In this document: piece by piece, positions 1-64,000 of the stretch | Layout of the letters: each line of letters begins with the position of its first letter | How positions within the stretch are numbered: position 1 is the stretch's first letter | Assembly: GCA_948567375.1 (NCBI GenBank) | Contig: OX419755.1 | Span: 67,274,944 to 67,338,943 of the forward strand | Length of the DNA: 64,000 nucleotides | Origin: Lunularia cruciata | Lineage: Eukaryota; Streptophyta; Marchantiopsida; Lunulariales; Lunulariaceae | Direction of reading: 5' to 3' | Translations under genes and position numbers: made by a program | The notes under the pieces: model-generated | Seen by the model: only the letters and a program-made list of their open reading frames with translations | Databases searched by the model: none | What the model was told of the DNA's origin: nothing

Positions 1-38
1 GGAGCAAGGAGGAGCACTTTGAGCACCTAATCAAAGTC

Positions 39-1013
39 TTGCAACGCTTGGATGAGGCAAATGCATCACTCAACCCAGAGAAGTGCATTTTTGGATGTGA
101 AGAAGGTCTACTTTTGGGGCACATCATCTCCAAGGATGGAATAGCAGTTGATCTTGAGAAGGTGAGGAAAATCTCAGACCTTCCATTCCCTTCAAGCTTG
201 ACAAAGTTAAGCCAATTCTTGGGAATGGTTGGGTACTATAGGAGGTTCATCTTCTCATTTTCCAACAAGGCTTATGCATTGACCATCTACATGAAGAAGG
301 GTGTAGATTACATGGTGATTTTGGAAGACAAGGAGGCTCTCAAAGCTTTTGAGGAGCTCAAGCAATCCCTTGTTGTAGCTCCAATTCTTGCTAAACCTGA
401 TTGGAGTAAGCCTTTCATCCTCTACACTGATGCTTCTAATGTAGCTATAGGATGCACTCTTAGTCAATTAGACCAAGATGGGCATGATCATCCAATAGCT
501 TATGCTAGTAGGCAGATGGTTTCAGCAGAGAAGAACTACTCTATCACGGAGAGAGAAGGGTTGGCAGTGATCTTTGGTCTCAAGAAGTTTAGACACTACT
601 TGATTGGAGGGAAAGCCACAATTGTCACAGATCACAAGGATTTGAAGTACATCTTCAACAAGCCTAATGTTGAAGGGAGACTAGCAAGGTGGATGATACT
701 CTTGTCTGAGTATGACTACACAATTGAGGACAGGCCAGGAAAGAAACATGCAAATGCTGATTTATTATCTAGAGCCTATGATCATGATGGAGATGAGCCA
801 GTGGATAATTCCTTCCCGGATGAGGAGCTCATGACAATCTCAGTCACTCAAGAGGTTCCAATGGAGTACAAGGAGATTTTGGATTTTGTGACAAAAGGTA
901 ACTATCCAGAAGGGATGCATGCTAGGGAGAGGAAGGCCCTTGCAGCAAGATCTAGACCTTACACAATGGTGGAGGATATTCTTTTTCACCAAGGAGCAGA
1001 TGGTCTACTTTGA
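39..1013 (+). pseudogene. Ty3 pol: end of reverse transcriptase plus RNase H
   Basis: The 324-residue open segment carries the RT thumb/connection region (LGHIISKDGI, FLGMVGYYRRFI) and then RNase H. The RNase H part shows the first acidic residue in LYTDASNVAIG, the ITEREGLAVIFGLKKFRHYL helix, the TDHKDLKYIF strand and the terminal HANADLLSRAYD. It would copy the RNA genome and degrade the RNA strand during reverse transcription. The polymerase active site lies upstream of the window. The segment ends at TGA (1011-1013), after which the same frame continues into integrase. That stop is a CGA-to-TGA type change, so the original was one pol polyprotein. Confidence 0.85.
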
Positions 1014-1019
1014 AGAGCA

Positions 1020-2132
1020 GTGGGTAAGGAAGAGTCTATCCTACTCATAAAGGAGTTTCATGAAGGTTTAGTATGTGGAGGACACTTTGCAGGAAAGGTG
1101 ACTGCTTTCAAGATTCTAGATGCAAGTTACCATTGGAGAAGGATTTTCAAGGATTGTCTTGATTATTGCAAAACTTGTCATGTTTGTCAAGCTTTTGCTA
1201 GAAAGTCTACATCCACTCCACCACTTAGATCAATTCCATTGCTAGGACCTTTTGAGAAGTGGGGAATTGATTTTGTAGGTCCTCTCAATAGAACCCCAAG
1301 GAACAATCGGTACATTGTGGTAGTTACTGATTACCTTACCAAGTGGGTTGAGGCTAGACCATTGAGGGACAAGAATGAAGATGAAGTGGGTAGATTTCTT
1401 TATGAACGCATTATCACTAGGTTTGGATGCCCTTTGGAGTTGGTTTCTGATAGAGGAGGAGAGTTTACAGGAAGCATTACTACAGCCATGCTATGACATT
1501 TCTCTATCACGCATAGAGTAACTACATCCTATAAGCCAAATTCCAATGGCTTGGCAAAGAGAACCAATCAGACCTTGTGCATGATGTTGGCCAAAGATGC
1601 AGAAATAGAGGGGGCTAAACATCATTGGGACAAGAGGATTCATGCAGTTTTGTGGGAGTATAGGAAAACCATGAAGACTTCCACCGGATATTCTCCATTC
1701 CAATTGGTGTATGGTATTGAGTCTACCTTACTTATTCACTTTGATCTTCCTACCTTCCAAAGCATTCATAGGAGATTGAAGAAAGCACAAGGAAGTGATG
1801 CAGAGAAGTCAAGGAAGGATCAACTCATGGAGTTGGAAGAGGCAAGAGCAGTTGCTATGATTTGAGTGGAGCAAGCCCAAAGGAAACAAAAGGAGAGCTA
1901 TGACAAGAGGCAAGGCAAGAAGAAGGTGGAGCCTTTCAAAGAAGGTGATTGGGTAATGTTGTTTGATTCCATTCAATTCAAGAGAGTGCAAAAGAAGTTT
2001 TTGCCTAAGTACTTTGGACCTTTCATAGTAGAGAAGGTGTGGGGCAATTACACCTATGATCTCAAGGAGTTGGGAGGAAGACACTTTGATAGGATTAACC
2101 ATGATAAGTTGAAGATGTACCATAGAAGGTAG
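1020..2132 (+). pseudogene. Ty3 integrase with GPY/F module, broken by two stops
   Basis: The HHCC zinc domain is visible (GGHF...CKTCHVCQ). It is followed by the catalytic core with the first Asp (WGIDFVGPL) and second Asp (LVSDRGGEF). Two in-frame TGA codons (1494-1496 and 1863-1865) interrupt it, and the frame resumes unchanged after each. The third catalytic position, normally Glu in the G-x-x-E-R-x-N motif, reads GLAKRTNQ, so the Glu is Lys (GAG to AAG). Beyond 1866 is the C-terminal part with a GPY/F-like stretch (KYFGPFIVEKV), ending in a normal TAG at 2130-2132. The copy can encode no functional integrase. Confidence 0.85.
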
Positions 2133-2180
2133 AGAGACCTTCACTTTGAGGACAAAGTGAAAACTTAGTCCAGGGGTAAA

Positions 2181-2873
2181 TGTAACACCCATTTGTGCAT
2201 GTGTGTGGTATTGTGATATTTAGCTTGATATTACAAGTACTTAAGAGATATTATTTATATAGAGATAAAGGATGGTTCTATATTAGTCATGGTTAGCTAA
2301 AGTTAGTCATAGCTAAGATAGATGGGACCTTACTTTAGAGGAAGTAGAAAAGATAAGCACCACTATTTTGGATTTTAGTGTGTTGACTTGGTATTATTCC
2401 TAGGTGTTTGGCTTTGAGGAAAGAGTTGAGAACTCTTGGGCCCGCAAGCCTTTTTGTTTTGGATTCTTCTTTAGTCCAAGGATAGCCCATGTGAAGGAAT
2501 CCTTGACTTAGTGGTTGGGTCAAGATAAGACCACATGCTTAGGGGAATATGCCCCATGTGAATGGATATTCCTTTCTACTTTTTGACTTTACTTGACTTT
2601 TAGTCTAGTAACTTGAGTTACTACGGTAATTAGTAACTTTGGTACGTAACTATTTCACAAGTATATAAACAAGGGGTGAGGAGGTACTCATCATCCTTTC
2701 ATTTGCAACTATCTCTCTCTCATTGAGTTCTCTAGTGAGCAATGTCTTGAGTCTTGGAGTGTTAGCCTTGGAGGAGTATGATGGAGTTGGGGTTCCTTGC
2801 CTTCTTAGTCCATGGTGCGCTACCATAATAGCCATCAGAGGTTCATCTTGAGTGAGAGACAAGCCGGCTCACA
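2181..2873 (+). repeat. 3' LTR of element A
   Basis: It begins with TGTAACACCC, a typical Ty3 LTR start, directly after the purine-rich CAGGGGTAAA. It ends with CTCACA at 2873 and is 693 bp long. The TATA-like TATATAAAC near 2661 would lie in U3/R. A fragment of the same family in inverse orientation is at about 16440-16784. Confidence 0.75.
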
Positions 2874-5397
2874 GTACATCCTACAAATCAGAAGCACCGA
2901 CGAGTACTACAAGAAGACGGGGAAGAATGTGGAGATAGAATTAAGTACTCCAAAATCAAAGAAGTGAAGTCGGCAGGGCAAAGCCGAAGACAAGACGAAA
3001 CCTCAAAAGACAAGAAGAGGAAACCCGGGGCGAGGCATGGTGGTGATTGAGTCGGAAGATGAAGACTCGGAAGGTGACACCGAGTGCAAGACCAAAGACT
3101 CAGAACACAAGGAGGAGCCCGAGCTAATGCTACAGAGTGGAGATACGAGTAGCGACAGTGATGAAGGAGGAGAAATGACATCGAGGCCAGCTGCTATAGA
3201 GGAGGAAGAAGAAGTGCAGGTAGAGACCGAGGCCGAGGACAACATGAAGTTGGAAGATGAGGTACCCGAGACCGATGAGAAGAAGATCGCAATTTAGAGG
3301 GGAGTCCGCTCGAGACGTAAGGCGAAGTGCGATGCAGGTCCAAGTAACGTGAAAGAAGAAGTGAATGAAAGCTCAAGAAGCGAGGCATCCGTTCTGATAC
3401 GAAGACAATAGAGAAGAAGGCAAGTATTGGATGAACACGAAGTATGAAGAGAAGTTGCTACACAAGAGGAGGTAGTAGCAAGCAATGGAGTCGAGTATCT
3501 ACGGGAGGTGGTGTGTCCTTTGTTGGTGAAGTTAGAACACAAGAAGAAGGAAATGCAATCAAAGTGTCTGGAGGTGAAGACGGTGTTGTAGGTCTTAGCG
3601 CGGTTAGAAGAAGAGAACTTGGAGTTGAAGAAAGTCATAACCTAAGGAGAGGAGGAAAGTGAAGTACTGCGAGCGGAGGCAGTAGTGAGGACTTAGGTAA
3701 TTGAAGACTTGAAGAGAGAAGTGAGATATCGAGAAGAGCTTGTTAAGAAGAGCGACATAGCACGGGAAAGGCAAGTAGCAGAATATGAGATCTTGAAGTA
3801 GCAGTTTGTTGATTCAAGAGTAGAACTTATCCATGCTATGGCGAAGGACCAAGAGCTCGATAGGGTGATGGAGAGTGTCGAGGAGAAGAAGCAACTCTAG
3901 CAAAGAGAGTTAGCAACACGATATAGGGAAGAAGAGAGATTACGAGAGTTACTTTGTAATCAGGAGGAGAAGGTTGTACAGAAGGAGAAGGAGAAGGAAA
4001 CGGTGAAAGCCGAGTTCAAAGCGGAGTTGGCAATGTACAAGGAGGATTGGCTTGCAGATCAAGAGCAAGAAAGGAAGATGCAATTGGAGCCGTTGAAGGA
4101 GATAGTCCTCAAAATGAATGCGAGGTTGAATACAGAGGCCAGTGTTTGAATTGAAGAAATGCGGCTGCACGAGTTGAAGTTGTTGGTGCAGGAGACAAGG
4201 CGAAGACAGGCAAAAGATACCAATTTGAACGTGCTGCTGATAAGTCTCCGGACTTGTGTAGATAGGAAAATCTTAGAGGTAGAAGACAATATTTTGATTA
4301 GATCAGACTTAGTGAAATTGGAGATAAAAAAACTTCGGAAAGATGTTAGAGCCAAACCTGAAGTAGATAACATAGGAGTGTAGATGTCTTCAAAGTTACC
4401 CTCGGAGACATTAGAGAAGAGTGGGTCGAAAGATGAAGGTTTAGAAGGGCTACCCACTTGTGGAATTTCAGATCAGAAAGAGAATTGTTGGATCTAGTAG
4501 AAGAAGTAGAAGATATGAAACCCAAAGATAGAGTAGTAGGAAGTAAATTTACTTTGGGTTTGGGTTTAAAAGCCGATGACGAAGTAGACATCGGATTGGA
4601 TTAGTAAAAGAGGCAAATATGAAGAGGCAGATATGAAAAGGTGCATTGTCATTTTGGATCTACAGGTTAGAAGAGTTGTTGTAGAACTGTATAGTTGTTA
4701 AAACTGTCGATTGCTTCACTACTTAAGAGTGGCATTTGCAGAGAAATGTTGTTCAATGCTCATAATTTTTGAGAATAGATAAAGTGAAGTGTTGTGAAGC
4801 AATGCTCGTCGCTTGAGCTTGATTATGAGTATCAACATTGTACTTGTATTTGTGAGTGTTTGAAGAAATTTGAAGTGCAAGTCAATGTGCTTGTTGGATG
4901 TTGGATTCCATAGCCTTGATCTTCATTCTGTCTGTTTGATCCTGAGTGAAGTGCAATCGAAGCAATGCCTTGACAGATCTGAGAGGAATTGTAGTGTTGG
5001 TAGTATTCTGCATTTATGAGTGTAGTGCGAGGTTGATGTGAAGCAATTTTGATCGAGGAAGTTGTGCCTTCAGTGGAAAGGTGGAACACAATTCTGAGGC
5101 AAAGTCATTTTGCAGTGAAGTGCCGTTTTTGGGGGAGCCAGAATCATCACAATCAAGATTGTTTGGAAAGATTTGTTGGAATTGTGATTAAGATGTGTTA
5201 ATTCGTGACAAGACTGCGAATCAGTGCTTGTTACTCTCTTCTGGGTGTGGTTTCTACATGAGAGATTAAAGACGCAACCAAGAAGAACTGCAAGTGTTTC
5301 TTTAACTTTGCATTTGACCAATTTTGACTCGTATCTCTGTGGGAACGAAATTTACTTACCCGATTAATGCAAAAGTGATATTTGCCGGGTTGTCACA
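2874..5397 (+). mobile_element. CC element copy A, 5'-truncated
   Basis: The sequence matches the complete copy at 49535-53297 from the middle of its coding region to its right terminus (GGGTTGTCACA, ending at 5397). Its left part is missing because element A's LTR ends at 2873. The right flank continues directly into the gag of a DNMT-type Ty3 copy, so this copy was inserted into that gag. The non-coding tail at about 4610-5397 is shared by all three copies. Confidence 0.75.
3037..4605 (+). pseudogene. Acidic coiled-coil protein of CC element, many stops
   Basis: An acidic stretch starts at MVVIESEDEDSEGD and is followed by long heptad-rich, Lys/Glu-rich segments such as LARLEEENLELKK. It aligns throughout with the better-preserved copy at 50930-52510. 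Numerous in-frame stops (for example at 3295, 3409, 3586 and 3898) make it a pseudogene; several are TAG where the sister copy has CAG. I do not recognise the protein family. It looks like a structural or filament-forming protein with no enzymatic motif. Confidence 0.6.
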
Positions 5398-5845
5398 CCT
5401 TCCATGCCATGCAGGGCGTAAACAATGTCGAGTTTTGCATCTACTACATATAACAACAACTATCAAACTCTTGGATGAAGTCATCCAACTCAATGTTACC
5501 CACTATACTAGAGTAAAGCCTAGGGCCTTTGGAGGCTCCATGTATCTTGTCCATGTCCCACAACAACGGTACGGATATGCCAAGTGCAATCTCAACTAAA
5601 TCAGCTCTTGTTTCAAACTCCAACTTAGAATCAATCTCCTCCCTCATTGGGAACTGAGATACATGCTGATATTGAGCACCACTCTGAGTAAACCCATTAC
5701 GTATTGTAGGGCTAACTCCTCTAGAATCCCCAAAGAACTCCGTCATGACAAAGTTATCGCAACTACAACCGCAAACTAGAACCACCAAATCCAACCACAA
5801 ACCGCAACCGCAAGTACCCCACCACCAAGTGCCAACACCAACCAA
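5398..5845 (-). pseudogene. gag N-terminus, DNMT-type Ty3 copy 1
   Basis: The likely start is the Met in VMTEFFGDSRGVSP at about 5746, because homology to the main copy is strongest from there. The protein continues through LELDD-type text (IELDDFIQEFDS) until the CC element junction. In this copy the reading frame is continuous where the main copy has a one-base frameshift near 24720. The upstream Trp/Cys/Gly-rich residues come from the low-complexity leader and are probably not translated. Confidence 0.6.
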
Positions 5846-6160
5846 GCACCACCAAGTGCCAAAACTAATGGAATACTACCCACTAATGTAACTCTAACTA
5901 AGACAACTACACTAGGAGCAATGGCGACCTGTAACCTTCCATCACAATGCGCATTTTCACGGTCTACAAGTCATCACTTCCTGCCTCACCGGAGAGAAAT
6001 AAAGATAGTCTGACTAGTTATCACTCCAACCTCACTACCAAGAGTACACTAGAGCACCAACATACAAACACGGTGCACAAACAAGAAGCAAAGAATGGAG
6101 GGGGTCCAATCACAAGAATGCTAAAGGAAAACCCTTCATCTCATAAATCAACACGGGACT

Positions 6161-6173
6161 AACTCTGTCACCA
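6161..6173 (-). other. Primer binding site of DNMT-type copy 1
   Basis: On the minus strand it reads TGGTGACAGAGTT, two bases after the CA end of the LTR. It resembles the initiator-Met tRNA primer site TGGTATCAGAGC and matches the equivalent site of the main copy at 25321-25333. Confidence 0.5.
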
Positions 6174-6175
6174 TT

Positions 6176-7098
6176 TGGCATTTGACATAATTGGAGTACC
6201 TATCTACTTCTTGAGCTACAAGGATCATTGAGGATTGGATCAAAGTTCTTCTCACCAAAATTTGACTTAAATCCTTCACAAAATTTGACATAAATCTGAT
6301 GTAAAATCTGACAAAAATCCCTAAAAATGGTTGACCACTAACTCTTCACTTGAGCCAAATTGGAAAATTTGGTTTCATCCAATCTCTAATTCATGAGGAT
6401 ATGCTCCCAACTCCAACTCCAATTTTAGTTTCTGAGCTCAACTTGCAACAAATTGGTCATGAGCTCAAAATCATAGCTATTGCTTGAAAATTACTTCTCC
6501 TTGGCTCCAAAGTTTACCAGCGCTTCCGCATACACACTCTCTCAGGGAAATATGAACTACTAGTTTGAGACACCATGATCCACCAAGGTTGGAGATACCA
6601 CCAACACTCATAGTTCTTGCACCCAATTTCCCCTTGACTCACTTCTCTGATGTAATCAGATCGTTTACAACTCAAATCAATGAAACTCAGATCAATACTT
6701 GATTTGATCCTCAACAACTTGCCAACAACAAGGCACTGATTACAATCAAGCCACACCTACTCTAACTAAGAGACTCCATATGATGCTTGTCGGCTTTCTG
6801 TCCACTCTAACCAAGAACTCAAAGGCTCAACATCAAAGAAGTGAGCTCTCTAGAGTTGCACTTCTAGGGTATACTCCTTATTTTGACCTAGGTCTCATCC
6901 CAATGATCTTGCTGATGGCACACCCGATGGTGTGGACGGTGCAAGTGACGGTGGGTTCCACCATGAAGTCAGTACTCTAAACACAAAATTTGACCGTCAA
7001 AAAGTAGTCTATGAGTAACTACCAAAATGCCTCTAACTACTATCATTGGAACTCCAATGTCCAAGCAATCTAGATGTGACATTACAAATAGCGTGACA
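6176..7098 (-). repeat. 5' LTR of DNMT-type copy 1
   Basis: It starts (minus strand) with TGTCAC at 7098 and ends with CA at 6176. It is shorter (923 bp) than the LTR of the main copy because it lacks the roughly 400-bp tRNA-like segment seen at about 25380-25760. Confidence 0.7.
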
Positions 7099-7099
7099 A

Positions 7100-7400
7100 A
7101 AGCCATGCAATTGGCTGAGCGCTTTGATTCCTTGGTTGCGACAACTTGGTCTTGACCTTGACCTACACAAAGCCTACCGGTACACTATGCATGGGTGGAG
7201 GAATCGGCACCAATGGAGATTGATGCTATCCAACAAAGACTACTTGGTACAATAGATAGAGAAGATTATGACAAAATAGTGATTTTTTTATTGTCACCAA
7301 GTTAGACATTGCATTGCTGAATGTCCACTTAGGAATGGGCAACCTCAACAAGTCATCGAGATGGAGTTTGTGGAGAAAAATGATCAAGGAAACAAATAAT
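7100..7400 (+). pseudogene. gag remnant with CCHC zinc knuckle (element C)
   Basis: A fragment reading PMEIDAIQQR is followed at about 7285-7330 by YCHQVRHCIAECPLRNGQ, which is a CCHC knuckle whose first Cys has been lost. Stops and frame changes break it. The capsid part of gag is missing. Confidence 0.5.
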
Positions 7401-7529
7401 CCTAGTAGGAGATTTTGTGCCGCCTATTGGGAAATTAATTAGTTCCAATGGGATTGAAGGCTTGACCTATGCAAGTTTGCTTCACTTGCAAGGTACAATA
7501 TCTAATGTGGGATTTTGGTTGATTCTAGA

Positions 7530-7775
7530 AGTTCATAGAATTTTATGTCTATGCAAGTAGCAAAGGAAATGGGTATTCCTATTAAACAATTAATTGGAAG
7601 TAGATTGATGATGGCGGATGGTAGAAAGGATTCCGCATTCTGTACCTCGCATCCTGTTACCTTCAAGATTAGGAAGGAGTATTTGGAGTCTATGAGGTTT
7701 GTAGTGGCACCTCTACACTATGATGTCAGTCTAGGACTATCTTGGCTTGAACGTCATAAGGTTCAATTTGATTAG
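7530..7775 (+). pseudogene. Retropepsin-like protease remnant (element C)
   Basis: The active-site triplet region reads LVDSRSS in place of the usual D-S/T-G-A/S, followed by a stop. The open segment then carries the flap and C-terminal core, including GLSWLERHKVQFD, the typical Ty3 ending. The Gly after the catalytic Asp-Ser is replaced by Arg, so the protease is probably inactive even apart from the stops. Confidence 0.6.
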
Positions 7776-8130
7776 AACTGACAATAAATTCAAGTACAAC
7801 ACCAAGGTAAGAATTGCAGATTAGGTTGTTTGGCACCTTTGAGTAAGACACCTAAGAATAGTCAGTCCCTGGATGGAAAGTTTTTCATGAAGGTAGCCAT
7901 AGAGCAAGCCTTGAAGGGAGATGAGTCCCAAGATAGGAAGTCTGCTAGGAAAGCAGCCATGGAGCAAGCTTTGAAGAAATATGAATCCCTAGATGGGAAG
8001 TTTGTTATTGAAGCAACCATAGAGCAAGCTTTGGAGGAAGATAAGTCTGTTTTTTTTATGTTGTGGATCAAGCCAATTGCACAAGGAAAATCTGAGGAGG
8101 GCCAAGAGCAATGGTTGATCAGATCAAGCA

Positions 8131-9000
8131 ATGGTTGATCAGATAGTTCAAGAGTTTGCGGACGTGTTTCTAGATGATCTGCCAAAGGGATTACCCTCCG
8201 ATCGTGGTATGCCCTTCAAGATTGAGTTATTGCCAAGGAGTACTCTAGTGAGTAGACCAATCTATTGGCTCTCACCAAAGGAGTTGGAGGAGTTGCAAAC
8301 AACAGTTATGGAGTTGTTGGAGAAGGACTTCATACGACAAAGTACCTCTCCTTGGGGAACAATTGTACTATTTGTTCCAAAGAAAGATAGAAGACTTTGT
8401 TTTTGTATGGATTACCATGGGCTCAATAAGCAAACAATGAAGAATGCATATCCCTTGCCTCGGAGTGATGACTTGCTTGATCAATTGAGTGGAGCATGAT
8501 ACTTTTCCAAGTTAGATCTTTGCAATGGCTATTGGAAAATCCCCATCAATAGGGAGGATGTGCAAAAGATTACCTTTTACACAAGGTATGGGCATTTTGA
8601 GTGGAGAGTTCTACCTTTTGGGCTCACTAATGCTCCAACGATCATCATGGATCAGATGCATTGGGTGTTGGATGGACTATTGGATTGATACATGGTGGTG
8701 TTCTTGAATGATATCTTAATCTATAGCAAGATAGAGGCAAAACACATGAATCCTTTGCGAGAAGTCCTAAGATGACTACAACAATGGAAATTTTATTGCA
8801 AGAAGGTGAAGTGTGTCTTTTGGCAGAAGGAAGTTACCTTCTTGATCATAAAATCTCATTAGAGGAGATCAAGATCGAAGAGGAGAAAATCAAGGTCATT
8901 ATTGATTGGCCTACTCCAAAGGATGCTATAGAAGTACGGGCATTTAATGGATTGGCCAATTTTACCGACGGTTCATCCATTATTATGCTCATGTAGCTAC
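8131..9000 (+). pseudogene. Reverse transcriptase (element C), active-site Asp lost
   Basis: It shows the N-terminal [15 protein letters not shown], then [30 protein letters not shown] and LPFGLTNAP, in the usual Ty3 order. The catalytic box, normally F/Y-x-D-D, reads FLNDILIYS at about 8701-8730, so the first Asp is Asn. In-frame stops lie at 8497-8499 and 8686-8688, and there is a frame change near 8960. Confidence 0.8.
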
Positions 9001-9072
9001 ACCATTGACTGACCTCTTGGGAAAAACTTAAGCTTCCAATGGACCACCAAGCATGAAGAAGCATTCCAAAAG

Positions 9073-9480
9073 TTGAAACATATGGTGTCTTCAAGACCCA
9101 TTCTTCAACCATATGATCCTCAACTACCTTTTGTGGTTGACTTTGATGCTTCTAACTTTGCAATTGGAGCCATGTTGCAACAAGAATTCCAAAATAGACT
9201 ACATCCTATTTTCTTTGTGTCTTGCCGAGTAAATATGACTAAAAGAAATTACTCTGTTGGAGATTGGGAACAACTTGCAATATTATATGACACCAAGGTA
9301 TGGAGGCATTATCTCTTGGGGAAACAAAGGATATTGCAAATTGATCACAAACCATTGTTGCAAATCTGACACTTGGAACACATGAAGAGTTGACATTATC
9401 AATGGGAGGAGCAACTCCAATTTTTTGACATCAAAGTTGAGTACAAACCAGGTTGGTTCCATGTCATCCATGATGCTCTA
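9073..9480 (+). pseudogene. RNase H (element C)
   Basis: The segment holds VVDFDASNFAIGAMLQQ, then KRNYSVGDWEQLAILYD, the WRHYLLGKQ helix and IDHKPLLQI, ending near HVIHDALAQQ. This is the standard Ty3 RNase H order. Two stops follow the HKPL strand (about 9367 and 9390). Confidence 0.75.
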
Positions 9481-9499
9481 GCACAACAACCTGATTTGA

Positions 9500-10480
9500 G
9501 GTCACTTCCTCTCATCACGGTAGCAATTACAATGGTTTCAATTGACTCCAAGGTCCAAAATGAGTTTTGGTCAGCTCTACAACAAGATCCCTTCTTCCAA
9601 ATGGTACATGGTCATCTTACAACATGCAACAAGGAATACAACACCTTCTCCTTCAAGGAAGGTCTTTTATTCCATGAAGACCGGACCTATAATCCAGCCA
9701 AAGGTGATCTTTGACTTGTGTGCCTTCAAGAAGCCCATGATTTACCAATAGCTGGTCACATGGAGACGGAAAAGACCTTGGGTACCCTCCAACACCAATG
9801 GTGGTGGCCCAACATGGCATGAGATGTTTGGGAGTTTGTATGATCATGTGAGAGTTGCCAACACAACAAGGCAAATAACCAAAAACCAAGTAGACTCCTT
9901 CAACCACTCCCCATTCTATATACTCATTGGGAACATGTGAGCTTAGATCTCATCATCTCCTTGCCCAAGACAAAGCAAGTTCATACAACAATTGTGGTGT
10001 TTGTGGATAAGCTTAGTAAGCAAATCTATTTGGCACCAACGGTTGATATTGTGGATGCTCCAACCTTGGCACAAACCTACTTAGACAATATATTCAAGCA
10101 TCATGGGATGTTGTGTATACTCATCTCCAACCAGGATACTTGCTTCACTGGAAAGTTTTGGCAAGCATTCTTCTAGATACTCGATACTAAGCTTGCTTTG
10201 TCTACCACCTATCATCCTCAAACTGATGGACCAATTGAACTTGCAAATTGCACCTTGGAAGATATCCTTTGTGCCTTTGTCAACATTCACCATATCAATT
10301 GGGATGAATGCTTGTAGTTGCAGAGTTTGCATACAGGCAAGCACCAGATTCTCTCCTTTCTTTCTCAATTTTGGCCAAGATCCACTTGTTCTAGATTCCC
10401 TTCTTTCACCTCCTCCGTCTCATGTCCCTCATACTTCCACCTTCTTGACCACCATCTCCCAATCCCTCCAACAAGCCAAA
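9500..10480 (+). pseudogene. Integrase (element C), broken
   Basis: The zinc domain (GHMETEKTLGTLQHQWWWPNM, then CESCQHNKAN) is followed by the core. The first Asp is in HVSLDLIISLP, the second catalytic position reads SNQDTCF in place of S-D-x-D, and the Glu region reads TDGPIELANC. Several stops are present (about 9713, 9820, 9838, 10175 and 10316). The sequence continues as a C-terminal piece (FGQDPLV, SPPPSHVPHTSTF, LQQAKSYL) up to about 10480. The GPY/F and chromodomain found in the sister relic are missing here, having been replaced by LTR sequence. Confidence 0.75.
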
Positions 10481-10489
10481 TCTTATCTC

Positions 10490-10900
10490 CTTGTTGTGCT
10501 AGAAGGAAGCTTCTAGAAGCTTCCAACCAGCTTAGCTTGCATGCCAAGTAAGTGGCTTCAGGAAGGAAGCTTCTTGAGAAGCTTCCCAGTTAACTTGGCT
10601 TCACTCCAAGAAAGTGGCTCAAGAAAGCTTCTTGAGAAGCTTCTCAAGGGCCTTGTATGCTCCCTATAAATACAAGAGCCAAAGCTCATGCTAGGCATTC
10701 GGATTTTTCCCTCATTCAAGTGTCTCAATGTGAGCTTCCATTCTCCTATTTCTCTCCTTGATCATGGACTTTTACAACTAGGCTTCCTTATTCCTTACAC
10801 AAGACTTCCTTCCTACAAAAGTTCACTTACAAGACTCACTCAAGAAATCTGGATAAGGATTGTATAGATCTTGAGGCATTCTGATAGTGAATTAACTTTC
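10490..10900 (+). repeat. LTR-like sequence of element C with TATA box
   Basis: The region is full of short inverted AAGCTTC/GAAGCTT motifs (GAAGCTTCTTGAGAAGCTTC and variants), with a TATA box CTATAAATA at about 10663. A related stretch lies inverted at 48430-48830, beyond the chromodomain end of the sister element. That supports reading it as the family LTR. The exact ends are not clear. Confidence 0.55.
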
Positions 10901-12476
10901 TACAAAATTGCATATTATTGAGGCATGCTAGTTTCAAGTAGTTCAGGGACATTTGGCAAGTTGTTGCTTTAACTCTTGGCTGTTTTGCCAATAGGAATGT
11001 AGAATAATGTTGCCTACATACTTATGCCAATTTCAAAATGCCTTGACTCTCTAGAAGGTTGACAAATGCTGATCAAGATTGCCAAAGATTAATTCTTTTG
11101 ATCCTTTGGAAGAATTATCTCTTGGACTTTCCTCATTACCAACTTCTTTGATAGAATATCCTACACGGAGTCTCTCATCATGAAGAAAGGTGGATTGAGA
11201 CAGAAGACAAAACAAGCAAGTGCACACACCATCTTATGGCCTCCATCTCCTCAAGATTTCAGCCCAGTTCCTTCCGTTCCAATGAGAACTCAATAGTAAT
11301 GTGATGAAGACCTTCTATTGGCTTTTGATCCTTCCTTCCCTGATTTTTTGCTTCTATTGCAATTGAAGAAGAAGGGACAATGTAAAAGGAAAATTAAAAT
11401 TGCTTCCTCCTAAGTTTGGTCCTCCTTTCCTTCTTCCTTGATTTTTGGCCTTGCTTTCAAATGTTTGTAATAGAACTCTCCTCTAGAAAATCTCACTTTG
11501 CTATAGGTTGTCTTTCCTTCCCTTCACAAATTCTTCACAGATTGCTATAAACCATCATCACTTCACCATCAACTTGGTCCTTGATCTGCACACATATTCC
11601 ATGCTTCTTGCCCCAGCAACTTTCTATTACCTCATCAAAACAATAAACTTGTCAAGCTTTAACCCTACTGATCACCTCTACAGTCTATTGTTTGACAAAA
11701 TAATATCAACCAATCCACTTGATCTAGCTTGCACAAAAACTCCCTAATGAAATTGGTCTTCAATCTTCTCAAAGTTGCTTGGAGGATAGACATTTCCTTT
11801 TTTTCCTTGCTTTCTTCTCTCAAGATATACATTCCCTCTCTTAGTAAACAACCTGTCAAGTGCTTCCACATTGATCCTAGAATGTCTTCATGAGAACAGA
11901 AGTGCAATGATGGAGTGGGCCGGACCACTAGCTAGACAATGCCCGCACCCATAGTATTGCAAAAAAGTATGTCAAACCATGTCGGACTAATTGGGTTACC
12001 AAGAGTTTTAAAAGCAAAGGGGGCTAAAGGTGTTTGATGCTTGGACACAACAGTTCTTCTTGGACTTATAGCAACCAAGCTAAAGAAAAACCCTCATATG
12101 TCCTTGCAACCTCTCAATCTGCCAACAAAAGATCAAGGCATATCAATCTTTGCTCCTCTCCTTGCTCTTTGATGCTTCCCAAGAAAGGGTTGAGGCATCC
12201 AGGATATGGTTTGGGAAGACTCCAAATGGCCTTCTAAAGGATTGAATCAATTGGAGAAATGCTCCAATGGAAATGGATTGTCAAAATTTACAATCAGACT
12301 ATTCCTTTGGACTACTGAATCAAGTTCTAGACCCGCTATCTTATCCTTATTGCATACCAAATGGACTGGCCTTGTATCACTCTGCCTTAAGTGCTCTGCT
12401 ACAAAGTCTTGCCAACTTTCAAATGGATGTTTTTCCTAGACCTATGGGCCAGCTTGAAATTCCATAAGCTCTTTTT
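10901..12476. other. No gene recognised; decayed interior of an LTR element
   Basis: The open frames here are short and show no domain I recognise. The right part (about 11900-12476), read on the minus strand, would be the leader and gag region downstream of the primer binding site at 12477-12488, but it is full of stops. Confidence 0.4.
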
Positions 12477-12488
12477 GCTTTGATACCA
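12477..12488 (-). other. tRNA-iMet primer binding site
   Basis: The minus strand reads TGGTATCAAAGC, a classic plant LTR-element primer site complementary to the 3' end of initiator Met tRNA. It lies two bases inside the LTR end at 12491. Confidence 0.7.
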
Positions 12489-12490
12489 TT

Positions 12491-12735
12491 TGTTTGATTA
12501 TAGACCAAAAACCAAAATGACATACATACAATATATAGAAGTATGTGATTCACCTTTATGTAAGGCTATGTCTGTGGGAATGCTTCAGGAAAACTAAACT
12601 GACTCTAGGCTCACCGCCATATCTATCATTCAAATCTAGAGCTCTCTCACTCTCATCGTTTTCATTGACCATCAACCCATGAGAGATCAATCTCTATTAC
12701 ATTGTAAACCTAAGGCCCAAGAGTAAAACCTAACA
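12491..12735 (-). repeat. Short 5' LTR (245 bp), probably Ty1/copia-like
   Basis: On the minus strand it starts with TGTTAGGTTTTAC (12735) and ends with CAAACA (12491), with the primer site just beyond. The TG...CA ends, size and primer site fit a copia-like or miniature LTR element. I did not find the matching 3' LTR. Confidence 0.6.
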
Positions 12736-14030
12736 TGCTTGTTGTGACCTATTAGTTGGGTTGGAAAGGTGATAAAATGCTTGTTGTGTTGCATGCAAAC
12801 AACACTACATTTGGGTCCATTTTAAACCTGATATGATCAATGGAAGTTGGAAGAATTGAATTCAAGGTATTAGAGTGGAGATTATGATCAAGTTTTGGAG
12901 TGTTGGTCATACCTCAAGTTGTGGTTTGAATCAACCTAGTTTTTGAATCAGCCAGTATTTTTTGTGACTAGATCTTGTTCTTATGTGTGAAAATTTTGTG
13001 TAAATTACTCAATAGAATTCAAGATCTTTGATCAAGTATACTTGGGTCTATAGAGCTCACAACTAAACACAACTTGGGAATTGATTCATATTTCGTGGTT
13101 GGTTTTTAATTTGGATGCATGCTTTTGAGAGGAGCACAACAAATAACTGTAAAATCTGGTTGGCTCAAGGTTTAGATTGTGAGATCTAAAGCAACCAACT
13201 CTACTAAAAGTTCTATCATAAGCACCAATGACTTATTCTATCTCCAACTATAATTGAATGTCAAACTTTCCCATTGAAGTCATGATTGAAAGGATAAAAT
13301 CTTCCAAGATTGTTTCAAAGTGTTTACATGAAACCCTTGCCCAAAACTGTAGCAAAAATTATATAAGAAGTAGTATTGGAGCTTTGATTATGGTTTTGAA
13401 ACCAGAGTTTGAATTATGAAATCAAGCTCAGTTTGAGAGACTACCATAAGAGTTGTAGTTGTCCAATTGCAGATTTTTGTATATCCCTGGAAAGCTTATC
13501 TTGTAGGATTTATATTATGTCTTAGAAAATTGGAATAAGAGCTATGTAGAAGAAGTAATCTTGGTTTGAATCTTGCAGATATTTCACACATAAAGGCATA
13601 TAAATTCACTATCTTGAATTTAGATTGGAAATAGATCTTGGTGTATAGTTTGGGAGAAATTCTTGGACAAAGAAAGGATTTTACGGAGCATATTTCTTCC
13701 AAGAGCATGGGGAGTTATTATTAAGCTACTTGTGTTGGATCCTCTCCATGCTTTGCTTGTTGATTGTATGCTCAAATTTGCTTGGATTGGTGTATAGGTG
13801 TTGCATTTAGGTTTCCTTTCCCTAAGTGTGTTGTTTATCACTCCTTGGTGATGCTTGAAGCAATGAATAACAACCAAGAGTGTGTGTTGTAATGGTAGGT
13901 TAGGGTGTCCTTTTTCTTACTTGTTAAAAAGGAAGTTTGGGAACTAGTGTAAAAATATTTGACAAATGGAATTACAAGCAAGGTTAATCACACTTGATAG
14001 GTTAAGATTCAACCTCACTACCTATAGACT
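12736..14030. other. No gene seen, AT-rich
   Basis: Only short unsupported open frames. No LTR ends, RNA gene or conserved domain was recognised. Confidence 0.4.
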
Positions 14031-14560
14031 CCATAGTTAGGCACCTAGTGTGATCCCAATAAGAATAACACATGATATAATATTGAAAAATTTCTTCTCT
14101 CCTTGCTCAACAAATTGATCCCCATGTAGAAATATTTGGCACAAGAGTCCGAGTAAGTTGCTCCACCATCTTCTTTGAACTCCTTCATCATGGATAGTGC
14201 TTTTAAGGAAAACATAAATGCCCAATTAACTACTTCTTTCTTGTATACATACTCAAAGAAAATAGCCTGGTTGATGGTCTGCTAAGCTATTCTCTTTGGT
14301 TTAAATAGCTGAATCAAGGTATTTACCACAACAGTTTAGACCATAATCTTACCACTAGCTACCTTCCAATTTTTATTGGTGGATCTCCTCTCATTGAATG
14401 ACTTGGCTATCTTTCTTTTTTTTCTTCACCTACATCCCCAAATTTAATATCAAGGATAATTCCTCCAAGGATGGTTGCATCTTATCCTAGCACATTCCTC
14501 AAGTTCTCTTCATTCCTTTTATAGTGATTCCTCCAAAGATCAAATGCCCTTTCCCTTTTA
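14031..14560 (-). pseudogene. Relic of the CC-element globular domain
   Basis: The minus strand contains VNWAFMFSLKAL and, about 15 residues further, CAKYFYMGINLLSKE. These match the spacing and pattern of INWARCF and FAAHFYLGLNLLNLAE in the copy at 50356-50769. Frames shift and no terminus is visible. The homology is by eye and moderate. Confidence 0.4.
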
Positions 14561-16439
14561 CTTTTCATTTCTTGCAAAATTTCAAGCAAACTAAGCTCCC
14601 AATTCTAGAGCAAAAAGGTCACGTATTTGATCTAGAGTAACTTATTTTTCCAATGTGTTGCCCAATTTATTCACCATTTAGGTAGTAAATAATTACCTTT
14701 GGAATCTTATTTATTTCTCTTCCAATCTTCATCATCTTTGCTACCAAGAGATAAATAACTCCAAAGAAGATATAATTATAAAGAATCTAAGGTGGTTGTG
14801 CACTCCTTGGATTGATCAGTAAACTTCATGGAAAATAGTAGAATAGTAGAAATAGTAATCAAAGTGCACTTGATTTTATAACCATGATTGTTGAGTCATT
14901 GTCCACACATGCAAAGTCTTTGGTGGTCAAAATGGTATTTCATAGTAGTACTTTGCCTTGGTATCAATGGCATTAAAATTTCATATGGTCTTTGGTTCCA
15001 AAGATCTTTGGCTTCAAAGAATCTTTCTACTTAGCAACTTTGCTTTTGATCTTTCTTTGGACTCAACTTCTTTCTGATGATCCCTTTGTAGTACCTATAT
15101 CTTTGTAAATGTCTTATTTGTACCTTAGCCTACACAAATTTGGATTTGAAGAACACCCAAATTAGATTTCTTTTCTCTTGAACAAGAAAATAACTTCCTT
15201 TCTCCTCATAAAAAAACAGAAAACAAAACCAAATTTCCAGTTTTAAAAAGAGGTTAGGACCAAAAGTACCAATAATTTCTCCAAGACCTCCCACCAATGT
15301 CTGCAAAAGTGCTACAATAACTCATGGTCTTTTAAAAGTCCTTGCCAAAAACCTTACTTTACTCCTTGATTATTGCTCTCCTAAATTCTTATCTTGGTGA
15401 AGAATGTCCTACATGCAATCCAATGTCATGTTAGCATCTCCTTCATCACAATGTCTTGGACTCAAAGATAAATGTGCATGAATTAGCTTAATATTGATTC
15501 TATATACCTGAAATGTACTTGCAATCAAGTCTAGTCTAGGTAAAGAAAATATTTTAGTCCTCTAAATACTTGTTCATATTCTACTTTAAATCCTTTGTTC
15601 TTGAAATCAACATCTACTATTAATTCAATCCCTTGGAGAATTTTACATTACCTCAAATTCCACTCCTTGTGATCATTCCATGCATAGAAAGAGAATCTTA
15701 ACAGTCAAGTATGCATTTGGTTAATCTCAAACTCCTTATGCATGAGATCCCATGACTCTAGGAATTTTCCTCCTTGCAATCTTGGTCATTGCTTCTAGAG
15801 AGTAATTTCTACTCCTTTAAGGTTTTCCATATAAATGCCCTAAAGCATATTTCCTTATAGACTTTAGCAATGTTTAATAAACCATTTGGCCTTAGCAACT
15901 CTCTTATAGCAGCACACTTCTTCCTATTTTTGGTTTATAAAACACTCTTTTATTTTATAAATATTATAAATATTTATCAAAAATGATTTATCTACAATCT
16001 TTATGGCCAAAAGATAGCCTTTGTCATCTTGGATGTTCTTACAACATTTTAAGCACATCCTATGCAAATTGAAGAAATGGTGAAATTTGTAAAATATTCT
16101 AACTATCATGTAGTGTTTCCTTGAGCTTTACCTTACAAACTTCTGAAAAGTCTAGCCTAATCTTATAGTAGCTCTTCATGTTATTTCAAGTGGCTCATCT
16201 TAGAGGATAAATTACTATTTCTATGAAAATCTTAAGTCAAGATCTCAACCTTAGAATTCTTCTCAAATCAAGCTACTTCCTAAAACTTATGGATCTGCTT
16301 CACACAATCTGTCCAAGTTTTCTCAAGTATACAAGATATACAAGATCACTTTAAAAATATGTATTGAAGTAAAGGGTTTTTAGGTAAAATCTAGGTAAAA
16401 ATATACCTAGATTTGCTAGCATGATTGCAACCTTCTCTC
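14561..16439. other. No gene seen, AT-rich
   Basis: No domain, LTR terminus or RNA gene was recognised. Much of it is probably old transposon sequence. Confidence 0.4.
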
Positions 16440-16784
16440 TCTCCTAGAGAGTTTAAAATTTCCTTCTAGGTACACTTTGAAAGTGGACCAAGAAGGTAAG
16501 AAAAAAACTACATAACTACATAAATTTGTATATAACACTCCTTCAAGGCTTGAACTCTAAGGCACCTCCAAGACTCAAGATATCTCTCACAAAAGAACTT
16601 TATGAGAGAGCAATAGTTACAATGAATTGGATTATGAGTACCTTGTCAACTCTTATTTATATATTTATGAACTATTACATCCAAAAAATTACTAGTTATT
16701 GGAGTGACTAGAGCTACCAAGTAAAATGATACAAGCTCATGAGATTAATTCACAAAATTGTGTGGTCTAAGCTTTATCCAATAA
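16440..16784 (-). repeat. LTR fragment of the element A family
   Basis: The inverse complement aligns with about 2590-2800 of the element A LTR, including the TATATAAA-type block and the segment with CTTGAGTCTTGGAG. Both ends are eroded. Confidence 0.5.
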
Positions 16785-16893
16785 CTAAGTTGTTGTGCGT
16801 ATATACATCTCTACACAACATACATCGCTATCAACATCATACACTATAGAAGCACAACTCACACATAAGTCATACATAGACTCTAAAGTGCCA
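16785..16893 (-). repeat. 106-bp direct repeat, outer copy
   Basis: It is nearly identical to 17346-17452. Together the two copies flank the truncated 3' LTR of the DNMT element. On the minus strand the repeat begins TGTGGCACTTTAG and ends ACAACA, so it has TG...CA ends of its own. Confidence 0.7.
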
Positions 16894-16896
16894 CAA

Positions 16897-17345
16897 TAAT
16901 CAGATTGCTTACCACTCTCAACTCAACTCAACTCAGATCAGTACTTGATCTGTCACTCTATAAACTGCCAACAACTGGGCACTAATTACAATCAAGCCAC
17001 ACCCACTCAAGCATAGAGAATCCAGGTGACGCTTGCCGGCCTCTGTCCACCATAGCCAGGAACTCGAAGGCTCAACATCACAGAAGTGAGCTCTTTGGAG
17101 CTCACTTTGAAACTATACCCCCTAGACTCGAGCTAGCACTGAAACCCTAATGGTCCCGCTGACGGCACACTCGATGGTGCAAACGGTGCAAAGTGATGGT
17201 GGGCCCTACTGTAAAGTCAGTACCCCAAACACAAAATCTAACCGTTGGAAAGTAGTCTCTGAGAAACTACTAGAATAACTCTAACTACTATCACTGGAAC
17301 TCCAGTGTCCAAGCATCTAGATGCGGAACTACAAATGGTGTGACA
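16897..17345 (-). repeat. 3' LTR of the DNMT element, truncated
   Basis: It starts (minus strand) TGTCACACCATTTGTAG at 17345 and follows the 5' LTR closely for about 450 bp. It then stops near 16897, where the full LTR would continue for nearly 900 bp more. Confidence 0.8.
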
Positions 17346-17452
17346 GCTGTTGTGCGTATATACATTGCTACACAACATACATCGTTGTCAACATCATACA
17401 CTATAGAAACACAACTCACACATAAGTCATACATAGATTCTAAAGTGCCACA
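17346..17452 (-). repeat. 106-bp direct repeat, inner copy
   Basis: It lies between the purine tract (about 17455) and the TGTCACACC start of the 3' LTR. Because the tract abuts this repeat, the repeat could be the true start of the LTR. However, the copies at 7098 and 62661 begin at TGTCAC without it. Confidence 0.7.
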
Positions 17453-17620
17453 ATCGCCCCCCTAGCTGGCAATTAGGTCCCTCTAACTCCAGATAGCCAT
17501 CTACTCTAAGTATATGGTATACTCTCTAATGGGCAAAGATCAGGAGGCTGGGTGCTATGGAGCCCCATCGTAGTCGCCTGTCTGCAATCTATACCATATA
17601 AAGAATGATCTAGCTATAGG

Positions 17621-18210
17621 TCAAGTACATCTAGGACATAACCACTGTCCTTGAGGAACCACCATGAGGAGAGGAGTCATACATGCCATATGCCATCCTC
17701 TAAAACAACTATCACACATTAACATAGTAGCAACTCCACCAGAAGAGCTACATAACATACACCTCAAGCCTGCACGTACAAGTGCCAAGCTTGGGTCCAT
17801 AGTACCATCAATGTTTAGAAGGTGGCATGGTGCACAATTGCGCACATGATCCTTCCAAACAACACCATCACGTCCTTCTAACACAAGGACTTGAGATGGC
17901 AAAACCTCGTGCACTCTCAAGATAGTGCAGCTTGTAGAAACATTAAGAGTTGTCAGTGTTGTCTGCTGTAGATATACATAGTAGCCTAGATGAAATCAAC
18001 GGATTGAAGGTCTATAACCTACTCCTTGAATGGTAGCATAGCGTAAAGTATCTCTATGCTGAGCAATCGCCAAGTTCTCAAAGGCCATCAGCATCACTCT
18101 CCAAAAGATCTCTGCACGTTGAGAACATGCGCTCATCCATACATCGGGGTCATCCAAGTCCAAAACTACAGTAGCATCTCGACAAATGGCTGCAGGTAAA
18201 TCTGGATCTC
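17621..18210 (-). pseudogene. GPY/F module and C-terminal PHD finger of DNMT-element polyprotein
   Basis: After a stop following the integrase core, the same frame continues through a GPY/F-like module (YVYLQQT, ILRVHEVLPSQVLVLEG, about 17990-17860). It then runs into a PHD finger at 17761-17627. All eight zinc ligands are present in C4-H-C3 order: C54 and C57 (CMLC), C69 and C72 (CDSC), H77 and C80 (WHMAC), C95 and C98 (CPRC), counted from 17920. The Trp before the His and the WLCPRC ending are typical. A natural TGA closes the frame. PHD fingers read histone H3 tails, so here it may steer integration or bind chromatin. It occupies the place where chromoviruses carry a chromodomain. Two stops upstream inactivate this copy. 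Confidence 0.85.
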
Positions 18211-19075
18211 ATCCATAGAGTAGAAAGTATGGAGAGAAGGATGCTAAGGAGGCTTGCCGGCTGAACCAATAGCCCATGGACAACCAAGGTAATTGGAGAT
18301 CCCAATCTCCCAAGTGGCCTCTCTGCAAACCATACTTTCGCAATCCTCTCTTCACCGTCTGAACCACTCTCTCTGCTAAGCCATCTGCCTTAGGGTGATC
18401 TCGAGATGTAGGACGATGATCAATCAAAGCCTTGTCACACAAGACCTGAAACTCCCCCAAGAACTCTATACCCTGATCAGTCAAAACCTCAACTGGTGCA
18501 CCAAAATGACTAAGAACTTGATCTAGGAACGAGTACGCTGTCCCTTCACTAGACTTGTCAGGAAGTTCCACCAACTCAATCCACTTGGAGAAGTGCTCCA
18601 CCATCACCAAAACATACCGATGATGTCTCACAGTCAGCAATAAAGGTCCGGCAAAGTCCAAACTCCAACGGTAACCCAATCCCATGATAGGTAATGGGTG
18701 TAACTGTGGCGTAAGAGCATTGAATGATGCTCTAACTTGGTCACAAACCATACATCTGGCAACAAACTAATGTATCTTGGTCTGCATACCGTGCCACCAA
18801 TAATGACTCTAGAATAAGCTATATGTACGCTTTGCTCCAAAATGTCCTAGCTCCTCATGAGCATGACGGACCAACTGTGGTCTTTGTGCTGGAAGTGGTA
18901 CTACTCGCACTCTACCATCCTCCCATACACGCAAAAGGTGTCTACACTCCAATCTGAACCGTCCAGCTTGCTGAAGAACACGGTCTCTCTCCTTGGCTCC
19001 AACTGTGCCACCCACAACACCAGTGCAAAGATAGTCCATCAATAAGACATCATCATGAATGTCTCGCTGAACTGT
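18209..19075 (-). pseudogene. Integrase of the DNMT element, catalytic triad intact
   Basis: The zinc domain reads HAHEELGHFGAKRTY, then C-x2-C in ARCMVCDQ, with two stops in between (about 18810-18745). The core keeps all three catalytic acids: Asp in WSLDFAGP (18658), Asp in EVLTDQGIEF (18478) and Glu in GLAERVVQ (18373), with the usual roughly 35-residue gap between the last two. It would insert the cDNA into host chromatin. It is one base out of frame with RNase H because of an indel near 19075. Confidence 0.85.
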
Positions 19076-19650
19076 ACCAATATCTTCACTCTTGGATCTG
19101 TGACCTCAATAACTCCTCCTGTATGCGCTGAGAGAGATACCACCAAAGCCTCTACAAATATACACAGAAAGGCCGATGCATGCCAACCTGGCACCATCTC
19201 CTCATCTGTCTCACCATGCCAACGTGCTCCGGTCTGATCTTGTTGGCTGGGACATGGGTTTCTACTCAACCCATCTGCATCACGGTTCACCACTCCAGGT
19301 TTGTGAACAACCGTGAAATCATACTCCTGTAAAATCAAAGCCCATTGTGCAAGCTTCCTTGAAAGCTTGTCGGAATCCATCAACAACTTCAGCGGTTGAT
19401 GATCAATGATGAGAGTGAAGGGGTTACCAAATAGGTAACATCGGAAATGTGCTACTGCCCAAACTGCTGCCAAGCACTCTCCCTCATATGAACTATACTT
19501 CGCCTCCGCTGAATTGTTGGAGCGACTAGCATAGGCCACCACAAACTCCTTCTCCTCATCATCATGTTGGGTGAGCACCGCTCCAAGCCCCAACATACTC
19601 CAATCAATGTGAACCTGAAATGGTCATCCCCTGATCGGTCTCCTCAAAAT
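19076..19650 (-). pseudogene. RNase H of the DNMT element
   Basis: It starts at VHIDWSMLGLGAVLTQ with the first acidic residue. It continues with AEAKYSSYEGECLAAVWAV, FRCYLFG, TLIIDHQPLKLLM and ends HKPGVVNRDADGLSRNP, a complete Ty3 RNase H. A TGA at about 19622, of CGA type, separates it from RT. Its C-terminal extension runs into the integrase until the frameshift. Confidence 0.85.
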
Positions 19651-20700
19651 AGGAGCAGATATCAACCTCTCCTTGAGCTCTACAAAAGCTCTCTCCTGCT
19701 CATCTCCCCAACACCACTCTTGTGTAAGCTTGGTCAGCTTTGTCAAGGCCTTGGCAATGGCACTAAATCCTCTAACATAGCGGCAATAGAAGTTTGCCAA
19801 CCCAAGGAATGCTCGCACTCTGCTCACATCCGTAGGCCAAGGAATACGTGCAATAGCCTCCACCTTGGTCTGCTGAACACCAAGTCCTCCAGGGTAGATA
19901 GTGTGACCCAAATACTCAACTTGCTCGTGGAAGAACCTACACTTCCCAGGATGTAATTTGAGTCCATGAGATCTCAACCTCTCAAACACCTCCAACAATT
20001 GTCTCTCATGCTCCTCCACAGTAGTGCTATAAACCAAAATGTCATCAATATAGCACCAAGCAAAATCCAATCCAGCTAGGATCCTATCCATGACCCTCTG
20101 GAACTCAGCAGGAGCGTTCTTTAACCCAAATGGTAAGAACCTCCACTGATATAACACATCCTTGCCGTGAGGATCAATAGCCCAAAATGTTGTCTTGGAC
20201 TTATCCTCCTCCCTGATTGGCAATTGATGATATCCCGCTCAAAGATCCAAAGTACTGAAGACCTTTGCATGCCCAATTGCATCAAAAATCTCCTCCGGTG
20301 TAGGCATGGCATACCGATCAGCCCTAGTCTGTCGGTTGATAGGACGGTAATCTCCACATATCTGCCTATTTGTATAGTTGCCATGCGTATCCTTCTTGGC
20401 TGGCATCACTGTTGTTGATGCATACTCTCCATGTGAAATCTCCACCAAACCAGCCTCAAAAAGGCCACTACTCCGGTTCTGAATCAATGTCCTCTCCATC
20501 TCACTATATCAATAAGGATGTCAGAAAACTGGTGTGTCGCTAGTCAGCTCAATCCATATACCAGGTCCCTTCAGAGCACCTAAATCCTTCATATTGAAGG
20601 CAAAACAACTCGTGTGACTCCTCAAGAACCTCCAAACCCTCTATCTTTCCTCTCCAGGAAGCTTGGGTCCAAGATCTGGCTCCCAAGTATCCTCTGTAAC
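19624..20700 (-). pseudogene. Reverse transcriptase of the DNMT element, YIDD intact
   Basis: The order is complete: ICGDYRPINRQT, YAMPTPEEIFDAIG, VFSTLDL, then a TGA (about 20238, CGA type), then GYHQLPI, FLPFGLKNAP, the catalytic CYIDDILVYS (YIDD at 20052-20041), LHPGKCRFF, VEYLGH, VRAFLGLANFYCRYV. The catalytic Asp pair is preserved. The frame is the same as protease and methyltransferase upstream, so all were translated as one polyprotein. About 80 residues of linker (20734 to about 20510) separate it from the region after the methyltransferase. Confidence 0.9.
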
Positions 20701-20733
20701 TGTAGTAAGAGTGGAAGATGTGCTGACTAACTG

Positions 20734-22040
20734 CTACATTGGGCCCTTAGGAGCAATAGTGTCATGCTCCCGACCACTAGAGGTCCCAACCTCTATGTGA
20801 AAAACTCCCTCCACTCTGGCTGCAAGCTCCACACGTCCTCTAGTTGCATCCCATGTGGACCAAGGGTGTAATCTAAGTAGCCCATGCTCACCTAGATGGA
20901 CTCCAAGTAGACCACTCTCCCTAGTAGCTATTGGATGTGTCCCAAGAATGCCATGTCCACTTGGTCCATCGCCCCCAACATGTGCTTGAATTGTCTCGAT
21001 AGGCACATGGCTCACAAGTGTCCGAGTGGTGATGCCTATCAAGCGCATCCTACGTTGCTCTGCCAAGTCAAGGCTCACAATCCAAGTCAAACAGTTCAGG
21101 TCCATAGCCTGACCTAACACTTGATGCCTAGATGCCTCTGACAATGCTGGAACAGCGGTAATATCGGTACAAAAACCCATTGCCCGCTCTCTCTCATTAG
21201 CATTGGGCTCCACCAACTGCTGTAACTATGAGTCCCAAACAAGTCCAGGTCCTCCCTCTCAAAAAGCATGAGAGCCTAGGAAACTCATGAGTGTGGGAAA
21301 TGCGGCTCTAGGCTGTCCAACTAGGTTCACCACTGCCATAGGTGACCTATCAGCCACTACCACTGTTTGAGACTGACGCCCAACATCCAAGATACCATCA
21401 ACAAGGATGTGGTCAAGTCGCTGAATCCCATCATAAGCGCATTGTAGAACCTCTCTGGGTAAGAGGTTCATCCACCAAAGACAAAGACAATGAGCCCGTG
21501 ATCCCACTCTGGCTGCATCTAACAATACAGCAGGTCCCATCCAAGAATGGACCTGATGTGTACTCGCCACCACTCTGGTGCAAGAATCACCCAACAAAGG
21601 AACGTTCTCCAAAAGGTAAGTTGGAGAAACGGACTGATGAACCTGGAGATATCATAATATCCATAACATCTCCCAAAACACACTAGAATGAGGATCATGA
21701 AGACCCAAACCACGGCCCGCACGTGTATGTCCCTAACATGGCCATCCAAAAATCACCAAGTGAATAGGCCCATGTCTCTCTAGGTCATGTGCCCCCAGTA
21801 AGGAAATGTCTCCTGGTAGGGCCTTCTGGTAACCTCTGACTGCTGATATTGGTAATAACTCTGGATACCAATAGGCCAAGTGTGCCACATGATGTAGAGA
21901 GACTCGCCTAGCAGTCTTATCTCTCTCTACATACAAGTACCTCTGTACTCGTATACCCGCCTGTAACACCGCAACTAGTCCGGTGCTGATCCCACCAAAC
22001 AACTCCAATAGGCATATCCCCTCTGCTGGATACTTCCAAG
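20734..22040 (-). pseudogene. DNMT3-like cytosine-5 DNA methyltransferase domain in the polyprotein
   Basis: The domain transfers methyl from S-adenosylmethionine to cytosine C5. Motif I is LLELFGGISTGL (about 22010-21975), a SAM-binding FxGxxTG as in DNMT3, and YVERD follows as motif II. GDISLL then leads to motif IV, HLVIFGWPC, with the catalytic Cys at 21738-21736. Motif VI, LLENVPLL, lies at about 21615-21590. The motif VIII region reads AHCLCLWWMNL, where canonical Args are Cys. Motifs IX and X are ERERAMGF and LGQAMDLNCLTW, ending near 21066. Motifs run in the unrearranged I-to-X order, unlike plant DRM. Four stops lie inside: TAG 21735-21733 right after the catalytic PC, TGA 21654-21652, TGA 21261-21259 and TAG 21228-21226. 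It is in frame with protease and RT. The 110 residues after motif X are unrecognised. Confidence 0.9.
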
Positions 22041-22640
22041 CAATGAGTGTGGTATCCAGAGGTGTCAAAGCAATTGCCTCTGGAGGCTCATCCTCACACT
22101 CATCTCCTAATGGTATGAAGGCTCCTCTCCAAGCCTGCTGCACCAACTGATCTGCATGCTGCTGCAATGCCTCCTCTGAACTCCACAATGGAACATCCAA
22201 GGTGGATGGAACAATCCCACTCGTACTCCAAAGCCAAGTGATCTCCTCTGGTACTGGAGTATCCTCTGCATGGACATTCCCCTCCAACAAGTCACCAGGC
22301 CAAGTAACTGCACCACTGAAAGCTAAAACTGATGTTGCCATGGTCTCGGATTGTAGTGAGCCAAGGCTACCACTATTGAAGCATACTGGTAGGCAACATA
22401 CTCGTCCCTCACCAGACTGCCAACCCGGTCTATAAGAGGCTATCTCCTCCCAATAGTCAATGTTGAAACCCATGGGGTATAACACTGCTCCTCCAACTAG
22501 CACATCATATGACTCAGCTATCGTCACAATAGCCTGAGCTCTCACCACCGAGCTATCAGTCGGATGACCAGGCTGAACCAGGAAAACAAGTTCTCCACGT
22601 GTGATGTACTATGTCAAACCATCACCTAGAGATGTCTAGA
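22041..22640 (-). pseudogene. Protease C-terminus and linker of unknown function
   Basis: After stops just below 22642 the frame continues to ESYDVLVGGAVLYPMGFNID (about 22515-22460), the retropepsin C-terminal D-x-L-x-G stretch. About 145 residues without a known motif follow, Trp- and acid-rich, before methyltransferase motif I. The segment may be a regulatory or spacer part of the methyltransferase. Confidence 0.6.
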
Positions 22641-22641
22641 T

Positions 22642-23298
22642 CTAAAATGGACACTTCTCCACATCGGTCTTTCGTAACTCCAGACCGACAACTGCAGCCT
22701 TCTCCAACATAAGGGGCTGCGCACCAGAGTCTAACAAGACTCTCTGTGGTATATAGACCTTCCCTAAAGGTTCCACCAAACGGAAAATCCCCCTCTGGTT
22801 ATCCAATAGGACAACACCAGGTGTGAACCGCGCTCTCTCAAAGGCCGGTCTAGCTGGCAACTCCTCCAATCTAGCCGTTGCTGCCTGCCATAAACCATTG
22901 GTGGCTGAACGGATCCCATGCTCCTCAACCAAGCCAGCTCCACTACCAACCACCTCTGCTCTAGTAGTAGGAACTGCACCATCCCTACTCTCACACAACG
23001 TGGCAGCCAACCGGAACATTGGGGTTGGGTCAACTCCCAATGTAAACATGTCACTGGCTGAAAACAAAGGACGCCGCATAATCAGCTGAGCCGCTCCCAA
23101 CATCATGCTAGACTCAGTCTCTATAGTAGCAGGTGGCTGACTAGCAGGTAGTCCATCATGTACTCCATCACCACCTACCACACCTACACTGGGATGTCTA
23201 GGAACCATGGATGTTGTCTGCAATGCCTCAGATAGTGTGAAAGATTGGGGAAGTCTGACCTGTCTCCTAACCTCTCCTTGCTGTGGGTCCAACTCCAC
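22642..23298 (-). pseudogene. Retropepsin protease of the DNMT element
   Basis: The active-site strand QRVLLDSGAQPLML has the catalytic Asp at 22731-22729 and a standard D-S-G-A. It is followed by the hydrophobic VVGLEL strand. About 180 residues of low-complexity gag-pol linker precede it. It would cleave the polyprotein, including release of the methyltransferase. The frame ends at TAG (22644-22642) with further TAG stops just beyond. Confidence 0.75.
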
Positions 23299-23651
23299 TG
23301 ATGCCCCTCTAGGCTATGGAGCACGTACTGCACTCCTAGTCACTATTGCAGATGCATCCACTTGTACTGCTCCGCACATGAAGTCCAAAGCATCTCTATC
23401 ACCAACATATGAGATAGAAGCCTCAGCACCCGAATCTGATCTCCTCTAAGCAATAGCCATACTAGCCAATCTCTGCTCTAACTGCTCAATCCGAGTAGCC
23501 ATAGCTGTGTCAGAAGTAAGGGCAAGTACTGCACCCCTACTAGGTGTAGATCCTCTACCACCACCTCTACCACCTCGTCCTCCAAGAACTGGAGCTCCTC
23601 TACTACCAGCCATAGCAGCCCTACCACTCCATAACTCCGGGTGTAGGTCAA

Positions 23652-23790
23652 AACACCGGTCACTAGTGTGACCAAATCTGTGGCAATGCTCACACTGCCT
23701 TTGTGTTGGCTATGATGCACTAGAGGTATCAGGTCCGCTACCCTAAGTACACTCTCTCCTATGGTGAGGTCCACCACAAGTCCAACAAGC
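23652..23790 (-). pseudogene. Two CCHC zinc knuckles (nucleocapsid) of the DNMT element
   Basis: The first knuckle is CWTCGGPHHRREC (about 23788-23750), one residue shorter than the canonical spacing. The second is CEHCHRFGHTSDRC (23693-23652), an exact C-x2-C-x4-H-x4-C. Two TAG codons between them, both of CAG type, break the frame. The pair would bind the RNA genome. Confidence 0.8.
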
Positions 23791-24917
23791 AACACCACCA
23801 CTCACTGGCTACTGCTGACCCAAAAATGAGGGTAAGGGTCTAACTCCACTAGGCCCTCCACTCGCTCCATAGGATCTGGGCTGTCCACCCTGTCCTCAAA
23901 AACCAACTGGGCGTGGTGCACTCTACTACACTCTAGGAGAAGTCACAGCCATGGATGAGGTCTCCCTACCAAATCCAGATATCACCACTCTCTCCTCCAC
24001 CATATTGAGCTCAATATGCTCAACCAAACCAAAGACTACTGCCAAAGTGGGCGAAGTAGCTTGCAACAACGTAACATCACAAACTCTACGTCGTAACTCC
24101 CTGTCCAGTATCCCATCCCAAAACTGGACTGCCTGGGCCTCAATAACTCCCTGAGTGAAACTGATCAGCCACCTCATGCAAGTGTATGCCTTGCGTAGGC
24201 TCTCTCTAGCCTTCTGCTGGAACTCCTGCAAGCTCCTCAGCTTGTCAGTCCGCACTCCCTGGTAGTTTTGCCTCAAACATAGAAAGAACTCCACCATGGG
24301 GTTAAACCCCGGTACCACACCACCTCCTGCAGCGGTACCTCCACTCGTAGTAGCACTATCTCCAACTAGTGCACCTCCACTAGCTCCACCAACACTACTT
24401 GAGCTAGAACTCGTGGGTACAGCCGATCTACTCCTGGCCACCAAGCCTAAAGTGATGGAGACATAGTGTGGAGACCAATACTATCTCCATAACTCAATCT
24501 CCTCTAAATGAGCTCTCCTGAACTCATGGTAGTCATCCATTGGTAGACCCTCCAAGTGCTGAAACAACCCCTTCCATGCCATGAAGGGTGTGAACAAAGT
24601 CGGGTTCCGCATCTGCTGCAGATCATACCAACTATCAAACTCTTGGATGAAGTCATCCAACTCAATGGTACCCACTATACCAGAGTAAAGCCTAGGGCCT
24701 TTGGAGGCCCCATAAAATCTTTTCCATGTCCCACAACAACAGTGCGGACACACCAAGTGCACTCTCAACTGAATCAGCTCCTGTGTTGAACTCCAACTCA
24801 GAGTCAATCTCCTCCCTCACTGGGACCTGAGATACAAGCTGATACCGAGCGCCACTCCGAGTAAACCCACTGTGTACTGCAGGGCTAACTCCTCTGGAAT
24901 CTCCAAAGAACTCCGTC
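23791..24917 (-). pseudogene. gag capsid region of the DNMT element
   Basis: Homology to copy 1 suggests a start at about 24917, where copy 1 has ATG and this copy has ACG. The frame shifts by one base near 24720. The protein goes on with IELDDFIQEFDSWYDLQQM, a Ser/Gly-rich linker, and the capsid-like helical part (FFLCLRQNYQGVRTDKLRSL, ARESLRKAYTCMRWL, AVQFWDGILDRELRRRV). A TAG at about 24481 separates the first two parts. Confidence 0.75.
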
Positions 24918-25320
24918 GTGACAAAGTAACCGCAACAACAAACCTGAACCACCAACTGCAACCGCAAGTGCCCCACCAAGTGTCAACACCACCACGTGCC
25001 AACACCACCAAGCACCTCCCACTAATGTAACTCTAACCGAGATAACTACCCTAGGAGAAAGTGCAACCTGTAACCTGCCATCATAACATGCACTCTCACG
25101 GTCTGCAGGTCATCACTTCCTGCCTCATCGGAGAGAAACAAAGGTAGTTTGACTGGTCATCACTCCAGCCTCACCACCGAGAGCACACCAAAGCACCAAC
25201 GCTCAAAAGTCAGGGCACCTCACACAAACATGGTGCACAAATAGGAAGTAGAGAATGGAGGGGATCCAATCACAAGAAATCTAAATGAAAACCCTCCATC
25301 TCATAACACAACACGAGACT

Positions 25321-25333
25321 GACTCTGCCACCA
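25321..25333 (-). other. Primer binding site of the DNMT element
   Basis: The minus strand reads TGGTGGCAGAGTC, two bases from the LTR end at 25336. It resembles the initiator-Met tRNA site with two central mismatches and is matched by 6161-6173 in copy 1. Confidence 0.55.
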
Positions 25334-25335
25334 TT

Positions 25336-26668
25336 TGGCATTTGACATAAGAGAAGTTCAAATCTCAGTCCTAAGCTACCAGGCTCACCAAGAATGGGAT
25401 CAAATTGCCTCTACTAGCCAAAGCTACATGTGTATAGATAACAATGGCACAGTCACTATGACAACAAGTGAGGGTGGACCAGTTGGCTAGGGCACCAGTC
25501 TAGGAACAAGAGATCTAGGGGTCAAACCCTGTTGTGCACAATCTAGCAGGAAAGGTAGATTTTGCCAACCAATGACCAAGATCTACTTTAAACTAGCTAG
25601 TCTCACGCCAGCAAGTTGGCCCTTCTAGGCCTTTGTAGCCTCTCATAGCCCTATGCCTCGAAGCCTTGAAACGCCAAAATTCAGCCAAATGAGGCCTTTC
25701 TTGTTGCCACTTCGAACCTCCTCCAAAATTGGCAAAACTTTTCCAAATCTGCAAAACTCCTCCAAACTAGCGAAACTCCTTCAAATCTGGCCAAAATCTA
25801 ATGTAAATCCCAACCAAAATCTGACATAAACCCTAAAGATGGTTGTCCGCCAAATCTCCCGCTAACTTTCCACTTGAGCCAAATTGACAACACGGGTTTT
25901 TCCAAATCACAAATTCATGAGAAAAGCTTCCCAACTCCACCTTCGATTTGACTTTCTGAGCCCAACTTGCAGCAAATTGGTCCTGCCTTCACCTTCTGAG
26001 CTCAAAATCGCAACATTGCTTGAAATTTGCTCCTTCTTTGCTCAAAATTTGGCCAGCGCTTCCGCACACCGTTTGCCTAATTGCCAAATCTACATCAATC
26101 GATTGAGCTTCTGCACACTAGGGAAACACAGAACTTGAATCGAGCTACCAACGATCCACCAAGCTTGGAGATACCACCAACACTCACAGTTCCTGCACCC
26201 GATTTCCCCCTGACTTCACTTCTCTGATGTAATCAGATTGTTTACCACTCTCAACTCAACTCAACTCAGATTAGTACTTGATCCATCACTCTATAAACTG
26301 CCAACAACTGGGCACTGATTACAGTCAAGCCACACCCACTCAAGCATAGAGAATCCAGGTGACGCTCGCCGGCCTCTGTCCACCATAGCCAGGAACTCGA
26401 AGGCTCAACATCAGAGAAGTGAGCTCTTTGGAGCTCACTCTGAAACTATACCCCTTGGACTCAAGCTAGCACTGAAACCCTAACGGTCCCGCTGATGGCA
26501 CACTCGATGGTGAAAACGGTGCAAAGTGATGGTGGGCCCTACCATGAAGTCAGTACCCCAAACACGAAATCTAACCGTCGGAAAGTAGTCTCTGAGAAAC
26601 TGCTAAAATAACTCTAACTACTATCACTGGAACTCTAGTGTCCGAGCATCTAGATGAGGAACTACAAA
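25336..26668 (-). repeat. 5' LTR of the DNMT element
   Basis: It is 1333 bp, ending (minus strand) in GCCA at 25336. The start is eroded: the match to the family LTR stops at 26668, ten bases short of the TGTCACACCA terminus seen at 17345 and 62661. Beyond it the sequence is unrelated. Confidence 0.8.
25475..25530 (+). repeat. tRNA-like A and B boxes inside the LTR (SINE candidate)
   Basis: TGGACCAGTTGG (25475-25486) resembles a pol III A box. GGGTCAAACCCT (25518-25530) resembles a B box about 40 bases downstream. The surrounding segment is absent from the LTR at 6176-7098 but present at the right end of the window. No A-rich tail or target duplication was seen. Confidence 0.35.
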
Positions 26669-28503
26669 GCTAAGGACAAAGCTAAGGATTCTTTTCCATG
26701 AGCTTTCCTTGGACTTTGCAAAAAATCTGCACCAAAAAGACTTTTAGACCAAAGAGTTCTTTCCTCAAAGCCAAATATCTAAGAATGACAAAGATCCATT
26801 ATAACTAAATTCAATTTGGTGTTAGTCACTTTTTAAAACTCCTCTAAATAGGTATCATTTTGATCTTGGATTTGATGAACTCTAGCTCTCTATAGTTTAA
26901 CTTATTATTATAGAAACTAAAATAATAATTTTTAGTAGCTCACAATATTAAACTAGATATACTAATAGACCACAAATGATTCAATGGGCATTAAATCTAA
27001 TCATTGAAACACTCTTGGGCACATTGCCTGCATATTAGTTTGATGGTATTGAGTTAGTTACAACTTGCTAAGTTTAGTAATTACTAAGCTAGCTAAATGA
27101 GGACGAAAATCCAACATCTAATTTTTGGATACTAAATTAGATCTTGGGGAATTTGAAATATAGAGTGTAATATTATAATATCTCATTCTATATTAGAGGA
27201 AGATCTCTTAAGAGGAATTTTATATAAATGTGTGATAAAAGCACATCCAAGTGCATATTTACCTAAGATTCCTTACCTAGGATAATTTACATAAAGTGTG
27301 GATTTTACAAAATTTCTTAGGCATTTACTATGGTAATTATATAAGATGTTTATGGTAATTATATAAAGGCATCCACTCTTTAGTGAGCTTGGAGCAAGGG
27401 CTGAGTGAGAGTCTTTGCAAGTATATTTGCTAACTAAATAATAAGATATTTTACTTATGTGTGCTAATATTATGGTTGTAAATATTAAAGGAACCTTTAA
27501 CTCTAAAGGCCTCTTATGTGAGTGCAAGGGTAGGACCGTCCATATTAACATAGTTATAGTCTTCCCTCATGGGCCATCTTGGAAGAGCTTTGACATAAGA
27601 GAAGGAATGAGTGCTCTAAGGGAAAAAATTCAAAGACTTAGCAATTGAATGAGAGATTTCTTTTGGAATTGGTATATATGATGGTACTCACTATCAACTT
27701 GTTATTTGGTTTAGTATATTGTGTATAAAAAGTGTAATTAGAGATAACCTTGGGTGAGAGATAGGCTGATCAATTTCTAGTTATATTCCAAAATCATAAT
27801 AATATCGAGCAAAAATGTATATTTAATTTATCTAATTTAAAGAAAATGAAATATAATATAATATCTAATGATTTATCTAATTTTTTTGCTTTATCATCAA
27901 ATAATTTTGGTATTCAAAAACATGATACTTAAGGACCAAAGGCTACTCAAGATTAATTTTATAGTCCAAATTTATAAATAAAATAATTATTTTATGATTA
28001 TATTTCTTGATTATTGGTAATTTCATCATGCAATGTCTATTTTAAGGGATTGAGATGGTATTATAAAGCTTTTAGAATGTGTATCCAATAGACTTAAAAT
28101 GTACAAAACAAAGCTTAAATGTAAGTTATAATTTATATCTCATATTTCAATTTTTTACTTAGAATCATAATATTTAAGAATTAAATATTCCATGGATTTT
28201 ACTTGTTCTTTAATTAATAGTGATAAGGTTAATTAATGATTTTAATCTGTATATTCTTAAGATCTCTTAACACTCAACCCTAAAAGCCTTTGTATTGTAC
28301 TTCCATATTGAAATTTTATATTGTTGTATGCGTTATTGATGTTTCTAAAACAATGAAAATTAAATTGTTGGTCTATTGCATGCAATATTAGTTCTTCATG
28401 TTAAATTACTAGTTCTTTAAGTAAAAGAATCTCAAATAATAGTACCTAATTGCTTTCCTTTCCCATGTCATTTATCACTTACACACCTCCTCAAACATCT
28501 AGG
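26669..28503. other. No gene seen, strongly AT-rich
   Basis: No domain or LTR terminus was recognised. A 20-bp tandem pair (TATGGTAATTATATAA) lies at about 27328-27366. Confidence 0.4.
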
Positions 28504-28508
28504 CATAA

Positions 28509-29240
28509 TGTAATACCAATAGCTAGACATATGATCTAGAGATGAAATTTGGTTTGGTGTCATCTGGAAGGATGTTATACATGATGGACTAAAAAGATCA
28601 GATAGAGGTATCAACAAAAGGGTACTTCTACTAATAGTACAAAAATCAAAACAAACTTGAAAACTTTAGAACTAATAGCTAGACATATGATCTAGAGGCA
28701 AAAAAAATTTTGATAACATCTAGAAGAATTTTATATGTGATGGACTAAATATATCAGAAAGAGGTATCACCAAAAGGGTACTTCTACAAATAGGGCAAAA
28801 ACTTAAATATGCTTGATATCAATTTTGAGTGCCTTAACGAATGAATTTGGTCTCAAAAATATGCACATTCTTCCCCTAGGAAAGAAAAGGCTTGCCTCCT
28901 TCCTCCCTGTTTGTCTCATCAAGAGATTTCCAATGGTACCTCACCCATACAATTTGGAGATTCCTACATGAAGATTCTATAAAGATCCCCTCCGCTCAAC
29001 AATGGTTTGACCAACCAGATAGGACTAGATCCAACATGTCACCCATGCATGCATCTAATTTGAGGGTGGAGATCAATGAATTGTCACAAATCCAGGTATC
29101 TAATCCAAGGGTTATGCTTCCGTTGAGTGTCTCTGCTTTGCTATATAATAAAGCCAAGGTGCTCCTTTTGTGCATCGTAGTTTTATTGTGAAACTTGTGT
29201 TTTCTCTTTTGTGTTTCTCTATTATCCTTGGAACATTACA
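28509..29240 (+). repeat. Solo LTR with target-site duplication CATAA
   Basis: It starts TGTAATACCA and ends GGAACATTACA. Exact 5-bp duplications CATAA lie at 28504-28508 and 29241-29245. A roughly 110-bp stretch is duplicated inside it (about 28520-28640 and 28670-28790). A related, diverged LTR is at 54615-55170. No internal region is present, so it is a solo LTR left by recombination. Confidence 0.85.
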
Positions 29241-29245
29241 CATAA

Positions 29246-31480
29246 CTAAAGGAGTAAGTTTTAGTTCATCAAATATGGGTTTGCAATCCAAATTGCACTT
29301 ACCTCTAGCATTTAATTCCAAATTCAAATTTCAAAAGTTCCCTTGTTTCTTGCATTCCTCCTCATATATCTAGCAATTATTGCCATCTTGAATTCTTGAG
29401 TACACAAGTCATTTTGTATGTTAGATCATCTTCGCCATTTTTGTACCTCATCAATTGTCCAAACTATGAAACCATAATTGTTATATCAAGTTCTTATTGA
29501 TGTGGATGTGCAATGTTGATTTCTATGGCTCTTTTATGAATCCTTGAAAGTTTTCAAATCTACCTACTACATCAATTTCATCCTCACCAAAGGTTTGGTA
29601 TTTTTTAAGGATCTTCATTGTCTCTTATGCTATCTCCAAACATCTTCAACCAAAGCTAATACCACATGTTCTTGATTGGCTCAAACTCCATTTTATATCA
29701 TATTTCTATTGCTTGTTTGTCTCTCCTAAAGCTCTTTCAGATGTAAACTAGAATTTTTTTTCTAAATAGAATCTTTCTTTATTAAAATTTAAAATTTTTC
29801 ATATTGGAATATAAGATGAATTCTTAAGATAGTTGAAAAGATGACAACAAAAATCTCCTTCAAAGGTTTAAAAATAAATATGAAACATATCAAAATATAA
29901 AGCAGTTAACTAGCTGTTAAAAAATGCAATTGAACCTAAGATGGGAAAATGTAACCAATTATCTACCAAAATTTCATCTTTAGACCAAAACAAGCAAAAG
30001 GTGGAATACCACCAATCCATAATAATTAGATAATCCAGGTTGGAAATAGCAGCTATTGCAATAAGTCTTTGGGGTTTCTTGGCTACAATATTTTGGGACC
30101 ACAGACAATCCAATATGTGAGATATCTCAGACCAAACCACTTTTTGATATTCTTGCTTACCAAAATATTCTTTGGTGTCCTTCCTTAAGTGTCCAACCTT
30201 AGTTGCTATCTAAGTGCTTTTGACAAAAGATCCTTCTTATACAAGGCATTTTTTGTCCTCTACATTACTTTTAAGCTTTAATCCTCAGCCCATTGAGTTT
30301 AAACTCACCAAAGGATCTGCTTGCATTTAGAATCAAGTTGAGTTTCTTTGAGCTATCTTTGAGCATTTAGTCAAAGACATAATCTTAAGTGAATCTTTGT
30401 AAAGGATTGATTGCATTTGACTTTATAATATTAATGTCATGTTTTTCTATAATAGAGATCTATTATATTTATAATAGTTTCAATAAAAATATGGAAAATT
30501 TCCCCAAAAGGACCATAGTTTTTCAACAATTGATTTATTACCATCTAATTTGTCCAAAAAATAATTTTAACTCACATCTAGACATGGTGAATCCAAGTAC
30601 AAAGTTGCACAATCTAATTTTTACTTAATACAACCTCATCCAAAGTTGGAGTGTTGAGTTTTTTTGTTGTGATTAACAAGGGAGTACATTTAGGTGGACT
30701 TAAAATTATATCTTATATTGAGATATACAAAGTAGGAAGTATCATATGCTTCTCATTTGATATTAAAAAAATCAATTGAAGTCAATCTTCTTACTTAATA
30801 ATTCACATCTAAAGTTTAACTTTGCTTTTTTGATCACATTGAACATTTAATCAGGAATTTATTTCTTGAAGTTTCCAACATACCTTTTGAAGATTTTGGG
30901 TGTAAGACCAGCATAAAGGGTTCTAGTACCACAAAGAATAATTTTAGCCTTAAGTTCTGCCTTAACACATTGTATGTTGATGTAATAATCATAGTGTCTT
31001 TGAGGATTTGGAGATATTATATGATCTTGCTCAACTATGCAATTACTTAAAGTTATATAATATTTCCTGTTGTGAAATTCCATAGTCTTAGAAGTGCAAA
31101 TGTATTATGTCCATCCAATGAGCATTTGAGTGTTTCATAATGATTTTTCTTTGGTGGAGAATGAGATTAGAAAGTTTAAGCATAAATTTCTTACTAAAGA
31201 AGATGTGCTTAACTCCTACCAAATTTCAACAAATAACCAACCTTCATGTTATATATTGCAAAGTAATAAAAATAATAAAGAACATGAATAGATATTGATA
31301 AGAAAAATTAAAATTTGTACTTAGTTTAGAAGCAAATATTTTGAGATCACTTAACATGTAATCCACTTCATCACTTCTAATTTTTAACACCCAAGATTAG
31401 CATTGAGTTGACCTACCACATGGCAATAAAATTCATTTAATCCTTACTTCCTAATTGCATATTTTAATTACTTTTGAGTA
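29246..31480. other. No gene seen
   Basis: AT-rich sequence with only short, unsupported open frames. Confidence 0.4.
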
Positions 31481-32000
31481 CTTTACTAAGTAATTCTAAG
31501 TACTTACTACCTTGCCTTTGGATTTTTTGCTCCCTATTGTCCATCTCTTCAATTTCAAGTTACTAGTTCAAATCCTTTTCTTTTACTTTAGTTTGCTAAA
31601 GTGCAAAGGCTACCCTAAGATTCTCCATTACCTTTGTAGATTGTAAGTCCAAGTATCCAAATTTTCTGTTTTCATCCTTATAGTATAGTCTACATTGTCA
31701 CTATATCCTCAAGTTGCTTCATTTTCATAAAGTAAGAATTTATAGTTATTATTAGATTTTTTATTTTTGAGTTTATCCTTTTGGTCATCTCCACTTGTTT
31801 GATCAACTTCTCTACATTTGCTTGCAAAATCCTAAGTTTGAGCTTGCTCTTCCCTTAACTTAGTTGCAATATCATTGAGCTTATATTGTGACTATTATTC
31901 TTTTCTCTATCTTTTGTAGCTAAATAGGGGCAAAATGCCTCTCCACTACATTCTCCAAGACTTCATTACAAGAAGCTTCATTTTTGCTTTGTTTATATAT
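31481..32000 (-). pseudogene. Possible decayed coiled-coil ORF
   Basis: Minus-strand fragments such as QANVEKLIKQVEMTKRINSK and KMKQLEDIV are heptad-like. They resemble the coiled-coil part of the CC elements in style, but no specific alignment or terminus was found. Confidence 0.25.
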
Positions 32001-34860
32001 CCTTGGTGTATTTATTAGCCAAATCTAAAACCAACCTTGCAATAGTATGATGCTTTTGGAACTTCATTCTCATCCCAATCTCTACCTTTATTTCAAAGGC
32101 TTTTGTCAGATTATCAAATATACTTCATCAAGTCTTGAAGCACACATTGATTATTGATTTTACAGATCACATTCAAAGAAGTAAGACATAAATACTATAC
32201 CCAAGCTAAAAAATTGTCATCATCTCCAAATAGAAGTGACATGTGGTTTGGACATTTTTGTAGCATACAAGTAAAGTCCAACTTGATTTCTCATCCTTGC
32301 ACTGTATATTATAAGGATGAAATTATAAGGTAAAGAAGGTGGCTTTAGAAATTTCAAAATGACTTTATATTCAACATCTACAAGTGAAGTAGTGTGAACT
32401 AAAGATCCCAATAAGAGAAGAAACTATTTCCTTCTATCTTTCATCTTCAATCTCAATATTTAAAGAGTTATAAGTGTCCAATACTACCTTTACATTTTTT
32501 TCCTCTTGGGTCTTTTCATTCTAGAAGAAGGTAGATGTAAAGATGTCGTACTATTTTTTTTCTTATTGTTGAGGTCACACACTCAAAATAATATTCTCTT
32601 TTCTGGTAGAAAAATTTGTATGACTTGTATACAAATCATATGAGAAGGTAAGAAGATACTTGGGAGAGGTATATTAAGGTCTATATATAGCATTGTCTTT
32701 GGTCTTGAATATATTTGCCTGGTTTGGTAGTTCTTCCTTTAATACCAATTCCCAAAATTTAGTCTCATAACTATACGGTGAGTTTTATAAGAGGAATTAA
32801 AATAGGTAACGATGTCCATTCTAACAGAAATCTCACAAGACCAAAGTACAGTTCTTGGTTCTATCTATCTATTTGACCTGGTTGGTGGCTTCTTGAACAA
32901 AAGAGCTAAGTCCAAATTGTCATATGCTTGGGTCTAATGCAACCGAGTCTAAAGAGGATTGTTTACAAGATTGATCTAAAGCTTTTCGCATGCAAGTTTT
33001 ATTCCTTTAGGTAGTTGTCCTATCAAATGGCAAAACAAGGAATATAATGGATTGTTTCTTAGGTTGCATATGTTTATGGAAGTTTAAGTTGTTGAGATCT
33101 TGTTAAGTCATATCCAGATCTTGGTCTGGATAAGAAAAGTTAGCCGCCATTCTTCACCTCCTTTCTTAAGCATTTTAAAAGGCTTCGATCAAGTAATAAG
33201 TATTTAAAAAGGCTTAATTTACCAAAGTCACATGCGTCCAGCATGTAGCACATATGGTTCTTTCTACATGTACGAATAATCGACCTTAACCTTGTATTTT
33301 GTTGTCTCTCCACCATAATATTTTATGATGGTCTTTTAACCATTTTCAAGTCTTTGATCAGACGAGCATGTGTGTATGTGTGTGGGAACTCACTTGCATT
33401 CCACTCCCAAATAATGTAAACCTTCCATCACTCAATACATTATGTACCAAATCATATTAGAAATCATTTTGATAATTCTTTTAAGTAAAAGAACTTTCAC
33501 ATTCCTTTTTACTTTACGTTTGATATTTCTAGCCAATTCCCATCTCAGCTGGTGGTCTTCTTCAATCTATCTTCTGTATTCATCCCAATTCTCATCCCAA
33601 TTATAGCTGACTTTGGTTTTGATTCATATGTATTTGGTATCATTAAAGAAATCCAAGCTTGTTTATTTCCACCTTTTCTGACTTTGGGTTTTGACACAAA
33701 CATAATTTAATGATTAACTCCAAAGTTGGTCTAGAGTCTAAGACAAAGTTACATCACGAAAAGTACAAAATGAACCTGCACCTTGGAGTTTATACTTATT
33801 GTGTTGATTTGTATGTCTTTATGGAAGACATACAAATAAAGACATACAAAAGCATAATTTGGATTTCTCAAGCTAGAGTTAACTAAGTCCAAAATCTGAA
33901 GTTACACCACTAACACTAGCATGTTTAGAACCTATCAATGTCACGTCTTTTTTATTTCAAGCCAAGCTACCCGCAAGCTCAAATAGATTCAAAATCTACA
34001 ACTAGTTTTATTTTGACGGCTTGGTATTTACTTGAACAAGTTAAGTATACCTTTCATTCTTGATAAGGTAGGGTTTTAATATGATAAACGTCGTGACCCA
34101 ATTATCAAAATCTATATCAAATTCTACTGTTGTAGATAAATGATTCCTAAATGATTCCCTCTCTTCTCTCCGAATTCAACACTCTACTCATCTTCATCTT
34201 CTTCTTTTTCTTTTTAATTATTAACGAATGTCGTCAAGGAATGAGCTCTAAGCTCATGCATTTGTTCGTAATTTCTTTCAATAATATGGCCTATTGTCGA
34301 TAATTGTAATTCTTCTTCTCCGTTTTGGTTTTAAAACTTAAGATAGGATAACAAGGATCAAATACTAAAAATATAGTAAGATAACACGAAGATCAAGACA
34401 GTGTGAATTCAAAACAAAACTAATATCCGTTGTCAATTAAAATGTTTTAATCGATTTCCTGATGACCATCACTAAGATTTACGATAGTCGATAACGATAA
34501 CCATGGATCACTTCCAATAATAACTAAAATATTTCTCATTATATCATTATAGAAGCTGCATAATAACCACTGAAATTGAAACCCCTAATTAGTATCCCAC
34601 TCCTCCTTTCAGCCGTACCACAAGCCGCAAGTACAGTAGACCTGAAAGAAATACCCTTACAGCTTGCAAAGATGAAAGATACCGAAGATGTCCAATATGA
34701 AGTGCTCGATAACCAGGTACGTCGGAAATCGTGAGTAACAACCCAACTTACCAACTACCACTTGCCTGTGTGCATGCGATGAAAGAGAAAAAGGTGATCG
34801 TATAGAATGCCAAGAAGGATGGGAAGATCCCCTCAAGGCCGGACAAGGAGGAAACATTAG
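32001..34860. other. No gene seen
   Basis: AT-rich. A short inverted repeat on TATGTCTTTAT/ATAAAGACATA lies near 33811-33855. Nothing else was recognised. Confidence 0.4.
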
Positions 34861-34989
34861 GGGTAAAATGGACCTGAGCTCCAATAGTATTGATATGAAT
34901 ATCGATAGTATTTGCCCCCTATTGCACATAAGGGTAAAATGGATCTGAGCTCCAATAGTACTGATATGAATATCAACAGTATCTGCCCT
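34861..34989 (+). repeat. 71-bp tandem duplication
   Basis: Two nearly identical units, starting GGGTAAAATGGA at 34861 and 34932. A related piece with flanking similarity (GAAGGATGGGAA..ATCCC..TCAAG) recurs at about 38165-38260, so both are parts of a dispersed repeat. Confidence 0.7.
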
Positions 34990-35629
34990 ATGCGACAGAA
35001 GTACACATGTAATTGTCCCGGAGCTGGACAAATTATGTACTCCTCCCAAGCTACTCAACCTTCCCTTCTAGTCCCTGTTTATCGGAATTTTCTTCACTCG
35101 CCCTTCTACTACCACTTTTAGCATATTAGCTTGACATTAGAATAGTCTTAAATGTTAAAGTCAGAATTTAGAAGCTTTGCGAAGGTCGAGAAATGTTTTC
35201 CAGAAAGCAAGTCTTCTGATAATTTATTTGCGTTCAACTGCTCTCCAACCTAAAGATCACAAATATAGCCACTTTGTCCAAAAACGATCCAGTCTTAACT
35301 TCGAGGAATTATCCCAACCTTTTCAGTCTTTAACATTACCAATCTTCCTATGATTAGTATGATGAACAAGACCATGTCCTGAAGTCACTCACCCCTTGAG
35401 AAGGATTCGATAGGTTCCTTTCGAATGTGGAAGAGTTCCGCAAGTAATGAGTAGTTTCCTCAAGTTACGTCTGAAGAAGGGGAACGTTATAGAAGGCGAC
35501 AAGCGGGAAAGATGGGAGAAGATAGACGATGACTTGGCCAGCCTGTACCTAGTAGATGCCTACGTGTAGGTGGACTCGACTGAAAAAGGCACTGGCAGGG
35601 ATCTTTAGTATGATTAGATTGGCGCGGCT

Positions 35630-36045
35630 CTCCTGATGATAGCCACGTTTCCTAAAGACGCGTGCAGGCGCGTGCCCGCCGCGCGCCGTTTTATAAAAAT
35701 ACTCAGCTGCGAATCAGAGCCACTGGTTTCCTTCTACCTCTTGTTTCCGTGGGCCCGCTAGTTCTTCTCTCTGTGTCACCTCCACGACTGGAATGCTCCT
35801 TACCCAGTCAGTCAAACCACCACAGGTTGTCAGTTCTTTACTTCCAACTTGCTAGTAACTTGCCCGGATCTCAAAGGTGTACCCCCAACGAAATTCGAGG
35901 CTTACGAATACGTGGTGGAATCCGTCGACTTCCAGAAGCCAGGGATTCTTCCGTTGGGAAGATTTTCTTCATTTTATAAGTTTATTCGTCTTAGAGGAGT
36001 AATTATGGACTTAGAGTCGCCTCCCGATAAGGATAAGTGAATAGC
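35630..36045 (+). other. GC-rich island with TATA box and unidentified open segment
   Basis: A CG-rich stretch (GCGCGTGCCCGCCGCGCGCC, 35669-35688) is followed at once by TATAAAA (35692-35698), which looks like a core promoter. The frame open from about 35780 to a TGA at 36040-36042 reads CPDLKGVPPTKFEAYEYV and VESVDFQKPGILPLGRF. Its composition resembles real coding sequence, but no in-frame ATG is visible and I do not recognise the family. It could be a host-gene exon, a captured fragment or chance. Confidence 0.35.
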
Positions 36046-38840
36046 CCAGCATGGAGAATTGCTGGTGAGGATTTGAAGCATACGCAGGAAATGTCCTCTA
36101 GATAACGGTATAGGTAACGGCATAGGTAACGGCGGTCCATATATCACGGGTGTTCTCATGGAGGAAAGAGGATAACTAACCCATGATGATATAGTAACTG
36201 TCCAGATAACAAGGTTGTTCTCATGGAAGATAGAGGATAACTATCTGTGATACTATAAGTGATATAGTGTTTGTTATGGCGAGAGAGAATGGATACCTTG
36301 CATGGAGAGAGTCTTCGCATTCTTTGTAGATTGATATGTGTCAAAGAGGACTTATATTTGGTTCTAGATGATCAGGTGACAGCGGTGGATGTTGTGATTA
36401 CAAACCCTACATGTGATGTAGTTTGGAAGGAGTGATTATTCAGCATCCTGGATGGGCAGGCGAGTGTGTTGCAGCAGGCGAGTGTGTTGCAGCACGCAAA
36501 GTCTCCAAGTATAGGGGTATGCAATGAATTCACCTCTTTGTTCATCTAGCCTTGGAGTTATAAGACTTATATGGAGCAATGGACATGGCACTCAACACAA
36601 TTGTCAAGGAGTGTGCAGGAGCTCACCTTATTAGACTTAAGGGGTACTATTTTTATTTTCATACTTTGTAGCATACTTTAGACAACTTGCGTCTATTGTT
36701 CTATAGAGAGCATTGTTGGTACAATCCAAAGGAGAGCAATCACTCTAGGTGATGCTTCTTTAAATGCTCCACTAGTCTGAAGACCGTACCACTTGTATAG
36801 CTCAAATATCTTAGGTGCGGTAGTGCAAATTTCTCATCTCTATACTATTGGGGCCTAGCTCCATTCTACCTGTTTAGTCTCTCCCTTTCCGGTTTGATGG
36901 GGTCTTCCCATCTTTCTTGTGTTGTATGAGGTATGCTTTTCGCACAACTTTTAAATATTTGTACTTATCGATAGTTATGCTTTGGATAAGTAAAAATGTT
37001 TAAACAAAACCTAGCCACTATCCAAAGTAGTAAATTTTCATGTATGGTTTAGACACCAAGAATTAGTAATATTCCCATAACTTACCGTCCATTTTAGTGT
37101 ATATTGAGACGCTTATGAAATAATTGCAACTATCAAATAGTCTGTATTAAGATTACTCACAAGATTAATTGCACTTATGACAATCGCAATCCATTGTACT
37201 TACTCGTGTATTTTGTTCAGTTCTTTCCGTATCCATTGCACTTACCGAAAGTTGCAGTTATTGAGAGTAGAGTAGTTGCTAGGTAGATCAATTTAGCTTA
37301 TACTCATCATCCATTTCATTTGACTGGTGAAGTTTCCAGGAATTTGCTATGTGATTTGTTCAGTTTGTGTATAGTGTACTCGTGAACTATTTCTCAAGAG
37401 ACCGGCTTTAGCACAAAAGGAGTGTAATGATCATGTTTTAAGCTACTTCTTTTCTCCACGGTTAAGGTTACTGCCCAATTGGTGAAGATGTATTTGGATA
37501 AGACTATCAAACTTAACTGCTCTTGCCAACAAATATGGCTGTGCTAAACAAAATGTGCTAATGATAGTGGTCAGAGATCCTTAATTTCGACAGAACAGAA
37601 CTCACAAAATTAGAGCTATGGACGTGAGTTTCAGTAATTCACTTCTGCAAAGCCGGGCTAAATTTCTACTCACAGGTCTTCTAGAGCACATTAACTTCGT
37701 ACTCATATTCCTCTACTTGAGTTTCAATTGCTTTATATATCCTCAAACTATATTTTATATGTACTCTATAATTTTGGGAAAGCGCAAAAATCTGTTCAGA
37801 AGATGAGGATGATATAGAACAGCATGCAAGATACATGCCTATACTGCGGTATTTCTGCTCCAGGCACCTTTCAGTATAATTCTTAATTTGAAAAGGACAA
37901 ATCTTCAAAGTCAACTCATATTACATGGAGGTATACGTCAAAGGAGACCATGAAAAGGAGGTGAAGAATCATAGTCTTAATCGCACCTCAAATTAAACTA
38001 ATAAGATTGCAGATACCTCGCCACTAAGGAAAGCATCAATGGATGGAAAGTTTTATAGTAAGTCCAAACTCCCTAGCTTGAGAACTCTGGCTGGCTGCAA
38101 GGCAAACTATGCCAACATAGTTATTACCAAGTTCAGAAGAAAGCCGACCGCGTAAAACACATGAAGGATGGGAACATCCCATCAAGCCCTACAAGGGAGA
38201 GAGAAAAGATATAAAATGGGGCTATGGGGTAAATGGCCCCTATAGTATCGAGTTATTACCAAGTTCTAGACATTGTTATTTCTACGCCGTCGCCTCTTTC
38301 TTTCCTAATAAGCAAATAAATGGTATGTCTGTTAACTCTACTATAATCTTCAGAATATTGAAAAAGTATAAAGAATAATTTATGTCTAACTGAGCTGGTC
38401 GCTAAGTTGAAGTGTAAACCTCGACGGTCAAGACTTTGAATCCGGGATCGAATAACCAAACTTCATATTCTAATCAAATGAAGATTGTAATTTAACCAAA
38501 CGGGTGAGAATTAGTAAGGATCCAACTTTGATTCCTGACAGGCCAGAATAAACAGAACCCTAAATCTGGTCGCTGTGAGCAAATACGTGGATTCCGTAGA
38601 GAGGCGAAAGACCAGCCTTGACATGAGACTCTCGAAGATGCTTTATACCCACCTTTGATTTCAACGAGGGAACGGCTGAGAAGGGGCACCAATCCGGAGA
38701 CGGAAGGGAGACCCTCAAACCTCTCGATTCGATCGAACGGCTGTGAGGGAAAACTTGAGATTCACAGCGTGACATACTTTATCAACTATAGAAACGTACG
38801 TCTGGGGTTGGGCGCCTGAATTTTCCTACGTGGCTGAGGT
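36046..38840. other. No gene recognised; small duplications
   Basis: Small direct repeats include GTTCTCATGGA..GAGGATAACT at about 36152 and 36213, and GGCGAGTGTGTTGCAGCA twice at about 36460-36495. No open frame is convincing. The right end is the upstream region of ferritin. Confidence 0.4.
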
Positions 38841-38842
38841 GT

Positions 38843-38850
38843 CCACGTGG
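38843..38850. promoter_or_regulatory. G-box CCACGTGG upstream of ferritin
   Basis: A palindromic CCACGTGG lies 257 bp before the ferritin ATG, in a GC-rich stretch. Another ACGT core (CTACGTGG) is 16 bp upstream. G-boxes bind bZIP and bHLH factors, which is consistent with light, ABA or stress control. A weak TATA-like TATCTATACC is at 38917-38926. I saw no match to the angiosperm iron-dependent element. Confidence 0.45.
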
Positions 38851-39106
38851 AGAATTGTACGGGCGCTGCGGTATGTGCAGGGCGCGTGCTCGGTTACCTT
38901 TCTCTAGACCAACCCCTATCTATACCCATTGGCATTTACAGAGAGTACCTCTCCCCTTCTGGCCATTCTCGTTCCCTGCTCTCAAGAATTTCAGCACTCT
39001 TTCTCATTCCCAATCACTCCTCTGCCTCCAGAGATCGAAGTCGTCATCGTGTGTCTACGACGCCGGCGATCAATCAAGTTACGGCTGTGATCGTTTCGTT
39101 GCAGCG

Positions 39107-41229
39107 ATGGCTTTACGAGTGTCTTCCGGGGCGATTGCAGGTTCGCTTGCCTGTGTATCAAGGGGGACTGTTGTGAACAATGTTGGGCAAAGCCGCTTGA
39201 GTTTCAGCGGTGCTGCTTGCAAGCCTGCAAGACTTGTGGTCGTGAGGGCTGCCGAGACCGATGAGAAAACATTGACAGGAGTTGTGTTTGAGCCTTTTAG
39301 AGAGGTTCAGAGCGACGCTTTCATCTTGCCTTCTGATGCTAAGCAGTCGCTTGCTCGTCAGAGGTTCAACTCATCTTGCGAGTCCGCTATCAACGAGCAA
39401 ATCAAGTAAGGATGTTACATAGTTGGGACTTGTACTGAGAGTTAGTGTCATTTCCATCCGTCCATGAGAGGGAGGACATACTGTGTGAATTTGAGGTTCT
39501 TATGAGGAGATGCATATGTGCTTACGAGTCTTTGTTTCATGAGTCGTTTCCCCTACCAGTGGGGAAGAATGCCTGGTTGCTGTGCATTAGCTTATTCCTT
39601 GTGGTTAATCCCTTTGTCTAATCATGAGGTGTTATGCCTTTGCAGCGTTGAATACAACGTCTCCTACATTTACCATGCACTCTTCTCCTACTTTGATCGC
39701 GATAATGTGGCTCTTCCCGGCTTTGCCAAGTAAGTTTTACAGTCTTTTTCACTTGAACATCTAATCAACTAATCACTGGTCGGCTGTGATTAGATAACTG
39801 GATTTGTTCTTCTGTCTCTAACGTCTCAGTTCCTCTGTTTCTAGGTACTTCAAAGAAGCCAGTGAAGAAGAGAGAGAGCACGCTGAGAAGCTGATGAAGT
39901 ATCAGGTAAGATCACCATCTAAACAGTGGACGACATTGTTTACTGAGATAAAGACTACTTCCCAGTTCCCTAATCATCTGAAAGAAATATCTGTAGGTAG
40001 TAGGAGTTGTAGGGTACTTCTTGCACATCATATCGGTTCAGTTCAGGATGGTGTGCATTCACTAGTCCTTACTCCCCCGTCGGTATTGATGTACTCATCT
40101 CTCTGAGCAGAATAAGAGAGGAGGGAGGGTGAAACTTCAGTCCATCGTCAGACCAGTCATGGAGTTTGACAACGCAGAGAAGGGCGATGCTCTTTACGGT
40201 ACGCCGAGTAGTACTAGTACTGGCTCCACTCATGCATGTATGCTGGCGCACTTGCTGGGGCACTGTATAGTTTTGTTCATGAGAGTCTTCTAAAGGATGG
40301 AATATTGAACCTTCGGTCTGCAGCTATGGAATTGGCTCTCTCCTTGGAGAAATTGACAATGGAGAAATTGTATAGCTTACACAAGGTAAATATACTCAGT
40401 TTACGTTCTCTGATCTGCCATATGATCTACTTGGAGATATTATCGGCATGCCATGTTTTGGAATGGAAGGGATTGAGTTTACTGCACTCTCGATCTAGGA
40501 ATCGGAAGAATTTGCTTGTGAATAGGCTTTGACACTCTGTTCATCTTCACTAGGTCGCGGAAGAGGCTCATGATGTACAGTTGACGGACTACATTGAGAG
40601 CGAGTTCCTCTCGGAACAGGTAATTTGTCGCTTTCTAGGACGGTGAAATCTCAACTACGAGACTTCATGTAGCTACAGAATCTCATCTAGGTAGGATTTT
40701 ATATTGGTAGTGTGTGAACAGGAGATGTAGATAGAGACACGTGGCCTGTGTGTATACATTTTAGTTCGATTCTGGCCTGTTCTGCGTTTGTATGGACATG
40801 GAGAAAGTGCCTCCGTCTCTCGTCTCAACGAACAGTGAGAGATTGACTATCTATCGTGCCCTCCGCATATTCACGACACGTACGCCAGTTATGTAGGAGA
40901 TATGTTTACTTTTCTCCAGTTACCTGGGTGTTTGACTTACACTCTTGCACTCTGCAACTTCCAGGTAGAAGCGATTAAGACCGTGTCTGAGTACGTGGCT
41001 CAGTTGAGGAGAATCGGAAATGATGGTCATGGTGAGTTTCCTTCCTCGCATGATGGGCAATTAGTCATGTTGTTCGGGTTGAAATTCAAATTATATCATC
41101 AATTGTATTCTACTGAATCTTCAATACAGAATATAAAGAATCCGAGGCAGTGAAACTCACGACTACGTTCCTCGTTGTGTAACAGGCGTGTACTACTTCG
41201 ACCGTGTCTTGGGTGAAGAAGACGCATAG
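39107..41229 (+). CDS. Plastid ferritin, eight exons, intact
   Basis: Exons: 39107-39405, 39646-39729, 39845-39905, 40111-40198, 40324-40385, 40554-40619, 40965-41031, 41186-41229; every intron is GT-AG. They join to 771 nt, 256 residues plus TAG. The ATG (GCAGCGATGG) is the first that begins the Ser/Ala/Val-rich transit peptide (about residues 1-47). The plant extension peptide (TGVVFEPF) and the four-helix ferritin domain from about residue 95 follow. By alignment with animal H ferritin the ferroxidase residues are present: E102, Y109, E136, E137, H140, E186 and Q220. Twenty-four subunits form a shell that oxidises and stores iron in the plastid. Seven introns is the usual plant-ferritin number. 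The C-terminus ([10 protein letters not shown]) differs from angiosperm forms. It is the only intact host gene here. Confidence 0.95.
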
Positions 41230-44200
41230 ACTAGCAGTGTGACAGGAAGAACATACCGTGTTGAATGGCTGAAACAAGGATATCGCGCTCACAGTAGCTC
41301 TGTAAAGTAGATCAATGGCGCAGGAGGTTGATAGGCTGAGCTGTGTCCAGCTAGTTAGAGTTCTTCTACGGACTCACGTTCTCGATTGTTTTGACGTAGT
41401 TTGTACAATGGTAGGGAATTTACCACCGTGAAATCATCTCAGAGAAGATGGTTGTTTTTGCATCCACAGTTTTGTTGTAGAGAATTGACAGTGAAATGTC
41501 AGTAATTACGAGGAGGTTACCCTCTGTTATAAAGAAAAGACGTATGTCTTCAACTCACCTCACAGACTGCTCTCGATTTGATCATTGGCCTGGTGATGTG
41601 ACTTACGTTGAATCAATGTGTTGGGTACCCAAAAATAGAAATTCATACATTCAGTTTCCATCTCCAATGAGAGGTTTCAGATTCTGTGTTGTCAGTTGAA
41701 TGCGAATTTCACACGTACACCACTCACCGTTATTCCATGAGTCCCTGCCGCGCAAAACTTCTTCGTCCAACCTTTGTGTCAGAGTGGCAGACTCTCAAGC
41801 TGAGGATATTTCATCACCGCTTGTTGACGGTTCGCTTTAACACAAGACGTCAATAAACTGCACACGAACGCGCAAACTTGTTGCTGAATACAAGTGTAAC
41901 AACACTCGCTTATTATGCACCCAGGCCCTTCATGGCATGACCAGGGACAAGATACCCGACTGTTACCTGGGCAGCCCGAGGTTGTATCTGTCTTGTATTC
42001 TATCAAATAATCTATTCATTCTTCAATTCAGTCCCAGAAGTGTTGTGGGCCGGCTCATCATGGCTCTGTGCACGCTGGTCTCTTATCTCCATGAGCCGAG
42101 AAGATCAATTTGGGGAGACGTAAGTCTGTACCCAGAAATTTGATATACGACTAGGACTTTCGACTGCATATAATTTTGTCAACTCAAAAGTTTTGCCCAC
42201 ATTTGGAAAATAATCTCCCTCCCTCATTACTAAATAAAGAGAGAAAGGACCGTAGCCAGTTAATCTTGGACCCGGCCGCACACCGTTTGCGGCCGCTTCT
42301 CTCCAATGTTCTCCACAGCTACTCTGATTGCAAAGATCTTCAGACGTACCATATCTGGCTTACATGTATGATGGACTATCAAACTAACCTTCGTATCCCA
42401 AAGATCACAAAGTTCAGAGAATTCTCATCGTACGAAATCATCTGCCATATCGCTGGCCAATGAACCTTCTCTCAAATAGAATCTATTTCCCTGAGTATAC
42501 TACAAAATTTCTTGGATTGAACAGAGTATCTTCAGTAACTCAGCGGTGCGTCCAGGACGGACGGCATCAACTGCCCACAGGAATCGAAGCTCAGGAATAT
42601 GCACTCCGAACTTCCGTCCCGGCAGTGATCCCACCTACTTCAATAGAAATGTGCTAAAAGTGAAAAGACGTGACAACCTTCCGTCCAACCCTGAAGTCTC
42701 CACACTTTCTGCTCAAGTCTCCTCGATTTGTACAGAACCTTCGGCGAACACTCGACAACCCAAATGTCAATCCAAACTATTTCTTTTTGCCACGAGTCCC
42801 ATGTTCCATGTATATGCGATGCAGAAGTTTTGATGGCTTAAATTCCAACTTTACTTGTTTCCTTCAAAGTTCTCGAAATGACACCCATGCAAGGTGAGAA
42901 CCCTAACCAAATAGTATATCCCAAGGAGAAAAAGGGAAGGAATACAAGACACAAGGAAGTGCAAAAAGAAGAGCAAAAGGGAAGAGCAAGCAACACAAGG
43001 TCCAAGGAAGGGTAAAGCGCTCATGTGAAAACTAGGATCCGATAGTGAAGCAAAAGGGAAAGAATCACAATATTCTACTACTGACCGTGTGATATAGAAT
43101 CAGAGTAACCTCCTGTTGAACTTTGTGATATAGGTACTTCTATGGTATATCTGATAGATGAGAAGGAAAGGTACTAAATGTGATGAGCACTTCTATTGCC
43201 ATAGCCTGGTTATGAGACCTAATGTCCGAGGGCACTGAAAATCTCTATCTAAAATGTGAGCTAAACATGGTTGGCAAGATAGCCATAGCTCTTCTCCTCT
43301 ATAAGGAACCACGGATTATCTCTTGAAAGAGACCATCAAAATGGCAATGAAGATGCATACAAATATTGAAAGCCAAGGGTATAAAGCATCAAAGGATAGC
43401 CCTGTTGTATAATGGTGGTCCTTGCTCCTAGTGGCCATGATCTTTGTTGCTCCCATTTGGATGCCTACTTTTGCCATGTTTCTATATGTAAGGGTTTGTG
43501 ACGTCCATATCAAACAAAATATGTTGTTCATCCATGAAAGTCACTATATATGCTCTCACATGGCAAAGAAGTAGTCCAAGCAAGTCCAACTATCAGTCAA
43601 TTTGTACTTAGGACCATGTAGATTGTAGGATCTATGATATTGTATCTTGGATGATATCAAGAACTCTAGTATTCTCCACCTAAAGCATATTGTGACATAT
43701 GTATGTTGTGCATGTCATATGGAGATCCACTTGTGCATGGGTCTATCAAGACCTAAAACTGATGTGTGAGGTAAACCAACCTTAGATAGAGTGCTAGAGT
43801 AAACTCCTCAAACATAAAACAAAAGTCCTCAATCAAAGGAGAAATACGGAACTAAGCTCTTGAGCCACTCCTTTCAAAAGAGAACATCCTAGCTCAATTT
43901 GATAGAGGTATATAATGAAGATGTTGATAAGTGTATGACTGCGTGCATATGCTCACTAAGATATGCTTCAATCTTCCTAGAGTATAGGGATAAGAAATCT
44001 ATGAAAAGAGTGTTATGCAAGAAAGGCAAGGTAATAAATTGTAGGCAAAACAAAGATATGAGTGGAAATCATAAGTGCTTAAATTTATTGTCATAATAAG
44101 TGCTAGAAAAAAAGTAGCAACCATGATATAAGGACCTTTTTGCCAATAGGAGGAATCACTAAAGCACATGCTCCTACAATATACAATGATGCAATAGGTT

Positions 44201-44800
44201 CCTACAAAATGAGACCACATCCTCCTATATGGGAAGAGCTATCTCTAGCCTACACCATTCATTTTATCATTATGAGAGGATACATGGTGTGGTGCTTGGA
44301 AATTTCAAAAAAACAGTTTCTTCTTTTCACTTACTTTTCTTATACTTTTTATCTTGAGTAGGGGGTCTTATATTTGGGTGAGATGTCCATTACTTTGTAT
44401 TACTTCATGAAGGAAAAGCTTGACTAACCATAAAATGTTTTTGTCTTTGAAAAGATTGGAAGTTAGAGCACAGACACTCTACCAAAAAGGAAATTTGCAA
44501 TGAAGACAGAAGAAACTCCACTACAAAGAACTATAAGTCAGGCCAAAGAGAAGGAATTCAAATTTAGCCTAAGCCATTTTGAATCATACCAAAGTGCATA
44601 GATCATCATTTGTACCTAATAGCACCAAAATGATTAAAGATTGAGAAGACAAAGGAAACATTGGAGTATTGGGCTATAAATAAGCAGTTTTTATTACAAA
44701 GCTCTTATTGTTAGTTTGATTAAATCCCAAAACCAAAAGTATTTGTGACAAAGGCCTAGAAGGGACAATTGCAAGTTGATTGTTATGAGTTTGAGTGTAG
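41230..44800. other. Ferritin 3' flank and gene-poor DNA
   Basis: The first few hundred bases would hold the ferritin 3' UTR; no clear AATAAA was seen close to the stop. The GC content falls after about 42900. A short GC-rich inverted repeat (CGGCCGCA..TGCGGCCG) is at about 42274-42297. No other gene was recognised. Confidence 0.4.
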
Positions 44801-46900
44801 GGTGAACAATTGGGGTTGAAAGAAGACTTTAGTTGGATAGTTACATGTTTAGATTTATAAATATAATTTCCAATGCAATGCTTATGAGGAAGGCGAAGGC
44901 CTTAAACTGTTGCAACCTTGGAATGCTTGTGAATCTCCACAAAAATTTCTTTCTTTGGATTGGAATTTCATATCAAGACAAATTGCCAAGAGATTCAAAG
45001 TGGTTGCAACTACAATAGGGACACTCTTTGGAGCAACCTAAAAGAGTAAATAGAGGAGCATTGAACATATGTTCTGAGAAGGATGTAAGAGGATGATGCA
45101 AGAGAGAACAAAGTGCATACCCTTGATTCCTTATAATTTGAGACAAGGAAGATAGATTCCAAGCTGAAGGGGTCTTTTGCCATTATTGATTGATGAAGAA
45201 AAATTAGTTGGTTGCACCATCTATTGATTAGCAAGGAGAGCAATTGCAACAATAGTCTTGAAAATATCTTGGCACTATAAGACTGACTATTTAACCACCA
45301 ACCATATGATCTATGAGTACTTTTTTGCAAGAGTAACAATCAATTGGGCAAACATCTTCCATGATATATGCAAAAAATGTACAATGCCTTTGGGGAGAAG
45401 GGATCATTGTGGTTAATACCTTTGAAATACACTTCTACTTGGAGATAGGTTGCTAACCACCAAGGAACAATTCCCTAGTCACTCCATGCAACAGAGCTAC
45501 TTTGCCAATCAGCAAGATGAGTTGTAGTTTTGAAAGAGATTATGGATGAATCCAAAGGTCTAATGAAATACATGACAAACAAGTATGTGATTATAAGCCC
45601 TTCAACTTGTGTGCCTTCCAAGTGAGCAAGCAAGAAGCAAAGTTATCAGCAAAAGTAGAGGTAAAGATTGAGGAAATATACTCTTTGATACACAAATCCA
45701 AAGGATCCAAAGCCAAAAAGGTTAACACTAAATGTAACAAAGAGAAGGAGATTCTTCCAATGGAAGCACCAGCATCAAAGAATGATGTTGAAGATGAAGA
45801 CATAAGGTTATTGGATTTTTTGTGTGCATATATGTGGCATGGATAGGAGCTAAAGTGAGGCAAGTATGGCAAGTGGACCTTTGTTGCCTAAGGAGAAACC
45901 AAAGATCATGTAGGAAGAACCAAGACATGAAGCTCTATTAGCTTCCAATGCCTTGAGGTTCTCATTCCTCCCAATCCTAGTGTTCCTAGAATGAGTGTAT
46001 TAATAGTACAAGCAACAATGGAAAAATGTGACAGATTTTTGGGCTATGGTGCAAAGGATGCACACTACATTATATAGGCAAAGATGGAGTTTTCTAAGAA
46101 GGTAAAGAATTGAAAGAAGAATTTGCAAGAGTTAAAGTAGGAGTTGAGCAATAAGATCAAGGTCTTGCAAAAGAAGAACCAAGATAGCTACATCATGGTT
46201 CAAGCATAAACAAAGGAGCTCCAAAGTCTGCAATAAAAAACTGGTAATATTAGTTCAAAGAGTACCCTTGTGCAAAAAACTTTGGACTTGTACATATTTG
46301 AGCTGAAGAACATGGAACACCTAAAAGAGGATGCTAAATTAGAGAAGGAAACCAATATAAGTTAGAAAAATTCCTCAAACACTAATGGTACATGACTGCA
46401 ATCGCATTAAGAGCATTGAAATATAAAGAGCATGAGGAGCAAGAACGTCATGAAAAAGATAATAAGTGGTTGGAGAAATAACACTCAATTATTGGGCTCT
46501 AAATGTTCAAAATGGAGGCAAAGGTTATTGTAAATTTATTGAGGGAAGAACCCTAGCCAATTGTGGTTGTTGTTGTAGGAGAAGTTGCGGCAACAAGAGA
46601 AGGTCCTTCAGAAGTGGTTCTCTAACAGATTCCTTAGTCTTAATGACAAGGTCATTTCACAAAGGAGACCTCCATCCAATTGCTCTATGACCAATTGAAG
46701 AAGTTAATTACACAATACATGGAGTATACCTATCCAAATCCAAGTTATAAGAGTTGAAAAAGATAAACCATAGTCTGCTTCATAGAAGTCCAAAGAATTA
46801 AAAAAGGAGAAGATAACTATAGCATTAGGAGAATACATATAGAAGAAATCTTTGAAATAAGAAAGAATCTACAATAGGATAAGCAGATATCTTTGATAGG
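44800..46900 (+). pseudogene. Decayed relative of the CC-element protein
   Basis: YEYFFARVTINWANIFHDI at about 45315-45370, then FEIHFYLEIG at about 45420, match the INWARCFHG and HFYLGLNL pattern of the copy at 50356-50769. Further right are Lys/Glu-rich heptad stretches (ELSNKIKVLQKKNQDS, YIFELKNMEHLKEDAKLEKE, about 46140-46360). Many stops and shifts. Its termini were not found. Confidence 0.45.
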
Positions 46901-48429
46901 TTAGATACCTTAGCTAGTAGCTTGGCAAGGGAAGGAACTTTGTAGTTAGAACTCCTTTGCATGACCATTTCTTTGCAATAGAATTTGGTTTCCTTTGGTG
47001 CTAGGGAATAATTTTAGTTTTGGTAGTTTGTAGTAGTTAGTCAACTTTTGGAGTATAACCAACTTGGAGATCATTTAACTATTTTAAGCTACCTAAATTG
47101 TAATCACATTGCTTAGATTCAAAGAACTCTTTGTTGTTTCTAATTTGTTTGTGAAGATAAGTGTGCCTTTGTAATCACATGAAGCTTTGTAAGTGAAGTT
47201 GCTACAAGGAACTAATACCTTATGTTTTTAATCATTGGTACCCACAATATTCTTCTTGACTCAATCTTTAGGGGTTTGTGGTGTTTATAGGAGTCAAGGA
47301 AGTCCATACCAAGATAACACCTTTGGACAAAGTCATTCCTTTGTGAAGACATATTCCTTTAGATAAGGAAATAGATCTTTGATATGAAACATCACTCTTA
47401 GGTATAAGAACAACTAAATCTTATATGATTATGAGTTAATTTTTATACATTTTAATAGTTCAACTTCTTGGAGAAATTATTATCTTTTAGGATTGATCTC
47501 TACTCAAGAGGTTAAACAAGAAAAAATTAAGTACTATTTGGCAACAATTTCATTCCTTTATTTTATCCTTATATTCTATCAGCAACCTTAGCAACCGCAA
47601 CAACTTCTTGCTTACCATAGTGCTTATTTCAGTCATAAAAATAGTCTTAATAAAGGAAAGAAGGTTTAGCATTTAGTACCATTAAATCCACACAGTTAAG
47701 GTAGGAGTACATTCTTGGTGGAAAGTAAGTATCATGCAAGAGGCTCTAAGGACATAACATCTTGTAAAAATGGGGTTGGTCACTTATCTATTATCCAAGT
47801 GGGAGAGTAAATCAGCATGAGCTATGGCTTGAATTGAATTATTTGAGATGGACAAGAAACAAATATCATCTCCTTTGAGAGCGTAGCACAAACCTCTCAA
47901 AACTCCTACTAAAAACTAGCACCCTAATGAGGATTACTTGGGGATCCCAAAACTTGCATTCATGAGTTTGGACGCATAAAATTAAGATATCTAGCCTAAG
48001 TGTAAAGGCATACAAAGCTTTATCTAGATCTTTAAATGGCACAATATGTAAGTATCATTTGAAAGTAATGAAAAGAGGCATGATGTAAAAGTGATAACAA
48101 AATCTTTCACAAGACAAAAGTGAGGTATGGAAAATGGTGGGTATTATTTGACAGTGAGGAAAAGAAGCACTATGTAAGAGTGATTACAAAATCTTTCACA
48201 TTAAAAAATTGAGCTATGGCAAATAAAGTCCTACCCAAAGGATCTCCTTATTGAGTTAACTATGTAAAATCCTTTGTAGTTGTATTGTGGCTATACAACA
48301 AAGGTATCCTTGCCTTAAAAAGATTCACAAATGGGATCAAGGAAGGGATCTGATTCATAGTTGTAAAATACCAAGGAGAGAAATAAGAGAATGGAAGATA
48401 AGAATGGAAATCACATTAGAAACACTCAA
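46901..48429. other. No gene seen
   Basis: AT-rich sequence without recognisable domains. Confidence 0.35.
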
Positions 48430-48859
48430 GTGAGAGAAACTCCAAGTGACTAGCATGAGCTTAGGCTTTGGTATTTATAGTGAAGCAAAGAAAGGGTCTT
48501 GAGAAGCTTCCAAGGAAGCTTACCTCTCAAAGCCGCTTTCTTAGAGTGTAAGCTAAACTACCCAAGAGCTTCCTTCTTGAAGCCATCTACTTGGTGTACA
48601 AGCTAAGTTAGCCGTTGGTGTGCAAATTAAGTGTAAGCTAACTTGGTGTGCAAATTACCCAATTCTTGGAACATACCTAAAATGTTCTCACCAAGAAGCT
48701 TCTTGGATGCTTTGAGAACATTCTACCAAGAATCTTCCTAGATGCTTTTAGAATATTCTTAGAATTTCTAGCTACATTTAGCTTATTTTACTAACTCCTT
48801 AGCCTATGCTAATCTGTCCACTAACTCTATATTTTTACATATTCTCTCACTGCTAGTTG

Positions 48860-49534
48860 GTGACATCCTCATTACCATGGAATCTTCAAAATTTTGTAAG
48901 GCCAGTTGTGCATTGTGGAGATGGAAAAGAGGCTCCCATTTGGCATTCAGAATAGGATGCACTTTCTTGAGGACTTTCTATTCAATGTGTCATTGGTGGC
49001 CATTGTTGGATGTCATGAGATGCAAGTATACGATCAACTTTGCATTCCTCATGATCATTGATAGGGATGAGAGGAGGACACAAGTGGAGAAGGATGATGG
49101 GTTTGAGACAAAGGGTTTTAACTTTGAAATATGGAAGACAAGATGGATCTGCATATAACTAAGAAGAGCAAGTCAACATGCAATAAGAGAAATAACATGA
49201 GTAATCTCAAAAGGACCTATCCAATTAGGAGCAAGTTTATAAACTTGGGTATCAAGCAAGGGATGAAGGTTATTGGAAAAAAGCATGACCTTATCACCTA
49301 GTTGAATGGTGAGATCACATCAATGCTTATCAACATATTGCTTTTGCCAATATTTTGCAACAAGAAGATGAGACTTGGCCCGGTGTAAGAATTTAGATAT
49401 GGAATTTGGAAGTATGTGTGACCTAAGATGGTGGAGGAGCAAAAAGATAATATGGAACAAGTGGATCTTACACATACTTAAGGAAGAAGAGAGAAAAACT
49501 AGTACTTGACTACTTGTAATTATTATAGGCAAAC
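48860..49534 (-). pseudogene. Integrase C-terminus with GPY/F and chromodomain-like stretch
   Basis: The minus strand reads HRAKSHLLVAKYWQKQYVDK, then LGDKVMLFSNNLHP and KLAPNWIGPFEITHVI, a clear GPY/F module. FHISKLKPF follows, and then at about 48995-48900 NAKWEPLFHLHNAQLALQNF, which resembles the end of a chromodomain (W-E-P-x-x-H-L-x-N-A). Two stops precede it. This supports chromovirus membership. Confidence 0.65.
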
Positions 49535-50071
49535 TGTGGTGCCCACATTTTTTGTTTTTTTCAAAATAAAGGAGAAGAAGTGTATAGAGAAGTCGGATTG
49601 CGCATGTATGGGCGAAGAAGGAAAAGAAAAGAGTCTTTGGGGTGAAACCCAAAGTAAAGTGACTTCGGGTCATAAGGCAAAGTACTCGGAAATGCCCTGT
49701 CAGCATACAACCCGAAGTAAAATGTCTTCGTATCGGGGGGAGCTCAACCCAAGGTGAAGATAGTCTAACAACCTTTTGTCGGGGCGAGAAATTCAAGAAG
49801 GGGCCGTTTAAAAACTGGTGAAGGTTTATTGATAGTGACAGGTGCATGCCAGAGGTGTGATTTCTTGGTAGAAACTCAAAGTAACGGAAGACGAAGAAGT
49901 GCAACTCTATAAAAATTGAACTTGCAACAACAAAATGTCAAGTAATTTTCCTTTGCCGTTGAGAAGTCGTCTTGCAGGTGATTGGAGGAAGGGAAATAGA
50001 GTTGGAATTGTGTAAGTGCGCAAGGGAGAAGTCACAAAGAGTGAAATTGAGAGAGAGTGAGAAAGTAGAAG

Positions 50072-50920
50072 AGATGGGAGGAGGAAAGAAGAACTCCGAA
50101 TTTGCAATGAGAAATCATGCAATTTGGAGGTTAGACGTGATAGCAAGGATCGAAGTCTTGAGCCGACTTTGGATCACATTTTTGGCATGGAACTCGAATG
50201 TAAGTTTTCCAGGATTCATGATAGAAATCATCGAGAGTAAGTGTCTCGATGGACCCAAGGAAGAAGGGAAGAGAGGAAATCCGGCTCACTAGACAGAGTC
50301 GGACTAGAGACTAGTACTCGGGAAGGAGGCAGGATCGGAGCAGGGAGCCACGTTCTTGGGGAAGGGAGAGATAGCTCAGGAAACTCAAGAGGTGAGAGAC
50401 AATTTCTCGTCAAAGAGAACGAAGAATAGGTATAAAGTTGAGAGTTACAAGGATCCAGTGAAGAGAGGGATCGTGAGTGCTCTCATGGCAATCTTGAAGC
50501 CGGAGAGAACAACTTATGTGATGAAACACCAAGCGGTTTTCTTCCATAAGTTGTTTGCAGGAGAACCTATAAATTGGGCGAGGTGCTTCCATGGGAGGAC
50601 GAGACAGATGGTGTGGAATTTGCGGGATAAGTTGCCACCACATTACATCGTGCTGTTTGCAGCACATTTTTACCTCGGGTTGAATTTGCTCAACTTGGCG
50701 GAGCGAAACAGAATGGTGTCTCACTTCCATCCTGACTTGAGAAGAGAAGTCAACGTGGAGGAACAATAGTACATTCTCCAAATCCGCAGCACGGATGAAT
50801 ACTACATGAAGACGGGTAAGAGCGTGGAGAGAAGCGAGCACTCCAAAATTAAAGAAGAGGAGTCGGCAAGGAGAAGCCAAAGACATCAAGAAACCTCAGA
50901 AGGTGCAGAGAAGTAACCCA
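50072..50920 (+). pseudogene. CC-element ORF, N-terminal globular domain
   Basis: The likely start is ATG at 50072 (MGGGKKNSEFAMRNHAI), since the same start and following text are preserved in copy C. It goes on with LWITFLAWNSNVSFPGFM, then the conserved core INWARCFHGRTRQMVWNL and FAAHFYLGLNLLNLAERNRM (to about 50740). Stops lie at about 50290, 50305 and 50767-50769 (TAG). The arrangement around NWA...HFYLG is faintly reminiscent of plant mobile-domain or gag-like proteins, but I cannot assign it. Relics of the same core occur at 14031-14560 and 44800-46900. Confidence 0.55.
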
Positions 50921-50929
50921 AGGTGAAGT

Positions 50930-52510
50930 ATGATGGTGATTGAGTCGGAGGACGAAGACTCAGAAGGAGAGACCGAGCTCAAAATGGAAGACTCGAAACA
51001 TGAGGAGGAACGTGAACTAACATTGCAAAGCGGAGATACAAGCAATGAAAGTGATGAAGGGGGAGAGATGACATCAGTGCCGGCGGTTGACGAATACGAA
51101 GAAGAAGTGCAAGCCAAGATGGAGGCCGAAGACAACACACAATTGGAAGACAAAGTAACTGTGCCCAAGGAAAAGAAGATCACCGTACAGCAAGGAATTT
51201 GCTCAAGACATAAGGCAAAGTGTGAAGCGGAGCCGAGTAAAGTGAAGGAAGAGGTAGGAGAAAGCTCAAGAAGTGAAGCGTCACTTCCGATACAAAGACT
51301 GCAGAGAAGAAGGCGAGTATCGGATGAACACGAAGTACAAAGAGAAGTGGCCAAACGAGAAGAAGTAATTCCGAGTGATGGAGTGGAGTACCTACGGGAA
51401 GTGGTGTGTCCGTTGTTGGTAAAGTTAGAACATAAGAAGAAGGAAATGCAGTCGACATGTCCGGAGGTAAAGATTGTATTGCAGGTGTTGGCGAGATTAG
51501 AAGAAGAAAATTTGGAGTTGAAGAAGAGTATAATCCAAGGTGAGGAGGAAAGAGAAGTACTGCGAGCGGAGGCAGTAGTAAGAAGTCAGGTAATTGAAGA
51601 CCTAAAGAGAGAAGTAAATTATCGAGAGGATCTTGTGAAGAAGAGTGATATAGCAAGGGAGAGACAAGTAGCGGAGTATGAGATCTTGAAGCAGCAGTTT
51701 GCTAATTCAAGAGTAGAAGTAATCCATGCTATGGCGAGGGTAGCAGCAAAGGATCAGGAGCTCGATAAGGTGATGGAGAGTGTTGAGGAGAAGAAGCAAC
51801 TCTGGCAAAGAGAGTTGGCATCATGATATAGGGAAGAAGAAAGACTACGCAAATTACTTTGTAATCAAGAGGAGAAGATTGTACAGAAGGAGAAGGAGAA
51901 GGAGACGGTGAAAGCTGAGGAGGAGGAGGAGTTAGCGATGTACAGAGAGGACTGGCTTGCAGATTGAGAGCGAGAGAGGAAGACCAGATTGGAGCCAGTG
52001 AAGGAAATTGTCCTCAGAATGAATGCGATGCTAAGTACAGAAGCCAGTATTTGGATTGAGGAGATGAGGCTGCATGAGTTGAAGTTGTTGGTGTAGGAGA
52101 CAAGGCGAAGACAAGCAAAAGACACAAATATGAATGCCTTGTTGATTAGTCTCAGAACTTGGGTAGACAAGAAGATATTAGAAGTAGAAGACAACATGTC
52201 AATTAGATTAGACTTAGTGAAAATAGAGATGGAAAAGCTTCGGAAAGATGTTCAAACCAAACCCAAAGTAAATAACGTAGGAGTACAAATGTCTTCGGAG
52301 TTACCAATGGAGACATTAGAGAAGAGTGGGTCGGGAAATAAGGAGTTAGATAGATTACCCACTAGTGGAATTTCAGATCAGGAAAGAGAATTGTTGGAAT
52401 TGGTAGAAGAAGTAGAAGATATGAAACCCGAGGATAGAGTAGTAGGAAGTAAAATTGCTTCGGGTTTGGGTTTGAAAGCAGAGGAAGAAGTAGACATCGG
52501 ATCGGATTAG
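50930..52510 (+). pseudogene. CC-element acidic coiled-coil protein, best-preserved copy
   Basis: A 298-residue open segment (50930-51826) starts with an acidic stretch (MMVIESEDEDSEGETEL). It continues as an almost unbroken Glu/Lys/Leu heptad region (VLARLEEENLELKKSI, QVIEDLKREVNYREDLVKK). After TGA (51824-51826) and a few more stops (about 51965 and 52096) the same style continues to TAG at 52508-52510, including LISLRTWVDKKILEVEDN. About 520 residues in total without enzymatic motif, signal peptide or membrane segment. It suggests a filamentous scaffold or capsid-like protein; function unknown. Copies at 3037-4605 and 57430-58837 are homologous. Confidence 0.65.
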
Positions 52511-54614
52511 TAACAAATTTGAGATTTGAAGAGGCAGATATGAAGAGGTGCATTGTCATTTTGGATCTGCAGGTTAGAAGAGTTGTTGTAGAACGGTATA
52601 GTTGTTAGAACTGTCAATTTGTTCACTATTTAAGAGTGGCATTTGAAGTATCATTTCTGATTATAATTTTTGAGAATAGATAAAACAAAGTGCAGTGAAG
52701 CAGTGCTTGTCGCTTGAGCTTGATTCCAAGTATCAGCTTTGCAATTGTATTTGGGAGTGTGTGAAGAAATTTGAAGTGCAAGTCAGTGTGCTTGTTGGAT
52801 GTTGGATTCCACAGCCTTGATCTTCATTCTAAGTGTTTGATCCTGAGTGAAGTGCAATTGGAGCAATGCCTTGACAGATCTGAGAGGAATTGTAGTGTTG
52901 GTAGTATTTTGCATTTGTGAGTGCAGTGCAAAGTTGATATGAAGCAATTTTGATCGAGGAAGTTGTGCCTTCAGTAGAGGGGTGGAACACAATTCTAAGG
53001 TGAAGTCGTTTTGCAGTGAAGTGCCGTTTTTGGGAGAGCCTAAATCATCACAATCAAGATTGTTTGGAAAGATTTGATGGAGTTGTGATTATGGAGTGTT
53101 AATTTGTGACAAGACTGTGAGTCAGTGCTTGTTACTCTCTTCTGGGTGTGTTTTCTACCTGAGAGACTAAAGAAGAACCCAAGAAGAACTATAATTGTTA
53201 CTTTGCTTTGTATTTGGACATTTCTGACTTGTATCTCCGCGGGAACAAACTTTACTTACCCAATTGTTGCAAAAGTGATATTTGCCGGGTTGTCACACAA
53301 ACTTGATACTATGAGACAAGTTTCCTAATCAATGAGGTGAACATTGACAAAGGCACATACCATATCCTCCAAAAGTGCAATTTTCTTGTTTTATTTTTCT
53401 ACCAATTTGAGGATGGCCGGCTATAGACAATGCAAGCTTGGTGCAAATAAGGTAAAAAATGCTTGCCAAAAATTACCAATAAAGCAAAGGTCACAATCAA
53501 AGATAAGATCTATTGGCATCCCATGGTGCATGAAGATGGTGTTAAAGTAGATCTTGGCCAATGTCGGATATATTCATGGTAGGTGCCAAATGAATTTGCT
53601 TGCTAAGCTCATTAACAAACACTACAATGGCTATATGGTTGTGGTCTCTATTTGCAAAGGATATGCTAAGGTCTAAGCTTACATGCTCTTGAGGGTGAGA
53701 TAGAATTGGTAGTGGTTGAAGGCAACTACTAGGCTTTGGTTATTGGCTTTGTTGTGTTTGTAGCTCTCTCTCACAAGATTGGACAAAATTTTGAACCTCT
53801 TGTACTTATGTTGGGCCACCACCATTGACATTATAGCTTACTCAAGGTCTTGTCCACACCCATGTGACTAGCAATTGGTAAGTTATGGCCTTCTTGAAAC
53901 CGCACAAGTCATAGATCACCTTTGGTTAGAACATAGATCTAATTCTCACAAAATAGAAGGCAAGATGACTTTGTACCAACTGAAAGAAGAGATCTTGTTG
54001 TAAAGTGGTCCTAAACTTGATTTGGATCTTTGAGTCAATTGATATTGTTGTAATTGCTATTATTATGAGAAATGAAATCTCAAATTGGGTCATCAAAACA
54101 AGGCATCAAGAATGACATGAAACTTTCTTGGTCAAGCTTGATGTTAAAAAATTGTAGTTGCTCTTCCAATCAATTATATAGACTCTTCATATAATCCAAA
54201 TGTAAGGTTTGTAACAAGTTTTTTGATTGGTCCACGTAATCACCTCTTTCCACAAGAGATAATGGCATCACATTTTTGTTTCATGTACCATAGCTAATTT
54301 TCTCTATCTCAAGTAGAATAAATAATTTTTTTTGCGTTTAGCTATTGAGATATATTTTTGTGGGATGCAATCTATCTTGGAATACGTATTGCAACACAAC
54401 TCCAATTACAAAGTTAGAAGCATCAAAATCAACCACACAAGGTAGTTGAGGATCATATAGTTAGAGTATGGTTATGAAGACACCATATTCTTAAGCTTTT
54501 TGAATGCCTCTTTTTTCTTGGTATTTCATTCAAAGCTTTCCATTTTCCCAAGAGATTGGTTGTGCAACCACATGAGCAAAATAATGGATGAATTGTCAAT
54601 ACAAACTTGTCAAA

Positions 54615-55170
54615 TGTAATACCATTAGCTAAACATATTATCTAGAGGTGGAAATTAGCTTGGTAAACTTAGAAAGGCTATTATATATGATGGCCTAAGT
54701 AGATTAGATAGAGGTGTCACCAAAAGAGTACTTCTTTTAATAGGGAAAAGGCCAAAAACAACCTAAAAACTAGAGCTTATTTTGAAAGCCTAAACAAACA
54801 AATTAGGCCTCAAAAATTAAAACTTTCCTTTCTTTTGGAGAAAAGATGTTGGAGAAAAATGCCTTCTCCTCATGTTCATCTCATTGAGAGTTTTCCAATG
54901 GTACCTCATCCATGCTATTTTGAGCTTCCTATAAGAAGATCCCTAAAGATTCCCTCTAGTCAAAATTGTTTATCCAACTAGATAGGACAAATATAGACAT
55001 GTTTTCCATCCATACAACTTAACTAAGTGTAAAGCTCTTTTGACAAGATCCTCTTTGCTATATAATAAAGATAAGATGCTCCTTTGGGGCATCAGAGTAT
55101 TGAGGACCAAAGCCTTATGTTTCTTTTCTTGTATTTTATTTGGGTTTTTCATATCCTTGGGAACATTATA
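54615..55170 (+). repeat. Diverged LTR related to 28509-29240
   Basis: It starts TGTAATACCATTAGC and ends near GGGAACATTATA. It shares the start, the GAGGTGTCACCAAAAGAGTACTTC-type block and the end with the solo LTR at 28509-29240, but it is shorter. No target duplication is visible. It interrupts or abuts the minus-strand chromovirus. Confidence 0.6.
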
Positions 55171-55800
55171 AAGGTTTTAGAGTGGGTGTTTTAATCCCAA
55201 GAGAGTGGACCATCCCTCTTGGAGGAACACATGCTACTAAGATTGAATAATTTCAAAGAAAGAAAATATAACACAAAAAATAGATTGGGTGTGGCTTAGA
55301 GAGAGGATGGGATGGAGACTCTTAGTGCGCAATTATATGCACCTCACTTTTTGTTCTTGAATCCATTCCACATCAAGATTATGTACATCCAATGTGAGCA
55401 AGTGAAAGTATATCTTGTTTACTATTTTGGAGCAAAGTTCATGGACATAGTGATGAATTCACCAAACCCAATTATTCTACCTGTGGTGATATACAAAAAA
55501 TAGTGGGATTTGACAATCTACATTTTGTGATACTGCAATGGATCTAAAAATACCAAATCCTCTCCCTTTCAGCATTCAAGTAGAAATATGTTATATGGTT
55601 AGACCAAAAGTGATATTTAGGGATTTTTTAGTCCATAATTTTGATGAGGAATATAATCAATGAGTGACAGTCTCTAAGGTCCCCATGGTAGTCCTAATAG
55701 TCCGTGCCTCCTCCCAAGTGATCATATTAATTTCTATTGAAGTAGGAAGTAGCAATTGAGTGTTTTTTGTGTGTATGAATCATGGAACCATAGTTGTAGG
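55171..55800. other. No gene recognised
   Basis: Short open frames without domains; possibly the leader of the Ty3 element that follows. Confidence 0.35.
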
Positions 55801-57429
55801 ATATGTTGCACAAAATGCAAAGGATGTTGAATGAGTTTCAAGAGACCAAGATGATGATGGAGGCACTCTAAAGTCAATTATGTACCTTCAAGGATGATCA
55901 AGTAATGCAATAAGGAGAACTATCCCTTAACCAAATACCAATGGCCAAAGTACATGGAGAGTCACTCATGTTGATGACATTGACACGGGTCAACAATGAA
56001 GCCCCATTGTTACTATGGATGAATAAGATATGCAACATCAAGCCTTACAAGGGATAACATTCCACGAGAGTAGTGGAAAATTGGATTTCAAGATTGAATT
56101 GATACTTTTGAGTATTCATAATTGAGATCACTATTCATTCCATACGTGTGTTTGCATGTATGTGGGTACTTGATTGATAAAGCCCTCACATGGTATGATG
56201 TTTAGGAATAATCAATGTTGGTAGAAGGAAGAGAGATCACTTGGATGGCAACACAAGAAGGGCTATTAAAGAATTGTATTCCATGTAGATGGCCCAAGAG
56301 ATGAAGCAAAGTACAACATACAAGAGTACATGGAGGTATTTCTTGATCCCCAAGTTGCAATAACTAATATGAGTCCAATAAAAGCTCTTGAAAAAAAGAG
56401 CAAATTCACCAAGAGATAGTGGTACAAAATCCATGCACTATTTTCATCCTATGGAATTGGGCAATATTCAATTCTAAAACCAAGGAGCACAACCGCTCTA
56501 AGGAGAACATGGAAGTGGTTAGGAAAGGAGAGATGGAGTCCCACAAGAAGAAGGAGCTTGAGCAAAATAATGATATTGTTACAATTGCAACCAAATTAGG
56601 CATATTGTGACAACCCGGCAAATATCACTTTTGCGGTAATTGGGTAAGTAAAGTTTGTTCCCACAGAGATACAAGTCAAAAATGTCTAATATGAAGTCAA
56701 AGAGTAACAATGTAGTTCTTCTTGGTTGCGTCTTTAATCTCTTAGGTAGAAACCACATCCAAAAGAGAGTAACAAGCACTGACTCGCAGTCTTGTCAGAA
56801 AGTAACACTCCTTAATTACAACACCTTCAATTCTTTCCAAACAATCTTGATTGTGATGATTCAGGCTCTCCCAAAAATGGCACTTCACTGCAAAATGACT
56901 TCGCCTCAAAATTGTGTACCACCCCTCCACTGAAGGCACAACTTCCTTGATCAAAATTGCTTCACATCAAGTTTGCACTGCACTCACAAATGCAGAATAC
57001 TACCAACACAACAATTCCTCTCAGATCTGTCAAGGCATTGCTTGGATTGCACTTCACTCAGGATCAAACACACAGAATGAAGATCAAGGCTGCGGAATCC
57101 AACATCCAACAAGCACATTGACTTGCACTTCAAATTTTTCGACACACTCACAAACATAGACACAAAGTTGATACTTGGAATCAAGCTCAAATGACGAGCA
57201 CTACTTCACAGCACTTTGCTTTATCTATTCTCAGAAATTATGAGCACTGAACAACATAAGATTGCAAATGCCACTCTTAAATAGTGAATCAATTGACAGT
57301 TATCTTCCTAATGTACCTCTTCCTAACAACTCTACAAACTTGCAGATCCAAAATGACAATGCACCTCTTCATATCTGCCTCTTCAAATCTCAATTCTATT
57401 TCTAATCCAATCCAATGTCTACTTCTTGC

Positions 57430-58837
57430 TCGGCTTTCAAACCCGATCCCAAAGTAACTTCACTTCCTACTACTCTATCCTCAGGTTTCATAACTCCTAC
57501 ATCTTCTACCAAATCTAACAGTTCTCTTTCTTGATATGAAATTTCACTAGTGGGTAATCTATCTAACTCCTTATCTCCCAACCCACTCTCCTCTATGTCT
57601 CCAAAGGTAACTCCAAAGACATCTTTACTCCTACTTCATCTACTTTGGGTTTTGCTCTAACATCTTTCCGAAGTTTATCTATCTCCAATTTCACTAAGTC
57701 TAATCTAATTGTGATATTGTCTTCTACTTCCAATATCTTCTTATTGACACGAGTTATGAGACTTATCAACAACGCATTCAAATCTGTGTCTTTCGCGTGT
57801 CTCCTCCTTGTCTCTTGCACCAACAACTTCAACTTGTGCAACTTCATCTCTTCAATACGGACACTGGCCTCTATACTTAGCATTGCATTCATCCTAATTA
57901 CAATCTCCTTCAATGACTCCAGTCTCATTTTCCTCTCACATTCCCAATCTGCAAGCCAATCCTCTTGGTACATTGCCAATTCTGCCTCAAACTAGGCTTT
58001 CACAACCTCCTTCTCCTTCTGTACAATCTTCTCCTCATGATTACAAAGTAACTTTTGCAACCTCTCTTCTTCTCTATATTGCACTATCAACTCTCGTTAC
58101 CACAACTGCTTCTTCTCTTCTACACTCTCCATCACTCTATCAAGCTCTTGTTCCTTCTCAGCTATTCTTGCCATAGCATGGATAATCTCTAATCTTGAAT
58201 CAACAAACTACTGCTTCAAGATCTCATTCTCAGCTACTTGTCTCTCCCTTGCTATGTCACTCTGCTTTACGAGCTCCTCTCGATTCCTTGCTTCTCTCCT
58301 GAAGTTCTCAATCACTTGATTGTGTACTACTGCCTCTACTTGTTGTACTTCCCTTTCCTCCTCTCCTCGGATTATACTCTTCTTCAATTCCGAGTTCTCT
58401 TCTTCCAATCGGGCTAACACCTGCAACACAGTCTTCACCTCCGGACACTTTGACTGCATTTCCTTCTTCCTATGTTCCAACTTCACTAGTAAAGGACACA
58501 CAACTTCCCATAGGTACTCCACTCTGTCACTCATGGCTACTTTGACTTGTAGAGTGATCTCCTTCTTCACCTCTTCTTCTCTTGATACTTGCCTTCTTTG
58601 TTGAAGTCGTTGTATTGGAACAGACGCTTTACTTCTTGAACTGGCATTCTCCTCTTGTCTTACCTTGCTTGGACCCGCTTCACACTTTGCCTTTTGCCTA
58701 GAACAAACTCCTCTTTGAATGGTAACTTTTCTCTCTTCCTGCTCTGGCACTTCATCTTCTAACTTCACTTTACCTTCCTCCTTGATCTCCATCTTGACTT
58801 CTTCTTCTTTTGCGGTGTCGTCGGTAAAATAGCCCAC
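57430..58837 (-). pseudogene. Coiled-coil protein, CC element copy C
   Basis: A 209-residue open segment (58837-58208) begins at the foreign junction and carries VLARLEEENSELKKSIIRGE and DIARERQVAENEILKQ, closely matching copy B. After interruptions, 57979-57593 continues with HKLKLLVQETRRRHAKDT and LEVEDNITIRLDLVKLEID. The acidic N-terminus and globular domain are missing from this part. Confidence 0.6.
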
Positions 58838-60460
58838 GTGTACCCTTGAGGCTTTTGGTGTGATAAATTTTCTTTTTCTCTTTCAGTTGTTGTAAGGAAC
58901 ATGGATTTATCTCAATATATCTTGGGTGTGGTTTTATGCTACCTTGCCACGGGAGATATTTCCTATATTAATGTGAAGCTCGGGAAAAGTTATGGTATTA
59001 TTAGCTCAAGGAGTCTTTTAATCGGGCTTGAGCCAAGAAATGATGTTGTGTTACACTAGCTCAGGTTTGTTTTATGTTATTGGAGTGAAAGAGTGTATTC
59101 CTTAGTGGAGGAGCAAAAAAAAAAGACTCTTTTGAGTTGGAAATACTTTGGGAGGCTTTTAAAGGAGTTTTGACAATGAAAGGTTTGGGGAATAACAACA
59201 TGAAAAAGTTAGAGGATAGGGAAGGAACTCAGCTCGGGAGGAGAGGTTCTTCGGGGAGGACAGGACTTGGAGAGGGGAACATGTTTTTGGGGCAGAGGTA
59301 GCAGAAGGGAGTTTGGGGGGGGAGGGGGGGGGGGGGGGGACGAGAAACCGGAGTGCAGTGGTAGAAGCTGAGGGACTGTTGCAGATGTAAACATGTGAGA
59401 GAGAAGTATCGAGGGTTTTTTTTGGAGTGACAGGAGAATATCAAAAAAGAGAGAGTGACATAGAAGAATCAAAGGGTTTTGGGGAGGAGAATCGAAGGGT
59501 TCAGGAGAAGAAGGCAGAGATTCAGCCAGGTAAGAAGAGAGAGGGTTTAGCCAGGATCTAAAGCAGAAACTAGGAGAAGGATCTTCTGAGAGGACAAGTA
59601 GTATCAAAAGGAGAAGAAGAGAAGAAATTGCAAGGGAAAAACAAGGAAGGTATTTGGGAGAACAAAAATCAGCAGAAAGGTTAGCAGGACAAAGGCATCC
59701 CGAAGGGCTTGGCAGGAATAGAAAAATCTCAAAGGGTTTTGGCAGGACAAAAGAGTCGGGAAGGTTTTTCTGTAGGGAAGGGAAAGAAAGAGAAATCCTG
59801 AAACAATTTTGGCAGGAACAAAGAAATCTCAAAGGGTTTTGCAGAAAAGAGAAATCTTGAAGGGTGCTTTGTAGGAGAGAGAGGGCTGGGAGAAAGGAAA
59901 TTTTTGCAGGAAGATGCTAGAGCTTGAGACAGCAAGGCAAGGGAGGGTTTTCTTCTCAAATGAATGGAGCATGTGCAGGAGAGAAGTGCTGGGACAGAAG
60001 GGAAATTTTTGCAGGAGGACTGTTAGGGCTTGAGAGTGCAAGGCAAAAAGTTTTTTTCTTCTCAAGAGAGTGAAGGACTTTGCAGGAGAGAGAGGGCTGG
60101 GAGAAAGGAAATTTTTGCAGGAAGATGCTAGAGCTTGAGACAACAAGGCAAGGGAGGGTTTTCTTCTCAAAGGAATGGAGCATGTGAAGGAGAGAAGTGC
60201 TAGGACAGAAGGGAAATTTTCGCAGGAGGACTGTTAGGGCTTGAGAGTGCAAGGCAAAAAGTTTTTTCTTCTCAAGAGAGTGAAGGACTTTGTAGGAGAG
60301 AGAGGGCTGGGAGAAAGGAAATTTTTGCAAGAAGATGCTAGAGCTTGAGACAGCAAGGCAAGGGAGGGTTTTCTTCTTGAAGGAATGGAGCATGAGCAGG
60401 AGATGAAAGCTTGGACAGAGGGCAGATGTATGGAATGTAAGGGCAGGACTGTGAAGGGTT
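58838..60460. repeat. Foreign insert in copy C with purine-rich tandem repeats
   Basis: It has no counterpart in copy B. It contains a run of about 17 G near 59323-59339 (G-quadruplex potential), short repeats of GGCAGGA...AAATCTCAAAGGGTTTT (59700-59850), and about 2.6 units of a 210-211-bp tandem repeat starting at about 59871, 60082 and 60292. Long antisense open frames here are low-complexity and not genes. Confidence 0.7.
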
Positions 60461-60850
60461 GTGAGTGGTTGGCTTTTGCTACCTCTCCCTTCCCCAAGAA
60501 CGTGGCACCTTGCTCCGTGCCTGCCTCTCTTCCGAGTACTAATCTCCAATCCGACTCCGTCCAGTGAGCCGGATTTCCTCTCTTCCCCTCTTCCTCGAGG
60601 CCATTGAGACATCTACTCTTGATTATCTTAGTCATGAATCCTAGAAAGCTCAAATTCCAGTTCCACGCCAAGAATGTGATCCGAAGTTGGCTCAAGACGT
60701 CAATTCTTGCGATCACATCTAACCTCCGAATCGCATGATTTCTCACTGCAAATTTGGAGTTCTTCTTCCCTCCTCCCATCTTTCTTTCTTCCTCACTGTC
60801 TCTCGGATTAGCTCTCTTGAATTCTCCTCTACACACCAGTGCGTCTTTGT
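60234..60850 (-). pseudogene. N-terminal part of CC-element globular ORF, copy C
   Basis: From about 60770 (MGGGKKNSKFAVRNHAI) through LRITFLAWNWNLSFL and TESDWRLVLGREAG to about 60460, where it runs into the foreign repeat region. It preserves the reading frame where copy B has two stops. Confidence 0.55.
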
Positions 60851-61569
60851 CTCTTCTTCTCTTCCCACGATCTCTTGCAGGACAACTTCTCAACGGCAAA
60901 GGAAAATTTCTTGACATTGCTTTGTCTTTAGCCCAATTTTTATAGAGTCGCGCCTTCTTTGTCTCTCTTCAATTTGAGTTTCTACTAAGAAATCACACCT
61001 CTTGCATGCTCCTGTCTTTGTCAAGTGTCCTTCATGCATATGACCACCAATTTTTGAACAGTCCCTTCTTGAATTTCTTACCCCAAAGGAAAGTTGTTAC
61101 ACTGTCCTCGCCTCAAGTTGAGCACCCCCCGATACAAAGACTTCTTACTTTGGGTTGTATGCTGACAAGGCAATTTGGAGTACTTCACCTTATGACCTGA
61201 AGCCACGTTACCTTGGGTTTCATCCCAAAGACTCTTTTCTTTGCCTTCTTTGGCTATACGGGCGCAATCCGACTTCTCTATACACTTCTTCTTCTTTATT
61301 TCAAAAATAAAATAAAATGTGGGTACCACACATATAGGCATCCATTGTCATGCTTCTCTACTTAGAGGCCCTTGGCCTCCAAACAAGCAACCTTTGAACA
61401 ACATGAAGAGATGAATTGAAGAAGAGGATGCTAAAATCACAATGAAAAACAAAGATTGTCAATCAATGTACCTCACAACCTTATTGGCTCAATGGAGTAG
61501 AGTAAAAGCAAGTGGAGGAAGAGGACGAGTGCACAAAGGTTAAGGAAGACAAAGGTGCAACTGATCTTT

Positions 61570-62634
61570 TGTATGGGGCCTTAGAATATCAATACTAGGT
61601 GAGAGTATTGATAGACTCTAGAGCAACAAAGAATTTCTTATGTCACTCTTTTACAATAAGGTTGGATATGGAACTAGAGAACAGATTAGAATGAAAAAGT
61701 AGAATTCCTTAATGGTCAAACAAAGAAGATTGAATCATTATCAAGAAAGGTAGCATTCTCTATGGGAGAATATCATGAAGCAATTGAGTAGCAAGTGATA
61801 TGATTAGCTCATTATGATGTGATCCTAGGCATACCATGGATGAAGCACTACAATCTCACAATTGATTAGAGAAAGAAAGTAGTGAGAAATAGCGAATGGA
61901 AGATCATTAGGTCAAAAAGACCACAAAGGCAAGAATTTCCTCTCTATTTCATAGGAACAATGGCTATTGGTAAGACAAATAGATGTTTCATGGGTCTAAT
62001 AAGAGAAGTCTAGAGTGCACAACCCGATAGACAAGTTCCTAAGAATTTGAAAGATATAGCAATGAGCTTCAAGATATCTTTCTAGATGATTTACCCTTAA
62101 GATTACTCACAAAAAGGAGAGTAGATCATAAAATTGAGATACTTCTTTGGAAGATACTTCCTTATTAGGCACCATATTGACTATCATCTCATGACTTGGA
62201 GGAGTGCAAAGCTTGATTTGAGGAGATGTTGTAGGGCCAATCCAACTATACAAGGCTCTTTTCTTGTTTGTGAAGAAAAAGACATCACAATGTGCATGTT
62301 TATTGACTATTGGGGACTAATTCAACAAATGATGAAGAAAAAATACCCATTACCTTGCATGGATTACCTATTTGATAAACTCAATGGAGCAAAACCCTTC
62401 ACCAAACATGATCTACGGAGCAGTTACTACCAAATCAGGATCTTAGAGGAAGATATACACAAAATTGCCTTTCAAACAAGGTATGGTCACTTTGAGTACC
62501 TAGTGATGCCATTTGGCCTCACCAATGCACCTAACACTTTCATGAGTTTGATGAATGATATATTTTGTCCATATTTGGATGAATCTATGATCATTTTACT
62601 TGATGACATCTTAGATAATGATACAACAAGATAA
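61570..62634 (+). pseudogene. Ty3 protease and reverse transcriptase relic
   Basis: A protease active-site stretch VLIDSRATKNFL (about 61605-61640; Gly is Arg) is followed by HYDVILGIPWM. RT then runs with [51 protein letters not shown] and IILLDDILD (catalytic Asp pair kept, about 62590). The frame is open from 62134 to 62634. The sequence ends at the LTR starting at 62661. Confidence 0.7.
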
Positions 62635-62660
62635 TGATAGAGCACAAGCACAAGCAACAT

Positions 62661-64000
62661 TGTCACACCATTTGTAGTTCCGCATCTAGATGCTCGGACA
62701 CTAGAGTTCCAGTGATAGTAGTTAGAGTTATTCTAGCAGTTTCTCAAAGACTACTTTCCGACGGTTAGATTTTGTGTTCGGGGTACTGACTTCACGGTGG
62801 GGCCCACCGTCACTTTGCACCGTTTGCACCGTCGAGTGTGCCGTCAGTGGGACCGTTAGGGTTTTAGTGCTAGCTCGAGTCTAGGGGGTATAGTTTCAAA
62901 GTGAGCTCCAGAGGGCTCACTTCTCTGATGTTGAGCCTTCGAGTTCCTGGCTATGGTGGACAGAGGCCGGCGAGCGTCACCTGGATTCTCTATGCTTGAG
63001 TGGATGTGGCTTGACTGTAATCAATGCTCAATTGTTGGTAGTTTATAGAGTGACAGATCAAGTACTGATCTGAGTTGAGTTGAGTTGAGAGTTGTAAGCA
63101 ATCTGATTACATCAGAGAAGTGAGGTCAGGGGGAAATCGGGTGCAGGAACTGTGAGTGTTGGTGGTATCTCCAAGCTCGGTGGATCGTGGTAGCTCGATT
63201 CAAGTTTTGTGTTTCCCTAGTGTGCAGAAGCTCGTTCAAGTGATGCAGATTTGGCAGTTAGGCGGATGGTGTGCAGAAGCGCTGGCCAAATTTTGATCAA
63301 AGAAGGAGCAATTTTCGAGCAATGTTGTGATTTTGAGCTCAGGAGGTGAAGGCAGGACCAATTTGCTGCAAGTTGGGCTCAAAAAGTCAAATTGAAAGTG
63401 GAGTTGGGAAGCTCTTCTCATGAAATTGTGATTCGGAAAAACCTATTTTGTCAATTTGGCTCGAGTGGAAAGTTAGCGGGGGATTTGGCGGACAACCATC
63501 TTTAGGGTTTACGTCAAATTTTATGTCAGATTTTGGGCCAAATTTGGAGGAGTTTTTGATGTTTGGCCAGATTTGGAGGAGTTTCGCTAGTTTGGAGGAC
63601 TTTGGCGGACAACCATCTTTAGGGTTTACGTCAGATTTACGTCAGATTTTGGGCCAGATTTGGAGGAGTTTTTGCTGTTTGGCCAGATTTGGAGGAGTTT
63701 TGCTAGTTTGGAGGACTTTTGCAGATTTGGAGAAGTTTCACCAATTTTGGAGGAGGTTCGGAGGCAACAAGAAAGGCCTCATTTGGCTGAATTTTGGCAT
63801 TTTGAGGCTTCGAGGCATAGGGCTGTGGGCTATGAGAGGCTACGAAGGCCTAGAAGGGCCAGCAAGTCAGCTTGCTGGCATGAGGCTAGCTAGTTTAGAG
63901 TAGATCTTGGTCACTGGTTGGCAAAATCTGCCTTTCCTACTAGATTGTGCGCAACAAGGTTTGACCCCTAGATCTCTTGTTCCTAGATTGGTGCCCTAGC
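62661..64000 (+). repeat. LTR of the DNMT-type Ty3 family, runs off the window
   Basis: It starts TGTCACACCATTTGTAGTTC and aligns, in opposite orientation, with 25336-26668 for its whole visible length, including the tRNA-like segment at the very end (about 63948-64000). By comparison some 145 bp remain beyond the window. Whether a further DNMT element or a solo LTR follows cannot be seen. Confidence 0.8.

Follow-up and report, generated by a model that had tools for sequence, protein, structure and literature searches.

The closest described counterpart of the element reported here is KnitGypsy-Dnmt3 of the charophyte Klebsormidium nitens, in which, according to the available parts of the original paper, a methyltransferase domain is located in the Pol ORF, evolves under purifying selection and is accompanied by DIRS-like repeats (PMC5890265). 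The available text also states that the K. nitens enzyme produced no methylation in yeast, a result called inconclusive by its authors, and that Symbiodinium carries DNMT elements as well (de Mendoza et al. 2018, PMC5890265). A 2025 survey, in its accessible sections, refers to de Mendoza for the presence of DNMT3 in streptophyte and dinoflagellate retrotransposons of the LTR (written Copia) and DIRS kinds (PMC12344493), and the portion of a 2019 review available to us describes methylase-encoding transposons as absent from land plants, such as tracheophytes (PMC6338049). In our literature search, which covered mainly open papers, no retrotransposon-borne DNMT of a land plant or bryophyte was recognised, and the available parts of six further papers (PMC6453930, PMC9516144, PMC8566409, PMC10952607, PMC5784723, PMC8616336) contain no mention of a bryophyte case. 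Split direct repeats, to which the termini of our element belong by layout, are presented in the accessible text of another report as a property of tyrosine-recombinase elements devoid of integrase and of target duplication (PMC4157794).

The window, a stretch of 64,000 nucleotides of Lunularia cruciata, contains on its minus strand an element in which Gag, a protease with the DSGA signature, the methyltransferase and RT/RNase H are found in one frame, as seen when three frames of positions 16000-27500 were translated. The element begins with the 449-bp left terminal repeat A1 (26230..26678), delimited by its repeats and by the left ends of 18 other copies, and altered here in its outermost ~10 bp. 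ORF1 (20734..24770), broken in this copy, compared with the Marchantia protein P0004 and given with an approximate upper limit, encodes Gag, a CCHC motif, protease and methyltransferase. For comparison, 75 distinct retroelement proteins, gathered by methyltransferase similarity, were combined and searched with profiles seeded with the domains of the window; the profile of the Gag region (24082..24699) matched 39 of them, and that of the retropepsin-like protease (22450..22830, LLDSGAQPLML) matched 54. Asp_protease_2 was matched in P0002, P0172 and P0176, above the cut-off in P0176 only. The ORF1 stop, TAG followed by CAGTTA (20728..20736), which fits the UAG-CAR-YYA readthrough motif by comparison of copies and with a published consensus, is followed by reverse transcriptase and RNase H (19291..20658; Pfam and family profiles), in frame with ORF1. 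The DDE (rve) integrase (17960..18928) lies in a frame different from that of RT in the window copy, and a PHD finger (17627..17761; PF00628, E=5.3e-10) closes the integrase ORF, ORF2, which ends in CPRCT and a stop. The preliminary description had put the methyltransferase between a Ty3 retropepsin and RT; these flanks are indeed present, together with RNase H and integrase, and the domain proves to close the Gag-protease ORF ahead of the UAG, outside the RT ORF. Pfam searches at E<=0.1 yielded no chromodomain in the relatives P0176 and P0190 (the window stretch was scanned in pieces) and no recombinase among the matches of the same two proteins, and Rfam and tRNA scans of the window gave no match.

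The methyltransferase itself occupies positions 21061..22032 of the minus strand, where it was recognised by frame translation, Pfam, PDB comparison and a family profile, and is interrupted by four in-frame stops. The strand given in the preliminary description was right; the frame it started at 22040 is full of stops, and the domain runs from 22032 to 21061. All the motifs named there (LFGGISTG, YVERD, GWPC, LENV, the VIII region, ERERAMGF and LGQAMDLN) were found in the canonical order in a single minus-strand frame. Frameshifts inside the domain were considered and rejected, the frame being continuous and interrupted by stops alone. The separate methyltransferase ORFs of the window copy gave no Pfam match, because the four stops interrupt the domain, and with X put in place of each stop the translated domain scored 17 bits against PF00145, below the cut-off of 22 bits. 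Thus, the Pfam test suggested for the window did not succeed on this copy, while four of the five relatives scanned passed the same cut-off (P0002 with 46.1, P0004 with 35.6, P0176 with 32.5 and P0172 with 46.5 bits); in the fifth, P0190 from Haematococcus, PF00145 was not found at E<=0.1, and the family profile does detect its domain.

The predicted relation to DNMT3 was borne out in PDB comparisons, in which human DNMT3A was the top match of the window methyltransferase (E=4.6e-8), followed by DRM2 (0.0073) and HaeIII (1.1). A profile built from 24 relatives gave a wider separation, with DNMT3A at 5.1e-20, DNMT3B at 4.7e-17 and entry 4onj, annotated as 'DNA methyltransferase' and presumably a DRM, at 4e-9, and weaker matches to HaeIII (1.7e-7), HhaI (1.5e-5), DRM2 (8.6e-5) and enzymes of the DNMT2 type (1.9e-4 and below). 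DNMT3 is therefore the nearest among solved C5 methyltransferases, with the qualification that DRM scores are handicapped by the rearrangement of DRM, whose order differs from the unrearranged I-X order found here. The catalytic Cys was retained in 40 of 41 type-A rows (the window included, the remaining row having a gap there) and in all 14 type-B rows, the two types being defined below. Motif IV reads PCQ, with ECQ or SC plus E/Q in some relatives; DNMT3A has PCN, the usual form in the DNMT3 class, and for this reason we call the domain DNMT3-like and not DNMT3. The proline of motif IV is replaced, with the Cys kept (GWEC, GWSC), in 12 of 14 type-B and 4 of 41 type-A rows, for example in P0176, P0178 and P0190. 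These data support the assignment of the domain as a DNMT3-like C5-cytosine methyltransferase predicted inside a Ty3 polyprotein. Depletion of CpG is no stronger in the methyltransferase region (0.36) than in the whole window (0.35), hence it gives no sign of special methylation of these copies.

The genome searched comprises 565.8 Mb in 74 contigs. A DNA search with the methyltransferase produced 6652 first-look candidates, of which 40 were scored, namely the window and 39 other copies at 94-95% identity. Twenty of these 39 were compared with the window element, and all 20 align to it, in blocks (>200 nt) of 89-96% identity, several of them gapped; one copy (L042) has an additional 371-nt block at 83%, and another (L055) is devoid of the stretch around the ORF1 stop. 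A pattern spanning that stop had 1042 exact matches in the genome, and none when reversed as a control; the family thus comprises about a thousand or more copies. Intact copies, which the preliminary description had recommended to look for, are found in part: the methyltransferase frame is stop-free in 6 of the 20 other copies (the window and the remaining 14 have at least one stop), ORF1 is open across the examined stretch in just one of 20, and ORF2 stays open as far as the PHD finger is encoded in one of 20, the sequence compared stopping short of that point for half of the copies. Among 123 scored genomic places matching PF00145, open frames reach up to 1428 codons. Within the window, a second copy of the same family begins at 62661-64000 (+) with an A repeat and leader and is cut by the window end, and a truncated relative at 5395-7067 (-) retains the Gag start, leader and pieces of terminal repeat, 75-88% alike.

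Two trivial readings of the window copy were weighed. One is that two loci were joined in assembly, or that a methyltransferase gene happened to insert into a single Ty3 copy. The stops and the frame change of the window copy would fit such an accident; against it, alignment over the region was obtained for all 20 other copies, the junction is matched 1042 times genome-wide, the same domain order is found in Marchantia and Sphagnum proteins, and in Calypogeia the protease precedes the methyltransferase. The assembly join, named in advance as what could overturn the assignment, was rejected on the copy alignments and junction matches, and we regard this whole reading as practically inconceivable. 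The other is that the methyltransferase is a functionless passenger, as might be supposed from the stops in the window and in 14 of 20 copies, and from the neutral appearance of variants private to single copies. This question was addressed by counting variants among the 20 copies and the window, those present in at least three rows being taken as shared and those in one row as singletons, on the assumption that shared variants are mostly older than insertion and singletons mostly later; the commonest codon per site served as reference, and the count was limited to sites readable in at least 15 rows and to single-base codon changes, variants present in two rows being set aside. In the methyltransferase, shared variants comprise 28 synonymous and 21 nonsynonymous changes (omega 0.31, or 0.18 without CpG-type changes), as opposed to 24 and 77 among singletons (omega 1.34; Fisher p=1e-4 for the difference). 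The corresponding values of omega for shared variants and singletons are 0.24 and 1.07 in RT-RNase H (p=4e-5), 0.25 and 0.98 in the linker between protease and methyltransferase (p=0.02), and 0.35 and 0.92 in the protease (p=0.10), with a weak contrast in the Gag part that precedes the protease (0.64 and 1.04, p=0.43). When the methyltransferase was read in the two wrong frames, omega for shared variants was 0.67 and 1.86. The methyltransferase has thus been under purifying selection in this genome, and, with 0.31 against 0.24, it is constrained about as strongly as the polymerase. In view of this difference between shared and singleton variants, and of the motifs kept in distant relatives, the passenger reading appears highly improbable.

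A separate problem is the stop codon of ORF1. At position 20736 it is TAG in all 19 alignable other copies, and CARYYA follows in all 19 and in the window, while each of the other stops of the window element (20 tested of 23) is a stop in 0-8 of 18-20 copies. In the window element CARYYA follows one of 461 stop triplets in any frame, the one being the ORF1 stop itself, and across the ORF1 sequences of 21 elements, this stop apart, it follows 1 of 3078. With the stop codon left open in the pattern, 976 places were found in the genome; the first 100, which lie entirely on contig C1, comprise 95 TAG, 2 TAA and 3 sense codons, and among the first 100 TAG places, again entirely on C1, 90 fit CARYYA. 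RT lies in frame, 255 nt past the stop, in 18 of the 20 elements (the window included) whose sequence covers this part. The proteins of Marchantia, Calypogeia and other relatives terminate close to the equivalent position, and a few relatives continue into RT as one chain. The available part of a study of such signals gives UAG_CAR_YYA as the tobamovirus readthrough consensus (PMC3542737). The likeness to tobamovirus-type readthrough consists in a UAG followed by CARYYA between two in-frame ORFs; the difference is that here the predicted signal would part Gag-protease-methyltransferase from RT. The plant retroelement SIRE1 presumably has a comparable UAG-CARYYA between in-frame ORFs. Since the copies are close kin, conservation of CARYYA may be simply that of the founder's sequence rather than a result of selection on each base. 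If readthrough works, the methyltransferase would be made with Gag and not with RT.

The termini of the family are split direct repeats. The left end could be seen in 18 of 20 other copies; it reads TGTCACGCCA in 15 of them and TGTCATGCCA in the remaining 3, and its flanks are unrelated. At the right end, the polypurine-tract-like CTAGGGGGGCG (17455..17465) directly precedes B1, the internal copy of the right terminal repeat (17348..17454), which is followed by GC, by A2, the internal copy of the left terminal repeat (16897..17345), and by B2, the right terminal repeat (16791..16896), ending in ...ACAACA in the window and in ACRACA in general. Two copies of A and two of B, with A1 at the left and B1-A2-B2 at the right, were present in 8 of 8 elements examined, on which ground an ordinary two-LTR element with a damaged right end was rejected. 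A1 and A2 differ by 1.4-7.9%, and by 5.7% in the window. The ends are TG...CA, and an exact 4-bp target duplication flanks 4 of 7 copies (GGTG, TTGC, AACC, AATA); it is absent in the other 3, and the altered left tip of the window element keeps it out of this count. Four such duplications would arise by chance with a probability of ~8e-9, assuming equal base use and the ends as given. No canonical tRNA primer site was recognised by eye after A1.

The element thus has the PR-RT-RNase H-integrase order, the rve integrase and the TG...CA ends of Ty3 elements, and not the two full-length identical LTRs. As far as the available text on PAT and Ngaro elements allows comparison, the A1...B1-A2-B2 layout is theirs, whereas they carry a tyrosine recombinase, with no integrase and no duplication, in place of the DDE integrase, TG...CA ends and 4-bp duplication in 4 of 7 copies found here (PMC4157794). 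The sequence B1-GC-A2 resembles the element's own joined ends (GACA-GC-TGTC), which suggests that replication may pass through joined ends, both tips being rebuilt from this junction. Co-occurrence of split repeats and a DDE integrase raises the question of how cDNA ends are completed in this lineage.

The remainder of the window is of mixed content. At 39.1-41.1 kb (+) there is a chloroplast ferritin gene of several exons, joined by eye, whose best named matches are from Marchantia paleacea (79%), Riccia fluitans (77%) and Riccia sorocarpa (75%), with Calypogeia at 69%. These matches place the genome nearest to liverworts and suggest a thalloid one other than Marchantia and Riccia. By visual inspection of the translations, further Ty3 elements or relics are located at 3-2129 (+), 8119-10513 (+) and 62125-62631 (+). 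A repeated family with acidic coiled-coil-like ORFs is present at 2934-5292 (+), 50827-53191 (+) and 56711-58814 (-), and a ~210-bp unit occurs in three tandem copies at 59867-60477.

Relatives of the methyltransferase were found well outside Lunularia. A protein search retrieved 42, including one from Calypogeia fissa (66% over 99%), many from Marchantia polymorpha and some from two Sphagnum species, and a second search, started from a distant relative, retrieved 52 (query included), two of them from the green alga Haematococcus lacustris. The expectation that this locus would extend the published set of K. nitens and Symbiodinium was therefore confirmed, with land-plant relatives in Marchantia, Calypogeia and Sphagnum. 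The methyltransferase profile was found in all 75 proteins of the combined set, which was itself chosen by methyltransferase similarity, and two orders of domains are seen in it. In type A, Gag and PR precede the methyltransferase, longer chains adding RT, RNase H and integrase, often with PHD; in type B, the order is RT-RNase H-methyltransferase-integrase-PHD, and 13 proteins, Haematococcus among them, have RT or RNase H ahead of the methyltransferase. PHD was present in 16 of 22 relatives with an integrase match. In P0177 and P0178, which have a complete integrase, the profile search did not match it, hence the PHD finger is not universal. Chromoviruses are Ty3 elements with a chromodomain on the integrase; our family resembles them in having a module like a chromatin reader after the integrase core, and differs in that this module is a PHD finger.

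Two trees were calculated. That of the methyltransferase comprises 62 rows, namely the window and the 54 of 75 relatives in which the domain is 90% complete or more, pieces of human DNMT3A and six methyltransferases from virus contigs. In this tree the window groups with Calypogeia, Marchantia and other rows (100/100), and type B is set apart by a branch (99/98), with some type-A rows as its neighbours. The end branch of human DNMT3A is 2.37 long and meets other long branches, and the DNMT3A pieces and the six virus-contig rows are the only references. The tree of RT-RNase H, with 18 rows and a different Ty3 element of the same window as outgroup, shows the same type-B split (100/98) and places the window with two Marchantia rows (100/100); the order of type A is not resolved there. 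As the same split appears in both trees, polymerase and methyltransferase appear to share one history, in the course of which the domain seems to have moved one or more times within the polyprotein.

The origin of the domain may be considered in the light of these relations. A virus as its carrier or source is not supported: 18 loci of the viral contigs match the methyltransferase profile, and profiles of Gag, protease, RT, RNase H, integrase and PHD remained unmatched in the stretches available. The comparison with KnitGypsy-Dnmt3 is less simple. In the available description, the two share LTR Gypsy domains, an unrearranged Dnmt3-type domain in a polyprotein and purifying selection (PMC5890265). 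The repeats of the algal element are reported as DIRS-like (PMC5890265), and ours are split direct repeats; its domain lies in the Pol ORF (PMC5890265), while ours is in a Gag-protease ORF closed by UAG-CARYYA, with a PHD finger on the integrase; and its host is an alga in which, by the accessible text, it has fewer copies than in Symbiodinium, as against a thousand or more here (PMC5890265). Our family has relatives in mosses, liverworts and a green alga, and the parallel with K. nitens is drawn from description. SymbioDIRS-Dnmt3, as far as described in the same text, is similarly a retrotransposon-borne Dnmt3 with two coexisting domain orders, comparable to our types A and B, and differs in being of the DIRS class with a tyrosine recombinase, in contrast to the DDE integrase and Ty3 RT of our family (PMC5890265). 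It is conceivable, and in our estimation somewhat doubtful, that there were separate captures of the domain, one by the Klebsormidium element and another by an ancestor of the family described here, the likeness between them being convergence. The 42 and 52 matches contain no Klebsormidium name, and the different position of the domain (in the Pol ORF according to the available K. nitens description, at the end of the Gag-protease ORF here) would agree with separate captures. On the other hand, both elements are, in the text available, Gypsy-type with an unrearranged Dnmt3-type domain, and the repeats reported there as DIRS-like may correspond to the split repeats found here; moreover, only the ~8000 candidates with most shared words were scored in each search, and many matches are nameless. 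To our knowledge, a combination of Gypsy type, DIRS-like repeats and unrearranged Dnmt3-type domain is unusual.

What the enzyme does in the element can be proposed in outline. Most ribosomes would halt at the UAG, a small share reading through to produce RT and integrase, so that the methyltransferase would be made in Gag-like amounts. It might then be packaged in the particle, where it would mark the new double-stranded cDNA de novo, most likely at CG, before or at integration; the pre-methylated copy would thus arrive in the genome with a mark resembling that of host chromatin. The PHD finger of the integrase would bind an H3 tail and steer insertion, and the B1-GC-A2 junction would preserve the joined ends of the element and rebuild both termini. 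Methylation of the element's own cDNA is our hypothesis. The enzyme might instead be kept for another substrate, such as element RNA or the DNA of the host or of competitors, or for tempering the element's own expression to mutual benefit. Selection shows just that the protein matters, with the enzyme on the Gag side both the packaged RNA and the cDNA would be within its reach, and the 2018 paper, in its available parts, raises RNA methylation (for a LINE-borne enzyme) and slower transposition (PMC5890265). The nearest relationship, to DNMT3 and far from the RNA-methylating DNMT2 type (5e-20 versus 1.9e-4 and weaker), speaks against an RNA substrate, and we consider these other targets a minority possibility. 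The family itself, a large one of Ty3 type with an ORF1-terminal DNMT3-like methyltransferase under purifying selection, UAG-CARYYA and split repeats, is established by these data; as to the role of the enzyme, we incline, by a modest preference, to methylation of the element's own cDNA.

As far as searched, the novelty of this family lies in its land-plant hosts (Marchantia, Calypogeia, Sphagnum), its reach to green algae, the apparent co-descent of methyltransferase and polymerase, the Gag-side position before a UAG of the leaky type, the PHD finger of the integrase, and the co-occurrence of split repeats, TG...CA ends and 4-bp duplications. The habit of bearing a methyltransferase seems to reach further among plants than would be supposed from the single algal case in print. 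Only tentatively may one go further and envisage a plant-wide lineage combining a Ty3 polymerase, DDE integrase and PAT-like split repeats with a DNMT3-like writer and a PHD reader, in which the writer, produced at the level of Gag owing to a leaky UAG, would methylate the element's own cDNA in particles, and would have descended together with RT since before the split of green algae and land plants (or spread horizontally), with one move within the polyprotein. If this were true, bryophyte genomes would have in these elements a permanent source of de novo methylation.

DNA methylation is a main weapon of the host against such elements, thus a methyltransferase that an element carries, that is maintained by selection in this genome and whose motifs are conserved in relatives from green algae to bryophytes, inverts the usual logic. 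Liverworts and peat moss have a cytosine-methylase version of what the available text of the 2019 review considered absent from land plants (PMC6338049). Surveys of DNMT genes in bryophytes may be counting transposons. The role of the enzyme is open to direct test, since relatives are present in the genetically tractable model Marchantia polymorpha.
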